In this document: piece by piece, positions 1 to 41,914 of the stretch
How positions within the stretch are numbered: position 1 is the first letter of the stretch
Layout: the number at the start of each line of letters is the position of its first letter
NCBI GenBank assembly: GCA_021163005.1
Contig: JAGGXP010000037.1
Coordinates: forward strand, 1-41,914
Source of the DNA: Candidatus Aenigmatarchaeota archaeon
Lineage (GTDB): Archaea; Aenigmatarchaeota; Aenigmatarchaeia; QMZP01; JAFGSV01
Reading direction: 5' to 3'
Length of the DNA stretch: 41,914 nucleotides
Notes under the pieces: generated by a model
Database searches by the model: none
Seen by the model: the letters and a program-made list of their open reading frames with translations, nothing else
What the model was told of the DNA's origin: nothing
Translations under genes and position numbers: made by a program

Positions 1-337
1 AACTGTTTGCGCTGTCCGAACTCATCTTTTCCCTTAAGGATTTTTCATGCCTCGGCCAGAAAAGGCTTACTGAGCTTCGGATAACTGTTTGCGCTGTCCG
101 AACTCATCTTTTCCGCTAACGCTTGCAGCCTTTTAGAGTCTGCCGACTTCTTCCAAAAGGTTGCCATCCAAAACCCTGTCAAAGGTTTTGGTTGCGCCAG
201 CGTAGTTTCCCTTAAGGCTTTTTCATGCCTCGGTCAGAAAAGGCTTCCGGGCTTCGGGTCATTGATTGAGCAGCCCGAACCCGTCTTTTCCGTTAACGCT
301 TTTTGGCAGTATGGACAGAAAAGGGTTAAAGGGCTAA
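1..337. repeat. Gene-free spacer with nested diverged repeats and hairpins
   Basis: No convincing coding region is seen here. Positions 1-32 and 83-114 are identical. Positions 33-68 recur at 211-246 with two mismatches. A third element of about 40 nt occurs at 284-328, partly at 108-137, and again inside the tRNA gene at 411-448. Two hairpins are homologous: arms 72-81/97-105 and 249-258/274-282. They differ by two base pairs, each changed on both arms. A separate perfect 8-bp hairpin has arms 168-175 and 184-191. The spacer lies directly 3' of the tRNA on the minus strand, so it could be co-transcribed with it. Whether it is a structured RNA, a decayed mobile element or a regulatory repeat is not determined. 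Confidence 0.75.
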
Positions 338-373
338 TAGCGGGGAGTGGATTTGAACCACTGACCTTTGGGT

Positions 374-394
374 CTCTCTCTGGCCTGAAGCCAA
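374..394 (-). other. Canonical tRNA intron 2 (position 37/38), 21 nt
   Basis: Removing these 21 nt joins CATA to ACCCAA and gives a normal 7-nt anticodon loop. The intron has its own hairpin, TGGC/GCCA with loop TTCAG. The bulge-helix-bulge is relaxed: CTC in the anticodon loop can pair with a GAG of the intron 3' side, and the 5' bulge TA|T is cut where expected. The full outer helix (anticodon stem) exists only after intron 1 is removed, so splicing may have to be ordered. Confidence 0.75.
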
Positions 395-402
395 TATGAG
401 CC

Positions 403-448
403 TTTCGCAATCCTTTCCGTAACGCTTTGCGCGCAGCGTAAAGGGTTA
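403..448 (-). other. Noncanonical tRNA intron 1 (position 29/30), 46 nt
   Basis: The boundaries are fixed by the need to restore TTGGG in the anticodon stem. They coincide with a bulge-helix-bulge signal. The central 4-bp helix TCGT (451-454) pairs with GCGA (405-408), with one G-U pair. One 3-nt bulge is cut between 449 and 448, the other between 403 and 402. Inside, AACCC (443-447) pairs with GGATT (409-413) with one mismatch. The body forms a hairpin in which GTAAC pairs with GTTAC and CTTT with AAAG. Its sequence is homologous to the spacer element at 284-328. Confidence 0.8.
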
Positions 449-502
449 CAACGAGCACTCCAGGCTGCTCTACCCCGCTGTGTGTCTATATTAGCAATAG
501 TG

Positions 503-512
503 CTTTTAAAAG
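503..512. promoter_or_regulatory. Palindromic TATA-like element between tRNA and rnhB
   Basis: CTTTTAAAAG is self-complementary. It lies 24-33 nt upstream of the tRNA 5' end (479) and 34-43 nt upstream of the rnhB GTG (546). It can serve as the TATA box of the tRNA gene and perhaps of both divergent genes. This is inferred from spacing only. Confidence 0.5.
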
Positions 513-545
513 CTTGTCTTTGCCAACATATACTCAGGCGATTTT

Positions 546-1232
546 GTGGAAACCGGTATTGTAGCAGGTCTGGACGAGGCGGGGCGCGGCTGCATCATAG
601 GCCCGCTGGTCGTCGCCGGGGTTTCTGTGGACAAAAAAGGCCAGGCAAAGCTGAGAAGGATAGGCGTGCGCGACTCCAAGGAGCTGCCCCAGAAGAAGCG
701 GCTCGAGCTGGCTGAAAAGATAGAGGAAATAGCAAAGGACGTTGTCGTTTTCAAGGTCGGGCCCTGCAAGATAGACACATTCATGAAGCAGGGAGTCAAT
801 CTCAACCGCATAGAGAGCATGAAATTCGCTGACATCATACGGATGCTTGCCCCGCATACAGCATACATAGACGCTCCCGAAACCAACCTGAGAAAGTTCA
901 CCGCTGTTATGGGAAAGATGACGGGAAACGGGACGAAGATAATCGCCAGGCACAAGGCAGACAGGGACTATCCTGTGGTCTCGGCTGCAAGCATAATGGC
1001 CAAGGTGGAAAGGGAGAATGAGATAGAGAAGCTCAGAGAGAAATACGGAGATTTCGGAAGCGGCTATACATCTGACGAGCTGACAATAAAGTGGCTGAGG
1101 GAGTGGCTCACAAAGAACAGTGACTTTCCCGAGCATCTGGTCAGGAGAAGCTGGAGCACGCACGGCATGCTTAAGGGTGAAAAGGAGCAGAAAAGTCTCG
1201 GAAGCTGGCTCAGGGGCATGATAGGCAAATAA
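546..1232 (+). CDS. rnhB: Ribonuclease HII
   Basis: RNase HII cleaves the RNA strand of RNA/DNA hybrids and single ribonucleotides embedded in DNA, so it acts in replication and repair in the cytoplasm. The 228-aa product has the family signature near the N-terminus: D10-E11 in DEAGRG, followed by GPLVVAG. The other acidic catalytic positions are likely D109 (YIDAPE) and D139, just before YPVVSAASIMAKVERE. Length fits the archaeal single-domain form. The start is a GTG. No earlier in-frame start makes sense because the DEAGRG motif is already only nine residues in. The gene is divergent from the tRNA and lies 25 nt upstream of aspS, so the two are probably co-transcribed. Confidence 0.95.
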   Translation: METGIVAGLDEAGRGCIIGPLVVAGVSVDKKGQAKLRRIGVRDSKELPQKKRLELAEKIEEIAKDVVVFKVGPCKIDTFMKQGVNLNRIESMKFADIIRMLAPHTAYIDAPETNLRKFTAVMGKMTGNGTKIIARHKADRDYPVVSAASIMAKVERENEIEKLREKYGDFGSGYTSDELTIKWLREWLTKNSDFPEHLVRRSWSTHGMLKGEKEQKSLGSWLRGMIGK

Positions 1233-1257
1233 AAAACCAATAAGGCAAATTCTGTGT

Positions 1258-2550
1258 ATGGAAAAGAAATATTCCGGTGAGGTCAAAGTCGGCGACAGTG
1301 TCATTATGCAGGGATGGATAGCCAAGACACGCGATCTCGGGGGTCTTAAATTCTTCCTTCTGAGGGACCGCCAGGGCACAATACAGGTCACTGCAAAAAA
1401 AGGGGCGGTGCCGGATGAAGTCTTCAAAAGATTTTCAGGTCTGGTAAAGGAGTCCTGCGTTGCTGTTAAAGGTGAAATAAAAAAGGCGCCGCAGACCGCT
1501 GCGGGCATAGAACTCGTGCCGTCAAAGCTCGAGGTTGTCTCGGTTTCAGAGCCGGAGCTGCCCATAGATGTCTTTGGAAAGATAGAGTCAGGGAAGGACA
1601 AGCGCTTTGACTACAGGTTCCTTGACATCAGGGAGCCGAAGCTTCAGGCTGTCTTCAGGATAAAAGCGAGGGCTGTGCAGGCGATACGGGAGTACTTCGC
1701 AAAGAGCGGGTTTGTCGAGGTCTTCACACCGGTCATACAGGCAGCAGGCGCTGAGGGAGGCGCAACCATGTTCCCTGTGCAGTACTACGACAGGAAGGCC
1801 TACCTGAGGCAGAGCCCCCAGCTGTACAAGCAGATGATGATGGCATCCGGCATGGACAGGGTCTTTGAAATAGGGCAGGCATTCAGGGCTGAGAAATTCC
1901 ACACATCAAGGCATGTCTCTGAATTCATCTCCGTGGACTTTGAGCAGGCATGGATTGAGTCCGAGGAGGACATAATGAAAACCCTCGAAAACATGGTTCA
2001 TTATACTGTCAGCGCAATAGCCAGGGACTGCAGACAGGAGCTTGAGTCTCTGGACAGGAAAATAACTGTTCCGGAGCTTCCGCTGAAAAGGGTGACATAT
2101 GATGAGCTCGTCAGTGCGCTGCAGAAGGCCGGGGAGAAAATACACTGGGGCGACGACATAGAGGATGCTCAGGAAAAGAAGTTCGGCCAGATAATGGCCA
2201 AGAAAGGCGTGGAATGGTATTTCATAACAAAGTTCCCGTCAGTCATAAAGCCCTTTTACATAAAGCTTGACGGAAAGCTGTCAAGAGGTCTTGACCTTGA
2301 TTTCATGGGCATGGAGATGGCTTCAGGAGGCCAGCGGGAGCATGACTATGCAACACTTAAAAAGGTCATAAAGGAAAAGGGTCTCAACCCGAAAAACTTC
2401 GAGTTTTACCTTGAGCCGTTCAGGTATGGCATGCCGCCTCACGGAGGCATAGGGTTCGGTGTGGAGCGCATGATAGAAAAGCTGCTCGGCCTGCCGGACA
2501 TAAAGGACGCCATACTGTTCCCAAGGACGCCTGACAGGCTCGTGCCTTAG
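1258..2550 (+). CDS. aspS: Aspartyl-tRNA synthetase, archaeal type (possibly non-discriminating)
   Basis: A class IIb aminoacyl-tRNA synthetase that attaches Asp to tRNA. The 430-aa product has an N-terminal OB-fold anticodon-binding domain (about residues 1-100, GWIAKTRDLGG), then the catalytic domain. Motif 2 has FRAEKFHTSRH, and motif 3 has GIGFGVERMIEKLLG near the C-terminus. QSPQLYKQMMMASG and the ending FPRTPDRLVP separate it from AsnRS. There is no bacterial insertion domain. At the two sites reported to enforce tRNA-Asp specificity in Thermococcus AspRS (Trp26, Lys85), I align A22 and A81. That suggests a relaxed enzyme that also charges tRNA-Asn, which would need the GatCAB amidotransferase elsewhere. 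The alignment was made by eye. Confidence 0.95.
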   Translation: MEKKYSGEVKVGDSVIMQGWIAKTRDLGGLKFFLLRDRQGTIQVTAKKGAVPDEVFKRFSGLVKESCVAVKGEIKKAPQTAAGIELVPSKLEVVSVSEPELPIDVFGKIESGKDKRFDYRFLDIREPKLQAVFRIKARAVQAIREYFAKSGFVEVFTPVIQAAGAEGGATMFPVQYYDRKAYLRQSPQLYKQMMMASGMDRVFEIGQAFRAEKFHTSRHVSEFISVDFEQAWIESEEDIMKTLENMVHYTVSAIARDCRQELESLDRKITVPELPLKRVTYDELVSALQKAGEKIHWGDDIEDAQEKKFGQIMAKKGVEWYFITKFPSVIKPFYIKLDGKLSRGLDLDFMGMEMASGGQREHDYATLKKVIKEKGLNPKNFEFYLEPFRYGMPPHGGIGFGVERMIEKLLGLPDIKDAILFPRTPDRLVP

Positions 2551-2576
2551 GTTATGCCCTTTTCTTGCTGTTTTTA

Positions 2577-3437
2577 CTATCTGATGAATTTTCCTGCGAA
2601 CTTTATTGCCTTTTTGGGAACACTGTCAAAGAAAGGTATTCGTGTAAAGGCCGGGTTCACCAGCCTCTTTTCTTTTTTTATGGAATCGACAGCATCCATT
2701 TCCTTTTTTGACAGCGAAAAGTCGAATATGTCCATGTTTTCCTTCTGGTGCCTTTCTGATGAGCCCTTGGGTATGGCGGCCAGTCCGTGCTGGATGAGCC
2801 ACCGGAGGCTGACCTGCGCAGGCGTTTTACCGTGCCTTTCGCCTATTTCCCTGAGCACAGGGTCGCTGTTCACAAGACCCCTAGCAAGCGGCGAATAGGC
2901 GGTAAGCGGGATGCTGTTCTTCGAGCAGAAACCGAGAAGCTCCTTTTGGTAAAGGTAGGGATGAAACTCCACCTGGTTCGTGGCTATGTTTTTGCTGAAA
3001 GCAAGCGCGTCTTCCAGTCTCTTCTCGTCGAAGTTGCTGACGCCGAAGCTCCTTATCTTGTTCTCCCTGACCAGCTCTTCCATGGCGCTGAGGCTCTCCT
3101 CTATGGGAATGCGGTCATTCGGCCAGTGTATGAGGTAAAGGTCTATGTAATCTGTCTGCAGCTCGCTTAAGGCCTTGTTGCAGGCGGCCAGGAGGCTTCT
3201 GCGATCCAGCTCAGTTCTCCATGCTTTTGAAGTGAGAAATATTTCCGAGCGGTCTATGCCTTTCAGTGCCTCTCCTACCTCCCTGTGGTTTCCGTATCTT
3301 TCAGCTGTGTCTATATGCCTGTATCCGAGCTCTAGAGCTGTCTTCACAGTTTCTGTGCATGAGCTGCCCGAAAGCTGCCATGTGCCAAGCCCCAGCACGG
3401 GCATCTTCCTCCCGTCTCCGAGTGTTATGTCCTTCAT
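2577..3437 (-). CDS. Aldo/keto reductase
   Basis: An NAD(P)H-dependent carbonyl reductase of the aldo/keto reductase superfamily; the substrate cannot be predicted. The 286-aa chain carries the catalytic tetrad: D43 in GYRHIDTAERY, Y48, K71 in LTSKAW and H104 in LYLIHWP. Also present are GVSNF after strand 6 and the cofactor-phosphate region IPKGSS. Length is typical of the bacterial/archaeal 2,5-diketogluconate reductase-like group. Its ATG overlaps the stop of the upstream coiled-coil gene by 4 nt, so the two are translationally coupled. It converges with aspS across 26 nt. Confidence 0.93.
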   Translation of the reverse strand: MKDITLGDGRKMPVLGLGTWQLSGSSCTETVKTALELGYRHIDTAERYGNHREVGEALKGIDRSEIFLTSKAWRTELDRRSLLAACNKALSELQTDYIDLYLIHWPNDRIPIEESLSAMEELVRENKIRSFGVSNFDEKRLEDALAFSKNIATNQVEFHPYLYQKELLGFCSKNSIPLTAYSPLARGLVNSDPVLREIGERHGKTPAQVSLRWLIQHGLAAIPKGSSERHQKENMDIFDFSLSKKEMDAVDSIKKEKRLVNPAFTRIPFFDSVPKKAIKFAGKFIR

Positions 3438-4744
3438 TTTAACACAACATGCCTGTTCATCCCGGTGCTGATGTAACCGGCGGCCTCTTTTTTCATGTCA
3501 TCGATGCCGGCAGTGACATCACCGAGTTCCTCTTCTGCGCGGGATATGTCCTTTCTGATGCCGGCTGCTTCTATCCTTGCCTTTTCAGCCATCCGCTCAG
3601 CCTCGTTTTTCTTTGCTGTGACCTTTATCTTCATCTTTCTTTCCCTTACGCTCTCCAGCATCTTCCCTGTCATTTCCAGCTCTTCCCGGGTCTTCTTTAT
3701 CCATCCTGAATCGACAAGCTCCTTTGCATTTTTGGCTTTTGATTTGTCTTTTTCCGAAAGCCTGAATGAGCCGTCTGATATGCCTGCAGCCATTTTCGAA
3801 AGAAGTGAACACAAGGCGCTCATTTCACTGCCGAGTATGGCCTTCATGGGCGAGCGGGATATCTCGCCTGCGAGCCTGGACTCTGACTTGGAAAGTCCCG
3901 GCTGGTGGGTGAAAAGCTTCAGGACGCGCTTGATGTCCCCGAGCCTTCCTATCATTTCGTTTTCGATGGACTCCATCCTCTTTTCGAGCCTCTCCTCTTC
4001 TTTTCCGAGCTTTTCAAGCTCCTCCCACTCCGGGCTGCTTTCAAGTGTCTTTATCTCTGCCTCAACCGCGCGGAGTTCCTTTTCTCTGTCAGAGAGATTC
4101 TTCTTCATGGAACTTATGTTTTCCCTGATTCTTGCTGCCTCGTCAGACTCCTTTTCAATAGCATCCATTCTCTTTTTCAGCTCGTGAACTGCCTTCAGCA
4201 TGCTGCCCGATTCGAGGGCTTCCTTCAGGAGCGAGATGCGCTCGTCGAGCTCTTTCAGTATTTCAGCCATCCTTTTGCTCTCGCCTTCGAAGTACCTTTT
4301 AAGCACAATCTTCTGCTTTGGCAGCATGTTCGTCTCGTTCATCAGCCTCAGCGTGCCCTTAAGTACATTGTCCGCATCCCCGAATGTGACGTTGCCTGAC
4401 TTGAGTATCTCCGTATCTATGTCCCTGTAATATGAATTCAGGCTTATCAGCGCCCTCTTCGCCCAGGTGTCCTTTATCATGTTGATTGCGGCATAGGTAC
4501 GGTCGCCTGCCTCGAATGTCTTGCTGCGTATGCTGTATATGAGCTTCTGGAAGTCTTTGGTTGTTTCAATTATATCGAGTGCGAGCCCGGAGAAATGCTT
4601 CCTTTCTTCTGCAAGTTCTCCTTCGAACTCGGAAAGCGCCCACTTCATAACATCAGCAGACCTGAGGGAAACCTTCTCCGAAACCACCGGCTCGGTCTTT
4701 CCTGTTTCCTTCTTCTTACCAAAGAGCGCGTCAAGAAATCCCAT
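3434..4744 (-). CDS. Coiled-coil protein with membrane-targeting-like N-terminus
   Basis: A 436-aa protein of unknown function. The N-terminus (FLDALFGKKKETGK) is a short amphipathic stretch followed by lysines, similar to peripheral membrane-targeting helices. Residues about 30-180 look like a compact helical domain. About 170-290 and 340-420 are heptad-rich coiled coil. No enzymatic motif is seen. A TATA-like element at 4762-4773 lies about 25 nt upstream of the ATG, indicating a leaderless transcript that continues into the aldo/keto reductase. It differs from the larger coiled-coil proteins at 11-17 kb in having globular segments. Confidence 0.85.
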   Translation of the reverse strand: MGFLDALFGKKKETGKTEPVVSEKVSLRSADVMKWALSEFEGELAEERKHFSGLALDIIETTKDFQKLIYSIRSKTFEAGDRTYAAINMIKDTWAKRALISLNSYYRDIDTEILKSGNVTFGDADNVLKGTLRLMNETNMLPKQKIVLKRYFEGESKRMAEILKELDERISLLKEALESGSMLKAVHELKKRMDAIEKESDEAARIRENISSMKKNLSDREKELRAVEAEIKTLESSPEWEELEKLGKEEERLEKRMESIENEMIGRLGDIKRVLKLFTHQPGLSKSESRLAGEISRSPMKAILGSEMSALCSLLSKMAAGISDGSFRLSEKDKSKAKNAKELVDSGWIKKTREELEMTGKMLESVRERKMKIKVTAKKNEAERMAEKARIEAAGIRKDISRAEEELGDVTAGIDDMKKEAAGYISTGMNRHVVLK

Positions 4745-4931
4745 AGTATGAATATGTCCGCCTTTTTAAAACATTTTTCCAAAAGAATGACGGGCGATGA
4801 GGAAAACGCTCCAGAATGACCCGGACGGCGGGGATGATTTTCTAGGTAGCTTCCGAGCCCTTAATGCTTCTGCGGGGGCATCAGAGAGCTTCCTCGTCTT
4901 CCATTAAAGTTTCTTTGTGGTTGGAAAAAGC
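4745..4931. promoter_or_regulatory. Short intergenic region with promoter of the 3434-4744 gene
   Basis: Apart from the TATA-like element CCTTTTTAAAAC at 4762-4773, which drives the minus-strand gene ending at 3434, I see no gene, tRNA or clear structured RNA in these 187 nt. Confidence 0.5.
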
Positions 4932-6221
4932 TCAGCCCAGCACGCTGACCTCGCGCATGGCTGTCGGCGAGCCGCCGGCGTGCCATGACTTTCTGGGCCT
5001 GCACTGTATCGGATATATCCTTTCCGAATTGTCGTCAAGCACTATGGCTGTTCCCTTCTTTCTGGGAAGCGCGTTGATGTACTCCTGTATGTCGTCGAGC
5101 ATGTAGGTCTGCATTATGCCTCTCAGTGCCGTGAGGTCAGCCTCTGCGGTAAGCCTGTGCGCCAGAATTATGTCCGACTGCGCGAGCGCGTCCTCATGCA
5201 GCTTGTTGGGCCGCTGGGTTATAAAAAGCAGCGATATGCCCGGCTCCCTTCCCTGCTTCACGAGTGTCAGCAGCGGCTCTGTCGCAGCGGTCTGGCCGTC
5301 TGATGGCAGGAACTGATGGGCCTCGTCTATCATTATCCAGACCATGGGCATGGTCTGCCTGCTCTCGCCTGTCATCATCTCAAGCTCTTCCGCCTTCCTT
5401 GCCATGGACCTTGCATGGTATATCTTCCTGCTGAGAAGCCCCACGAGCATCGAACGCACCGACCAGGCAGTGGATATCTGCATGTAGTGTGAGATGTCGA
5501 GCACTGAGATGGTTCCCGGCTTTATGAGGTCTTCCATTTTGGTCCCCTTCTCGCTGAATATGCCCCAGCTGTCTGCCGCAGCGAACCTGTTTATGAGGGC
5601 GTCCTTGACCTTCTGCTCCGAGCGCTTGTCATTCTCTATTGAATTGATGATGTCCTGGATTGAGTATCCGCCCTTGCTTTTCTTGAGACTCTTTATGACG
5701 CGTTCTATGGTCGTCCCGTACTCGTCCACGAATGAGAAGCCGAATGTGAGCACCCAGTCCTCTGCAGCCAGCTCCGAGCAGACAAGGTTGAATGTGCTGT
5801 CATACACGACGCCTGCCTCTTCATAGTCTGATGCATATCCCTTGGGCACGAAAAGCTGTATGGGAAGCCCCTCGGGCTTGATTTCCCACTCCTTGAGTAT
5901 TTCCTTGTCCTTCTCGTTTGGGTTTTTCATGGACCAGTAGATGCCCATGGTGTCGAACATGATAACTGAAAGGTTTGATCTTATCTCTTCCGGAAGTGCT
6001 GCTATTTCCTCTGAGACTATGCCAGCGCTGTAGCTTTTCCCTGACCCCCTCTTGCCGCATACGAGCATGACGTGGGGTCTCGTCACGTCCATCATGACAG
6101 GATTGGTCAGGTGTGCATCCTCCCCCTTTCCGACTATGTGCTTGCCCAAGAACGCTGTGCCAAGCTCACCATATTTCTTGAGGTCGTCCCTGTCCCTGCC
6201 GACAACTATCTTCTCAACCAT
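4932..6221 (-). CDS. HerA-type P-loop ATPase (DUF87-like)
   Basis: A 429-aa hexameric-translocase-type ATPase of the HerA/FtsK/VirB4 superfamily. Walker A is GKRGSGKS (residues 56-63) after a short N-terminal beta region. Walker B is VWIMIDEAHQFLP, followed by the sensor LLFITQRPNKL and a C-terminal RIYPIQCRPRKSW arginine region. HerA enzymes pump DNA and usually pair with the NurA nuclease, but no nurA or mre11/rad50 lies nearby, so a repair role is not supported by context. It is monocistronic, with an AT-rich element at 6243-6252, 22-31 nt upstream of the ATG. It is distinct in sequence from the ATPase domain fused to the giant surface protein. Confidence 0.9.
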   Translation of the reverse strand: MVEKIVVGRDRDDLKKYGELGTAFLGKHIVGKGEDAHLTNPVMMDVTRPHVMLVCGKRGSGKSYSAGIVSEEIAALPEEIRSNLSVIMFDTMGIYWSMKNPNEKDKEILKEWEIKPEGLPIQLFVPKGYASDYEEAGVVYDSTFNLVCSELAAEDWVLTFGFSFVDEYGTTIERVIKSLKKSKGGYSIQDIINSIENDKRSEQKVKDALINRFAAADSWGIFSEKGTKMEDLIKPGTISVLDISHYMQISTAWSVRSMLVGLLSRKIYHARSMARKAEELEMMTGESRQTMPMVWIMIDEAHQFLPSDGQTAATEPLLTLVKQGREPGISLLFITQRPNKLHEDALAQSDIILAHRLTAEADLTALRGIMQTYMLDDIQEYINALPRKKGTAIVLDDNSERIYPIQCRPRKSWHAGGSPTAMREVSVLG

Positions 6222-6242
6222 TCAAAGCACCCTGCATATCAT

Positions 6243-6294
6243 TTATTAATTGGCTCACTGTATATTTATTTAAGCCCAAGGGGCAGTGGAGGTG
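6243..6294. promoter_or_regulatory. Divergent promoter region with Shine-Dalgarno for the 6301 gene
   Basis: An AT-rich box at 6243-6252 is correctly spaced for the minus-strand HerA gene. TATATTTATTTAA at 6261-6273 suits the plus-strand small gene. GGAGGTG at 6288-6294 sits 6 nt before ATG 6301 and decides that start over the in-frame GTG at 6286. Confidence 0.6.
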
Positions 6295-6300
6295 TTAGTG

Positions 6301-6483
6301 ATGGGTTTTATAGAAGAGATTGTCAAGAACAAGGAAGAGCTTCTCGTCAAGTTCCTGAGCATCATTGAAGGAAAGGAAACTTCTGCCAATGTCAGTCTCG
6401 ATGGAATAACATTCGATATAGGCGGAACAAAGGTCAAGCTCGAAGGGAATGTCGAGTTCACAGTGGTTCCCAAGAAGAAGTAG
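6301..6483 (+). CDS. Small 60-aa protein of unknown function
   Basis: The predicted 60-aa product begins MGFIEEIVKNKEELL, a short helix. It continues with alternating polar and hydrophobic residues (VSLDGITFDIGGTKVKL, NVEFTVV) that look like a small beta-sheet, and it ends with lysines. No family is recognised. The ATG at 6301 is chosen because of the strong Shine-Dalgarno sequence GGAGGTG. It is followed 28 nt later by another small gene of similar design (helix, then beta strands), so the pair probably form one transcript and may be distant paralogues. Confidence 0.75.
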   Translation: MGFIEEIVKNKEELLVKFLSIIEGKETSANVSLDGITFDIGGTKVKLEGNVEFTVVPKKK

Positions 6484-6511
6484 GCACAGTCATCCGGATT
6501 TTTGGATTCTT

Positions 6512-6772
6512 ATGAGTATCTTGAAGGATATGCTTGAGGTTTTTCAGGGAAGGGTCAGGCTGCACCTTAAGCTGGACGGAAAGCCTGCCGCCGACCTCGT
6601 GCTGACGCCGAGGGAGATTATAGTCGACGTGAAGAACCCGCTTCTGGCGCTCGAGTTCGGACTGAAGAACATAGGCAAAGAGAATCCCATAAACAGCTAC
6701 ATAATCAGGATGGCGAAAGCGGCGGGGTACAGGATAAAGGTCAAGTACAAGATTTTTGAGATAGAGCTTTAG
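6512..6772 (+). CDS. Small 86-aa protein of unknown function
   Basis: The 86-aa product has an N-terminal helix (LKDMLEVFQG), predicted strands (VRLHLKLDG, ADLVLTP, EIIVDVKN), and a basic C-terminal part (YRIKVKYKIFEIEL). No known family is recognised. The ATG at 6512 is preferred; an in-frame extension to 6449 would overlap the previous gene and adds a sequence unlike a protein start. Its TAG overlaps the TAA of the convergent gene in the tetranucleotide TTAG (6769-6772). Confidence 0.75.
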   Translation: MSILKDMLEVFQGRVRLHLKLDGKPAADLVLTPREIIVDVKNPLLALEFGLKNIGKENPINSYIIRMAKAAGYRIKVKYKIFEIEL

Positions 6773-7239
6773 CGGTCTTCTGTGTAATGCCACACATCTT
6801 TGTCTTTTCCTATCTGCCTGCCGATTTCATTTATTTTTGATCTCCAAGAGGTCGCCTTCTCGCTGACTTCCTTTGAGAGTGCTGTTATGTCTTCGGTATA
6901 TTTTTTCAGTTCCGGAATGGCATCGCTGTTTCTGTAGTTTTCAGCCACGAATCTCACCTTGTCAAGCAGGTCCGGAATGATAGTGCGTATTTCCCTTATT
7001 TCATCGAAATGTGGCTGCTCTATGATGTCCTCAGGCAGTGAGCTATAGTATCTTTCAAGTTTTTCAGTTCCTTCATTTATCAGTCCGAGTATCTCTTTTT
7101 TAGTGTCTTCATCAAATTCAGGCCTGGCCAGTATCTCCGAGCCCAGTGTAAATGCATTCATGTATGCTCCAAAGCCCTTTCCGTAAAGGGATCTCATCTC
7201 TTCATATATAACTTTAAGGGATTTTTTCATGAAACCCAT
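6769..7239 (-). CDS. Helical protein of unknown function
   Basis: The product is 156 aa from ATG 7239. An upstream ATG at 7308 would give 179 aa but would overlap the preceding gene by 46 nt. The protein begins MGFMKKSLKVIYEEMRSLYG, is strongly helical and acidic, and has no recognised motif or TM helix. Residues about 100-150 (LDKVRFVAENYRNS, ISEKATSW-like region) may form a coiled coil. It lies 23 nt downstream of the YhaM-like gene on the same strand, so it is likely co-transcribed with it. Confidence 0.7.
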   Translation of the reverse strand: MGFMKKSLKVIYEEMRSLYGKGFGAYMNAFTLGSEILARPEFDEDTKKEILGLINEGTEKLERYYSSLPEDIIEQPHFDEIREIRTIIPDLLDKVRFVAENYRNSDAIPELKKYTEDITALSKEVSEKATSWRSKINEIGRQIGKDKDVWHYTEDR

Positions 7240-7262
7240 CTTGAAAGAAAGTTTTAAAAAGG

Positions 7263-8249
7263 CTACTTCAGGTATATGTGGCCGTTTATCTTCTTGTTCC
7301 ATATCCACTGGTCTTCTGTCACGGCCTCCCTCTTGAGCCTCAGGTAAAGGTCTATCTGGGCGTCGGCGTCGTCGGCGTAATGCACCGCGAGTGCCTCAGG
7401 AAGCTGCGGCTTCTTGACAGAGCCGTGCTCCAGCTGACCATGGTGGCTGAGAAGTATGTGCTGGAGCTTCAGCCTGAGTTCGTCAGGGAAACCTTCCAGC
7501 GTCTCGAGCTTTTTGGTGAGCATCTCGTATCCCTTTGTTATGTGACCGACCATCATGCCTTCTGCAGTGACGTCTATGACGCTGCCTGAAACCTCGAGCT
7601 CCTTCGTCTTTCCGATGTCGTGGAGGAACGCGCCTGTGATGCAAAGCTCCCTGTCAAGTTCAGGGTGCACGCTGCAGAGCGCTTCCGTTATCTTCATGAC
7701 GTTGAGTGTGTGCTCGAGCAGACCTCCCATGTAGTTCTGGTGGTATTCCATTGCCGCGGGCGTTTTTGTGAATACCTTCATGAATGCGCTGTCGCTGAGG
7801 AAGGCGTCTGCAGCTGCCTTCAGATGCGGACTGGCAACATTGGAGAGCATCGATTTTATGTCTTTTAGCATCTCTTGGGGGTCCTTGCTGCTGCTCGCCA
7901 CGAAGTCTGCTGAATCATACTCTTCCGGTCTGCATTTCCTGAGACCGCCACGTGAAGAGTCTATGGATATGCTGAACTGCCCGCTTCCGGGCGGATATTC
8001 GTTGATTGTGCCTGCAATCCTTACAACATCGCCCCTGTCAAAACTGTTATAGATGCGCTCGGTTTCATGTTCGTCCCGGCCCCAGTATTTTGCTGTAATC
8101 TCGCCTGTCTTGTCCGAAACCCTGAGCTCGAACCATTTGCCCTTTTTCCCGCCCTTGTATGCCACGGGCGGCTTCTTGAATTTGACAGCAAATGTGTCGT
8201 CAATCTGTTCGCCGTTTGCTGAAAAGGAATTTACGTACTGCTTCTTCAT
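7263..8249 (-). CDS. YhaM/CBF1-like OB-fold plus HD-domain 3'-5' exoribonuclease
   Basis: The 328-aa protein has an N-terminal OB-fold nucleic-acid-binding domain (about residues 15-105, WFELRVSDKTGEITAKYWG). A metal-dependent HD phosphohydrolase domain follows (about 165-300). The HD metal ligands are visible: H180 in LEHTLNV, H210-D211 in FLHDIGK, H236 in VGHI, H269/H270 in LSHHGQ and D293/D294 in HYADDADA. This order is that of the YhaM/CBF1 exonucleases, which degrade RNA (and DNA) from the 3' end. It starts 22-29 nt downstream of a TATA box at 8271-8278, so the mRNA is likely leaderless. An inverted repeat sits just upstream of that box. Confidence 0.9.
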   Translation of the reverse strand: MKKQYVNSFSANGEQIDDTFAVKFKKPPVAYKGGKKGKWFELRVSDKTGEITAKYWGRDEHETERIYNSFDRGDVVRIAGTINEYPPGSGQFSISIDSSRGGLRKCRPEEYDSADFVASSSKDPQEMLKDIKSMLSNVASPHLKAAADAFLSDSAFMKVFTKTPAAMEYHQNYMGGLLEHTLNVMKITEALCSVHPELDRELCITGAFLHDIGKTKELEVSGSVIDVTAEGMMVGHITKGYEMLTKKLETLEGFPDELRLKLQHILLSHHGQLEHGSVKKPQLPEALAVHYADDADAQIDLYLRLKREAVTEDQWIWNKKINGHIYLK

Positions 8250-8270
8250 GACTTATGATTAAACATTTGA

Positions 8271-8306
8271 TTTAAATAGTGAATTGCACCAGTGTATTCA
8301 CTGGTG
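8271..8306 (-). promoter_or_regulatory. TATA box plus perfect 8-bp inverted repeat
   Basis: TTTAAATA at 8271-8278 is 22-29 nt upstream of the YhaM-like start. CACCAGTG (8287-8294) and CACTGGTG (8299-8306) form a perfect inverted repeat around TATT. Its place directly upstream of the TATA/BRE region suggests an operator for this promoter. The alternative is a terminator hairpin for the pilin-like transcript that ends at 8353, but no T-tract follows it. Confidence 0.55.
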
Positions 8307-8352
8307 ACCTGACCGGTACTAAATGAACTTAACAAGCAGCGGGCTTGTGTGG

Positions 8353-8826
8353 TTATTCTGACCATATGACAAAGCTGACCTTTACAGCCCTTCCCTCGTA
8401 GGTCGCATACCTCTCGGAAGGCACTATTATCTTTGCGTCCGGGCTTATGGATGGCAATGTATTGTTGTACACAGTGCCGTTTATGTCTGAGACCTCGAAA
8501 TAGTATTCGTAGCCGCCGAGGTCCAGAAGCTGCCTTGTCTTGTTGTGGTCCATGGAAATAAACTGCTCCACCTTCTGCCTGTCCAAAAGTCCGTCAGTGG
8601 CCAGTCCCAGAACGATTACATTGCTGCTGTTCCAGTCTTCCGGTATGCCCGGTGTTCTCAAAAGTGAGTCGGATATGCCCAGCGCCCTCAGCTGAAGGCT
8701 TTTCATTTCCTGGCTTTCGAATGCCCCAGTGCTCATGAAATTCCAGGCAAAAACAACAGAAGCGAGCGCCCCTATGAATATTATCATTGAAACCGCAAGG
8801 TCGAACGACCATACCTGGCCTTTCAT
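8353..8826 (-). CDS. Type IV pilin-like membrane-anchored protein
   Basis: The 157-aa product starts MKGQVWSFDLAVSMIIF, a short charged leader followed at once by one hydrophobic helix (about residues 9-29). This is the layout of archaeal pilin-like/pseudopilin proteins. The rest is a predicted extracellular beta-rich domain with NxT/S sequons. A canonical class III cleavage site is not obvious, so it may stay as an uncleaved N-terminal anchor. Its ATG overlaps the ribL stop by 4 nt. Confidence 0.75.
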   Translation of the reverse strand: MKGQVWSFDLAVSMIIFIGALASVVFAWNFMSTGAFESQEMKSLQLRALGISDSLLRTPGIPEDWNSSNVIVLGLATDGLLDRQKVEQFISMDHNKTRQLLDLGGYEYYFEVSDINGTVYNNTLPSISPDAKIIVPSERYATYEGRAVKVSFVIWSE

Positions 8827-9224
8827 ATTTCCTCCCCTGTTAACTTTTTGGTTGAGTATCCCTTTAACTGTTGTATTCTCACTATCTTCGCTGCGCTGTG
8901 CGCCTTTCTGAGTATGCCCTTAACTTCCTCAATATCCTGGTCATATCCCAGTGCCACAATGTCCGGCTTTTCTTTTGCGACAACCGCTGACATGTCCCTG
9001 TCATCACCTATCACAACCTTGTCCACAAACGGAAGCTCACGCAAAAGCTTCGCCCTTTCCCCAGCTGTCCTTAGAAGGCGCTTGCGCCTGGCAACCCTGC
9101 TGTCAGCTGCGACAACCACGACAAGGTAGCCGCCGAGGGATTTTGCCTTCTCAAGAAAATGTATATGGCCGGGGTGCACCATGTTGAAAACCCCGCCGGC
9201 AAGAACCCTGTCATTCATGCCCAT
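8823..9224 (-). CDS. ribL: FAD synthase-type nucleotidyltransferase (RibL-like)
   Basis: A 133-aa protein of the cytidylyltransferase-like superfamily. It has the nucleotide-binding HxGH as HPGH (residues 17-20), GYDQ at 93-96 and STKK at 124-127, matching the archaeal FAD synthetase RibL (FMN plus CTP or ATP to the dinucleotide). The glycine-rich first strand reads GGVFNMVHPGH rather than the usual GTFDxxHPGH, so the substrate could differ, and another nucleotidyl transfer is possible. The start is ATG 9224; ATG 9218 is an alternative. A TATA-like box at 9243-9252 is shared with the divergent transporter. Confidence 0.82.
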   Translation of the reverse strand: MGMNDRVLAGGVFNMVHPGHIHFLEKAKSLGGYLVVVVAADSRVARRKRLLRTAGERAKLLRELPFVDKVVIGDDRDMSAVVAKEKPDIVALGYDQDIEEVKGILRKAHSAAKIVRIQQLKGYSTKKLTGEEI

Positions 9225-9242
9225 ACTATATCCTTTGTTCCG

Positions 9243-9252
9243 TTATTTATAT
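9243..9252. promoter_or_regulatory. Shared bidirectional TATA-like box
   Basis: TTATTTATAT lies midway in the 48-bp gap between two divergent start codons, 19 nt from the ribL ATG (9224) and 20 nt from the transporter ATG (9273). With the usual archaeal spacing it would give leaderless mRNAs in both directions. Confidence 0.5.
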
Positions 9253-9272
9253 CATCTCAGATAATTCTTTTT

Positions 9273-9845
9273 ATGGTCGGGACGAATCCGGTGTGGCGTA
9301 TAATAGCTGAAACGCTGCCGGTAATAATGTTTTTTGCGTTCATAGAACTCTTCACAGGAGGCTTTCTCGGGACATTCGTCAACGATGAGCTTTCCCTTGC
9401 GCCGGGGCTGCTGATAATCGTGCCTGGCATACTGGGACTGAGGGGAAACATATCATCGGCTCTCGGGGCAAGGATTGCATCGGGGCTGCATCTGGGATAC
9501 ATCTCCACAAGGCATATAAGCAAGGGTCTGAAGAAGAATATCGAAGTGAGCATTGTGCTGAGCGTGTTCCTTTCATTCGTACTTTCAGTGCTTGCATGGC
9601 AGATGTGCCATTTCATCGGCAGCGTCTGCATGCCGCTCATGAACTTCGTGCTCATATGCGTCCTGACGGGCTTGATGTCAGGCGTGATACTATCATTCAC
9701 GACATCAGGAATAGCAATAATAAGCTACAGGAAGGGGCTCGATCCTGACAATGTCACCCTGCCTGCTGCGGCGAGCATCGGCGACATAATAACCATCATA
9801 TGTCTCATCATTTCCGTTAACTTTGTTGTGGGGCTGGGGCTATGA
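9273..9845 (+). CDS. MgtE/SLC41-type divalent cation transporter, first half
   Basis: A 190-aa integral membrane protein equal to the MgtE membrane domain, without the cytoplasmic N and CBS domains of bacterial MgtE. About five hydrophobic segments are visible. Conserved elements include PGLLIIVPGILGLRGNISS and, near the end, YRKGLDPDNVTLP with an acidic ion-path motif. The ATG at 9273 is about 20 nt from the TATA-like box at 9243-9252; a longer reading back to 9159 would run through ribL and its promoter. It overlaps the next gene by 4 nt. The two products probably pair to make one Mg2+ (or other divalent) channel. Confidence 0.9.
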   Translation: MVGTNPVWRIIAETLPVIMFFAFIELFTGGFLGTFVNDELSLAPGLLIIVPGILGLRGNISSALGARIASGLHLGYISTRHISKGLKKNIEVSIVLSVFLSFVLSVLAWQMCHFIGSVCMPLMNFVLICVLTGLMSGVILSFTTSGIAIISYRKGLDPDNVTLPAAASIGDIITIICLIISVNFVVGLGL

Positions 9846-10393
9846 TTGACGTTAAAGAAGTGCTGGAGGAGAGCCTCCCGGTGCTCACCATATGCGCCGC
9901 AATAAGCGTGCTTTCAGGCGCGTTCCTCGGCGACAACCAAGAGCTGTTCAGGGCGCTTCCGGGCATACTGGTGATAGTGCCTTCCTTCATAGCAGTCAAC
10001 GGAAACATATCGAGCGTCATGTCAAGCAGGCTTTCTTCAGCTCTTCATACAGGACTCATAAAGCCTCATTTCAGGGGCAAGGGCGTCCTGCGCGTAAACA
10101 TATTTTCTATGATTCTGATAGCCTCTGTGGTTTTCACTGTGCTGGGTTTTGTGGGGGGTGCGATAAACTATGCCATAAGCGGCGAAGCCTTCTCAGTGGA
10201 GGTTTTTCCCATGATAACGCTCGTTGCCGGACTAGTCACAGTTTCCATACTGCTTGCGGGTTCAATACTCACAAGCTACCTCACATACAGGCGCGGGCTT
10301 GACCCTGATAATGTTGTTGTGCCCATACTCACCACAGTGGGTGATTTTGTGGGCATTGTGGTGCTGCTTTTAATAGCGGGAGTGGTAATCTAG
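9842..10393 (+). CDS. MgtE/SLC41-type divalent cation transporter, second half
   Basis: A 183-aa membrane protein homologous to the preceding one. It has the same order of motifs: FLGDNQELFRALPGILVIVP, VNGNISSVMSSRLSSALH, then YRRGLDPDNVVVPILTTVGD. MgtE domains act as dimers, so two separate half-genes coupled by an ATGA overlap imply an obligate heterodimer. The downstream PhoU/RCK_C gene is a likely regulator. Confidence 0.9.
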   Translation: MIDVKEVLEESLPVLTICAAISVLSGAFLGDNQELFRALPGILVIVPSFIAVNGNISSVMSSRLSSALHTGLIKPHFRGKGVLRVNIFSMILIASVVFTVLGFVGGAINYAISGEAFSVEVFPMITLVAGLVTVSILLAGSILTSYLTYRRGLDPDNVVVPILTTVGDFVGIVVLLLIAGVVI

Positions 10394-10397
10394 AAAG

Positions 10398-10433
10398 TTA
10401 TTTAAAGCGGCTCGTTAAATCAAAATAAGGAGG
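10398..10433 (+). promoter_or_regulatory. TATA box and Shine-Dalgarno of the PhoU/RCK_C gene
   Basis: TTATTTAAA at 10398-10406 is a TATA-like box with the start codon about 32 nt away. AAGGAGG at 10427-10433 is a strong Shine-Dalgarno sequence that favours GTG 10438 (4-nt spacing) over GTG 10435 (1 nt). Confidence 0.6.
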
Positions 10434-10437
10434 AGTG

Positions 10438-11040
10438 GTGACAATACCCAAGTCCGAATACAAAAGCGAAAAGATTCTTGAAGACATTCTGGAAAAGGAT
10501 AAAAACGTCGTTGACCTGATTGTAGAAATGAAGAACATGGTAAACCTTGCCATAGCTTTGGGATTCTCGGCGCTCATCATAAAGGATAAAAAAATAGTGG
10601 ACAAGATACACGAGCTTGAGGAAGAGATAGACGTCCGCCAGTACGAGATAGAGGCCGAGTGCATGCTGGCAACGAAGACACCCAAGGACGCACTTGAGCT
10701 CACATCCGTGCTCAGGCTTTCAAGCGCCATGGAAGACATATCCAATGCCATAAAAGAGCTCATAGACTCCGTATCGAGGGGCATACCCATACACCCAACC
10801 ATACTCAGGGGCCTGAAGGATTCCGTCGAGGTTGCCGATTATGTGGAAGTCAAGAAGCGCTCAAAGGTTGTGGGCAAGACGCTGGCGGAGTTCACTGACG
10901 GCAAGGTAAGTGTTCTTGGACTCAAAAGGAACGAGAAATGGTCTTATCTCCCTGACAAGAACGATGTCATATCCCCGGGCGACGTGCTCATACTCTCCGG
11001 AAGGAAGAGGTCTGTCGAATCCGCCAAAAAGAGGGTTTAG
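10438..11040 (+). CDS. PhoU-like plus RCK_C (TrkA_C) regulator of cation transport
   Basis: A 200-aa soluble protein. The N-terminal part (about residues 10-120) is a PhoU-like helical bundle (ELEEEIDVRQYEIEAECML, LRLSSAMEDISNAI). The C-terminal part (about 135-200) is an RCK_C/TrkA_C ligand-binding domain ending GDVLILSGRKRSVESAK. This combination is known beside archaeal MgtE-like and K+ transport genes, where RCK_C domains sense small ligands. The order after two MgtE halves supports gating or regulation of that channel, although it also has its own promoter. The stop TAG overlaps the stop of the convergent 51-aa gene. Confidence 0.88.
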   Translation: MTIPKSEYKSEKILEDILEKDKNVVDLIVEMKNMVNLAIALGFSALIIKDKKIVDKIHELEEEIDVRQYEIEAECMLATKTPKDALELTSVLRLSSAMEDISNAIKELIDSVSRGIPIHPTILRGLKDSVEVADYVEVKKRSKVVGKTLAEFTDGKVSVLGLKRNEKWSYLPDKNDVISPGDVLILSGRKRSVESAKKRV

Positions 11041-11192
11041 GGTTTTTTGGTTTTTTTCCTTTTATGCGGAGGGTTGACGAACGGCGAGGGTAAAACCCTT
11101 TCCGAGCGTTGCCTGAGTATGTGAAGATAGATGCCGGCAGCAATAAAAATGGCAGAAGCCGCGACAACTGCAACTGTTTCTATCAGTTCCAC
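11037..11192 (-). CDS. Small single-TM protein (51 aa)
   Basis: A short reading frame that starts GTG directly after the TAA of the upstream coiled-coil gene (no spacer), with GGTGAT as a weak ribosome-binding site inside that gene's end. It reads VELIETVAVVAASAIFIAAG then IYLHILRQRSERV, giving one clear TM helix (about residues 6-25). A basic, proline-containing tail ends in a lysine cluster (KRKKTKKP). The predicted topology is N-out, C-in. It completes a cluster of coiled-coil genes that opens with another one-TM protein (17254-17526). Its TAA overlaps the TAG of the convergent gene. Confidence 0.7.
   Translation of the reverse strand: MELIETVAVVAASAIFIAAGIYLHILRQRSERVLPSPFVNPPHKRKKTKKP
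11043..11063 (+). terminator. T-tract terminator after the PhoU/RCK_C gene
   Basis: Directly after the plus-strand stop come six T, GG, seven T, CC and four T, a typical archaeal poly-T termination signal. On the other strand the same bases encode the lysine-rich end of the 51-aa protein. Confidence 0.6.
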
Positions 11193-13202
11193 TTAATCAC
11201 CCAAGTTCTCTGCGCTTCCGAGATCCACAACTGTCACCTTCTCGTCGCCTGTGCCTTTTCTCTCAAGGGAGTCCATGTCCCTTCTTATTTCAGCATTCCT
11301 CTCGGAAAGCCTGTCCACCTTCCTCTCGAGAAGGTCCAGCCTTGAGACGACTTTTGAGAAGTCCGATACGCGCTTGTTGGAATCGGAAACGCGCAGCTCA
11401 AGCATGCTTATCTTCTTGTTGAGCTCGGCCCTTGAATTCAGGAAGGCCTTCACGGCTGTGCTGAATTTGTTCCCTTCTTCTGTCTTTGTGCTGTCTATCT
11501 TTCCTGTCAGCGCGGAAAGTTCTGAAAATACCTGGGTCTTGAATTCGCCGAACTGCTTTTCAAAAGACTTGGAGCGCTCGGCCATTCTGGCCATGTCGGT
11601 CTTCATGCCCTTCATGGAGGAAAGCCCCCTTGATATCTCGTCTTTGTCTTTGATGACCTTCTTGAGCCTGTCGTTGAGCGAGGCCTCTATGTTGTCGGCT
11701 CTCTGCTTGAGGGTGGATTCCATGAATTTTATTCTCTCCTGAAGCTTGTCCTCCATGGCATCTGTCAGAGACTGTTTTGTTTCACTAAGGTCGCCGAGCT
11801 TTATCTGAATCTTCTCAAGCTCGGAAAGCTTCTTCTGCATCTGGGAAATGTCAGAAGAAAGTTTCGCCGCGGTCCTGGCCGTTCCTTTTGTGTCCTTCTT
11901 CATGGCATTGAGATCGAGTGTGGTTTTTCTCAGTTCCTCGTCAAGCCTGGCGAGCGCAGCTGCATTGAACGCGGTGTCTTTCTTTATTGAAGACACATTG
12001 AAGTCTATCTTTTTGTCAATCGCGGAATCGACATCCTCCATTCTTATGCGGTTGGAATCAACATCCTTTCTCAATGCAGTTATGTCCTTCTTTATGGTAC
12101 CAATTTCCTGAAGGTCCTTCATTAGACTCTTTGACAGCTTCTCGATATCTGTTATCCTCTGCTTCAGGCCGTCTATCAGCTTTATCTTTTTGCGCGTTTC
12201 TGCATGCACAGACCGTAAAGAAGACAAGTCCTTCTTCAGCCCCGAGATGTCCGTGCCTATCCGGGAAAACATATCATTGTTCCTTTGGACGATGCCGGTT
12301 TCAAGTATCTTGAGTCTGTCTTCAAGGTGCCTTTCAAGGACATCTGTCTTTTCAACCAGTTTTTCTTCAATGAACTTGTCGGCTCCGGTAAGCTTCTTGT
12401 CGAGGTCGAGTGTCTTCTGCTGGAGGGCCGCCATCTTGTTTTCTATGGATTTGAGTGATTCCACACCCTTCACAAGCCCGGCCTTGACCTGCTCTATGTG
12501 CTTTATCTTTGCCTCAAGCTTTCCAAGAAGTTCGAGCTTCTTTCTGTTCTCCGCTGTGCTTTCCCTGACACGCTTCATCCTTTCGTTCTCTGCCTCTATG
12601 TCCTTTTTGAGCGTCTGCAGGCTCAAGGCAAGCCTGTTTATGGCTGAGTCATGGTCCTTGAGCAGGCTTACCTGCTCGTCAAGCGTTCTGTTGACAAGTG
12701 ATATGCCTGAAGTGAACTTGTTGTCGACTGTGTTTACTGAGCTGTCTACCCGGCCTTCGAGGCCGTCAATGTGCTTGGACAGTCCCTCAAGCCTTTCAGA
12801 AATGTTGTTCAGAGCGCCCGAGAAGCCCTTATCAGTTTTTTGGCTTTGCTTTATGCCCTCAGATGCATCGCTTGCGGCTTTCGCTGCCTTTGCGAGCTGT
12901 GAGCTGAACTGAGCCAGGGATTTACCCTGCTCTTCTAGCCTTTTTTCAAGCTCAGAAATTTCATTGGAGAGTGCCTCTTTTACAGATTCTATGGAAGCCT
13001 GTGACGCGCTCTCCTTCTCCTCTGACTTGGCAAGCCTTGAACTGAATTCCTCTGTCTTCTTGGACAATTCCTGTATGGCATTGCCGTGTTCGTCCACTAT
13101 TCTCTTTATCTCTTCTGCAAGAAAACCGTAATTCCTGGCAAGTTCCTCTTTCTCTTTCTTGAGGCCGGCTATGCGGCTTCTCACCTTGCTGAAGTCCTCC
13201 AT
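11193..13202 (-). CDS. Long coiled-coil protein (669 aa)
   Basis: The product is almost wholly helical with continuous heptads, no TM helix and no P-loop or hinge, so it is not an SMC or Rad50 protein. The start ATG at 13202 (MEDFSKVRSRIAGLKKEKEE) is chosen because GGAGG lies 6 nt upstream within the end of the previous gene; an upstream ATG at 13268 would overlap that gene by 65 nt. Internal segments such as LEKIQIKLGDL and ITDIEKLSKSLMKDL recur loosely and resemble parts of the next protein, suggesting descent by duplication. A rod-like scaffold is likely; its partner and site are unknown. Confidence 0.85.
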   Translation of the reverse strand: MEDFSKVRSRIAGLKKEKEELARNYGFLAEEIKRIVDEHGNAIQELSKKTEEFSSRLAKSEEKESASQASIESVKEALSNEISELEKRLEEQGKSLAQFSSQLAKAAKAASDASEGIKQSQKTDKGFSGALNNISERLEGLSKHIDGLEGRVDSSVNTVDNKFTSGISLVNRTLDEQVSLLKDHDSAINRLALSLQTLKKDIEAENERMKRVRESTAENRKKLELLGKLEAKIKHIEQVKAGLVKGVESLKSIENKMAALQQKTLDLDKKLTGADKFIEEKLVEKTDVLERHLEDRLKILETGIVQRNNDMFSRIGTDISGLKKDLSSLRSVHAETRKKIKLIDGLKQRITDIEKLSKSLMKDLQEIGTIKKDITALRKDVDSNRIRMEDVDSAIDKKIDFNVSSIKKDTAFNAAALARLDEELRKTTLDLNAMKKDTKGTARTAAKLSSDISQMQKKLSELEKIQIKLGDLSETKQSLTDAMEDKLQERIKFMESTLKQRADNIEASLNDRLKKVIKDKDEISRGLSSMKGMKTDMARMAERSKSFEKQFGEFKTQVFSELSALTGKIDSTKTEEGNKFSTAVKAFLNSRAELNKKISMLELRVSDSNKRVSDFSKVVSRLDLLERKVDRLSERNAEIRRDMDSLERKGTGDEKVTVVDLGSAENLGD

Positions 13203-13203
13203 C

Positions 13204-15267
13204 TCATTCCTCCAGGTCCTTAAGAAGCTTGCCCATCTCTGTCTTGTACTCCTTCTTGAGTCCCACAATCTCGTTCATCAGGCGGGTGAGCTTCTTCTCA
13301 AGCATAGAAAGCTTTCTGGCATTGGATTCAGATTTGACGGAAGTCGAAGAGGAGGCTGATGAAATCTCTGATACCGTCCCGGACAGCTCGCTGAGCTTTG
13401 CGTCAAGCTCTGCCTCCTTTGCTGCAAATCTCTCCCGTTCAGCTGCAATCACATCCTTGAGTTCCGACTTCAGGCCAGTTGAAATGCCTGCCATGTCCTT
13501 TGAAACCTTCAGCGCCTCCTTCTCTATGTTTGACCTGACCTTTGCCGAAAGCTTGTCCATCTCATTCATGGAAGAAGCCATCCTGGCTTTCATGCCTGCA
13601 ATCTCCTGTTGAAGGTCTGTGACAACAGCTCCAAGCTTCTGGAGGTTCTTGATTTCTGTTTTGAGGACAGCATTTTCTTCCCTGAGTGTGTGTATGTCGT
13701 TCTTCAGGTTCTTCCTGACATCATTAAACGAGCGGACATTCTCACTGAGTATGCTTGATTCCGCTTTTTCAAGCCTGCCCTGTATGTCCTTTTCCATAGC
13801 CTCCATCGCATTCCTGAGCTTCATGTCGTCCTTCTCTGATTTGCTCTGCACTGCGGCGTTTATGGCGTCAATCTTTGCGTCAAGCGCAGCTATTTCCTGC
13901 TTTCTTTTCTCCGTTTCGGCAGCAACCTGCTCGAGGTTAGCTGAAACGCCGAGAATGTTCTTGATGTCCCTTTCCATCAGCCCTATCTTTTTGTCTGCTT
14001 CCATAGAGGATTTTTCTATGCCCCTTTCGAGGGACTTTCTCGTTTTGGCAAGCTCGTTCTTCATGGCAGTTTCTCTGCGGATGGTCATGTCTCTCAGCGT
14101 ATCTATCTGCTCGGCCAGCCGCGCCTCGGTTACATGCATCTTCTCGTCAATGGAGTTGTCGCGCTTCATGAGCTTTTCTGTTTTCTCGTTGAATATCCTT
14201 TCCATCTCTTTGGTTGTTTCCGAGTTGGATGCTATGCCCGCCTCAATGGCAGCTATTCTCTTGTCAATACCTGCTGAGAATGATTTCATTTCCCTGCTGA
14301 GCGCAGCCTCGTCCTTCTTCACACGAGCCTCGGCCCTTTTTTCAAAAGCGGCAATCTCCTTCCTCATGGATTCGAGCTCCCTTTCAGCCGACTCCCTGCT
14401 CTTTTCAAGCTCGAGTTTGAGCCCGCCGAGGTTCTTCTCGTCAGCCTCGCGGAGCTCTGAGGAAATCTCAAGTATTCTCTTCTCAACGTCCCCCGAAAGG
14501 GTCTCCATACCGGCGGCGACGTCTGCCTTGGTGGATGCCATCTGGTTTTTGAGGGACTGGCTGAGCCTTTCCATCTCTATCCTTGTCTGTGTCAGGTTGG
14601 ACACAGTTGTCTGCAGCTTGCCCTCAAGCCCCTGGATGTCTCCCTCGAACTTCCTCAGTGCCTCTATGTCTTTGCCGAGAATTATGCTGCGCTCCTTGAG
14701 CAGCTCTATCTTTGAATCAAGCTTTTTCTGGCCCGCGGAAAGTTTCAATGCAAATTTCTTTTCCTGCGAGGCGTTGGACTTCTTTATGATATTGTCGAAA
14801 TCTGCCTGAAGAGCCAGCAGCCGCTCCTCCAGCTTCATGTCGCCTTCCTGCGACTTCCTGACAGATGCCTTGAGTGCTCTCCTCAGCTTCTCACTGTCTG
14901 CCCTGAAATCCGCCGACAGGGATGCTATCCTTTTGTCTACTTTCGAGAGGTCCTGCTTTACTGTCTTCTCCATCTCGGCAAGTGTGTCAGCGAGCGACTG
15001 GTCAAAAAGCCTGAGCTTCTTTTCCCGGCTCTCAATATCGTTGAGCCGCTTTGTCACCGGATTGACCTGGTTGTTTATGAAGTATAAAAGACGCTTCCCT
15101 GCCTCACCGTAAACATAGGATGCCTCCTTGAGCTTGTTGACGAGATATTCGTTCCTTGCCTCAATTGTCCTCTTTTCTTTCTTGAGTTTGTCGGCCTCAG
15201 TCTTGTACCTGACGGCATCCTCCCTGAGTCTTCTGAGTTCCGACTCGACCTCCCTTATCTCGTCCAT
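13204..15267 (-). CDS. Long coiled-coil protein (687 aa)
   Basis: A helical, heptad-rich protein throughout, starting MDEIREVESELRRLREDAV. Residues about 50-75 (YVYGEAGKRLLYFINNQVNP) are a less charged interruption that could be a small interaction site. No catalytic motif or TM helix is present. It begins 4 nt after the previous gene's stop and ends 1 nt before the next start, so it is one of a tight run of genes likely made in fixed ratio. It resembles its 669-aa neighbour in composition and in recurring alternations of Lys-Lys-Asp and Leu. Confidence 0.85.
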   Translation of the reverse strand: MDEIREVESELRRLREDAVRYKTEADKLKKEKRTIEARNEYLVNKLKEASYVYGEAGKRLLYFINNQVNPVTKRLNDIESREKKLRLFDQSLADTLAEMEKTVKQDLSKVDKRIASLSADFRADSEKLRRALKASVRKSQEGDMKLEERLLALQADFDNIIKKSNASQEKKFALKLSAGQKKLDSKIELLKERSIILGKDIEALRKFEGDIQGLEGKLQTTVSNLTQTRIEMERLSQSLKNQMASTKADVAAGMETLSGDVEKRILEISSELREADEKNLGGLKLELEKSRESAERELESMRKEIAAFEKRAEARVKKDEAALSREMKSFSAGIDKRIAAIEAGIASNSETTKEMERIFNEKTEKLMKRDNSIDEKMHVTEARLAEQIDTLRDMTIRRETAMKNELAKTRKSLERGIEKSSMEADKKIGLMERDIKNILGVSANLEQVAAETEKRKQEIAALDAKIDAINAAVQSKSEKDDMKLRNAMEAMEKDIQGRLEKAESSILSENVRSFNDVRKNLKNDIHTLREENAVLKTEIKNLQKLGAVVTDLQQEIAGMKARMASSMNEMDKLSAKVRSNIEKEALKVSKDMAGISTGLKSELKDVIAAERERFAAKEAELDAKLSELSGTVSEISSASSSTSVKSESNARKLSMLEKKLTRLMNEIVGLKKEYKTEMGKLLKDLEE

Positions 15268-15271
15268 AACA

Positions 15272-17257
15272 TCACTTGAATTCCTTCAGAAGGTACGCTA
15301 TCCTCTCCTTCTGCTGCGCGAGTTTGCCTTCCAGCCTCTTCTTCTCCTCCGCATTCTGTGTTATTAACTTCTGAAGTTCCTTCTTCTCAGAGTCAAACTT
15401 CTGGTCGAGAGCCTTCTGGTGCTCCTTCACCTCGTTGAGGTTTTTGAAAAGCGCGTCGACCTTCTCATGAAGCTTCCTCGTCGGGACCGCCCTCTCATCT
15501 ATCTCCTTTATCTTCTCCTCAAGGCCGTCAGCCCTTCTGACAAAGAACTCGCGTATCTCCGTTATGTCCTTGGTCTTGTTGTCAAGCTCTGTGATGATTT
15601 CTTTGGGTGTTTTAAGCTTTTCAATCTCGTCCCTGAGGTCGTGCAGCTTGTCCTTCAGCATGTCTATCCTCTCGTCAAGCTTTTCGTCTTTCTCCTCAAG
15701 TTTTTTCATCATGTCCTCAAGGGCTTCGAATTCACCCTTCAGGGCAGAGAGCGCCGCGATGTCCTGGTGAGCTTCTGAAAGGCTGTTCTCAAGGCTCTGC
15801 AGCTTGTCGCTGAAAAGCGTGAACCTGCTCGCGAAATCCTTTCTTAGCTCAGCATTCTCCGCTTCTATCATGCCAGGGAAAATCTCCTTCATCTTTTCGG
15901 TCATCTCCTTCTGGACCGACTTGTTCAGGTCTTTCATTATGGTGTTGGTCTCGACGAGTCCCTTTTTGAGGGCAGTTGCTGTCTCCTCAAGCTTGGCTAT
16001 CCTGTCGTCGAACTTGTAAAGCGACTTTATATCCTTTCTGTCAGCTTTTATTTCCAGAAGAACCTCGGCGAGCTTTTCCCTGACCTTTTCGTTGACATCC
16101 TCTACTGCCTTCACGCGCTTTGCGAACGGGTCGATTTTTTCCTCGGTCTCCCTTTTTACAACAAGGGGTATGACCTCGTTCTTCAGGTCGTCCGCATTTG
16201 ATATGAGCATCCTCAGCCTGTCCACATTCTCCGGTCCGAGCTTCTTCTCGAACTGTTCCATCTTCTGCTCAAGTTCCGGTATCTTTTCTGTGGACTCAAG
16301 CTCCCTGTCTATGGCCATGAACCTGTTCTCAGCTTCCTCCTTGAAGGCATCAAGGAGTGTGGCAAGGTCCTTGAGTGATTTTTTGAACCCGTCCACCTCG
16401 TTTTTCAGTTCCACGCCGCCTCCCATTGCCATCAGGCCGCCGGAAACCTCTCCCTTCGCTCCCTGTTGGGTCGCTGGGGCGGGCTTTGCCTTGGCCTCCT
16501 CAAGCTTCTCGCTGAGCTCCTTCAGCCGCTTGTCGAACATCTTCTTCATGGTTTCGGCGACTTCCTCTTCACCCTTGCCCTCTTCCTCTTTCTTCTTGTT
16601 CATGGCTTGTATGGTCTCGGCCAGCTGCTTTATCTGTGATGCTGTCTTCTCCTCAAGCTCCTTTAGTTTCGGTTCGATGTTTGCAGCAGCCATCTGCGGC
16701 ATCATCTGAGGCGGAACCTGCTGGGGAGCATTCTTTGACTCCTTCACCTCATTGGAAAGATCCTCTATGAGTTCGGCCAGCTCTTCCTCCTTCTTCATTG
16801 CCTCTTCCTTCTCTTTTTCAAGCTCCCTCATGGTTTCCTTCTGGGTCTCTATCTGCTTTTTAAGTTTTTCAACATCAGACTTCGAGGCTTTTTTCTTTGG
16901 CTTTGGGGATTCATCATCTTCTGCAGGCTTCGGCTCTTCCGTTGGCTGCTGCGCTTCTGGCGCAGATTCGGCAGTTCCAGGCTGGGCCGCAGGCTCAGAT
17001 TCGGCACTATCAGGTTTGGCTTCGGTTTTCTGCTGCGCTTCATTTGTTGCATTTGACGCAGCTTCTGCACTATCAGCTTTGGCTTCGGTTTTCTGCTGGG
17101 CCGCAGGCTCAGACTGTGCACGTTCAGGCTCCCCGAAATTCTTCAGGCCGCCCAGTCCCCCGGCCCCTCCTGAGCCGGCCTCAAGAGCTGCCTGCTCTTC
17201 AAGCTTCTTTTGTTCTTCCTCGAGTTTATTGTCATCCTTCTTCTTTCCGAACATCAC
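15272..17257 (-). CDS. Coiled-coil protein with Ala/Glu/Ser/Pro-rich N-terminal linker (661 aa)
   Basis: It begins MMFGKKKDDNKLEEE. Residues about 30-130 are a low-complexity linker built from QQKTEAK, PDSAES, EPAAQP and similar pieces, and residues about 130-655 are coiled coil. The MMFGKKK start resembles the short hydrophobic-plus-lysine N-terminus of the 3434-4744 protein. The linker is nearly the same as that of the 692-aa protein at 25560-27638, including identical DNA stretches. It overlaps the upstream TM gene by 4 nt. It is probably a cytoplasmic scaffold, and its exact role is unknown. Confidence 0.85.
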   Translation of the reverse strand: MMFGKKKDDNKLEEEQKKLEEQAALEAGSGGAGGLGGLKNFGEPERAQSEPAAQQKTEAKADSAEAASNATNEAQQKTEAKPDSAESEPAAQPGTAESAPEAQQPTEEPKPAEDDESPKPKKKASKSDVEKLKKQIETQKETMRELEKEKEEAMKKEEELAELIEDLSNEVKESKNAPQQVPPQMMPQMAAANIEPKLKELEEKTASQIKQLAETIQAMNKKKEEEGKGEEEVAETMKKMFDKRLKELSEKLEEAKAKPAPATQQGAKGEVSGGLMAMGGGVELKNEVDGFKKSLKDLATLLDAFKEEAENRFMAIDRELESTEKIPELEQKMEQFEKKLGPENVDRLRMLISNADDLKNEVIPLVVKRETEEKIDPFAKRVKAVEDVNEKVREKLAEVLLEIKADRKDIKSLYKFDDRIAKLEETATALKKGLVETNTIMKDLNKSVQKEMTEKMKEIFPGMIEAENAELRKDFASRFTLFSDKLQSLENSLSEAHQDIAALSALKGEFEALEDMMKKLEEKDEKLDERIDMLKDKLHDLRDEIEKLKTPKEIITELDNKTKDITEIREFFVRRADGLEEKIKEIDERAVPTRKLHEKVDALFKNLNEVKEHQKALDQKFDSEKKELQKLITQNAEEKKRLEGKLAQQKERIAYLLKEFK

Positions 17258-17526
17258 TTACCAAGCTCCTCTATGAGTTTTTTCGTCAGCTCCCTCTGCT
17301 TCCTGAAATCCTGATGAAGCTCTTCCATATGCCTTTCAAGCTTCTGTATCTTCAGTGTGAGGTCGGAGTCTGCCATGTCCTCCGGTCTTATGCCCACGAA
17401 CTTTTCCCATATCTTCTCAGTCGGGAGCTCGTATTTTCTTGAATGAAGAACATTGAATTTTCTCAGTTCATAGACCAGGAAAACTACAGAACCCACAAGC
17501 AGTGCTGACAAAATTATGTCTATCAT
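17254..17526 (-). CDS. Single-TM protein with cytoplasmic coiled coil (90 aa)
   Basis: The N-terminal helix IILSALLVGSVVFLVYEL (about residues 3-21) is a membrane anchor. It is followed by a basic linker and, from about residue 58, a coiled coil (LTLKIQKLERHMEELHQDF). It is the first gene of the coiled-coil run, with its own TATA-like box at 17555-17566, 29 nt upstream. It may tether the long coiled-coil proteins to the membrane. Size and layout resemble FtsB/FtsL-type anchors, but there is no sequence basis for calling it one. Confidence 0.82.
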   Translation of the reverse strand: MIDIILSALLVGSVVFLVYELRKFNVLHSRKYELPTEKIWEKFVGIRPEDMADSDLTLKIQKLERHMEELHQDFRKQRELTKKLIEELGK

Positions 17527-17554
17527 GATATCTGTGTTATAATTGGTTAATCGC

Positions 17555-17566
17555 TTAAATAAAATA
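17555..17566 (-). promoter_or_regulatory. TATA-like promoter of the coiled-coil operon
   Basis: On the minus strand the AT-rich box TATTTTATTTAA lies 29-40 nt upstream of ATG 17526 in the 45-nt gap after minD. It would permit transcription of the run 17526-11037 independently of minD. Confidence 0.5.
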
Positions 17567-17571
17567 GTATG

Positions 17572-18351
17572 TTATGCACGTGTTCTTCCGAAGCCGAAAA
17601 ACCTTGCTATCCTCGAGAGGAAGGTCTCGGGAACATATTTCTCCCCTATGAGCTTTCCGGCAAGTTCAAGGAAAGCCCGGCTCGCAGGCGATTCAGGGTC
17701 AAAGGACACAACAGGTGTCTTCAGGGCAAGGCTTCTCAGGACATTCTTGTCCATTGGCACAGTGCTTATTACATTCAGTTCGGAAAGCTGCTCAACCTCC
17801 TGCACGCTGAGCTCATATCTCTCCTTGCCTACCATGTTAAGCATTATGCCGAGCGGCTTGGTGTTCATCTCAAGGGCAACCTGATGGCATTTTATTATGT
17901 CCATTGTCGAAGGCACGAATGGCGTGGATATGAAAAGCACCTCGTTGCTGGCCCGCATGGTGGCCATGGCCTCGCGTCCCATGCCCGGCGCGCCGTCAAG
18001 AAGCACTATGTCGGCATCTTCTGAAAGCTTCTTTATGACACGCGAAAGCCTGCTTACGTCCACTCCCCTGAGGTCCTTAAGCGACAGCGAGGCCGGAATT
18101 ACCTTCAGGTTCGGAACGTGGTAGTCGTATATGGCTTCGTGTATCTTCGACTTTCCGGTGAGCACCTGGTTGAGCGTGACGGGAGAATAATACATCCCAA
18201 GGTAAAGGCTGAGATGGGATGTCGTTATGTTGCAGTCAACTATTATGACCTTCTTCTTGTAATATGAGGCGAGGGCTGTTCCCAGATTGGCTACGGTTGT
18301 GGTCTTTCCGACGCCTCCCTTGCCCGAAAGTATTCCTATAACCCTTGTCAT
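17572..18351 (-). CDS. minD: MinD/ParA-family ATPase
   Basis: A 259-aa deviant-Walker ATPase. The A motif KGGVGKTT is at residues 11-18, with signature Lys11 and catalytic Lys16. Switch regions include IIVDCNIT and IVLLDGAPGMG. The C-terminus ends FLSRIARFFGFGRTRA, an amphipathic basic helix of the kind that anchors MinD to membranes. Archaeal MinD proteins position surface structures such as chemoreceptors and archaella rather than FtsZ. Here it sits directly upstream of a membrane-anchored coiled-coil operon, so it may place that assembly. No minE or minC is seen. Confidence 0.92.
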   Translation of the reverse strand: MTRVIGILSGKGGVGKTTTVANLGTALASYYKKKVIIVDCNITTSHLSLYLGMYYSPVTLNQVLTGKSKIHEAIYDYHVPNLKVIPASLSLKDLRGVDVSRLSRVIKKLSEDADIVLLDGAPGMGREAMATMRASNEVLFISTPFVPSTMDIIKCHQVALEMNTKPLGIMLNMVGKERYELSVQEVEQLSELNVISTVPMDKNVLRSLALKTPVVSFDPESPASRAFLELAGKLIGEKYVPETFLSRIARFFGFGRTRA

Positions 18352-18405
18352 TATCCAAAACCTGTTTATTTTTTGATGTTTTTGATTAATTAAACTTCCC
18401 GTGCA

Positions 18406-19074
18406 TCACCACTTCAAGTTGCACAGCAGTTTGGTCAGTTCCTCCTCGCTGCTGAACAGCGCCGGAAAGCCGTCTGAACCTCCGATTGTTGAATGAAGCT
18501 CATACATGTAATTAAGCAAATCTGCCCCTGTTCCGAGTGACAGTGCTGTGGCTATCATCTTTGACACTATCTCAGCGTTGTACTTTTTGGAGAAGGCTAT
18601 CATGTTCGAGAAGAACACGTAAAGGAATACGTGCAGGAATATATATCTTCCGTATGTTCCGAGTATGTCGCGGCTGCCCCTGTAGAGTATCCTCAGGTTG
18701 GAAAGCTCGAAGAAGTATTTCCTGTAACTTTCCATGAACGGCTGGACGTATTTCCATTTCTCTTTCACAGCAAGCTCCGGGGACCAGAAGCCGCCCAAGG
18801 TTTTCTCCTGGCCGAAAAGCCCGTAGATGTATTCGGGTATCCATTCGAACCTTGGCTTTATCCTGTTGCCCACTATGTCTATGTACCTCTGCTCTTCCAT
18901 CAGCCTGAAAAGGGGCTTTCCCAGTCCCGCCTCGTTGTGATACAGGTAATTGGTTTTGATGTCCCAGATGGTCTGTATCCTGAAGAGTGATATGCCGTCC
19001 TTTTGTCCGGCGCAGCTGAGCCATATCAGCCAGAAGTTTTTGTAGTCAGTGAGCCTTTCCTTGACTTTTCCCAT
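18406..19074 (-). CDS. Conserved-looking protein of unknown function (222 aa)
   Basis: The family is not recognised. The chain is rich in aromatic residues (Tyr, Phe, Trp). It has a helical, mostly soluble N-terminal half (MGKVKERLTDYKNFWLIWL) and a hydrophobic patch at about residues 140-160 (FLHVFLYVFFSNMIAF), possibly a buried or membrane-associated helix. It has the overall feel of a winged-helix protein, but no motif proves that. A TATA-like box at 19098-19109 lies 24-35 nt upstream. It ends 54 nt before minD and may be co-transcribed with it. Confidence 0.75.
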   Translation of the reverse strand: MGKVKERLTDYKNFWLIWLSCAGQKDGISLFRIQTIWDIKTNYLYHNEAGLGKPLFRLMEEQRYIDIVGNRIKPRFEWIPEYIYGLFGQEKTLGGFWSPELAVKEKWKYVQPFMESYRKYFFELSNLRILYRGSRDILGTYGRYIFLHVFLYVFFSNMIAFSKKYNAEIVSKMIATALSLGTGADLLNYMYELHSTIGGSDGFPALFSSEEELTKLLCNLKW

Positions 19075-19248
19075 GTATTTTATTATATTGTATGAACCTA
19101 TAAAAATATCACCGTCTGTCTACATCCGGAAAAATGGCTGCCCTTGCCAGAGGCTCGGAGGTGTTACATGGATTTATTTCTTCAGGGACGAAAAAAATAG
19201 TATGGACATATGATATGATAGATACTATTATAAACATATAATGCGGCG
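19075..19248. promoter_or_regulatory. Intergenic region between the unknown gene and the giant operon
   Basis: It holds the TATA-like element CTATAAAAATAT at 19098-19109 for the leftward gene. The right part (about 19195-19245) is very AT-rich and may serve transcription termination of the surface-protein operon. No gene is seen. Confidence 0.45.
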
Positions 19249-22200
19249 CTAATATGCGGTCCCGCCGAGCGCTTTGAGCTTTTCGATGTTTCTCTTGCGC
19301 AGTTCGTTGTAAGCCGTCTCTGAAATGATGCCCTGCTTGAACTCCCTCTCGAGAAGCGAAAGAACCTTTTCTATCTTCTGTTTCTCCTCTTCCTTCCTTG
19401 CGGCAGCCTCGGCATCGAAGCGCGTCCTTGACGCAGACGGGCCAAGCTCAAGGAGCTCCTTGCCCGTGCTGAGTTCCGGGCTGCGCTTCCTGAACTCGAA
19501 TATCTTTTCCAGGCGCTTTTTGTATCTGTTTGCCACGATTACCAGTGCCAGCACAACTATGGTCAGCAGGAGTATGAGTGTCAGCATCCAGTCCGGAATC
19601 TCTATTATGGTCGTTGGCTTCAGGGGCGGGGCATTCCTGAGCAGCTCCCTGCCCCGGTCAAGCAGCCTCCAGCCCGTAGTTACGGAATCAAGTGCCTCAT
19701 CAAACATGCGTGCATCAAGATAGCCCTCGGTGAGTTCTATCTGGTGTTGTATCTCGCCTATTATGTCCTTGACCCTCGAAAGGTCCTTCTCGCCCCGCTT
19801 CTCTTCGACGTCGACATCCTCTTTGAATTCCTCGAATGCCTGCTTGAGCTTCTTGAGCTGGTATCTCACGAGATCCTCGCGCGAGCCGAACACTATGATG
19901 GACGTGAGCTTCTCGTCGTAGGCCTCGTCTGAGCTGGCGTTGATTGTTCCGTAGTACTGTCTCGCCTCAGTACCGGGAGGCACGAATATGTTGAAGGTGA
20001 ATATCTCCGTCCCGCCAGGATTGAGCAGAGGCAGCAGCTTCGGCGTCACGTTGTACCAGCTGTCGGGTATGCCTTCCAGAACTACTTTTACATTGTGGAG
20101 AACAGCCGTGCCTGTGTTGTTCACTGTCACCGATGGGTACTGCGTCCAGCCGGTTTCAGTGGTTATCTCTTCCGGATATTTGCTTATCTCTATGGACGGG
20201 ACCGGCGGCGGGCCTGCAGGCCCTGCCGGCGCCCCTCCTTCGCCGCCCCCGCCGCCTCCCGGCGGCGGACTTGGACCGGATGGAGGTGCTTCTGTGGTGT
20301 TGAAATACTTGTAGGCAGCTGCCTTCTCAGTGCCGGAATAGGTAACCACGAATGTTATCTTGGCTTCTCCGAGATAGCTTATCCCCGAAGGGTATATGCT
20401 GTGCGTTATCTCTGAATTGGCAGGAACGAGAACCGTGTCAAGGCCTTCCTCAAGCGACTGCCCGGTATCCCTTCTGGTGAGGTTCCACTGTATGAATGCG
20501 TCCTGGGAGTCGTCGCCGGTGTTCTCTATTACAACTGTTATATGGAGTTCCGGTATACTGGCGTCAACAATGTTTATGTCCCTGACATCGAAAGGCCCTC
20601 CGACAAGTCGCGTGTAAATATCCTTGGTTATTGTGTTGCTGTCCTTGGTTATTGTGACTACCCAGCGCCAGTTGCCCTGGTTCGAAGATGTGGAAGTATT
20701 ATAGTATCTCAGGTACCTGCCTGTCGAAAGCTTTGTCATGCTCTGGTTTGAGAGTATGAGGTTGTCAAGCGGGTCGTAAAGCGAGACCTCTATTGTGTCC
20801 GGGTCTATGTTGCCCACACCGTCTGTAACAACTGCCACAATCTCCAGCCCGTCGGTTGTGCTGGTCTGGGCAGGTGCCTCAAGGTCGAGTGTCAGCATCC
20901 CGGGTCTTGTCTGCAGTACAGTGAAGTTGACAGTCGTGCTGTTGTCAACTGTCATAGAGACAGCCGAATCGTAGAATTCTGAAAAGGAGTTGATGCTGTA
21001 TGTGCCTGTGACGGAGTCTGAGTAGAGGTCGAATATGGGGTAATAGTCCGGCTCGCCCTGGCTGTTGGTCGTGAAGTCAGCGTTCTGCATGAGCACAAGC
21101 CTGCCGAGTGGGTCTGTGATGTTTATGCTCACATTCGTCCCCTGAAGAGACAGCCCCTCGGCATCCGTGACTCTGTAAAGTAGCGTGCCGCGCTCGCCCT
21201 GATAATATTCTCCTGTCTGTCTTGTCGTGGAAAGGTTGACAACAAGCAAAGTGTATGCATAGAAGCTTGAGTTTTCGGTGTCGTTTAGACCGGCATTGTC
21301 CTCTGCATATACCTCTATCGTATAGTTTCCCCTTTCCGTTGTGTCGCCCCATGTGCCGTTCACCGGGTCTGTGGGATAGAACTCCTGATAGGTGTAGGGA
21401 TCTGTGGACGTGCCGACGCGCCTCATTTTTATCTTGTCAGTGCCGCCGCCAGGGCGTTTAACAGTCACAGTTGTAAAGTTTATGCCGTATATGCCCGCCT
21501 GGTCCGTGACATAGACAAGGATTTCAGCGCTTCCCAGCTGAGGTATAAGGGAAGGCGTGAGGTTTATGCTTATGAGTGGCGCAACGAATGGTGTCAGAAG
21601 GACGCTGAAGTTCCTGCTCGCCGGCTGGCCGCCGGCTGCGGTGACATTGTAGCTGGCGTTGTAGAATACAAGCGGATCACCTGTGACATTGTAGAATATC
21701 TGGAATGTTGTGCTTGTCTGGTTCTCGAGCTGGAAGGATGTCAGTTCAGGCCATGTGTTGTTGTTCTCGCTCGTGCTTGTGGCAGCCGGGCTTATGCTGA
21801 ATGAGATGTTGACGTTGCCTGTGTTGTTTATGGTTATGTTGCAGGCCGTTCCGTTATCCGGGCTTTCGGGATGCTCGCAGCTCGCGGGGTTCAGCACCCA
21901 TGTCCTGCTTTCAGGGACAGTTATGTTGAACTCTATTGTCTTGTAGCCGCTGTTGTTCGTGGTGACATTTATGTATCCGAGGTATGTGCCGTTGGGATAG
22001 CTGAGCGGTATGCTTCCCGTGACATTGACTGTTATTAACTGCCCGGGATAAACTATGCCGTTCTGTGTCTGTGTCACATTCGGAACTGCTGTAAGATTGA
22101 AGTTCTTGAAGTTTCCCATCTCGTCGCCTATTGTTATTGTGACATTCGTGACGTTGTCATTGCCCGTCGAGTTGAGGGTGAAGTTTGCTATGACACCGGA

Positions 22201-25200
22201 GCTGTTGTGCTCGAGTGAGCCTGCGATGCTGTCCTCAGGTATGGTGAGATTCACATTGGACAGGACTGTCACATTGACTGTGCTTGTGTTTTCCCATGTC
22301 CCTATTTCAGGGTTGAACCATAGAACTGTCACATTTACAGTATAGTTTCCTGAAGGCGTTCCGTTGGATACTTCTATTGTGAATGCACCGGAGCAGTTGC
22401 CTCCGGACAGCACATCGCCGCAGCTGTAAGGCGTTGTGTTTGATGTGGTCAGCAGCGCATCAGAAAAGCTAAGGGTGACGTTTGTTGCAAAAGCTGTTAT
22501 GTTGCCGGCATTGCTGGTGTTGAAGCTGACCGTGAAGTTCTCGGCTGTGTAATAGGTTATGTTTTTGGCTGTGTAGTTTTCCGGGCTTATGTCAAGGGTC
22601 ATGTTCGTTCCGGACACTGTGATGTTGAACTCAAGTTCTTCATAGCCGTCGTCTGAACTCGTGACGTTGAGTGTGCCTGTGTAGAATCCTGTGCTGTATC
22701 CGGACTGAACATCAAGATAGACCTCTGTGTTTTCCGAAATGCCTGCGCCAAGCCCGGAATAGCTCGGCGGGACAAACGTGAATGTGAATTCCGGCGGGAA
22801 GCCCGTGACTGTGAAGTTGACTTCAGAAAGCGGCGCGTTACCAAGCGATTCGACTGTCAGGTTTCCTATGTTTTTCTGCACGCCGGATGCCACAAAGCTT
22901 GTTATGTTGGTTTCAGGCACATCGAGTATGTAGGTTGGGTTGACTGTCACGTTCATGGATGTCTGGTTCTGCTCATGGGAACCTACCTTGTTGTCCCACT
23001 CAACTGTCGCGTTTACTGTGAAGTTGGCTGGAGCTGTAGTTTTCAGGACTGTTATATTGAAGTTGATGATGCACGACTTTGATATGGGTATGTCCGGATT
23101 GCCTTCGCCGTCATCACAGAAGGCTGATGTGGCGTTTGCTGTCATGTTGGGCGGTATCTCTATGCTGACAGAGGCATTGAACGCTGTTCCGTTTGCTGTG
23201 TTGGTGGAGTTTACCGTCAGCATGAAGCTCTCGTTGTCTAACCATGTGACATTCGTTACAGTGTAGGAAGTTGGGGAAACCTCTATGTCCACATCAGTCT
23301 GGGTCTCCTCTGCGCTGAAGTCGTATGTATCGGAACCGTTGTTCCCGTCCTTGCTTGCGGTGCAGTTGAGTGTGAAAAGACCGAAATATCCCGGCGCCGT
23401 GAAGTTGACGTCATAGGTTCCGTTGTTGAGGTCCAGTATGTTCTCCTGAGCGACGTCATAAAGCTTGCTGGCTCCCTGATAAACCGAGCAGTTGACCTGG
23501 GCTCCCGGATGCCATACGTCCTGCCTGTAGTTCATTACCTTCACCGTGGCATTGACCAGCCTGCCTACGTCGCCTGTCGGATTCGCTATCTGGGTGTCAA
23601 CGAACAATTCGCTGGTGATTGTGAAGTTCACTGAGGATGTGTTGGCTACGCTGTCGTAGGCGTCAAATATCAGTGCGGTTGCTGTCCAGATGCCTGTCGT
23701 TTCTGAAACAGAGATGTTGAAGAGGTTTGTGAATACCATGTCGCCGGATGTTTGGTCGCCGTGCGTGCCGTCGTCGTACATGCTCAGGTTTATGTCATCA
23801 GCAGTTGAAGGCGTTCCGTTGTTCAGCGTGACGTTCACAAAGCTCGTGAGGCCGTAGGGGTCGTAGCTGACGTTCACGGTGAGCAGCACTGTCTCGTTCC
23901 TGTTGTAGTATGCGTGGTCTGTATCTGTGCGCGAAAGCAGTGTCTTCGGTTCCCCGACCTGCTCGGTTATGTTGTACGGACTTTTGACAGCGTTCTTTAT
24001 GTTTATGAACTCTGTCGTTCCGCCGCGTCCGAAATAAGCAAGCAACTTCTGTATTATGGACTGGCCGGGACTTACTGTTGTGTTTGAGAGCTCTATGCCT
24101 ATTCTGCCGCCTTCGATGGAACTGTTCGTGGAAAAGAATTCCGGAACCGTTTCGTTGAGGTTCACTATGCCCGTTATTTCAGTGCCGTCCGAGAACAATG
24201 AATACCACGAATATGGGTCTGTTTCGTTGCCATCATATGGATTGGTCGCGGGGCTGGAACCTATCCCCTGCCAGCCCCTCACAATATCGAAGGCCAAGGC
24301 GCCGGCCTCTGTAGAGTTTCTTGATATGGTGTATCCTGCGGTGTTCGTGAAGTTCTGCTCTATCTTTATCCAGCTGCCTGTCTGCTCTGGTCCTGCCTTG
24401 TTGTAAATATAATATTTCTTGACCATGCGGCCCTCGCCCGTCGTCAGGCTCGTGTTGCCGAAGACTACCTCGTCTCCCTCCATTGTTATCGTCGTCCTGA
24501 CCGGGCCGTAAACAATGCTCACATTGCCTCTGAAGTCGAACGTCAGGTTGTCGGTCCCGTTTGAGTACTGGTTGTACTCCACTGTCTTCTCGTCATCGTT
24601 GGCAACGAAAAACGGCACAGGCTCAGTGGGGCTGTTGAACTTGACCTGATAAATGCCTGATGTGTTCTCGCTCCTGTTCGTGTCTATCCTGATGTCAAGC
24701 CGCGTGCTGTTTATGTGTATCTCGTCTCCTGAAAATGCATATGACAGGTTTGTCTGGTAGCTTGGCGCGGCCTTTGCTCCGTTCTCGGTTGTGTCGAAAT
24801 AAACGAAAAACGTCCTCACAGCATTGCTCTCAGTCGTACCGTTCATTATGAAAACCAGTGTGCCGAAGGCGTTTGATGTGCTGTCGTAGGCATATCCTTT
24901 GTCGAACTGGCTTGGCATTTCATGCAGAAGCCCGCCTGTGGAGTTGTATTCAAAAACTCTTGTGGAGTTGTCGTCAAACGTGCCTGTGAAACCCAGTTGG
25001 TTCAGGACATCTGTGAAGTTTATGTCCCTCTCTATGGGCCAGTTGGTGACATTGTAGTCGCCGTTCTCTATTACCAGCTTTATCCTGTAGTTCCACGTAT
25101 TGTTCCACCAGTCAAACCTGTAGACATCTATGACGTCAGTTGCGTTTATGTCGCTGTCATAGCCCTGCGAAGAGCCGTCGCAGTGCACATTCCAGTCATA

Positions 25201-25563
25201 GCTTCCTGCATCCGGGAATGTCCTTGTGTATTCGTAAAAACCGCTGCCGGAATTGTAGGTCATTGTAACCGGGGTGCTCCACGACCCTGTTGTGTTGAAC
25301 TTTATCTCGCAGTAAACCCCGCCGCCGCTTATGGGATTGCCGCTTGCAGAACTGGTGTAATTGGCATAGAACGTGACGTCTTTGTTTATGATGGCAGGCA
25401 CGGAGCCGCCTTGCGTATCCTCCGTGCTCCAGATGCCGAGCTCGGAATTGGTGCCGGAAACAAATGTGTAGAAACCTGTCAGCTGCTGGCCTGAAAGCAT
25501 GAGAGCCGCGGCTACGGCTGCGGCAATCACTACTATGACCGGTACTGTGCTTTGCCTTGTCAT
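19249..25563 (-). CDS. Giant surface protein with C-terminal TM and SHOCT-like cytoplasmic tail (2,104 aa)
   Basis: Residues about 7-24 are a signal/anchor helix (VPVIVVIAAAVAAALML). The ectodomain (about 30-1985) is Asn/Thr/Ser-rich with very many NxS/T sequons and repeated Ig/CARDB/NEW3-like beta modules (TVEWDNK, LNVTSSDDGYEELEFNITV, repeated NVTxxNTG patterns). A Pro/Gly hinge spans about 1758-1790. A membrane-proximal beta domain and a helical segment (KDIIGEIQHQIELTEGYLD) follow. The TM helix is near 1991-2013 (WMLTLILLLTIVVLALVIV), and a cytoplasmic tail of about 90 aa ends in a SHOCT-like helical hairpin (about 2060-2098). The tail motif matches three copies in the upstream-encoded 692-aa protein, whose stop overlaps this start by 4 nt. 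The two probably interact. Confidence 0.9.
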   Translation of the reverse strand: MTRQSTVPVIVVIAAAVAAALMLSGQQLTGFYTFVSGTNSELGIWSTEDTQGGSVPAIINKDVTFYANYTSSASGNPISGGGVYCEIKFNTTGSWSTPVTMTYNSGSGFYEYTRTFPDAGSYDWNVHCDGSSQGYDSDINATDVIDVYRFDWWNNTWNYRIKLVIENGDYNVTNWPIERDINFTDVLNQLGFTGTFDDNSTRVFEYNSTGGLLHEMPSQFDKGYAYDSTSNAFGTLVFIMNGTTESNAVRTFFVYFDTTENGAKAAPSYQTNLSYAFSGDEIHINSTRLDIRIDTNRSENTSGIYQVKFNSPTEPVPFFVANDDEKTVEYNQYSNGTDNLTFDFRGNVSIVYGPVRTTITMEGDEVVFGNTSLTTGEGRMVKKYYIYNKAGPEQTGSWIKIEQNFTNTAGYTISRNSTEAGALAFDIVRGWQGIGSSPATNPYDGNETDPYSWYSLFSDGTEITGIVNLNETVPEFFSTNSSIEGGRIGIELSNTTVSPGQSIIQKLLAYFGRGGTTEFINIKNAVKSPYNITEQVGEPKTLLSRTDTDHAYYNRNETVLLTVNVSYDPYGLTSFVNVTLNNGTPSTADDINLSMYDDGTHGDQTSGDMVFTNLFNISVSETTGIWTATALIFDAYDSVANTSSVNFTITSELFVDTQIANPTGDVGRLVNATVKVMNYRQDVWHPGAQVNCSVYQGASKLYDVAQENILDLNNGTYDVNFTAPGYFGLFTLNCTASKDGNNGSDTYDFSAEETQTDVDIEVSPTSYTVTNVTWLDNESFMLTVNSTNTANGTAFNASVSIEIPPNMTANATSAFCDDGEGNPDIPISKSCIINFNITVLKTTAPANFTVNATVEWDNKVGSHEQNQTSMNVTVNPTYILDVPETNITSFVASGVQKNIGNLTVESLGNAPLSEVNFTVTGFPPEFTFTFVPPSYSGLGAGISENTEVYLDVQSGYSTGFYTGTLNVTSSDDGYEELEFNITVSGTNMTLDISPENYTAKNITYYTAENFTVSFNTSNAGNITAFATNVTLSFSDALLTTSNTTPYSCGDVLSGGNCSGAFTIEVSNGTPSGNYTVNVTVLWFNPEIGTWENTSTVNVTVLSNVNLTIPEDSIAGSLEHNSSGVIANFTLNSTGNDNVTNVTITIGDEMGNFKNFNLTAVPNVTQTQNGIVYPGQLITVNVTGSIPLSYPNGTYLGYINVTTNNSGYKTIEFNITVPESRTWVLNPASCEHPESPDNGTACNITINNTGNVNISFSISPAATSTSENNNTWPELTSFQLENQTSTTFQIFYNVTGDPLVFYNASYNVTAAGGQPASRNFSVLLTPFVAPLISINLTPSLIPQLGSAEILVYVTDQAGIYGINFTTVTVKRPGGGTDKIKMRRVGTSTDPYTYQEFYPTDPVNGTWGDTTERGNYTIEVYAEDNAGLNDTENSSFYAYTLLVVNLSTTRQTGEYYQGERGTLLYRVTDAEGLSLQGTNVSINITDPLGRLVLMQNADFTTNSQGEPDYYPIFDLYSDSVTGTYSINSFSEFYDSAVSMTVDNSTTVNFTVLQTRPGMLTLDLEAPAQTSTTDGLEIVAVVTDGVGNIDPDTIEVSLYDPLDNLILSNQSMTKLSTGRYLRYYNTSTSSNQGNWRWVVTITKDSNTITKDIYTRLVGGPFDVRDINIVDASIPELHITVVIENTGDDSQDAFIQWNLTRRDTGQSLEEGLDTVLVPANSEITHSIYPSGISYLGEAKITFVVTYSGTEKAAAYKYFNTTEAPPSGPSPPPGGGGGGEGGAPAGPAGPPPVPSIEISKYPEEITTETGWTQYPSVTVNNTGTAVLHNVKVVLEGIPDSWYNVTPKLLPLLNPGGTEIFTFNIFVPPGTEARQYYGTINASSDEAYDEKLTSIIVFGSREDLVRYQLKKLKQAFEEFKEDVDVEEKRGEKDLSRVKDIIGEIQHQIELTEGYLDARMFDEALDSVTTGWRLLDRGRELLRNAPPLKPTTIIEIPDWMLTLILLLTIVVLALVIVANRYKKRLEKIFEFRKRSPELSTGKELLELGPSASRTRFDAEAAARKEEEKQKIEKVLSLLEREFKQGIISETAYNELRKRNIEKLKALGGTAY

Positions 25564-27638
25564 TTTTTCTTCAGCAGCAACTCCTTGCTCCTTTCATATG
25601 CCCTTTTGCTGATTTCACCGTTCTCATAGGACTCCCTCAGCTTGGCGAGCATCATGACTCTCGCGTGCTTCTCATCGGCATGCTCCTTCCTTCCGCTGCC
25701 TCCTGAGCTCTCAGCGCTTTTCATCTTCTTCTCGATTTCCGCGAGTTTCATCATATTCGCTTCCTTGGCTTTCTGGTATTCTTCATCGCTTATCTCATTG
25801 TTCTTGTGGTTCTCCTCAAGTGTTGCAAGAAGCGTTTCTATTTCCTCCTTTTCATCCTGCAGGGGTGAAGTGGCTGCGGCAGGTGCCGGAGAGACAGATG
25901 CCTTTGAAGCCATCTCCTTCACCACATTGAGCTGCTCTTTTATGTTTTCAATGTCTGTCTTGCTTGCATAGTCAGCCATCCTTCTTGTAAGCTCTTCTAT
26001 GTTCTTCATGGTGTCTTCAGTCAGCGATGTCAGCTGGTCCTGCTTGACCTTGTACTCGGCAAACTCGTCCAGTTTCCTTTTTATGTCCACATATATGCTG
26101 TCAAGCTTTGATGATCTGGCCTTCATCCTCTCCTCTATCTCCTGTATCTTCTCCAGCTTCTCGCCCACATGCTTGCTGCCCTTCATGATGTTTTCAAGGC
26201 TGCCTATGTCTGTCATGAGCCCCTTTATCCTGTTCATGTTTTCGTTAAGCATCTTGCTGCTTCTTTCGAGTCTCTCGAGCCTCGTGTTTATATCCCTCAT
26301 CTGCTCGTCCCTTGTGGTGAACTCCTTCATGATTCTTGCGGTATCTACCTGGGAAACAGTGTCCTTGAGCTTGTCAAGAAGCATTTCCTCTTCCTTGGAC
26401 TTCGCCTCCCTCTGATAGACAACGGACCTGACCTCGGCAAAAGTTTCGGAAAGTCTTTGGAACTTCTCGTCGATGATGTTCTTTGACTCCTTGACGCTGT
26501 CCATGAGTGCCTTCATCCTCTCTATCTCTGTCTTCATCATTGTGAACTGCTTGTCGTAGTTGCCGACGCTTTGTGATGAGCTGTCCGCAACAGCCTTCGT
26601 ATCCCTGAGGGCATTTTCGAGTATCTCGAGCCTGCGCTCAAGCTTCTTGACGCGCTTGTCAGTTATCTCTACGTTGGCTGTATCTATGACATTTCTGAGC
26701 TTGCTCTCAATCTTCTCCTCGAGCAGCTTTATTATCGCATCAGCCCTGCTCGTGTCGCTTTCTGTTACTCCTGCTGCTTTTTCGTGTCCTGCAGGTGCGG
26801 GAGCCGCTGTGGTTTCGTGCACTGGAACAGATGACGAAGGCTGTGCTGCTGCCGGCGCTTTTTCTGTGGGAGGTGGTTTTTCCGCTTCAACAGGGGGTGC
26901 CTTTTCACCTGTAGCTTTTTCCAGCTTCTCAATCTGGTTGTTTATCTCCTTAAGCTTTTTCTCATTCTTCTCCTTTACCTCCCTGTATGTGGAATCCGGG
27001 AGGGTGGCATCCCTGTAAGAATCCTCTATGGAAGAAAGCAGCGCCTCTATCTCATCGCGCTCGGAAACGAGCTCGCTGAGAGACTTTTTTGGCATTTTTT
27101 CTGGCTTCTTTTTCTCCTGTGTCTCGGGTGGTTTCCCCGGAGCTGCATCAGAGGAGGCGGGGGTTTCAGCATTCTTTGTCTTTTCCGAAGGCGCTTCAGC
27201 AGGGGGGTTTGCATCAGCGGATGAAGTCTTGGGGGATGCCTGTTCAGGCTGCGCTTCAGGTTTCTTGTCCAACGCAGATTCGGCACTTTCAGGCTGCGCT
27301 TCGGGTTTCGGTTCTTCGGTTTTTTGCTGAGCCGCAGGCTCAGACTGTGCACTATCAGATTCGGCACTTTCAGGCTGCGCTTCTTCTACTGCATTAGACG
27401 CAGATTGTGCCTTTTCCGGTTGAGCAGCAGACTCAGATTCTGCACTATCAGGTTTGGCTTCGGTTTTCTTCTGGGCCTTTTCGGGCTTCGTTTTCTGCTG
27501 TACGTCAGGGCCTGGGCTTTTCAGCTTGTCCTCCTTTGCTGATGCTTCAGGACCTGAAAGCATGCCCAGAAGCTTTTCTTCGAGCTTCCTGTGAAGCTCC
27601 CTTTGCTCTTCACTCATTTTCTTTTTTTCCTTTTTCAT
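25560..27638 (-). CDS. Soluble coiled-coil protein with three SHOCT-like motifs (692 aa)
   Basis: Order: a short charged helix (1-35), an Ala/Glu/Pro/Ser linker (about 40-185), SHOCT-like motif 1 (about 193-230), a second linker, a long coiled coil (about 290-580), motif 2 (about 595-632) and motif 3 at the end (about 659-692, LRESYENGEISKRAYERSKE). Motifs have the pattern L..L......G.IS...Y followed by a basic helix, as in SHOCT and related short C-terminal oligomerisation domains. There is no TM helix or catalytic motif. It sits between the two giant surface genes, 13 nt after the first and overlapping the second, so it is the obvious cytoplasmic linker between them. The start could also be ATG 27617. 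Confidence 0.88.
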   Translation of the reverse strand: MKKEKKKMSEEQRELHRKLEEKLLGMLSGPEASAKEDKLKSPGPDVQQKTKPEKAQKKTEAKPDSAESESAAQPEKAQSASNAVEEAQPESAESDSAQSEPAAQQKTEEPKPEAQPESAESALDKKPEAQPEQASPKTSSADANPPAEAPSEKTKNAETPASSDAAPGKPPETQEKKKPEKMPKKSLSELVSERDEIEALLSSIEDSYRDATLPDSTYREVKEKNEKKLKEINNQIEKLEKATGEKAPPVEAEKPPPTEKAPAAAQPSSSVPVHETTAAPAPAGHEKAAGVTESDTSRADAIIKLLEEKIESKLRNVIDTANVEITDKRVKKLERRLEILENALRDTKAVADSSSQSVGNYDKQFTMMKTEIERMKALMDSVKESKNIIDEKFQRLSETFAEVRSVVYQREAKSKEEEMLLDKLKDTVSQVDTARIMKEFTTRDEQMRDINTRLERLERSSKMLNENMNRIKGLMTDIGSLENIMKGSKHVGEKLEKIQEIEERMKARSSKLDSIYVDIKRKLDEFAEYKVKQDQLTSLTEDTMKNIEELTRRMADYASKTDIENIKEQLNVVKEMASKASVSPAPAAATSPLQDEKEEIETLLATLEENHKNNEISDEEYQKAKEANMMKLAEIEKKMKSAESSGGSGRKEHADEKHARVMMLAKLRESYENGEISKRAYERSKELLLKKK

Positions 27639-27651
27639 TCTTCTTTACCCC

Positions 27652-30600
27652 CTACATGTTCTTCATCCTCGTCCTGACCGATTCCATGTAACTCTCGGCC
27701 ATTGTGAACAATCCCTGTTTCAGTTTGTCGAGAGCCAAATTGAGTTCGACCTCGACATCACCTGTCTGAACGCCTTTCTGCTTCATGGATTCAAGCTGCT
27801 TCTTTATGGCATCTGCCTCCCTGCTTATCTTTATGTATTTGTCAAGCTCCTCAGATGTTAGCCTCTTCGTGTCGTGGAGCAGCGGCCTGAAGGATACGAA
27901 CCATGGCTTTCCGTCGTTGTATGCGGCGTTCTGCACAAGTCCCGTTCCTGTGACAAGCTTCGTTATCTTTGATGCGTAATCCGGGCCGTATTTGGTCTTG
28001 ACCCTGTTTATGTCACCCTCGTACTTGGTCCTCAACTGTATCTCCGTGGATATGTTCGCCCTGATGGCTCCCTTGAAGTCCATGAGCACCTGCGATATCA
28101 GGAATATGCCTATGCCCCACTTACGGAACTCCCTTGCTGCCCTCTCAAGAACTATGTAGCCGCCCTTTCCGCCGTACTTCGGTAGCAGCCTGTGGACCTC
28201 GTCGTATATCATGAGCATTTTCATCTCCCTCGACTCGGGCAGCCTCATCGCGAACAGCGACTCCACTGTATTCCTCACGAACTTGTCCATTCCGCTCGGC
28301 GGAAGCTTTTCTGTCACAAGCACCGTCATCTCTCCCTTCTTGCTCATTATGTCTTTCCATGGTATGACCTGCTCTGGACTTTCAATGCCTATTATGTTTA
28401 CCTTGAAGCCCATCGCATCTTCAGGCTTCATGCCGAACTTCGGATACAGGTCAAGCATCGCCGGATCCTTGCATGCCCGCATGAATCCTGTCCACTGGGC
28501 TGTCGGATCTACGACAACCACAGGCACTCCCCTCTTGAGAAGCTCTTCTGAACAGACCTGAGCTGAAACAGACTTGCCTGCGCCTGTCGAACCGGCTGCT
28601 ATGCTGTGGGTTGTGAGGTCATCCAGCGTCATGTATGCCTTTATGTCTGTTTCAGCAACCTTTCCCACGAGCATCGACCGGTCTCCTGCTTTCGGAAGCT
28701 TGTTGACATCCATCGGGAAGATGTACCTCGTCTTGGCCTTTTTCTTTTTGCGGTATTTGTAGTAGAAGCTGGAGCCGAAGTAATAGCCAGGTATGATTGC
28801 AAACAGCAGCGCGTATGTTATCCAGCTGCTGAATATGCCCCTTATTATCTTGAGCGGCGGGGCTATGTATAGGACATCGAACGAGTCTATAGCATAAGCC
28901 TGCTTGGTGCCGTTCCAGTACGTCACATTCACCTCAAGGGAATACCTGCCTATGGGCGTGTCATCTGGAACGAATATGGTTTTCTTGAATGTTCTTACAT
29001 TCTCCATGCCAAGTGTCTCCTGCTCCCTGAGAACTATTCTCTCTGTGTCGAGGTGCCTCATCTCATAGGTGACCACAATGTCGTCTATCTTCGCTGTCTC
29101 GCCCATGTTGAGAAGAGTGAGCTCAAGCGAAAGGTTTGAATTGGGTTCGACTGTCTTTGTCAGCGCCTTCACCTTTACGTCAAGCAAAGGCTCCTTGGGC
29201 TTCTGGACCTTTACGGTTATCGGGGTGACATGCGTTATGTTCATGCCGCGTATCCTTGTGACAATGTCGCCTGTGTAAATACCCTCCATTGTGCTCGGAA
29301 GTGTGAAGACCTTTATCTTGATTGTGCCTGTGGAGCTTCCGCGTATGTCGATGGTCGGCTTCTCTATCATCACGAGCTCCCACACATTTCCGCGGACCTC
29401 AACGTCAGCTGTTATGGTCCCGGCAAGGTTGTTGTCTATATCTATGCTGTGTATCTCGTGTTCACCCGGCCTCAGTGTAACGAATATGAGCTGTGAATCT
29501 ATCTTTATCGGAAGTCTCGGCGCCGGCGGCGATATGGCTCCGCCTCCGCCGCCTCCTGCTCCGCCTCCGCCGCCTCCTGCTCCGCCTCCGCCGCCGGGCG
29601 GCTGCGGCGGCTGTGTAACCTCACAGTCCTGCGGACAGTTTCCTGAGGACTCACCGTAATCGTTTTCGCATTCACCGTTGCCGCATATGTATTCAGCCAC
29701 GGAATATGCTCCTGTCAGTTCAGACAGCGGCGCAGTTATTGTTTTCTGGGAAAGGCTGTAGTTCGTTCCGGAAAGTCTCGTCCAACTGTCTGCGCATCCC
29801 GAGCCCGTAACCCAGTTGCTGCAGTGGTATATGCCCAGAATGTCTGGGCTGACCATGTCTCCCTCATACGAGGAGTAGTTGAAGGAAAGCGTGGCGTTGT
29901 CGAATGTGAATGCGAATGTGTTGTTGCCTGAGGTCATGTTCTGGTTGGCTTCTGCTGTTATGGCCTCGAAAAGGCCCCTTGTGTTGTATCCAACGAGGCC
30001 GAGAACCTTTATCTTACCGAATGTCAGCGCGTTCAGTGTGTCGTAAAGTATGTCAGAGCCGTAGATGTCCAGTGTCTCGTTCCAGAACTTCACATTGAGA
30101 TCATAGGTTCCTGCATCTATCGTCTGGTTGTAGTAGCCGTTGTTAGTGGTGAAGTTGAAGTACCATCCTGCGTCGGTGTAATGAAGGCTGTAGTCCACGT
30201 CAAGCGGCGGCTTCGGGTCTGCTTCTTCCTCGTCATAGTTGAATCCATGGAATAGTATCAGCACCGACACTATGAATCCCCGGCTTGTCTTGTTCATATT
30301 GCCGGAAACGTCGTACGCAGTGGCGTTGATGACATAGTCGCCTGTCTGCGAGGTGTTGCTGAACTGGCCGAGGTAGGTGTAGGTGTCGCCCGTCCTGCTG
30401 ATGAACGTGAGCGGAAGGTCTTCCGTGAAGCCGGCATGAGTGACTGTAGCGCTGGCGTTCTTGACGCCGCCGGAGTCTGTCACATAGACGTATATGTCAG
30501 TTGTCGTGTTGGCGGACACCTTGGGTGTGACGCCTATGCTTATCTGCGGCGGGGTGGGGTCCTGATAGACCACGGATTTGTATTCCGTGTCCCAGTAGAA

Positions 30601-33600
30601 CAGGCTTATGTTCGTGCCGTTCATGGTGTAGTTCGCCGAGACGTTGAGGTCATAGGCCGTGCTCAGCGGAAGGTTGGGCGCGGTGAAGTTGAATGCCCAG
30701 TGGCCGAGCTGCTGGCTGTTAAGCATGTAGTCAAGGTAGGCATTGTAATATGCCGGCACCACATCGCCTGTGGAGTTCATGAGTGTCAGGTTTATGGTCT
30801 GGTTGCCGGGAACAGTGAAGTTGACGCCTGCCGCAACTGCGTCAACTGTGTAGTTGCTGCCGTTTGCCAGTGTTCTCGTGTCCTCCAGCTGGATGCCGTT
30901 CACGGTGAGGTTGAAGTATATCTCTATTCCGTTGAGGTTTTCAATAGTCAGGTTGAAGTATTCCAGGTATCCCTTCTCCACGATGCTCTCGTTGGTCTCG
31001 AATCCTGTGTCATTTGCCACAGCTGTTTCCAGCATCTTTGACTCGTTGACACTGCCGTTGACAAACCATGTCGTTATGTTCAGAGGTGTATCTGTGGTTC
31101 CGTCAGACAGCGTTGCATTCCAGGCAACGCTCTCGTTTGGCAGTATGGCCGTGGTCCCGTAAGTGAGGTTCACGTCAACCTGAACTGTCTTGTTGGAGGT
31201 TATGTTTATGACAGGCTGGGCTTCGGTCGGCGAGAGTATGTTTATGAAATAGGGGTGCACTGTGAGTATGAGCTCTGCGCTTCTGGTTATCTCGGTGCCT
31301 GCGGTGTTGTTGTAGCTTCTGTAGTAGGCCGTTACATTGGTTTCGCTGTATACGACCGGCGCGGTGTAGCTGATGTTGACATTCACGGGAATGCCGAGAT
31401 ATATTGGCAGCGTGCCGTTCGGGACTGCGCTGAAGTAGTCGCCGTCTCCTGGTACGGGCGAAATCCACGTGTCAACCACTGTCGGGTTCACATTGCCCGA
31501 ATTGCTCAGCGTCACTGTGCCAAGCTCACCGGCAGTGCCCTGTATGACATCGAGCTGGAGCAGGTTTGGTGTCTGAGTCCATGAAAGATTGGTGGGTATT
31601 CTCACAAACAGATCCGTGGTGTCGTAAAGCCCGCCGTCCGCTGCCGCCTCGAGGAGTCCTGAATAGGTTCCTGCCGGATAATCAACAGGTGTGTATATCT
31701 CTACTGTCACATCTGCTGTCTGGCCCGGTTCTATTGCACTTATCTTCTGCGGCCCGAATATGCTCGTGAAGTTTACGCAGGCCTCGCCTGATACACATGA
31801 AGACGTTATATTGGTTATGTTGGTATTACCTGCTGAGAGAATGGTCATGGTGGCGTTGCCGTATGTGATGTTGACTATGCCCATCTGGACGGTGACATTG
31901 TCCTCTATTATCTCTATCAGCGGGTTCGGCACGACCACAACAACAGCCTGCTCAGTGGAATTGGATGTGCTGTTGTCTATGTTGGTCCAGTAGGAGGTGA
32001 AGTTGAGTGTGTAATTGCCTGCAAGAGTGCCGTTGGGCACTGTAAGATTAAGCGGCGTCGGCACGCTCGTATTCCTGTATATGACGCTGTAGTTGAAACT
32101 GTCACCGCTGAGGTTCCAGCCTGCCGGAGCTGTCACGTTGACCGTGACGTTGTATGCGCGCGCATAGCCCGTGGTTGTGCTGAAGTCAATAGCCAGCATG
32201 GTCGAGTTGTGGATGCTGACGTTCTCCGCATAGTAGGCAGTCGCATTCGGGATGGCCAGCACTGTGGTGTTCGCCACTGCAGTGGCGTTGACCTCCTCGC
32301 ATCCCATCACGCCCTCGGTGTCGTTGGCACAGACCTTGAATGTGTAGAGCCCCGTGGTGTTCGTGGAATAGTTGAACCAGTAGTAAGAGCCGTTATTGCT
32401 CATGGGCGAAGTCGTGACGTTGCCGTCCGGCTGCGTCACGTTGACCCACGCGTAAACGACCTGCGTGTTGTCAGTTATGGTGGCGCTGACAGTCGTGTTC
32501 TCGAACAGTATCTCGAAGTGGTCCGGGTCTGCCCTCAGGTCGTTGATGTAAGGCGCGGGATTGGTTATGTTCAGCGTGAAGTTTATGTTCTTCGAGGACG
32601 GGGTGCCCGGCGTGCCCGTGTCAGTGTCCCATGATGTTATGACGACGTAGCCGTCTATGAGCCCCGTCGGGGCGTTCGCCGGTATGTCGTATCCTATGAA
32701 CATCTGGCCTGAAACCTGGCGGCCCACATCAACCGGATAGATGCCCAGCAGTGTGTTGTTGAGCTGTATGTACTGCTGGGCAGCGCCGCTCCTGTAAAAC
32801 GTGAGCGTCAGCTGCACATTGCCTGTGTTGGTGTAGTTTATCACTCCCAGCGTGCCGTTGGTGTCAAGTGGTGTGAATATCGTTCCTAGGCTGCCCGGCA
32901 CAGCTGTCCAGCTCCTGTTGGTGAGCACGGTTATGTTCAGCAGAGCCTCGTCAAATGCGGCGTTGCTGGCATTCGCCCTTATCTTCGTCCAGTAGTCTCC
33001 AGGAGGCTGTCCCTTCGGAACCTCCACATCAAGAGTCACAGTGAAGTTGTTTCCTTCCTGCACGTATCCCTGATAGTCTGGATTAATACCGAGTGTGCAT
33101 TCGGGGCAGTCCGTATGCAGGTTGCCTCCTATGTCAAAGACATTCACGTCAGTGATGGGTGTGTTTCCTGTTGAGGCCACTGTGAGGTTGCCAACACGTG
33201 TGTTTTCCCCATGCTGGACATCCTTATGCAGGTAGTCCTCGAGTATGTCAATAAGCGGGTTGGATGACACTATGACATTCACTATATCCTCTGTGAAGTT
33301 CTGCGTCTGGTCTGGGTTTGACCAGCTCGCATTGACATGGATCTGAAGAAGCCCCGGCGGCGTCTTCGCCTTGACGACTGCCTCCACCTCGAAGTAGCAT
33401 GACTCATTCGCGGCCATCTGTCCGCAGGTATAGTTGGTCAGCGGCGCACCGGTAGTTGCATTCCTGAATGTCACCTGGTCCGTAGACTCGTAAATGTCCA
33501 CAAAAACGTTATACGCATTGGGCGGTCCCTGATTTGTGAAGTTTACACTCATATTGAAGACATGGTCTTGTGTCTGGGTTATGCCGTCCGCTATTTCAGT

Positions 33601-36600
33601 GTCAGGTGAGGCGTTCAGGTCAGGTGTTATTTTTCCCCATACCGTGAAGTTGTAGAGTTCCGAAATGTTCAGGTTGTGCTCGTCGTACGGGTCCCATGCA
33701 TGTATCTCGACAAGGTAAAGTCCTCCCACAGGCGGATAGTACTGGGCCCTGAAAATGTCTTGGCTTGTATTGGTCATGTCAAGGAAGAAAGACGTGCCGT
33801 TCGGGTATGTTATGTTCGCCTTTACTTCATAAACCATGTAGTTGTCTGTGACAGTGGCTGTTATATTGGTGTAATTCAGGTTGGCCTCTATGCTGTAGTT
33901 TGGTATGACGCTGACATTGTATATCTGCGGCGGCTCTGTATCCTGTATATATATCAGTGCGTCTGCATCCGTCGTGGATGCGTTGTAAAGCAGCGTCTGG
34001 TTGTCGGTTATGTTGCACTTGAAGTTTATGTCTGTCTTGCTTTCAGGCACCCATAGCCTTGAAACATAACCTGTGCTGTTCGTATATTCCGTGCCGTTGT
34101 ATGTGTATAAAGACTGGCCCTCATACTTGTACCATATCTCTACTGGATAATTCTCTACCGGTATGCCGCCGTCGTCGTCCTCCACATAACAGGTGATGTT
34201 GAACGGAACCGGATACGGCTGTGTGCTCAGGTGTGGCGGACTTCCCCAGTAGACGCTGGCAGCTCCAGACACAGTTATAGTCACGTTCTTTGAAACGCTG
34301 TCGTAATGAGTCTTGGTTGCAGTGCTCGTGATGTTCTGCGTACCCGTCGTCATTGGATCGGGGTCTATATACTGCTCTTGCGTGCCGGCTCCGCCGACTA
34401 TGGTGAGCGGGGAGCCGCTGTTGTCATACCATGTCACGAGCGGGCTCAGGCTGCTGTTGCCGTTCTCGTCCCATATGCTTACATTACCCAAGAACCAGGC
34501 AAGGGTCTTCGATATAAGAGAGCCGTTCGCCGGTTCTGTGATGTTCATGTAGAGCATGCCTTTCACTTCAACTGTTGTTGTATTTGTTTCCGAGGGCTCG
34601 TTCGTTGACGGCTTTGTGGCATTCATGTAGATGACATAGTCCTGCGGGTATATGCTGTCTCCTGGATTGAACAGGAAGTAGCAGTAGCCGTTGCTGTCAG
34701 TGGTGCAGTTGCCAAGATAGCTTGTGGAGTTGTAGAAATGCACAACTGCATTTTCAGCATAGTCATTCGGCGGCGGCAGGTTGGCATCCTTCACCCTCGG
34801 CCTTATGTGCGTGGCATTCGGCGAGAATGAGTCATTCCTGTAAATCCATGTGTAGTTCTGCCAGATTTCTGCTATCTTCAGTGGCCTGTGTATTATGACA
34901 GTGGTCTGGTTGAGCCCGAAAGACACGTTGTAGTAAAGTGTCGTGTTGTCAGTTATGTTGCATGAAATGTTATGCCCGCCTGCTGTGTCGGTCTGGGTGT
35001 CCCAGAGCCACGTTGCTATTCCGGCGCTGTCTGTGTGGTTGCTGAGCTGCTGGATGCCGTCCTTCAGGAACGAGACCTCGTATCCTGTCAGGTTCTGCCC
35101 GGTATTGGCGTCCTTCACGTGGCATGTGACTGTCACCTCGTCGCCGGCCGATGCCTCTGTGTTGTTCACAGGCGAGATGTAGTCAACAGCCGCCCAGCCG
35201 TAGACGAGCACATTTGTCGTGTTTGTGTTGCCGTCGAAATACTGCCTGCTCGTGTTAACCCTCAGTATCTCAGGGCCGAGTGGGTAGTTGTAAGGCACCT
35301 GCCACGTCGTGTCGTATCCCGATGCTACCTGCGACCATGTCTCATTGTACCATGCAACACTGGTGTCATTTACATAAGAACTGCAGTCGTCCCTTACAAA
35401 AGCCGAAAGGTTGACTGCCGTGTTCCTGTTAATCACAGTTCCTGAAGAAGGCTGCTGGAGACTGACATACAGCTGGCCGTACACGACAAGGTCCTCGTCT
35501 GTTGTGGTGTATTCGGTTTCGTAGCAGACATCGTCCGTCTCGCCGTACCACTTCTGGACGCCTGCTGTCGAGTTGCACGTTGGATTGTAGGTTACCTGAC
35601 AGTAGCCGCCTGTCGTGGTATTGCATGGCAGACTTGTAAGCCCGGGAAGGTATTGAAGGTAAGCATTGGATGTGGCATTGGCAGGCTGTCCGGAGCCATC
35701 AAAAATCGTGATGTTCACTGTCTGGTTGCCGGGTACAGTTATGGAGGCGCCTGCCGCAACTGCGTCTGTTGTTGAGTTGGCGCCTGCCGGGATGCTCTGG
35801 TTGCTCGCCACCTGAAGGCCGTTGACTGTGAGGTTGTAGTATATTGTAGTGCCGTTGAGGTTCTCTATGGTGACGTTGAAGTATATGACGCTTCCGCTGC
35901 CTGTCACGGACTCCGTGTAATTCACCCCTGTTCCCGAAACTATGTAGACAAGATATGCATTGTACGTGGCATTGGCAGGAACGCCTGAAGTGTCAAGAAC
36001 CGTAAGGTTTATGTCCTGCAATCCCGGAAGCGTGAAGGATGCGCCTGCCGCAACTGCGTCTGTTGTTGAGTTGGCGCCTGCTGGGATGCTCTGGTTGCTC
36101 GCCACCTGAAGGCCGTTGACTGTGAGGTTGTAGTATATTGTAGTGCCGTTGAGGTTCTCTATGGTGACGTTGAAGTAGGATGGTGTACCTTCCTCAGTTA
36201 TGTCCTCACTGCGGTTGAATCCGTCATCAGTGCCTGTGTATATAATCTTGGAGGTGTTCAGCGCACTATGCATGAGTGCTGACGTGTAGTAGTCTCCGTG
36301 CTGCTTTATCCATACCAGCCCTGAAGCGTCGACAGGGTAGACACCAGCATCGTCGTCCTGTATGCGGAACGTGAGTGTTGCCTGAGGCGCTCCCTCTCTC
36401 CTGACTTCATCGCTGCTATTGGTGTCGTCTATTGTTGCAGTTATGTTGTCCGTCTGCAGCGTCAGTTCCATAAGCCCTGCGTAATATTCTAGATATGCAT
36501 TGTATGTGGCATTGGATGCGCTTCCTGATGCATCCATGATTGTGAGGTTGATTGCCTGGTCTCCGGGAAGCGTGAAGGATGCGCCTGCCGCAACTGCGTC

Positions 36601-39600
36601 TGTTGTTGAGTTGGCGCCTGCCGGGATGCTCTGGTTGCTCGCCACCTGAAGGCCGTTGACTGTGAGGTTGTAGTATATTGTAGTGCCGTTGAGGTTATCT
36701 ATGGTGATATTGTAGAAGCTCATCGGCGCATTCTCGCTGACTGGATGGGTATAATTGAGCCCACTCTCGTTCTGGGCTGTCTGGATAGCGCCGCTGTAGT
36801 ATTCCCCGGTTTCATCTGTGAAGCTGGAAACATCTGTCGTGTTGAATTTGAAGTATGCCAGCGGCCCGTTGAGATAATCCTGGCATGTGAACTGTATGTT
36901 CATATGCCCTGTGAAATACTGTGGATACTGCTCCGAGCATATTGGCGTCCACGGCAGCGTTCTCGAATGGTAGGCAGTAAGCGACCATGCCTGTGTGTCA
37001 AAGCTCTTGAGCACAGTTATGTTGTTCTCATTCTGGTCCTGGTCGTCTATGCACATATAGAAGTCGTACTGCTCTCCCCAGCCGCCTTCATAATGGTCTA
37101 TGTGCTGATCGTAAAGGTCCGGTGTGTTGCCAAGGTAGAATGCGTTCGGCTTTGTGGTGTCATTTGTCGCATAATACTGCTTGCTTATTATGACGCGCGC
37201 GTCATACCATGCCGGCGGGTATGTAGGCTGCGTCTGCCACGAGCAGTTGTACCACCCGTCACCTTCAGTCTCTGATATGCATGTATACCAGCAGAATGCC
37301 CCCGTGCAGGCATTCCTCTTTGCCTGGACAGTAAAGCTGTCCGCATTCAGAAGAGGCATTCCGCATTCGTCAACAAAGCTCGTTATGTTGACCTTGCCGC
37401 CTCTTTCGTATGATTCGCCATCCGGCCTGACTATTTCGACGTTCATGTTCGAGTAAAGCTCCCATGTGTAGACGCTTGAATTGGTGTCAGCATAATGAGT
37501 GTCGTTTGATATGCCTCCGAGCCAGTAGTGCAGGCCGACATCATAGAACGGTGAGTCAGTGCACTCCGGATCGAAGCTTATGTTCATGTAGCCGTTTGAG
37601 GTCGTGATGGACCAGCCGTCGTTGTAATAGGTTCCGTTGTAAGTGGTCCATATGTATCCTATTCCGTCTGGATCAACCGCCATGTCCCTGTCGGTGTCCC
37701 ATACGAGCAGGCTGAAGTTTATGTATTGCGTGCCTGACCTCCAGATGCTGTCCCCATCGCCGTCCACAAGACTCACAGAGACGTTGTCCTTCTCCACTGT
37801 GAAATTAGCGGCTGCTGTCTGGTCAGTGTTTGTGCACGTCCCGTAGTCGCACGCATTCTCGGCTGCAGTGAACCTGTATTCCCAGATGCCCTGGTCATCC
37901 TGGAAGAGTGTTGGTACATAAAGTGTCATGTTGACTGTCTCGTTTATAGGTGATGTCAATACAGTAGTGTTCCTTGAGACCCATATGGTGCTTCCGTATT
38001 TCCTTGTCTGCAGATTCACCGTGACATTGTCGAGATCCTCGTCCGTGACATTTACTACGAAAGTCCATGTCTCGCCCCACCCTCCTGTGTCAGTGCCTGT
38101 TTCGGAATACACCGATGGGACGGAAAGCTCAGGGCTCGTGACTATGTAGAAATGCTGTGGATAGAAAGCAGTTCCGTTGTAATAGAAATCCCTTGAGGCA
38201 ACGGAACTTGTGTTGTACCATCTTGCCTTGAGACCTGACGTGTTTATCTGGTACGGGTAGTTGCCTGACGTGTCTGTGACAGTCGAATAGCTGTAGTTTG
38301 TACCGCTTTCGTGTGTTACTGTTATGCTTATGTTGCTGTATGCTATCTGCTCGCACTGATCCACATCAATGGCATGCCCGACTAGTGTCACGTTCTCGCC
38401 GCGCTGGTAGAAATAGGGGTCAAGTGTGTCCAGCGTATGGTTGAACACGCCCATTATGAGCACGCTGAAGTTCTCCCCGGTTGTGACATTTGAGTCCTTG
38501 TAACATGAATCCTGATAGGTGCCGCCTTTCCACCTCTGGTAACCTACTGTATAATACTGGCACCAGGGATCAAAATCCAAATACAGGTAACCGCTGCTGT
38601 TTGTGGTGTTCTCGTTGAAGTCGTGGTAGGTGTAGTTCTCGCCGTCTGCTGTTACCCAGAATATGCCGTTTACGCCTGAGCCCACACTGGCATTTGCACG
38701 GTCCGTGTCGTTTATCAACAGTATGAACGGCGTGCTGGCAGTTCCACCTCTGCTGACGGTGCTGCCATTACCATAAACATATGTTACGAGCACGTCATCC
38801 TTCGTTATCGGAAGTCCCGTCTGGTTGCTGGTGTTGAACAGGTTCGTCCCATCATCCAGTTCGAAGCGGTATTCAGTTGCCGGACTTATGTCCCCGCACG
38901 TGAAGTCCGTTACTTGAATGAGGCATGTGCCGAGCCCGCCGTACACAGTGGTGTTGCCCTTGTCAAGCCAGGCAGAGCCGTTGTAAACCCAGAGTCTGCA
39001 GGAGACATTATCGTACTGCTTGTCGTCTATGTCAACGCTGTAGTTGAATGTCTCGCCCCAGCCGCCGTCGCTGTCGGCGGTGATGCTGAAATTCTCTGCC
39101 AGAGGCGGTGTGTTGTTGAGGTATATCCAGTTCCATAGTGTCGTTATATTGGTGTTGTAGTACTGTTGTCCAGAAGTCATCCTGATGCTCCAGTTGCCGC
39201 CTTTGTGGAATGAGGTGTCCCACGTGCAGTTGAACCAGCCATCGCCTTCCCTGTTCAACTGCGGGCAGGATTCCCATTGGTTGTCCGGAGAGCCAAATTC
39301 AAGGTTTGCAGTAGTTACATTCAGGATTCCCTCATTGCTGCAGTCTGTAGAGACATTGAACTTCACCACCAGAGTGTTCCCTACAGGCACGCTGACGCCT
39401 TCCGCGGGCTGCTCTATGTTGTTGTACAGCTGGCCGTATATGTAGGCATACCCATATGAACCCGGGAATGGTGTGTCCTTGTAGCACGAATCGCCGTAAG
39501 CGCCCGCCCACCATCCCTGCAGGCCTACTGAATAGCTGCAGTTGGGATTGAAGTCATGATAGAACGAGCCGTTGGCAATGGTTGATGTTACGTTGTCTAT

Positions 39601-41913
39601 TATATATGTTCCGAGGTCGCCGGGTGTAGCGTTTGTTGAGACGCGGAACACTGCCTGAACACCACTCCCGAGATGCTCGTAGTTCCTGTCGGTATCATTG
39701 AGGTAGGCGCCAAGCTTCTTGTAGTCATCCCCTGACCTGTTTATTATCGGGAAGACGCCTGTGCCGATGAAATGGGCGACCTCTGTGTCGTCCCTGTAAA
39801 TGGTGAATGTGCTGTTGGTCTCATTGGTGTAGCCCCATGTATAGGCAGTTGCGTTGAACTTGAACACTTTCGTGGAGCTTGTCTGTCCCTGAAGGTCGGA
39901 GCATGTAAAGTTATGATTCTGGAACCTGACCTGCTGGCCGGCAACTGAAGTCACATTTGTTGAGTTCCTCATCTCAAAGCTGCCTGTGACATTTATCAGT
40001 AGGGAGACATTCATCTTCTCGCCGTCCTCGTTCTTTATCCAGACATTGAACTCCCAGCTCTCGCCCCAGCCTCCGTCTCCGGCTCCGCCCTGCCAGAGTG
40101 TGGGTATGGCATTGGGAGCTGATATGAACTGCGGCACAGAGGCGAGGTAAAATGCGTCAGTGGCTGTGATATTGCTGCCGTTGTAGTAGGACCGGTTGGC
40201 CTCTACTGTTATGTTGTGCCATCCATAGTCCCAGTTCTGTGTATCGGGAACTGAGGCAGGCACTGTGCAGTTGTAGTAGCCGCTGCCTTCGTCATTCGCA
40301 AATCCTGCGCCAGGGCACCTGTAGGGAGCCACGCCCGTGGTGCTCCAGAAGACGACGTCTGAATTGTTGAGCAGCCTGCATTCATCACTTACATTGGCCC
40401 TTATCAATATGTCGTCGACTCCCTTCACAAAGGATTCATACCATGGTGATGTAAGATTTATTATCAGCGGTCCTGTGACAACAGTCCAGTTGTATATGTC
40501 AGAATACCTGTCCTGATACCACGGGTTGTTGAGCAGCCTCGCCCTCCAGTAGTGTGGGCCTATCATGTAGCTGCAGTTTATGCCGTCAGGATCAAGGTCA
40601 TTCGGATGCTGCGCTGTGAGGACTCCGGATGTTGTTGTTTTGTACGCTATCGCAAGGGTTGGTATCCTCAGCCATTCATTGTTAGCGTCGTTCTTGGTGA
40701 ACCAGAACTCACCGTTTCTAGAGTTTCCGACATCACCTCCCTTGTCAGAGTCTATGAATTTGACCTGCCATGTAAACGAGCCGGAAGAGCCGCGGGTCAC
40801 TGTGCTGCCGTTGCCGGCGACAATCTCGGCCTTGATGTCATCCTTTGTCAGAGTCACATTCTCCACGGATGTTTCATCATTGTATATGCTGTCTGTGACA
40901 TTGAACTTGTAATAGATGGGATTGTTCTGCAGGTCGTTTCCGTCGAAGTAGTTGATCAGCGTGAATGAAACGGGCGTTTCGCCAACAGCATTGACTGAAT
41001 TATTGGAATCGGCCAGCTCCCAGCTGCCGCTTACATTGAGCCACAGGTAGACGGTAAGCGTGTCGTTGTCCTCGTCAGTAACATTGGCTGTGAATGTGAA
41101 GTTCTCTCCCCAGCCGAAAGGCACGCCTCCCGGATCTCCCTGAGAGGTAACGTTCGGATATGCAATCAATGGTGTTGTTTCTATGAAGAAGGACGTCGAC
41201 GAAGTGTACGGTATGCTTATTGCAGATGGATTGTAGTACTGCTTCGAGGTGTTGACTATGGTGGTGTATGCCATCGTAGGCATACCGCTGCTGTTGAATG
41301 TGCAGTTGTAGATGCCGTTGCCTGTATGCACGGTGTTGTTGCAGTAGTAGTATTGTCCTGTGTTCGTGCTGAGCATCCTGATGGTTATGTTCTGAGTGTT
41401 GAGGTCTGTAATGTTGTTGCCGCATGTATCATTGACCTTTACCTGTATTGTCACATTGGTCCCGCTTCCCCTGAGCAGGCGTTGCCCGGCAGGGTAAAGC
41501 AGGTAGTTTGTAAGCGTGCCGTTTATGTTTACAGTGAAGTTTCCGCTCTGCTGTTTGTCGTAGTAGATGTCACTTGCCTTGGCATAAAGTGTTCTTGGGC
41601 CGGGCACGTATGAACAGTTTGGCGCGAAGTCGTAAACGGCATAACCGCTGCTGTTAGTAGTATTCAGTGTTCCCCAGTCAAGGATGCCTGTGTCGGTTTC
41701 AGCCCAGAACGTCACGTTCATGGTTAACGGCACTGACTGATTGTCAGTATCGTTTATGCGTATGACGATACGCGTGCTTTCAGTTCCGTCAGTCGTTATG
41801 TTGACAGCCGAGTTGTTGCCGGCAATCTCCGTCATGGTTATGTTGCTCGGCTCAAGCACAGGTCCGGATATCGTGCTGGTGTTGTATGTGTTGTTTGGCT
41901 CTATGTCATTCAC
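27652..41913 (-). CDS. Giant surface protein fused to a cytoplasmic HerA/VirB4-like ATPase (partial, at least 4,753 aa)
   Basis: The frame is open at the right edge, so the N-terminus and any signal peptide are missing. Visible order: five tandem modules of about 330 aa marked by GGWGE (37.0-41.9 kb); three near-identical Asn-rich modules (35.6-36.8 kb); many Ig/CARDB-like beta repeats (30-35.6 kb); a Cys-rich module ICGNGECENDYGES plus NCPQDC (about residues 4075-4101); a poly-Gly hinge (about 4105-4130); beta domains; one TM helix (about 4360-4385, ITYALLFAIIPGYYFG) followed by KYRKKKK; and then a complete ATPase of about 365 aa. Walker A is GSTGAGKS with Lys at about 4447, and Walker B is MLMIYDEVHRL at about 4566-4576. 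Positive charges after the TM place the ATPase inside the cell. It is the first visible gene of the three-gene operon. Confidence 0.92.
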   Translation of the reverse strand: MNDIEPNNTYNTSTISGPVLEPSNITMTEIAGNNSAVNITTDGTESTRIVIRINDTDNQSVPLTMNVTFWAETDTGILDWGTLNTTNSSGYAVYDFAPNCSYVPGPRTLYAKASDIYYDKQQSGNFTVNINGTLTNYLLYPAGQRLLRGSGTNVTIQVKVNDTCGNNITDLNTQNITIRMLSTNTGQYYYCNNTVHTGNGIYNCTFNSSGMPTMAYTTIVNTSKQYYNPSAISIPYTSSTSFFIETTPLIAYPNVTSQGDPGGVPFGWGENFTFTANVTDEDNDTLTVYLWLNVSGSWELADSNNSVNAVGETPVSFTLINYFDGNDLQNNPIYYKFNVTDSIYNDETSVENVTLTKDDIKAEIVAGNGSTVTRGSSGSFTWQVKFIDSDKGGDVGNSRNGEFWFTKNDANNEWLRIPTLAIAYKTTTSGVLTAQHPNDLDPDGINCSYMIGPHYWRARLLNNPWYQDRYSDIYNWTVVTGPLIINLTSPWYESFVKGVDDILIRANVSDECRLLNNSDVVFWSTTGVAPYRCPGAGFANDEGSGYYNCTVPASVPDTQNWDYGWHNITVEANRSYYNGSNITATDAFYLASVPQFISAPNAIPTLWQGGAGDGGWGESWEFNVWIKNEDGEKMNVSLLINVTGSFEMRNSTNVTSVAGQQVRFQNHNFTCSDLQGQTSSTKVFKFNATAYTWGYTNETNSTFTIYRDDTEVAHFIGTGVFPIINRSGDDYKKLGAYLNDTDRNYEHLGSGVQAVFRVSTNATPGDLGTYIIDNVTSTIANGSFYHDFNPNCSYSVGLQGWWAGAYGDSCYKDTPFPGSYGYAYIYGQLYNNIEQPAEGVSVPVGNTLVVKFNVSTDCSNEGILNVTTANLEFGSPDNQWESCPQLNREGDGWFNCTWDTSFHKGGNWSIRMTSGQQYYNTNITTLWNWIYLNNTPPLAENFSITADSDGGWGETFNYSVDIDDKQYDNVSCRLWVYNGSAWLDKGNTTVYGGLGTCLIQVTDFTCGDISPATEYRFELDDGTNLFNTSNQTGLPITKDDVLVTYVYGNGSTVSRGGTASTPFILLINDTDRANASVGSGVNGIFWVTADGENYTYHDFNENTTNSSGYLYLDFDPWCQYYTVGYQRWKGGTYQDSCYKDSNVTTGENFSVLIMGVFNHTLDTLDPYFYQRGENVTLVGHAIDVDQCEQIAYSNISITVTHESGTNYSYSTVTDTSGNYPYQINTSGLKARWYNTSSVASRDFYYNGTAFYPQHFYIVTSPELSVPSVYSETGTDTGGWGETWTFVVNVTDEDLDNVTVNLQTRKYGSTIWVSRNTTVLTSPINETVNMTLYVPTLFQDDQGIWEYRFTAAENACDYGTCTNTDQTAAANFTVEKDNVSVSLVDGDGDSIWRSGTQYINFSLLVWDTDRDMAVDPDGIGYIWTTYNGTYYNDGWSITTSNGYMNISFDPECTDSPFYDVGLHYWLGGISNDTHYADTNSSVYTWELYSNMNVEIVRPDGESYERGGKVNITSFVDECGMPLLNADSFTVQAKRNACTGAFCWYTCISETEGDGWYNCSWQTQPTYPPAWYDARVIISKQYYATNDTTKPNAFYLGNTPDLYDQHIDHYEGGWGEQYDFYMCIDDQDQNENNITVLKSFDTQAWSLTAYHSRTLPWTPICSEQYPQYFTGHMNIQFTCQDYLNGPLAYFKFNTTDVSSFTDETGEYYSGAIQTAQNESGLNYTHPVSENAPMSFYNITIDNLNGTTIYYNLTVNGLQVASNQSIPAGANSTTDAVAAGASFTLPGDQAINLTIMDASGSASNATYNAYLEYYAGLMELTLQTDNITATIDDTNSSDEVRREGAPQATLTFRIQDDDAGVYPVDASGLVWIKQHGDYYTSALMHSALNTSKIIYTGTDDGFNRSEDITEEGTPSYFNVTIENLNGTTIYYNLTVNGLQVASNQSIPAGANSTTDAVAAGASFTLPGLQDINLTVLDTSGVPANATYNAYLVYIVSGTGVNYTESVTGSGSVIYFNVTIENLNGTTIYYNLTVNGLQVASNQSIPAGANSTTDAVAAGASITVPGNQTVNITIFDGSGQPANATSNAYLQYLPGLTSLPCNTTTGGYCQVTYNPTCNSTAGVQKWYGETDDVCYETEYTTTDEDLVVYGQLYVSLQQPSSGTVINRNTAVNLSAFVRDDCSSYVNDTSVAWYNETWSQVASGYDTTWQVPYNYPLGPEILRVNTSRQYFDGNTNTTNVLVYGWAAVDYISPVNNTEASAGDEVTVTCHVKDANTGQNLTGYEVSFLKDGIQQLSNHTDSAGIATWLWDTQTDTAGGHNISCNITDNTTLYYNVSFGLNQTTVIIHRPLKIAEIWQNYTWIYRNDSFSPNATHIRPRVKDANLPPPNDYAENAVVHFYNSTSYLGNCTTDSNGYCYFLFNPGDSIYPQDYVIYMNATKPSTNEPSETNTTTVEVKGMLYMNITEPANGSLISKTLAWFLGNVSIWDENGNSSLSPLVTWYDNSGSPLTIVGGAGTQEQYIDPDPMTTGTQNITSTATKTHYDSVSKNVTITVSGAASVYWGSPPHLSTQPYPVPFNITCYVEDDDGGIPVENYPVEIWYKYEGQSLYTYNGTEYTNSTGYVSRLWVPESKTDINFKCNITDNQTLLYNASTTDADALIYIQDTEPPQIYNVSVIPNYSIEANLNYTNITATVTDNYMVYEVKANITYPNGTSFFLDMTNTSQDIFRAQYYPPVGGLYLVEIHAWDPYDEHNLNISELYNFTVWGKITPDLNASPDTEIADGITQTQDHVFNMSVNFTNQGPPNAYNVFVDIYESTDQVTFRNATTGAPLTNYTCGQMAANESCYFEVEAVVKAKTPPGLLQIHVNASWSNPDQTQNFTEDIVNVIVSSNPLIDILEDYLHKDVQHGENTRVGNLTVASTGNTPITDVNVFDIGGNLHTDCPECTLGINPDYQGYVQEGNNFTVTLDVEVPKGQPPGDYWTKIRANASNAAFDEALLNITVLTNRSWTAVPGSLGTIFTPLDTNGTLGVINYTNTGNVQLTLTFYRSGAAQQYIQLNNTLLGIYPVDVGRQVSGQMFIGYDIPANAPTGLIDGYVVITSWDTDTGTPGTPSSKNINFTLNITNPAPYINDLRADPDHFEILFENTTVSATITDNTQVVYAWVNVTQPDGNVTTSPMSNNGSYYWFNYSTNTTGLYTFKVCANDTEGVMGCEEVNATAVANTTVLAIPNATAYYAENVSIHNSTMLAIDFSTTTGYARAYNVTVNVTAPAGWNLSGDSFNYSVIYRNTSVPTPLNLTVPNGTLAGNYTLNFTSYWTNIDNSTSNSTEQAVVVVVPNPLIEIIEDNVTVQMGIVNITYGNATMTILSAGNTNITNITSSCVSGEACVNFTSIFGPQKISAIEPGQTADVTVEIYTPVDYPAGTYSGLLEAAADGGLYDTTDLFVRIPTNLSWTQTPNLLQLDVIQGTAGELGTVTLSNSGNVNPTVVDTWISPVPGDGDYFSAVPNGTLPIYLGIPVNVNISYTAPVVYSETNVTAYYRSYNNTAGTEITRSAELILTVHPYFINILSPTEAQPVINITSNKTVQVDVNLTYGTTAILPNESVAWNATLSDGTTDTPLNITTWFVNGSVNESKMLETAVANDTGFETNESIVEKGYLEYFNLTIENLNGIEIYFNLTVNGIQLEDTRTLANGSNYTVDAVAAGVNFTVPGNQTINLTLMNSTGDVVPAYYNAYLDYMLNSQQLGHWAFNFTAPNLPLSTAYDLNVSANYTMNGTNISLFYWDTEYKSVVYQDPTPPQISIGVTPKVSANTTTDIYVYVTDSGGVKNASATVTHAGFTEDLPLTFISRTGDTYTYLGQFSNTSQTGDYVINATAYDVSGNMNKTSRGFIVSVLILFHGFNYDEEEADPKPPLDVDYSLHYTDAGWYFNFTTNNGYYNQTIDAGTYDLNVKFWNETLDIYGSDILYDTLNALTFGKIKVLGLVGYNTRGLFEAITAEANQNMTSGNNTFAFTFDNATLSFNYSSYEGDMVSPDILGIYHCSNWVTGSGCADSWTRLSGTNYSLSQKTITAPLSELTGAYSVAEYICGNGECENDYGESSGNCPQDCEVTQPPQPPGGGGGAGGGGGGAGGGGGGAISPPAPRLPIKIDSQLIFVTLRPGEHEIHSIDIDNNLAGTITADVEVRGNVWELVMIEKPTIDIRGSSTGTIKIKVFTLPSTMEGIYTGDIVTRIRGMNITHVTPITVKVQKPKEPLLDVKVKALTKTVEPNSNLSLELTLLNMGETAKIDDIVVTYEMRHLDTERIVLREQETLGMENVRTFKKTIFVPDDTPIGRYSLEVNVTYWNGTKQAYAIDSFDVLYIAPPLKIIRGIFSSWITYALLFAIIPGYYFGSSFYYKYRKKKKAKTRYIFPMDVNKLPKAGDRSMLVGKVAETDIKAYMTLDDLTTHSIAAGSTGAGKSVSAQVCSEELLKRGVPVVVVDPTAQWTGFMRACKDPAMLDLYPKFGMKPEDAMGFKVNIIGIESPEQVIPWKDIMSKKGEMTVLVTEKLPPSGMDKFVRNTVESLFAMRLPESREMKMLMIYDEVHRLLPKYGGKGGYIVLERAAREFRKWGIGIFLISQVLMDFKGAIRANISTEIQLRTKYEGDINRVKTKYGPDYASKITKLVTGTGLVQNAAYNDGKPWFVSFRPLLHDTKRLTSEELDKYIKISREADAIKKQLESMKQKGVQTGDVEVELNLALDKLKQGLFTMAESYMESVRTRMKNM
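28570..28593 (-). other. Walker A of the fused ATPase
   Basis: The codons read GSTGAGKS within a longer AAGSTGAGKSVSAQ context. Together with MLMIYDEVH near 28203-28230 and the sensor stretch GIGIFLISQVL, this identifies the C-terminal domain as a HerA/VirB4/FtsK-class P-loop ATPase with intact key residues. Confidence 0.9.
29537..29597 (-). repeat. 21-nt minisatellite encoding a glycine hinge
   Basis: The 21-nt unit occurs twice exactly (29537-29557, 29558-29578) and once partly. It encodes Ala plus six Gly per unit, between the Cys-rich module and the membrane-proximal domains of the giant protein. Length may vary by slippage between strains. Confidence 0.85.
30825..30960 (-). repeat. Diverged fourth copy of the 137-nt module core
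   Basis: This stretch aligns with the three near-identical copies at 35.7-36.7 kb but with many substitutions, including amino-acid changes (NGIEIYFNLTVNGIQLED against NGTTIYYNLTVNGLQVAS). It is an older copy of the same module and a reference for how much the other three have been kept alike. Confidence 0.8.
35747..35883 (-). repeat. Near-identical 137-nt repeat, copy 1 of 3
   Basis: It encodes the core NLNGTTIYYNLTVNGLQVAS and the following NQSIPAGANSTTDAVAAGA. It matches copies 2 and 3 almost base for base, including silent sites, while flanking sequence in the same modules has diverged. Confidence 0.9.
36041..36177 (-). repeat. Near-identical 137-nt repeat, copy 2 of 3
   Basis: One mismatch to copy 1 is visible within the compared stretch (a C/T change in the Pro-Ala-Gly codons). 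The preceding 16 nt are also shared with copy 3 but not with copy 1. Confidence 0.9.
36581..36717 (-). repeat. Near-identical 137-nt repeat, copy 3 of 3
   Basis: Identical to copy 1 over most of its length, with a few changes at the end that encodes the start of the module (NITIDNLNG against NVTIENLNG). Confidence 0.9.
37000..41913 (-). repeat. Five tandem modules of about 1 kb in the giant ectodomain
   Basis: The marker GWGE with following aromatic residues recurs near 41.11, 40.07, 39.06, 38.08 and 37.08 kb, a period close to 1,000 nt (about 330 aa). Around it the same order repeats: an acidic D/N-rich strand pair, SRGG-type turns, a conserved Cys followed by a W-containing strand (C.Y..G...W), and a YKDS- or YADT-like segment. 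DNA identity between modules is low, so these are old duplications. Confidence 0.8.
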
Positions 41914-41914
41914 A

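Follow-up and report, generated by a model that had tools for sequence, protein, structure and literature searches.

How DPANN archaea attach to their hosts and act on them is an open question, and giant surface proteins of the SPEARE type are a leading candidate. The window analysed here, a stretch of 41,914 nucleotides (contig JAGGXP010000037.1, assembly GCA_021163005.1) from a Candidatus Aenigmatarchaeota MAG, carries such a giant together with genes for MinD, three coiled-coil rods, and two small membrane proteins (Table 1); the archaeon is tiny and probably host-dependent. The locus raises the question of whether these genes belong to the giant's machine and, if so, what they would do for it.

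Table 1. Features of the giant protein locus
Feature	Position	Strand	Basis or remark
SPEARE-type giant, at least 4,753 aa, runs off contig	27652..41913	-	Pfam matches
Giant tail, TM and HerA-type ATPase	27655..28848	-	Alignment, AF2, fold comparison
ADAPT, coiled coil of 692 aa with three SHOCT-like helical hairpins, directly after giant	25560..27638	-	
ADAPT hairpin 1 (aa 188-234)	26937..27077	-	Profile seed
ADAPT hairpin 2 (aa 591-638)	25725..25868	-	Profile seed
ADAPT hairpin 3 (aa 651-691)	25566..25688	-	Profile seed
SURF, 2104 aa, the second surface protein, with a signal/TM at the N-terminus, TM at 1993-2011, and cytosolic tail	19249..25563	-	
Hairpin at SURF cytosolic tip (aa 2058-2103)	19255..19392	-	Profile seed
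222-aa protein, predicted N-terminal winged helix and helical domain	18406..19074	-	Alignment, AF2
Operon segment (MinD, 90-aa protein, three rods, 51-aa protein)	11037-18351	-	
MinD-family ATPase, 259 aa, putative C-terminal amphipathic tail	17572-18351	-	TIGR01969, alignment, tree
90-aa protein, N-terminal single TM (1-19), cytosolic coil	17254-17526	-	Alignable in f1, f4, and f5
Rod 1, 660/661 aa, coiled coil preceded by a low-complexity linker at the N-terminus	15272..17257	-	Start at GTG 17257 or ATG 17254
Rod 2, 687 aa, coiled coil, the N-terminal head being conserved	13204..15267	-	
Rod 3, 669 aa, coiled coil	11193..13202	-	ATG 13202, 1 nt past rod 2 stop
51-aa single-TM protein, basic C-terminal tail	11037-11192	-	GTG start

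The giant leads from an Ig/NEW3-like ectodomain through one TM segment to a cytosolic HerA/VirB4-type ATPase, with Pfam matches to HerA_C (4e-9), DUF87 (7e-9), and NPCBM_assoc (6e-14). The Walker A (G86...GK92) and Walker B (D216 E217) motifs of its tail are invariant among 36 homologues, and the AF2 model (pLDDT 85) matches HerA 4d2i (Z 23.2), VirB4 4ag6 (Z 20.3), and TrwB-type proteins (Z ~18), so that the Walker A/B motifs and RecA-like fold of the HerA/FtsK superfamily are both present. A profile of the tail finds the Nanohalovita and Nanohalococcus giants with E values of about 1e-167, and the protein was therefore assigned to the SPEARE type. It has the very long Ig-like ectodomain, the TM near the C-terminus, and the VirB4/HerA-type ATPase of that type, its N-terminus lying off the contig. 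The SPEARE ectodomain contains a laminin-G domain (Hamm 2019, PMC6642349), and SPEARE-type proteins have also been described by Ig repeats and ATPase (Reva 2023, PMC10266531); no Pfam match to laminin-G was obtained in the 4,753 aa present here, from which the N-terminal part is missing.

In 48 of 56 Aenigmatarchaeota loci, a homologue of ADAPT lies directly 3' of the giant tail, and SURF accompanies 20/24 type I giants (types I and II being classes cut at 50% identity to the tail in this window, with type I the closer one). Judged by sequence, one and the same hairpin occurs in ADAPT and at the tip of SURF; its profile also finds the SURF tips of families f4 and f30, neither of which contributed to the seed. 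In genome G290, which belongs to another phylum, a MinD is fused to two copies of this ADAPT/SURF-type hairpin inside an operon of giant, ADAPT, SURF, and MinD genes.

An earlier note had read the segment downstream of these genes as MinD, a one-TM coiled-coil protein, three proteins that are nearly all coiled coil, and a second one-TM protein, and all of them were recovered in this place and on this strand. The tight spacing that it described, 1-4 nt or overlaps, holds for the overlap of the 90-aa gene with rod 1 (1-4 nt) and for the gaps between rods 1 and 2 (4 nt) and rods 2 and 3 (1 nt), and rod 3 and the 51-aa gene abut (0 nt); it does not hold for MinD and the 90-aa gene, which are separated by 45 nt. 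MinD scores 232.5 bits against the NCBIfam family minD_arch (TIGR01969; curated cut-off, 201.75), and its deviant Walker A motif with the signature lysine (KGGVGKTT, residues 11-18) is invariant in 15 sequences. Its C-terminal segment, ETFLSRIARFF, a putative amphipathic membrane-targeting tail, has a hydrophobic moment of 0.69 (5% of shuffles are as high), and the moment ranges from 0.65 to 0.71 across five members (the window and four relatives), 3-10% of shuffles being as high. The second MinD of the genome lacks such a tail (moment 0.50; 44% of shuffles as high), and in the tree the rod-linked MinDs form a cluster (20 rows, SH-aLRT 84) apart from it.

Heptad-type coverage, a home-made measure, is 0.71, 0.80, and 0.84 for rods 1, 2, and 3, respectively, versus shuffle means of 0.19, 0.39, and 0.38, in agreement with the reading as coiled coils. 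Against Pfam, no family passes its cut-off and only sub-threshold coiled-coil matches were obtained; since no SMC match is among them, and the proteins, coiled coil for the most part, lack an ATPase head, an SMC identity was rejected, as the earlier note had held. Homologues of rod 1 (f4, 1e-25; f5, 1.5e-16) and rod 2 (f4, 1.6e-13; f5, 1e-8) were found, as well as a weak f13 homologue of rod 3 (4e-4), and rod length differs about two- to fourfold among relatives. A basic N-terminal peptide, as in ATPase activators of the MinE/ParB/PomX type, was considered as a signature of rod 1, but it is clear only in three f5 genomes, where the first 30 residues have a charge of +9 to +11, against -4 to +4 in the others. 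The 51-aa ORF is real, as it is kept in three relatives (G001, G003, and G004), which share its basic C-terminus and the motif (F/M)PAPFxNP; its counterpart in G013 is a 63-aa one-TM ORF.

The first gene of the operon is probably the 222-aa gene, which immediately precedes MinD and follows an AT-rich gap of 174 nt. The AF2 model of this protein (pLDDT 82) gave only weak winged-helix matches in the fold search (best Z, 5.5), Foldseek returned no match at E<=0.001, and the sequence search of the PDB was empty; the protein is likely a local regulator. The giant tail is present in 19/24 genomes with the 222-aa family versus 36/132 without it (p 2e-6 over 156 genomes, uncorrected for kinship).

The Aenigmatarchaeota genomes used for comparison are MAGs, many of them fragmented. 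The gene order is identical in the f1 and f4 genomes, whereas in f5 the genes are rearranged yet clustered. MinD lies downstream of 16/20 type I giants versus 3/22 type II giants, those three being on the opposite strand (Fisher p 3e-5, the loci being non-independent); kinship among the genomes and the choice of the 50% identity cut for the two types are both sources of bias, and the Fisher values are therefore descriptive. In the distant family f13, MinD is followed by three coiled-coil proteins of 426, 758, and 270 aa. Gene order, the bias of MinD towards type I, the recurrence in f13, and the G290 fusion together provide strong support, at the level of sequence comparison, for the linkage of the operon to the giant surface machine, a tie that the earlier note had guessed, and the operon is accordingly counted as part of that machine.

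Genomes with the operon and no giant surface genes, which that note had set against its own proposal, were not cleanly found. G002, which seemed to have MinD and the 222-aa gene but no rods, was rejected as a counter-example, as its operon is present between 100-N scaffold gaps and so is the tail of its surface protein. The other genomes that have the operon and lack a giant tail, G005, G024, and G134, are 64-77% complete; the surface gene adjoins the operon in G005 and G024, and for G134 the contig is too short for a judgement. Partial exceptions are G019, whose 7.5-kb contig has MinD and the 222-aa gene but no rods, and G015, in which the homologues are weaker and a giant is absent. Counting against a dock for the giant are the type I loci without a nearby MinD (G098, G135, and G016:C20, as well as G034, in a gapped scaffold), families f6, f16, f17, and f30, in which MinD has no adjoining rods, the lack of both MinD and rods next to the giants of cultivated nanohaloarchaea, and the basic peptide that is clear in rod 1 of three f5 genomes only.

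Because the gene set recurs with the giant across the phylum, it is probably a dock that places a host-contact machine. The scaffold proposed in the earlier note fits the anatomy of the parts. Our favoured reading, for which we regard the chances as evenly balanced, is that MinD and the membrane-tethered rods position a SPEARE-type contact or translocation machine; the linkage is shown, positioning and polarity are inferred, and a polar site or an oscillation is conjectural. Under this model, the giants would assemble via a hexameric ATPase ring, to which ADAPT and SURF would bind from inside by way of their hairpins. Under the ring, the rods would form a submembrane scaffold, with the 90-aa and 51-aa proteins as their ties to the membrane. 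ATP-bound MinD dimers would bind the membrane via the amphipathic tail and recruit the rods or the adapter, and MinD release on hydrolysis may be stimulated by one of these partners. The assembly would in this way be kept at one place, i.e. a pole or the host-contact site, and be distributed when the cell divides. Expression of the block is probably controlled by the 222-aa protein with its predicted winged helix.

It is less likely that MinD and the coiled coils serve the translocation machine directly, as an assembly ATPase and cytosolic chassis for type IV-like secretion or DNA transfer, rather than as a positioning system. MinD would then recruit substrate or control assembly, as VirC1 of Agrobacterium and the TadZ/FlhG-type proteins of pili do. 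The VirB4/HerA-fold ATPase of the giant tail, the MinD-hairpin fusion in G290, and the proposal of Reva et al. that such giants are secretion ATPases (PMC10266531) are all consistent with such a role; however, substrate recruitment and positioning are indistinguishable by sequence, none of the operon's proteins was recognised as the product of a relaxase or channel gene, and the variable rod length suits a spacer or scaffold better than a fixed part of an engine.

An independent cytoskeleton, or a determinant of cell shape or division that lies near the giant by chance, appears improbable. In their make-up the rods are similar to the coiled-coil cytoskeletal proteins of bacteria, division is a process in which MinD can act, and G019 has its MinD pair with neither rods nor a giant nearby, but the genes stay together despite the f5 rearrangement, and the type I/type II contrast, the f13 recurrence, the separate second MinD, and the G290 fusion argue against chance. 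More improbable still is that MinD and the winged-helix protein mainly set giant number or expression in an FlhG-like manner, with the rods as structural adapters of the surface complex: the 222-aa gene adjoins MinD and is divergent from the rods in f5, but its winged-helix assignment is weak, DNA binding is only putative, and the membrane anchors are left unexplained.

If the genes do place the giant, the adapter, its hairpin, and MinD would offer a cytosolic handle on the machine, and the role of archaeal MinD would widen from motility machines to host-contact machines. A bolder and tentative possibility, which we hold to be rather unlikely, is a dedicated DPANN host-contact organelle, in which giant HerA-tailed adhesin-translocases would form a ring resting on a coiled-coil plate that is tethered to the membrane, positioned by MinD, and both assembled and passed on as a single unit. 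No earlier cytoskeletal system would have been dedicated to attachment or transfer between archaea. The operon is not reported in the available portions of the literature on SPEARE and HerA, MinD and the polar cap, and Aenigmarchaeota surface proteins.

SPEARE of Nanohaloarchaeota likewise combines a giant adhesive ectodomain, a C-terminal TM, and a cytosolic VirB4/HerA-type ATPase (PMC6642349, PMC10266531), and an ADAPT-like coiled coil also lies downstream of the giants of Nanohalovita and Nanohalococcus. These loci differ in having a small second HerA-tailed protein between giant and ADAPT, and the stretch of about 19 kb that follows the giant in the two cultivated nanohaloarchaea showed neither MinD, rods, nor SURF. 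The tail shares its fold with HerA/VirB4/TrwB-type hexameric translocases but, unlike them, is fused via a TM to an ectodomain thousands of residues long. MinD/ParA positioning systems are already known, and the operon would be a variant of them. PomXYZ of Myxococcus (PMC7993993) also pairs a ParA/MinD ATPase with a filament-forming coiled-coil scaffold protein, although PomZ binds DNA and positions FtsZ, and the basic activating N-terminal peptide of PomX is not general among the rods. According to the available part of the Haloferax study, MinD4 and MinD2, of the same archaeal MinD family, place archaella and chemosensory arrays, not the division ring, and are a precedent for surface-machine placement; whereas no such operon is described there for Haloferax (PMC11588486), MinD is here encoded together with its presumed cargo and with membrane-tethered rods.

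The gene block downstream of the giant surface protein combines a second surface protein (SURF, our working name), MinD, and coiled-coil rods, and it is encoded on a complete contig of a 0.95-Mb genome. The content and order of the MinD operon given in the earlier note were borne out, but its uniformly short intergenic gaps were not, the gap between MinD and the 90-aa gene being 45 nt. By a heptad-periodicity measure of our own, which is not a published predictor, the rods have a higher coiled-coil content than shuffled sequences, and the 51-aa ORF is kept in three relatives. In a homologue search, the named relatives of the 222-aa protein were almost all from Ca. Aenigmatarchaeota; its N-terminus is weakly predicted to form a winged helix, and the protein may be a local regulator of the block. 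Further downstream, two genes recur in genome G001, and one encoding a protein with a pilin-like N-terminus (MKGQVWSFDLAVSMIIF) is kept in G001 and G003.

Features of the window and of comparison loci (L, locus handle; ADAPT, our working name for the coiled-coil protein directly after the giant)
Feature	Position	Strand	Description
Giant surface protein	contig end, open	-	at least 4,753 aa
ADAPT	25560-27638, next after giant	-	692 aa, coiled coil
SURF	next after ADAPT	-	2,104-aa surface protein
222-aa protein	between SURF and MinD	-	
MinD, 90-aa one-TM protein, three coiled-coil rods, 51-aa one-TM protein	11037-18351, in this order after the 222-aa gene	-	
Rod 1	15272-17257		
Downstream gene	8353-8826		157-aa protein
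Downstream gene	4932-6221		stand-alone DUF87/HerA-like ATPase
Downstream gene	3434-4744		coiled-coil protein, amphipathic-looking N-terminus (MGFLDALFGKKK)
G290 MinD	L161:13986-15344		fused to two adapter-type hairpins
BNXNv ADAPT-like gene	L168:15323-16879		coiled coil
SVXNc ADAPT-like gene	L169:15356-16918		coiled coil

The final 398 residues of the giant comprise a TM segment and an ATPase, which matches HerA_C and DUF87 and, more distantly, the NCBIfam families CedD, HerA, TraC, and TraD. The model of this tail (pLDDT 85) aligned best with HerA (Z 23.2), followed by VirB4 (20.3) and TrwB (18.1), and its Walker A and Walker B residues are invariant among 36 homologues. The tail is present in 55 of 156 Aenigmatarchaeota genomes, and its profile also matches 35 archaeal genomes outside this group (one weakly), including the giants of Ca. 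Nanohalovita BNXNv (frame of 8,891 aa) and Ca. Nanohalococcus SVXNc (9,433 aa). These frames agree with the published lengths of 8,880 and 9,409 aa, respectively (PMC10266531), and the tail match thus assigns the window's giant to the SPEARE type (PMC6642349), reinterpreted by Reva et al. as VirB4/TraG-tailed (PMC10266531). In both nanohaloarchaea, the giant and a second ATPase are followed by an ADAPT-like gene and then by a small gene whose product has CxxC pairs and a single TM segment. Five HerA-tailed frames, i.e. 12,145 (G249:C8), 11,262 (G064:C2), 11,249 (G067:C12), 10,914 (G338:C54), and 10,846 aa (G258:C9; genome and contig handles), measured as open frames with unverified starts, exceed 9,409 aa, the largest size reported in cultivated archaea (PMC10266531).

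The order giant-ADAPT-SURF-222-MinD-TM90-rod1-rod2-rod3 (TM90, the 90-aa protein) is kept in G001, G003, and G004 of genome family f1, and G002 and G005 have those parts that their contigs can show. Family f4 (G012, G016, and G024; G014 in part) has the same order, with MinD identities of 66-69%. The parts also lie together in f5 (G013, G017, G034, and G036), where the rods are oriented divergently from the 222-aa gene and MinD. In f13, coiled-coil proteins follow MinD, namely three in G064 and G067 (426/421, 758/644, and 270/272 aa, respectively), while the G066 contig stops within the first. MinD is found downstream of the giant without rods in f6, f16, f17, and f30.

Among those Aenigmatarchaeota tail loci whose downstream sequence was sufficiently long, ADAPT directly follows the tail in 48 of 56. 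MinD lies within ~21 kb of the tail at 16 of 20 type I loci (tail identity to the window's of at least 50%) vs 3 of 22 type II loci (Fisher P = 3e-5, treating as independent loci that are not), and SURF accompanies 20 of 24 and 1 of 21, respectively. Type II loci (e.g. L072, L074, and L094) encode HerA-tailed surface proteins, many of ~2,000-3,000 aa, with tail identities of 41-50%; these loci mostly keep ADAPT and lack MinD and SURF. Giant-linked MinDs cluster on the tree (8 changes against a shuffled mean of 20.5; none of 500 shuffles gave so few), and the f1, f4, f5, and f13 members form a single group with modest support (84). The tie to a giant surface machine guessed in the earlier note is well supported as a functional link; its terms cytoskeletal, polar, and holding are hypotheses about the module.

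A SHOCT-like hairpin of ~45 residues occurs in three copies in ADAPT of f1, f4, and f13 and in two in that of f30, and SURF of f1, f4, and f30 bears a single copy at its cytosolic tip. The profile was seeded on the window's four copies, and the other families therefore constitute the test; the giant's tail, MinD, and the rods gave no match to it. In G290, from another archaeal phylum, the operon encodes the giant, ADAPT, SURF, a 452-aa MinD that bears two hairpins, and then a further MinD (52% identity). Of the single clues that MinD acts on the adapter, this fusion is the strongest. A low-complexity linker of the KTEAKPDSAES type is common to the window's ADAPT and rod 1 (53% over 58 aa).

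Beyond the established gene content, linkage, and domain identity of the block, a mechanism can be proposed in which the giant tails would form a ring, docking would occur via the hairpins, and the rods would serve as a scaffold beneath the membrane. MinD would drive placement, as suggested by its family, its predicted amphipathic tail, and the precedent of Haloferax. MinD/ParA activators typically carry a basic N-terminal peptide (PMC7993993), and such a peptide can be clearly recognized on rod 1 in three f5 genomes only. No joint description of a SPEARE-type giant cargo and rods was found in the searchable literature. In Haloferax, MinD4 and MinD2 place surface machines (PMC11588486); the system described here would be a MinD/ParA-type positioning system with a SPEARE-type giant as its cargo, plus rods.

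Follow-up and report, generated by a model that had tools for sequence, protein, structure and literature searches.

A shared helical hairpin in the tail of an archaeal surface protein and in its coiled-coil neighbour

For the means by which DPANN archaea grip and use their hosts, giant SPEARE-type surface proteins are leading candidates. As far as the accessible text of the two accounts goes, these proteins were first described in nanohaloarchaea (Hamm 2019, PMC6642349) and were reinterpreted as bearing a VirB4/TraG-like ATPase, with a second VirB4-type ATPase encoded directly downstream (PMC10266531); arguments have been made for a role as adhesins, as invasins or as secretion straws (PMC6642349, PMC10266531). 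The stretch of DNA analysed here, called the window (41,914 nucleotides, a contig of a 945-kb Candidatus Aenigmatarchaeota assembly), carries on its minus strand three consecutive genes, for such a giant (C), a soluble coiled-coil protein (B) and a second surface protein (A). It raises the question of whether a short helical motif that recurs in the tail of A and in B joins the two proteins.

Layout of the locus

Protein C (27652..41913; this and all features below are on the minus strand) is a giant Ig-like surface protein whose ORF of at least 4,753 aa ends at the contig edge. A hydrophobic membrane helix precedes its cytoplasmic HerA/DUF87-type ATPase domain (27655..28668), which has an invariant P-loop and DE-H-R and is conserved in 12 aligned sequences as well as across DPANN. 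The domain scores 34.3 bits with Pfam DUF87 and 32.4 bits with HerA_C, both above cut-off, and 33.8 bits with NCBIfam CedD, which is below the CedD cut-off; no NCBIfam cut-off was reached. The DNA-translocating ATPases CedD, HerA and TraB represent the fold family of the domain, but in C the ATPase is fused to a giant ectodomain. The C-terminal helices of the ATPase look TPR-like by eye, and the motif profile described below gives no match there. C was classed as SPEARE-type by its very long extracellular region with a late membrane helix and by its conserved cytoplasmic ATPase, and it shares with these proteins, as the accessible text describes them, the long adhesive ectodomain, the late membrane helix, a cytoplasmic VirB4/TraG/HerA-like ATPase and the occurrence in DPANN groups. 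Nanohaloarchaeal MAG loci carry an ATPase homologous to that of C, and the likeness to the named SPEARE proteins rests on their descriptions.

The ORF of protein B (25560..27638, 692 aa, with matches in 24 of 41 genomes, its own and relatives) follows that of C after 13 bases and runs with its stop 4 bases into the start of A; together these suggest one transcription unit. The sequence scan of B found no signal peptide and no membrane helix; apart from three hairpins, its model consists mostly of disordered linkers and a long central coiled coil (residues ~296-580, 25899..26753) that is kept in homologues. Protein A (19249..25563, 2,104 aa), of which homologues occur within the order as well as in further DPANN phyla, is built of a signal peptide, an Ig-like ectodomain, a NEW3 (NPCBM_assoc) domain adjoining a helical stalk (19933..20151; Pfam PF10633, 51 bits), the stalk itself, one membrane helix and a cytoplasmic tail of ~80 residues. 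The membrane helix (residues ~1991-2022, 19498..19593), supported by homologue hydropathy and the model, is followed by basic residues, and the signal peptide, the single late helix and its basic flanks would place the tail on the cytoplasmic side, where the hairpin is the clearest conserved feature of A at the level of sequence. Downstream of A lie a conserved 222-aa protein (18406..19074), winged-helix-like by eye and with no family found, and an archaeal MinD-type ATPase (17572..18351), identified by NCBIfam minD_arch at 232 bits and by synteny.

The hairpin and its four copies

One module of ~40 residues with a helix-turn-helix fold is shared between the tail of A and B, which confirms the original prediction as to its presence and its four places. 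Profile searches and models locate it in the A tail at residues 2061-2100 (19264..19383) and in B at residues 194-233 (B1, 26940..27059), 597-636 (B2, 25731..25850) and, as a degenerate copy, ~655-690 (B3, 25569..25676; profile E 9e-4, or 1e-8 with a 40-sequence profile). The literal pattern first given for it, L..L......G.IS...Y....N...KL, fits none of the four copies, its spacing being wrong after Y, and should be replaced by L..[LI]......x.[IL][SP]...Y......N..KL. The spacing Y......N..KL is common to the A copy, B1 and B2, while B3 is without the N and ends in KK. Blosum62 scores of the pairs A-B1, A-B2, B1-B2 and B2-B3 are higher than those of all 2,000 of 2,000 shuffles; the weaker pairs A-B3 and B1-B3 have scores that are reached by 18 and 21 of 2,000 shuffles, respectively. 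The four copies form four conserved subtypes, with identity of 45-58% within a subtype and 28-37% between subtypes. Also, copies from the same genome are 27-41% identical, i.e. about as distant as between subtypes, and hence are not homogenised within a genome. As the subtypes are conserved separately, the copies are probably not interchangeable sticky ends.

AlphaFold2 models of A and B, for which alignments of 23 and 30 sequences served as input, predict all four copies as helical hairpins of two helices and a short turn at a pLDDT of ~88-95. The predicted helices span residues 2044-2076 and 2082-2098 in A (block pLDDT ~88-91), 187-209 and 215-243 in B1 (91-95), 591-612 and 618-645 in B2 (91-94), and 655-672 and 678-690 in B3. 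The hairpins rank among the most confident parts of the B model; it may be noted that the pTM of this monomer model is 0.24, so that the relative arrangement of the hairpins in it has no meaning. A Foldseek search with the C-terminal model of A returned generic Ig-like folds, with none for the tail among the matches listed.

Specificity of the hairpin and comparison with known domains

A motif HMM search of the proteome had been proposed as a check, and with the 40-sequence profile it gave only the four copies in the 945-kb genome (E 6e-17 to 1e-8), the next match having an E of 0.37. Since no others were found, the hairpin is, in this genome, not a motif spread over many unrelated proteins. 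The two proteins also retrieve each other. A profile of 23 B copies without any A sequence (A4) recovers the A tail of the window at a genome-wide E of 8e-8, as well as the tails of A in many relatives; across 41 genomes at E<=1e-4, 46 of its 48 matches were assigned by reading to A, B, A-like proteins of C-B loci, or fragments of these, and the remaining 2 belong to a soluble paralogue family. In the other direction, a profile made from nine tails of A (A3) recovers B1 of the window at 6e-4, with the B copies ranking next after the tails. When 503 ORFs from 80 loci were searched with the A-tail profile (i-E<=1e-3), 20 domains in A, 49 in B and one MinD-type protein were matched, and no ORF beyond these. 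This supports the hairpin as a connector specific to the C-B-A surface machine. On another contig (C29), a surface protein with a Pfam SHOCT match (E 2.5e-4) was considered as a carrier of the motif and rejected, as the motif profile gives no match. Among solved structures, neither A3 nor A4 found a significant relative by sequence, and two beta-xylosidase entries at E 0.01 with another profile (A8) look like chance.

The description of the motif as SHOCT-like stands in part. The short bihelical fold is predicted for all four copies, and like SHOCT (PF09851; PMC3581485) and the bacterial SHOCT-like domains (PMC11237479) the hairpin is short, has two helices with a similar turn and lies, in A, at the C terminus of a membrane-linked protein, as these domains often do. 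But the best score with Pfam SHOCT is 19.0 bits, in B, against a gathering cut-off of 27 bits, and no match is listed for A, so that membership of the Pfam family was rejected for all copies; weak matches occur in 9 of 30 B homologues. The hairpin also differs from SHOCT in its length (~40 against 28 residues), in the extra N..KL end and in that two of its four copies, B1 and B2, are internal in B, while the A copy and B3 are C-terminal. It had further been supposed that motifs of this type drive oligomerisation. This does not transfer to the hairpin, since the authors of SHOCT proposed oligomerisation and then tested it, and in this one direct test that we found the domain alone was a monomer (PMC3581485). 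For the bacterial SHOCT-like domains, a later study proposed membrane anchoring and a part in the assembly of membrane-proximal complexes (PMC11237479). A sub-threshold match to Sulfolobus CdvA (E 0.17 and 0.44; absent with A3) falls on its two hairpin tips, where hydrophobic residues form the head-to-tail contact of the polymer and six changes to Asp abolish filaments (PMC12818579). CdvA is, like B, an archaeal coiled-coil protein with hairpin tips, but it has a PRC domain and no surface-protein partner, and as the sequence match is non-significant the likeness is suggestive as an analogy only.

The link between A and B and its possible basis

Within the genus and family the genes are arranged as C-B-A-(222 aa)-MinD-coiled coils, an arrangement that is largely preserved throughout the order. 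With the C ATPase as query, a scan of genome contigs found 289 relatives, and the 80 best were taken as loci; they belong to DPANN groups (Aenigmat-, Nanohalo-, Woese-, Pace-, Micr- and Altiarchaeota and others), together with Hydrothermarchaeum and a few otherwise-labelled MAGs. Where more than 1.2 kb follows the ATPase gene, a B-type gene lies within 4 ORFs after it in 65 of 73 loci and is the first ORF in 50 of the 73, with the limit that it is the coiled coil by which B-type genes far from the window are recognised, and the hairpin may be missing from them. A and B had been treated as a pair; their adjacency is conserved, but the conserved unit also takes in the upstream ATPase-bearing giant. 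Over 26 loci, the motif strength of A correlates with the best score in B (rho 0.75; partial 0.69 given ATPase identity, which corrects for phylogeny by ATPase divergence alone and not by a full tree; permutation p=5e-5). A locus where Ns cut A short was left out of these figures; including it gives 0.61 and 0.53. In two loci (L119 and L129), the motif is absent from both proteins. Of the phylum, 156 genomes were compared: the hairpins of the A tail and of B occur together in 26, the A-tail hairpin only in 11, the B hairpins only in 5 and neither in 114 (Fisher p=3e-16, with kinship uncorrected and matches assigned by hand). The 11 genomes with an A-tail match and no B are partly incomplete assemblies. 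That the A tail and B are functionally linked is therefore well supported by conserved adjacency, reciprocal profile specificity, correlated motif strength and joint loss.

We favour, with the balance for and against it even in our judgement, a reading in which the A tail docks on B hairpin on hairpin and B is an elongated scaffold beside the ATPase of C. Direct docking as such is plausible on these comparisons. From co-encoding, conservation, the predicted fold, specificity and joint variation we infer binding, scaffolding and coupling to the ATPase as follows. The four copies would represent a single connector module, bihelical in fold, within a surface machine of DPANN archaea; the long coiled coil would make B an elongated scaffold beneath the membrane; the hairpins of B would hold the hairpin tails of A as small helical bundles; the scaffold would cluster A around C; and adhesion outside could thus be coupled, mechanically or by regulation, to the ATPase inside. 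The B copies probably have different partners, each being a separately conserved subtype. It had been suggested that the three B copies crosslink several surface proteins, which is not general, as B homologues carry from three copies down to none detectable; this variable number and the separation of the subtypes argue against freely interchangeable crosslinking. More tentatively, and a little short of even, the arrangement may be a conserved sub-membrane scaffold of DPANN archaea, whose coiled-coil protein ties a second surface protein, and a MinD ATPase too in some lineages, to the SPEARE-type giant by dedicated hairpin-on-hairpin contacts. If true, this would be an adhesion or secretion machine of several parts that had not been recognised before.

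Some observations run counter to docking: A and B could each have a reason of its own for carrying the hairpin, e.g. membrane association (PMC11237479), the SHOCT domain alone is monomeric (PMC3581485), and 11 genomes have the A-tail hairpin without B. The hairpins may bind, rather than each other, the same third component (such as the C ATPase domain, MinD or the 222-aa protein), which would recruit A and B side by side. The motif is found on A, on B and, at an Altiarchaeota locus (L086), on a 452-aa MinD ATPase with two hairpins C-terminal of its ATPase domain, and C and often MinD are encoded at the locus; such an adaptor would account for the correlated motif strength as well as docking does and for the data as a whole nearly as well, but four separately conserved subtypes are less expected for one binding site, and we consider it rather unlikely. 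A location on the inner face of the membrane, where SHOCT-like amphipathic hairpins would sit, or a role as mere stabilisers of helix ends, would need no contact between A and B. The membrane anchoring proposed for SHOCT-like domains (PMC11237479), the weak SHOCT matches in B homologues and the distance of at most ~100 residues between the A copy and the membrane are in line with this, which nevertheless appears improbable, as a generic anchor would not be expected to be confined to the locus within the genome, to be missing from both proteins in L119 and L129 or to vary in strength together in A and B. Finally, each hairpin could bind copies of its own protein (A-A, B-B) and so build arrays in which A and B do not touch. 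Separate subtypes would fit, as would a match to CdvA on its two contact tips, but that match is non-significant, SHOCT alone did not multimerise (PMC3581485) and the joint variation of A and B is not predicted, so that we regard self-association as very improbable.

In the accessible text of the SPEARE accounts (PMC6642349, PMC10266531), no B-type partner, second A-type anchored protein or hairpin is described, and in the literature searched, with partial coverage, we found no description of the A/B pair or the hairpin. A and B are apparently an undescribed conserved partner pair of a SPEARE-type machine, and together with the shared connector they give it an architecture open to test. The hairpin is retained though A-type proteins span ~360 to 2,100 aa; in one A-like protein of 511 aa (L100), a zinc ribbon is present in addition to the NEW3 domain, the stalk, the membrane helix and the hairpin, all of which are kept.

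Variants of the surface protein and its partners

Some tails of the type found in A, the 2,104-aa surface protein, end in a zinc ribbon just past the two-helix hairpin (loci L073:14778-20999 and L100:12276-13811). In loci L085, L091, L102 and L116 the 692-aa coiled-coil protein B is divided into two ORFs that lie immediately 3′ of the ATPase gene, that of the giant protein C: a short one carries the copy-1 hairpin, and the remainder is in a longer one. C itself (window 27652-41913) holds in its middle several near-identical ~55-residue repeats (FNVTIENLNGTTIYYNLTVNGLQVASNQSIPAGANSTTDAVAAGAS...), which suggests a recent amplification of repeats in the ectodomain. The copy-1 region of B is also found in a soluble protein of 339 aa (genome G000, contig C35:8427-9446, the same as L057:8427-9446), in which a coiled coil can be seen by eye and one end looks OB-like. 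An NFACT-type gene adjoins its gene, and relatives are present in genomes G002, G003 and G005.

Genes beside and downstream of MinD

Three large coiled-coil proteins of 661, 687 and 691 aa (window 11193-17257) are conserved downstream of MinD. They gave weak SMC/Rad50-like matches, and the motif profile did not match them in the own-genome search. The 222-aa protein (window 18406-19074) shows 45-82% identity among relatives and has no match in Pfam or NCBIfam; in its N-terminal half it resembles a winged helix. Its gene adjoins MinD even at loci where little is left of A, B and C. One such locus, L139:8719-11068 in the near relative G002, retains MinD and the 222-aa gene, together with a 197-aa frame that carries the motif of the A tail. 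B and C are not recognisable nearby, and this locus is decayed or misassembled.

A MinD fusion in Altiarchaeota

In an Altiarchaeota MAG (L086:5378-6736), two hairpin copies are fused C-terminally to a MinD/ParA ATPase in one protein. The fusion gene comes directly after B and A, and a second, stand-alone MinD adjoins it.

Follow-up and report, generated by a model that had tools for sequence, protein, structure and literature searches.

A minus-strand gene of the analysed window (41,914 bp, the entire contig C39 of a 945-kb MAG in 43 contigs) encodes a giant protein that, by layout, is of the same kind as the nanohaloarchaeal SPEARE surface giants. In this protein a sequon-rich Ig-like stalk is followed by a Cys-rich linker and a Gly-rich linker; a single transmembrane (TM) helix then leads to an intact P-loop ATPase of the HerA type. 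New are its spread across two phyla, a dedicated coiled-coil partner, a second giant stalk with the partner's hairpin in its tail, and the linkage of MinD. Also new are the short forms found in Woesearchaeota and the occurrence of catalytically dead ATPase copies alongside active ones. The joint occurrence of stalk and ATPase had been observed in a reading of this one sequence alone (hereafter, the sequence-only reading); the observation was right and is more general than a single sequence could reveal. A function as an export, transfer or contact device is plausible. More specifically, we see about an even chance that the protein is a membrane-anchored FtsK/HerA-superfamily ring motor with giant adhesive stalks at cell-cell contacts, probably moving a polymer across the membrane.

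Gene structure and membrane topology

The following features of the giant gene outside its ATPase domain were identified.

27652..41913, minus strand: gene for the giant stalk-TM-HerA-like ATPase (4,753 residues), truncated 5' by the contig edge; architecture conserved
28846..41913, minus strand: extracellular stalk; ~4,356 residues of Ig-like/NEW3-type beta-sandwiches with 263 N-glycosylation sequons and repeat cassettes
35704..36696, minus strand: tandem repeat cassettes (residues ~1740-2070), in which 'NLNGTTIYYNLTVNGLQVASNQS' recurs nearly unchanged
31996..32178, minus strand: NPCBM_assoc/NEW3 domain (E 6.4e-9)
29620..29685, minus strand: Cys-rich module CGNGECENDYGESSGNCPQDCE (residues 4077-4098)
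29518..29607, minus strand: Gly/Pro-rich hinge (residues near 4103-4132); low-pLDDT segment 363-394 of the modelled part
28768..28845, minus strand: single TM helix, then RKKKKAKTR (inside)

The frame at 27652-41913 was found by ORF reading to be stop-free and open at the contig end. Because the window spans all of C39, the GTG 'start' at 41913 is a mere contig edge; the gene is 5'-truncated and longer than the sequence-only reading had described. When the first 700 residues were used as a query in the same genome, a match was obtained on contig C43. The C43 frame exits its contig midway through the repeat-unit type with which the window protein starts, and the first 137 residues of this frame align with positions 44-177, in the N-terminal part, of a complete relative 11,259 residues long (E 4e-8). 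A signal anchor is present at the N-terminus of complete relatives as well. We infer that C43 and C39 probably hold two pieces of one gene of at least ~6,100 residues. The missing N-terminus, whose recovery the sequence-only reading had proposed, would then be represented by the 1,372-residue C43 piece with its signal anchor. The C43 frame itself (L162; G000:C43:2-4117, minus strand) comprises 1,372 residues with the signal anchor at its start and adjoins a fused MFS/spermidine-synthase-like gene.

The protein contains 264 N-X-S/T sequons, with 259 in residues 1-4180 compared to 76 +/- 8 in shuffled sequences. Since 263 of the 264 precede the TM helix (core 4364-4380), one follows it, and RKKKKAKTR stands directly after it, the ectodomain was assigned to the outside and the ATPase to the inside, in agreement with the topology that the sequence-only reading had assumed.

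Internal stalk repeats were found by k-mers and chunk comparison. The 646 residues before the TM-ATPase part were modelled with AlphaFold2 as tandem beta-sandwiches (pLDDT 81), with the Gly-rich stretch as a disordered linker, and a PDB fold search with the stalk returned generic beta-sandwich matches only (complement, MG, and ciliary ASH-like domains). A similar Cys-rich module occurs at the matching position in two fully read relatives of a second type, type B (L072, L076). Across relatives the stalk ranges from ~250 to ~11,600 residues, with the ATPase constant. If roughly 100 residues and 3.5-4 nm per domain are assumed, the reach is estimated at ~150 nm for the visible stalk and ~400 nm for a 12,055-residue form. 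Relative to a congener, dN/dS was ~0.05 for the ATPase part and 0.16 for the stalk part.

The cytoplasmic ATPase

The ATPase domain and its motifs are located as follows.

27844..28716, minus strand: HerA-type P-loop ATPase domain
28570..28593, minus strand: Walker A GSTGAGKS (residue 4441); P-loop retained in 80 of 80 aligned copies
28198..28224, minus strand: Walker B MKMLMIYDE, then the VHRLLPKYGGKGGY loop
28108..28134, minus strand: REFRKWGIG motif, aligned with REGRKFGVG of HerA; probably supplies a trans-acting arginine

Assignment to the HerA superfamily, as put forward in the sequence-only reading, was upheld by Pfam matches of the giant protein to DUF87 (1.8e-7) and HerA_C (1.1e-6), both of which pass the cut-off, and HerA was the nearest family both by profile and by fold. 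The last 433 residues were modelled with AlphaFold2 at a pLDDT of 87.6. The best PDB match of the ATPase model was the HerA hexamer protein 4d2i (E 1.4e-13), with TM-scores to HerA of 0.45-0.49 for a query consisting of the ATPase plus the TM helix and stalk end; other fold matches were 4ag6 and 6o1w (VirB4/TraD/TcpA-type coupling ATPases). Walker B was also read as MLMIYDEVHR (residues near 4566-4575), and the loop after it, LLPKYGG, corresponds in the alignment to IPRTGG in a structurally solved HerA. The N-terminal HAS beta-barrel of HerA is absent from the AlphaFold2 model, in which ~45 residues separate the TM helix from Walker A. The HerA equivalog profile scored 19 bits against a cut-off of 970, and no match to the partner NurA was obtained among the window neighbours searched. 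After the ATPase, where a coiled coil is a feature of SPEARE-type proteins, the window protein has a short helical tail of ~60 residues; Woesearchaeota members have a few hundred extra residues there.

Each of the 80 aligned copies has the EFRKW motif, and 77 of them keep the catalytic set complete. In three Woesearchaeota stalk-ATPases with larger ectodomains (L135 in G178, L126 in G326, and L132 in G169), the Walker B catalytic Glu is replaced by Gly (DE to DG) with Walker A intact. The DG copy adjoins an active copy with a short ectodomain in G178 and G326, and in G169 an active-type copy lies on another contig. Characterised FtsK/HerA ATPases act as oligomeric rings and are mostly polymer translocases. 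Ring assembly is likely here too, because REFRKWGIG is invariant and the DG copies, two of which adjoin an active copy, retain Walker A. The invariant REFRK motif is consistent with a hexamer, and the DG copies beside active ones point to rings in which some subunits may need only to bind ATP.

Occurrence in other genomes

With the C-terminal 432 residues as a query, matches were found in 31 of 61 related genomes. A profile built from 30 relatives matched 71 copies, which are spread over 53 of 145 Aenigmatarchaeota genomes. In the phylum of the Woesearchaeota bin L070, where the end-to-end architecture is the same, matches were obtained in 39 of 193 genomes. Many assemblies break within the giant gene, so that lengths and frequencies are lower bounds. 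The stalk and ATPase, which the sequence-only reading had taken for a single polypeptide, share an uninterrupted frame in the window and the same layout in relatives, and the TM-ATPase end, for which it had proposed such a search, was found joined to other ectodomains. Two or three paralogues occur per genome, and presence is patchy.

Complete copies include ones of 8,055, 11,259, and 12,055 residues. The last of these exceeds the 9,409 aa quoted as the largest in cultivated archaea. It lies in G299 (L107-L109; G299:C23:5724-41891), and its frame starts with a winged-helix-like segment ahead of the first TM helix. Complete type-B members have ~2,950 residues and an N-terminal beta-propeller (2.4e-25 in L072). 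In the one-contig genome G034 the giant gene contains runs of N, and its apparent length of 1,528 residues is not real.

In a tree of the ATPase, most Woesearchaeota copies are separated from most Aenigmatarchaeota copies, in groups with good support; one genome, G299, was drawn with one phylum and branches in the group of the other. The Woesearchaeota ATPase protein is usually shorter (~700-1,430 residues) with a longer cytoplasmic tail. At these loci a TM-anchored Ig/PKD surface protein of ~1,000 residues usually lies upstream, and small soluble and coiled-coil proteins lie downstream. A conserved gene of ~90 residues, ribbon-helix-helix-like, was observed at L118 and 15 other Woesearchaeota loci (16 contigs), two genes upstream of the ATPase and before the surface-protein/ATPase pair.

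Two other sources were considered and rejected. An archaeal type-B copy on QNCM01000049.1 (L076/L090), in a bin labelled 'Omnitrophota', was found in only 1 of 145 Omnitrophota genomes and is probably bin contamination, so that spread to bacteria was discounted. A viral origin was discounted after viral contigs had been scanned, where the matches to HerA were all short and weak.

Conserved gene neighbourhood

The genes downstream of the giant gene in the window are listed below.

25560..27638, minus strand: partner gene, 14 bp downstream of the giant gene; encodes a cytoplasmic coiled-coil protein of 692 residues, in which three SHOCT-like hairpins occur
19249..25563, minus strand: second giant surface protein of 2,104 residues, with a signal anchor, a C-terminal TM helix, and a short cytoplasmic tail bearing the partner's SHOCT-like hairpin
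18406..19074, minus strand: conserved 222-residue protein; no Pfam match
17572..18351, minus strand: MinD/ParA-type ATPase (archaeal MinD; 4e-69); linked to the giant-gene locus in 11 contigs
11193..17257, minus strand: three coiled-coil genes downstream of MinD (15272-17257, 13204-15267, and 11193-13268)

At 31 of the 35 Aenigmatarchaeota loci, the giant gene is directly followed by one for a soluble coiled-coil partner, which shares its strand and lies no more than 160 bp away. When neighbours were clustered across 79 contigs, a coiled-coil group was recovered in 68, mostly at position +1 or +2; single linkage on coiled coils may over-merge, and this group also took in second stalks by way of the common tail. 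SHOCT-like hairpins are carried by the partner in the lineage whose stalks are largest. A profile of the hairpin matched 39 of 943 locus proteins, mostly partners and second giant stalks, the latter in their cytoplasmic tail.

MinD is missing from most of the loci examined. In the window (11193-18351, minus strand) MinD is followed by three long coiled-coil genes; a set of MinD plus coiled-coil genes was also seen in G047 and G059, apart from the giant gene (within ~20 kb), and may be a unit of its own. Among the neighbours clustered in the 79 contigs, no recurrent polytopic membrane protein was found near the giant ATPase genes. No VirB6/VirB8-like membrane partners or other T4SS parts recurred among the neighbours, no CedA/TedA-like polytopic channel or pilin was found in the neighbourhoods, and no window gene searched matched PF03135.

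Comparison with known systems

Giant surface proteins of nanohaloarchaea were named SPEARE by Hamm et al. 2019, who read the cytoplasmic part as a restriction enzyme, reported sequences like the intracellular part in Aenigmarchaeota and Woesearchaeota, and found the Antarctic SPEARE to be expressed (PMC6642349). In the reanalysis of Reva et al. 2023 these proteins (SVXNc_0300, 9,409 aa; BNXNv_0298, 8,880 aa) were described as an Ig-like stalk of ~75 domains, a TM helix, and a VirB4/TraG-like ATPase with a VirB4 homologue downstream, and a secretion straw was proposed (PMC10266531). The statement in the sequence-only reading that no characterised machine has this layout does not hold, given these published giants (PMC10266531, PMC6642349). 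The published descriptions share with the window protein a secretory N-terminus, an Ig-like stalk of thousands of residues, one TM helix near the C-terminus, and a cytosolic FtsK/HerA/VirB4-superfamily ATPase; the secretory signal was assigned to the window protein through the probable C43 piece. Of the N-terminal features associated with SPEARE, beta-propellers and laminin G, a beta-propeller is also present in type-B relatives; a Pfam search gave no match to it in the window protein or in its probable N-terminal piece. The systems differ in that the window partner is a coiled-coil protein and not a VirB4 with PF03135, and in that the window operon holds a second giant stalk and MinD.

HerA (PDB 4d2i; PF05872/PF01935) shares Walker A, Walker B, the RExRK motif, and the post-Walker B loop with the window ATPase, whereas the latter is membrane-anchored, is without the HAS barrel and an adjoining NurA-type partner, and scores far under the equivalog cut-offs. 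A HerA antiphage system was rejected, as only partial PADLOC HerA/mad8 matches were obtained and no effector partner (SIR2, DUF4297, NurA-like) was found, the coiled-coil partner standing in its place. VirB4, TraD, and TcpA are likewise membrane-linked ATPases of the FtsK/HerA superfamily, but no PF03135 domain was found in the window genes searched, no VirB6-like channel or relaxase was seen, and the ectodomain of the window protein is huge. The Ced/Ted systems of Thermoproteota (PMC9905601) have a VirB4/HerA-type ATPase, with MinD/ParA nearby in Ted; unlike these, the stalk-ATPase neighbourhoods contain no CedA/TedA-like polytopic protein or pilin. The match to CedD was partial and weak (29.7 bits compared to a cut-off of 600).

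Proposed mechanism and alternatives

In the proposed ring motor, each subunit would bear a giant glycosylated Ig-like stalk, and the ATPase domains would form a membrane ring, probably six-membered and sometimes mixed. Bundled together and with a reach of some 150 nm or more, the stalks would bind to another cell or to its coat. On the cytoplasmic side, the complex would be locked by the coiled-coil partner together with the second stalk's SHOCT-like tail, and MinD may position it. At the contact site, ATP hydrolysis would drive a polymer, either unfolded protein or nucleic acid, through the ring, and the conduit, if any, would be made by the TM helices and the ring and not by the stalk.

The ring motor is favoured because the architecture recurs over two archaeal phyla, the catalytic motifs are intact and under strong purifying selection, HerA is the nearest family in a superfamily whose characterised members are mostly polymer translocases, and the post-Walker B loop aligns with that of HerA. 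It is favoured further by the DG stalk copies, which would imply rings with ATP-binding-only subunits; by the close linkage of the partner and the hairpin that it has in common with the second stalk tail; by the linkage of MinD in 11 contigs; and by a stalk whose length varies beside a constant ATPase, as expected for adhesive reach. DPANN also have envelope-embedded attachment organelles (PMC11420986, PMC11104419), and the expression of the Antarctic SPEARE (PMC6642349) points the same way. Counting against it, no polytopic channel protein recurs, so that the path would need to be built from six single TM helices; the HAS barrel is absent and the TM-scores to HerA are only 0.45-0.49; and only about one third of Aenigmatarchaeota genomes carry the gene, a lower bound since assemblies break within it.

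The main rival is a regulated, ATP-driven adhesin without transport, in which a HerA-type ring would act as an anchor and the ATP cycle would cluster, turn over or retract the stalks by VirB4-like pulling on membrane subunits, no polymer crossing the membrane. The single TM helix without a channel partner is in keeping with this, the dead-ATPase stalk copies appear to keep ATP binding, and the hairpins common to the partner and the second stalk tail suggest a cytoplasmic scaffold. The core, however, is closest to HerA translocases, including the post-Walker B loop, and the full catalytic set is conserved in all but three of the copies. Such an adhesin is possible, at a probability well below even.

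Import of DNA by a Ced/Ted-like machine, in which the stalks would catch DNA or partner cells and a HerA-type ring would pull in DNA to feed nucleotide-poor symbionts, is unlikely. The HerA-like core and the partial CedD match speak for it, as do the MinD/ParA and HerA-like genes also contained in Ted loci (PMC9905601), but the CedD score is far under its cut-off and no CedA/VirB6-like polytopic membrane protein is among the recurrent neighbours.

A type IV secretion-type straw injecting effectors into a host, the model that Reva et al. 2023 put forward for nanohaloarchaea, shares the overall layout (PMC10266531) and was judged quite improbable for the present proteins. The downstream gene encodes a coiled-coil protein and not the PF03135 VirB4 homologue behind their case, and no other T4SS part recurs. 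The straw is not favoured, moreover, because the stalk consists of chained beta-sandwiches and has no lumen; such a rod would hardly serve as a straw.

An FtsK-like motor for cell division or chromosome segregation, with MinD as its division-site partner, belongs to the same superfamily and is suggested by the MinD linked at some loci, but is very improbable given the patchy presence, the two or three paralogues per genome, the giant and variable ectodomain, and the lack of MinD at most of the loci examined. An assembly chimera or frameshift fusing an adhesin to an unrelated ATPase, which the sequence-only reading had named as one possible refutation and which a MAG assembly cut at a repeat-rich end might suggest, was rejected as having negligible probability, since the identical junction recurs in dozens of independent genomes, is crossed by long open frames, and has purifying selection on either side.

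Possible relevance to DPANN attachment

DPANN make up a large fraction of archaeal diversity, and their mode of host attachment and exchange is unsolved. The carriers of the stalk-ATPase are tiny, probably host-dependent archaea, and the protein may take part in docking to, or exchange of material with, their hosts. With an adhesive stalk and a HerA-type motor in one polypeptide and a fixed partner gene, a defined gene set is available for tests of DPANN attachment. A description limited to one lineage, the nanohaloarchaea, is extended to two further phyla, in both of which the secretion-ATPase neighbour that the existing model leans on is missing. Envelope-embedded DPANN attachment organelles have been seen by cryo-tomography, their proteins being unknown (PMC11420986, PMC11104419). 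We tentatively suggest, as a rather unlikely proposal, that the stalk-ATPase might join with its coiled-coil partner and the second stalk to form the core of a DPANN contact organelle, in which a mixed membrane ring motor would pull or pump a polymer between symbiont and host and stalks of up to ~12,000 residues each would hold the partner cell. If true, this would give a molecular identity to organelles known so far only by tomography.

Soluble HerA-like gene of the window

A separate, soluble HerA-like ATPase of 429 aa is encoded at 4932-6221 on the minus strand (DUF87 7e-11, PADLOC HerA 9e-22). The gene is kept in two congeners at 77-82% identity, with conserved neighbours. At 8353-8826 on the minus strand lies a gene for a 157-residue protein with a pilin-like hydrophobic N-terminus (MKGQVWSFDLAVSMIIFIGAL); two congeners likewise have it close to the gene for the soluble HerA.
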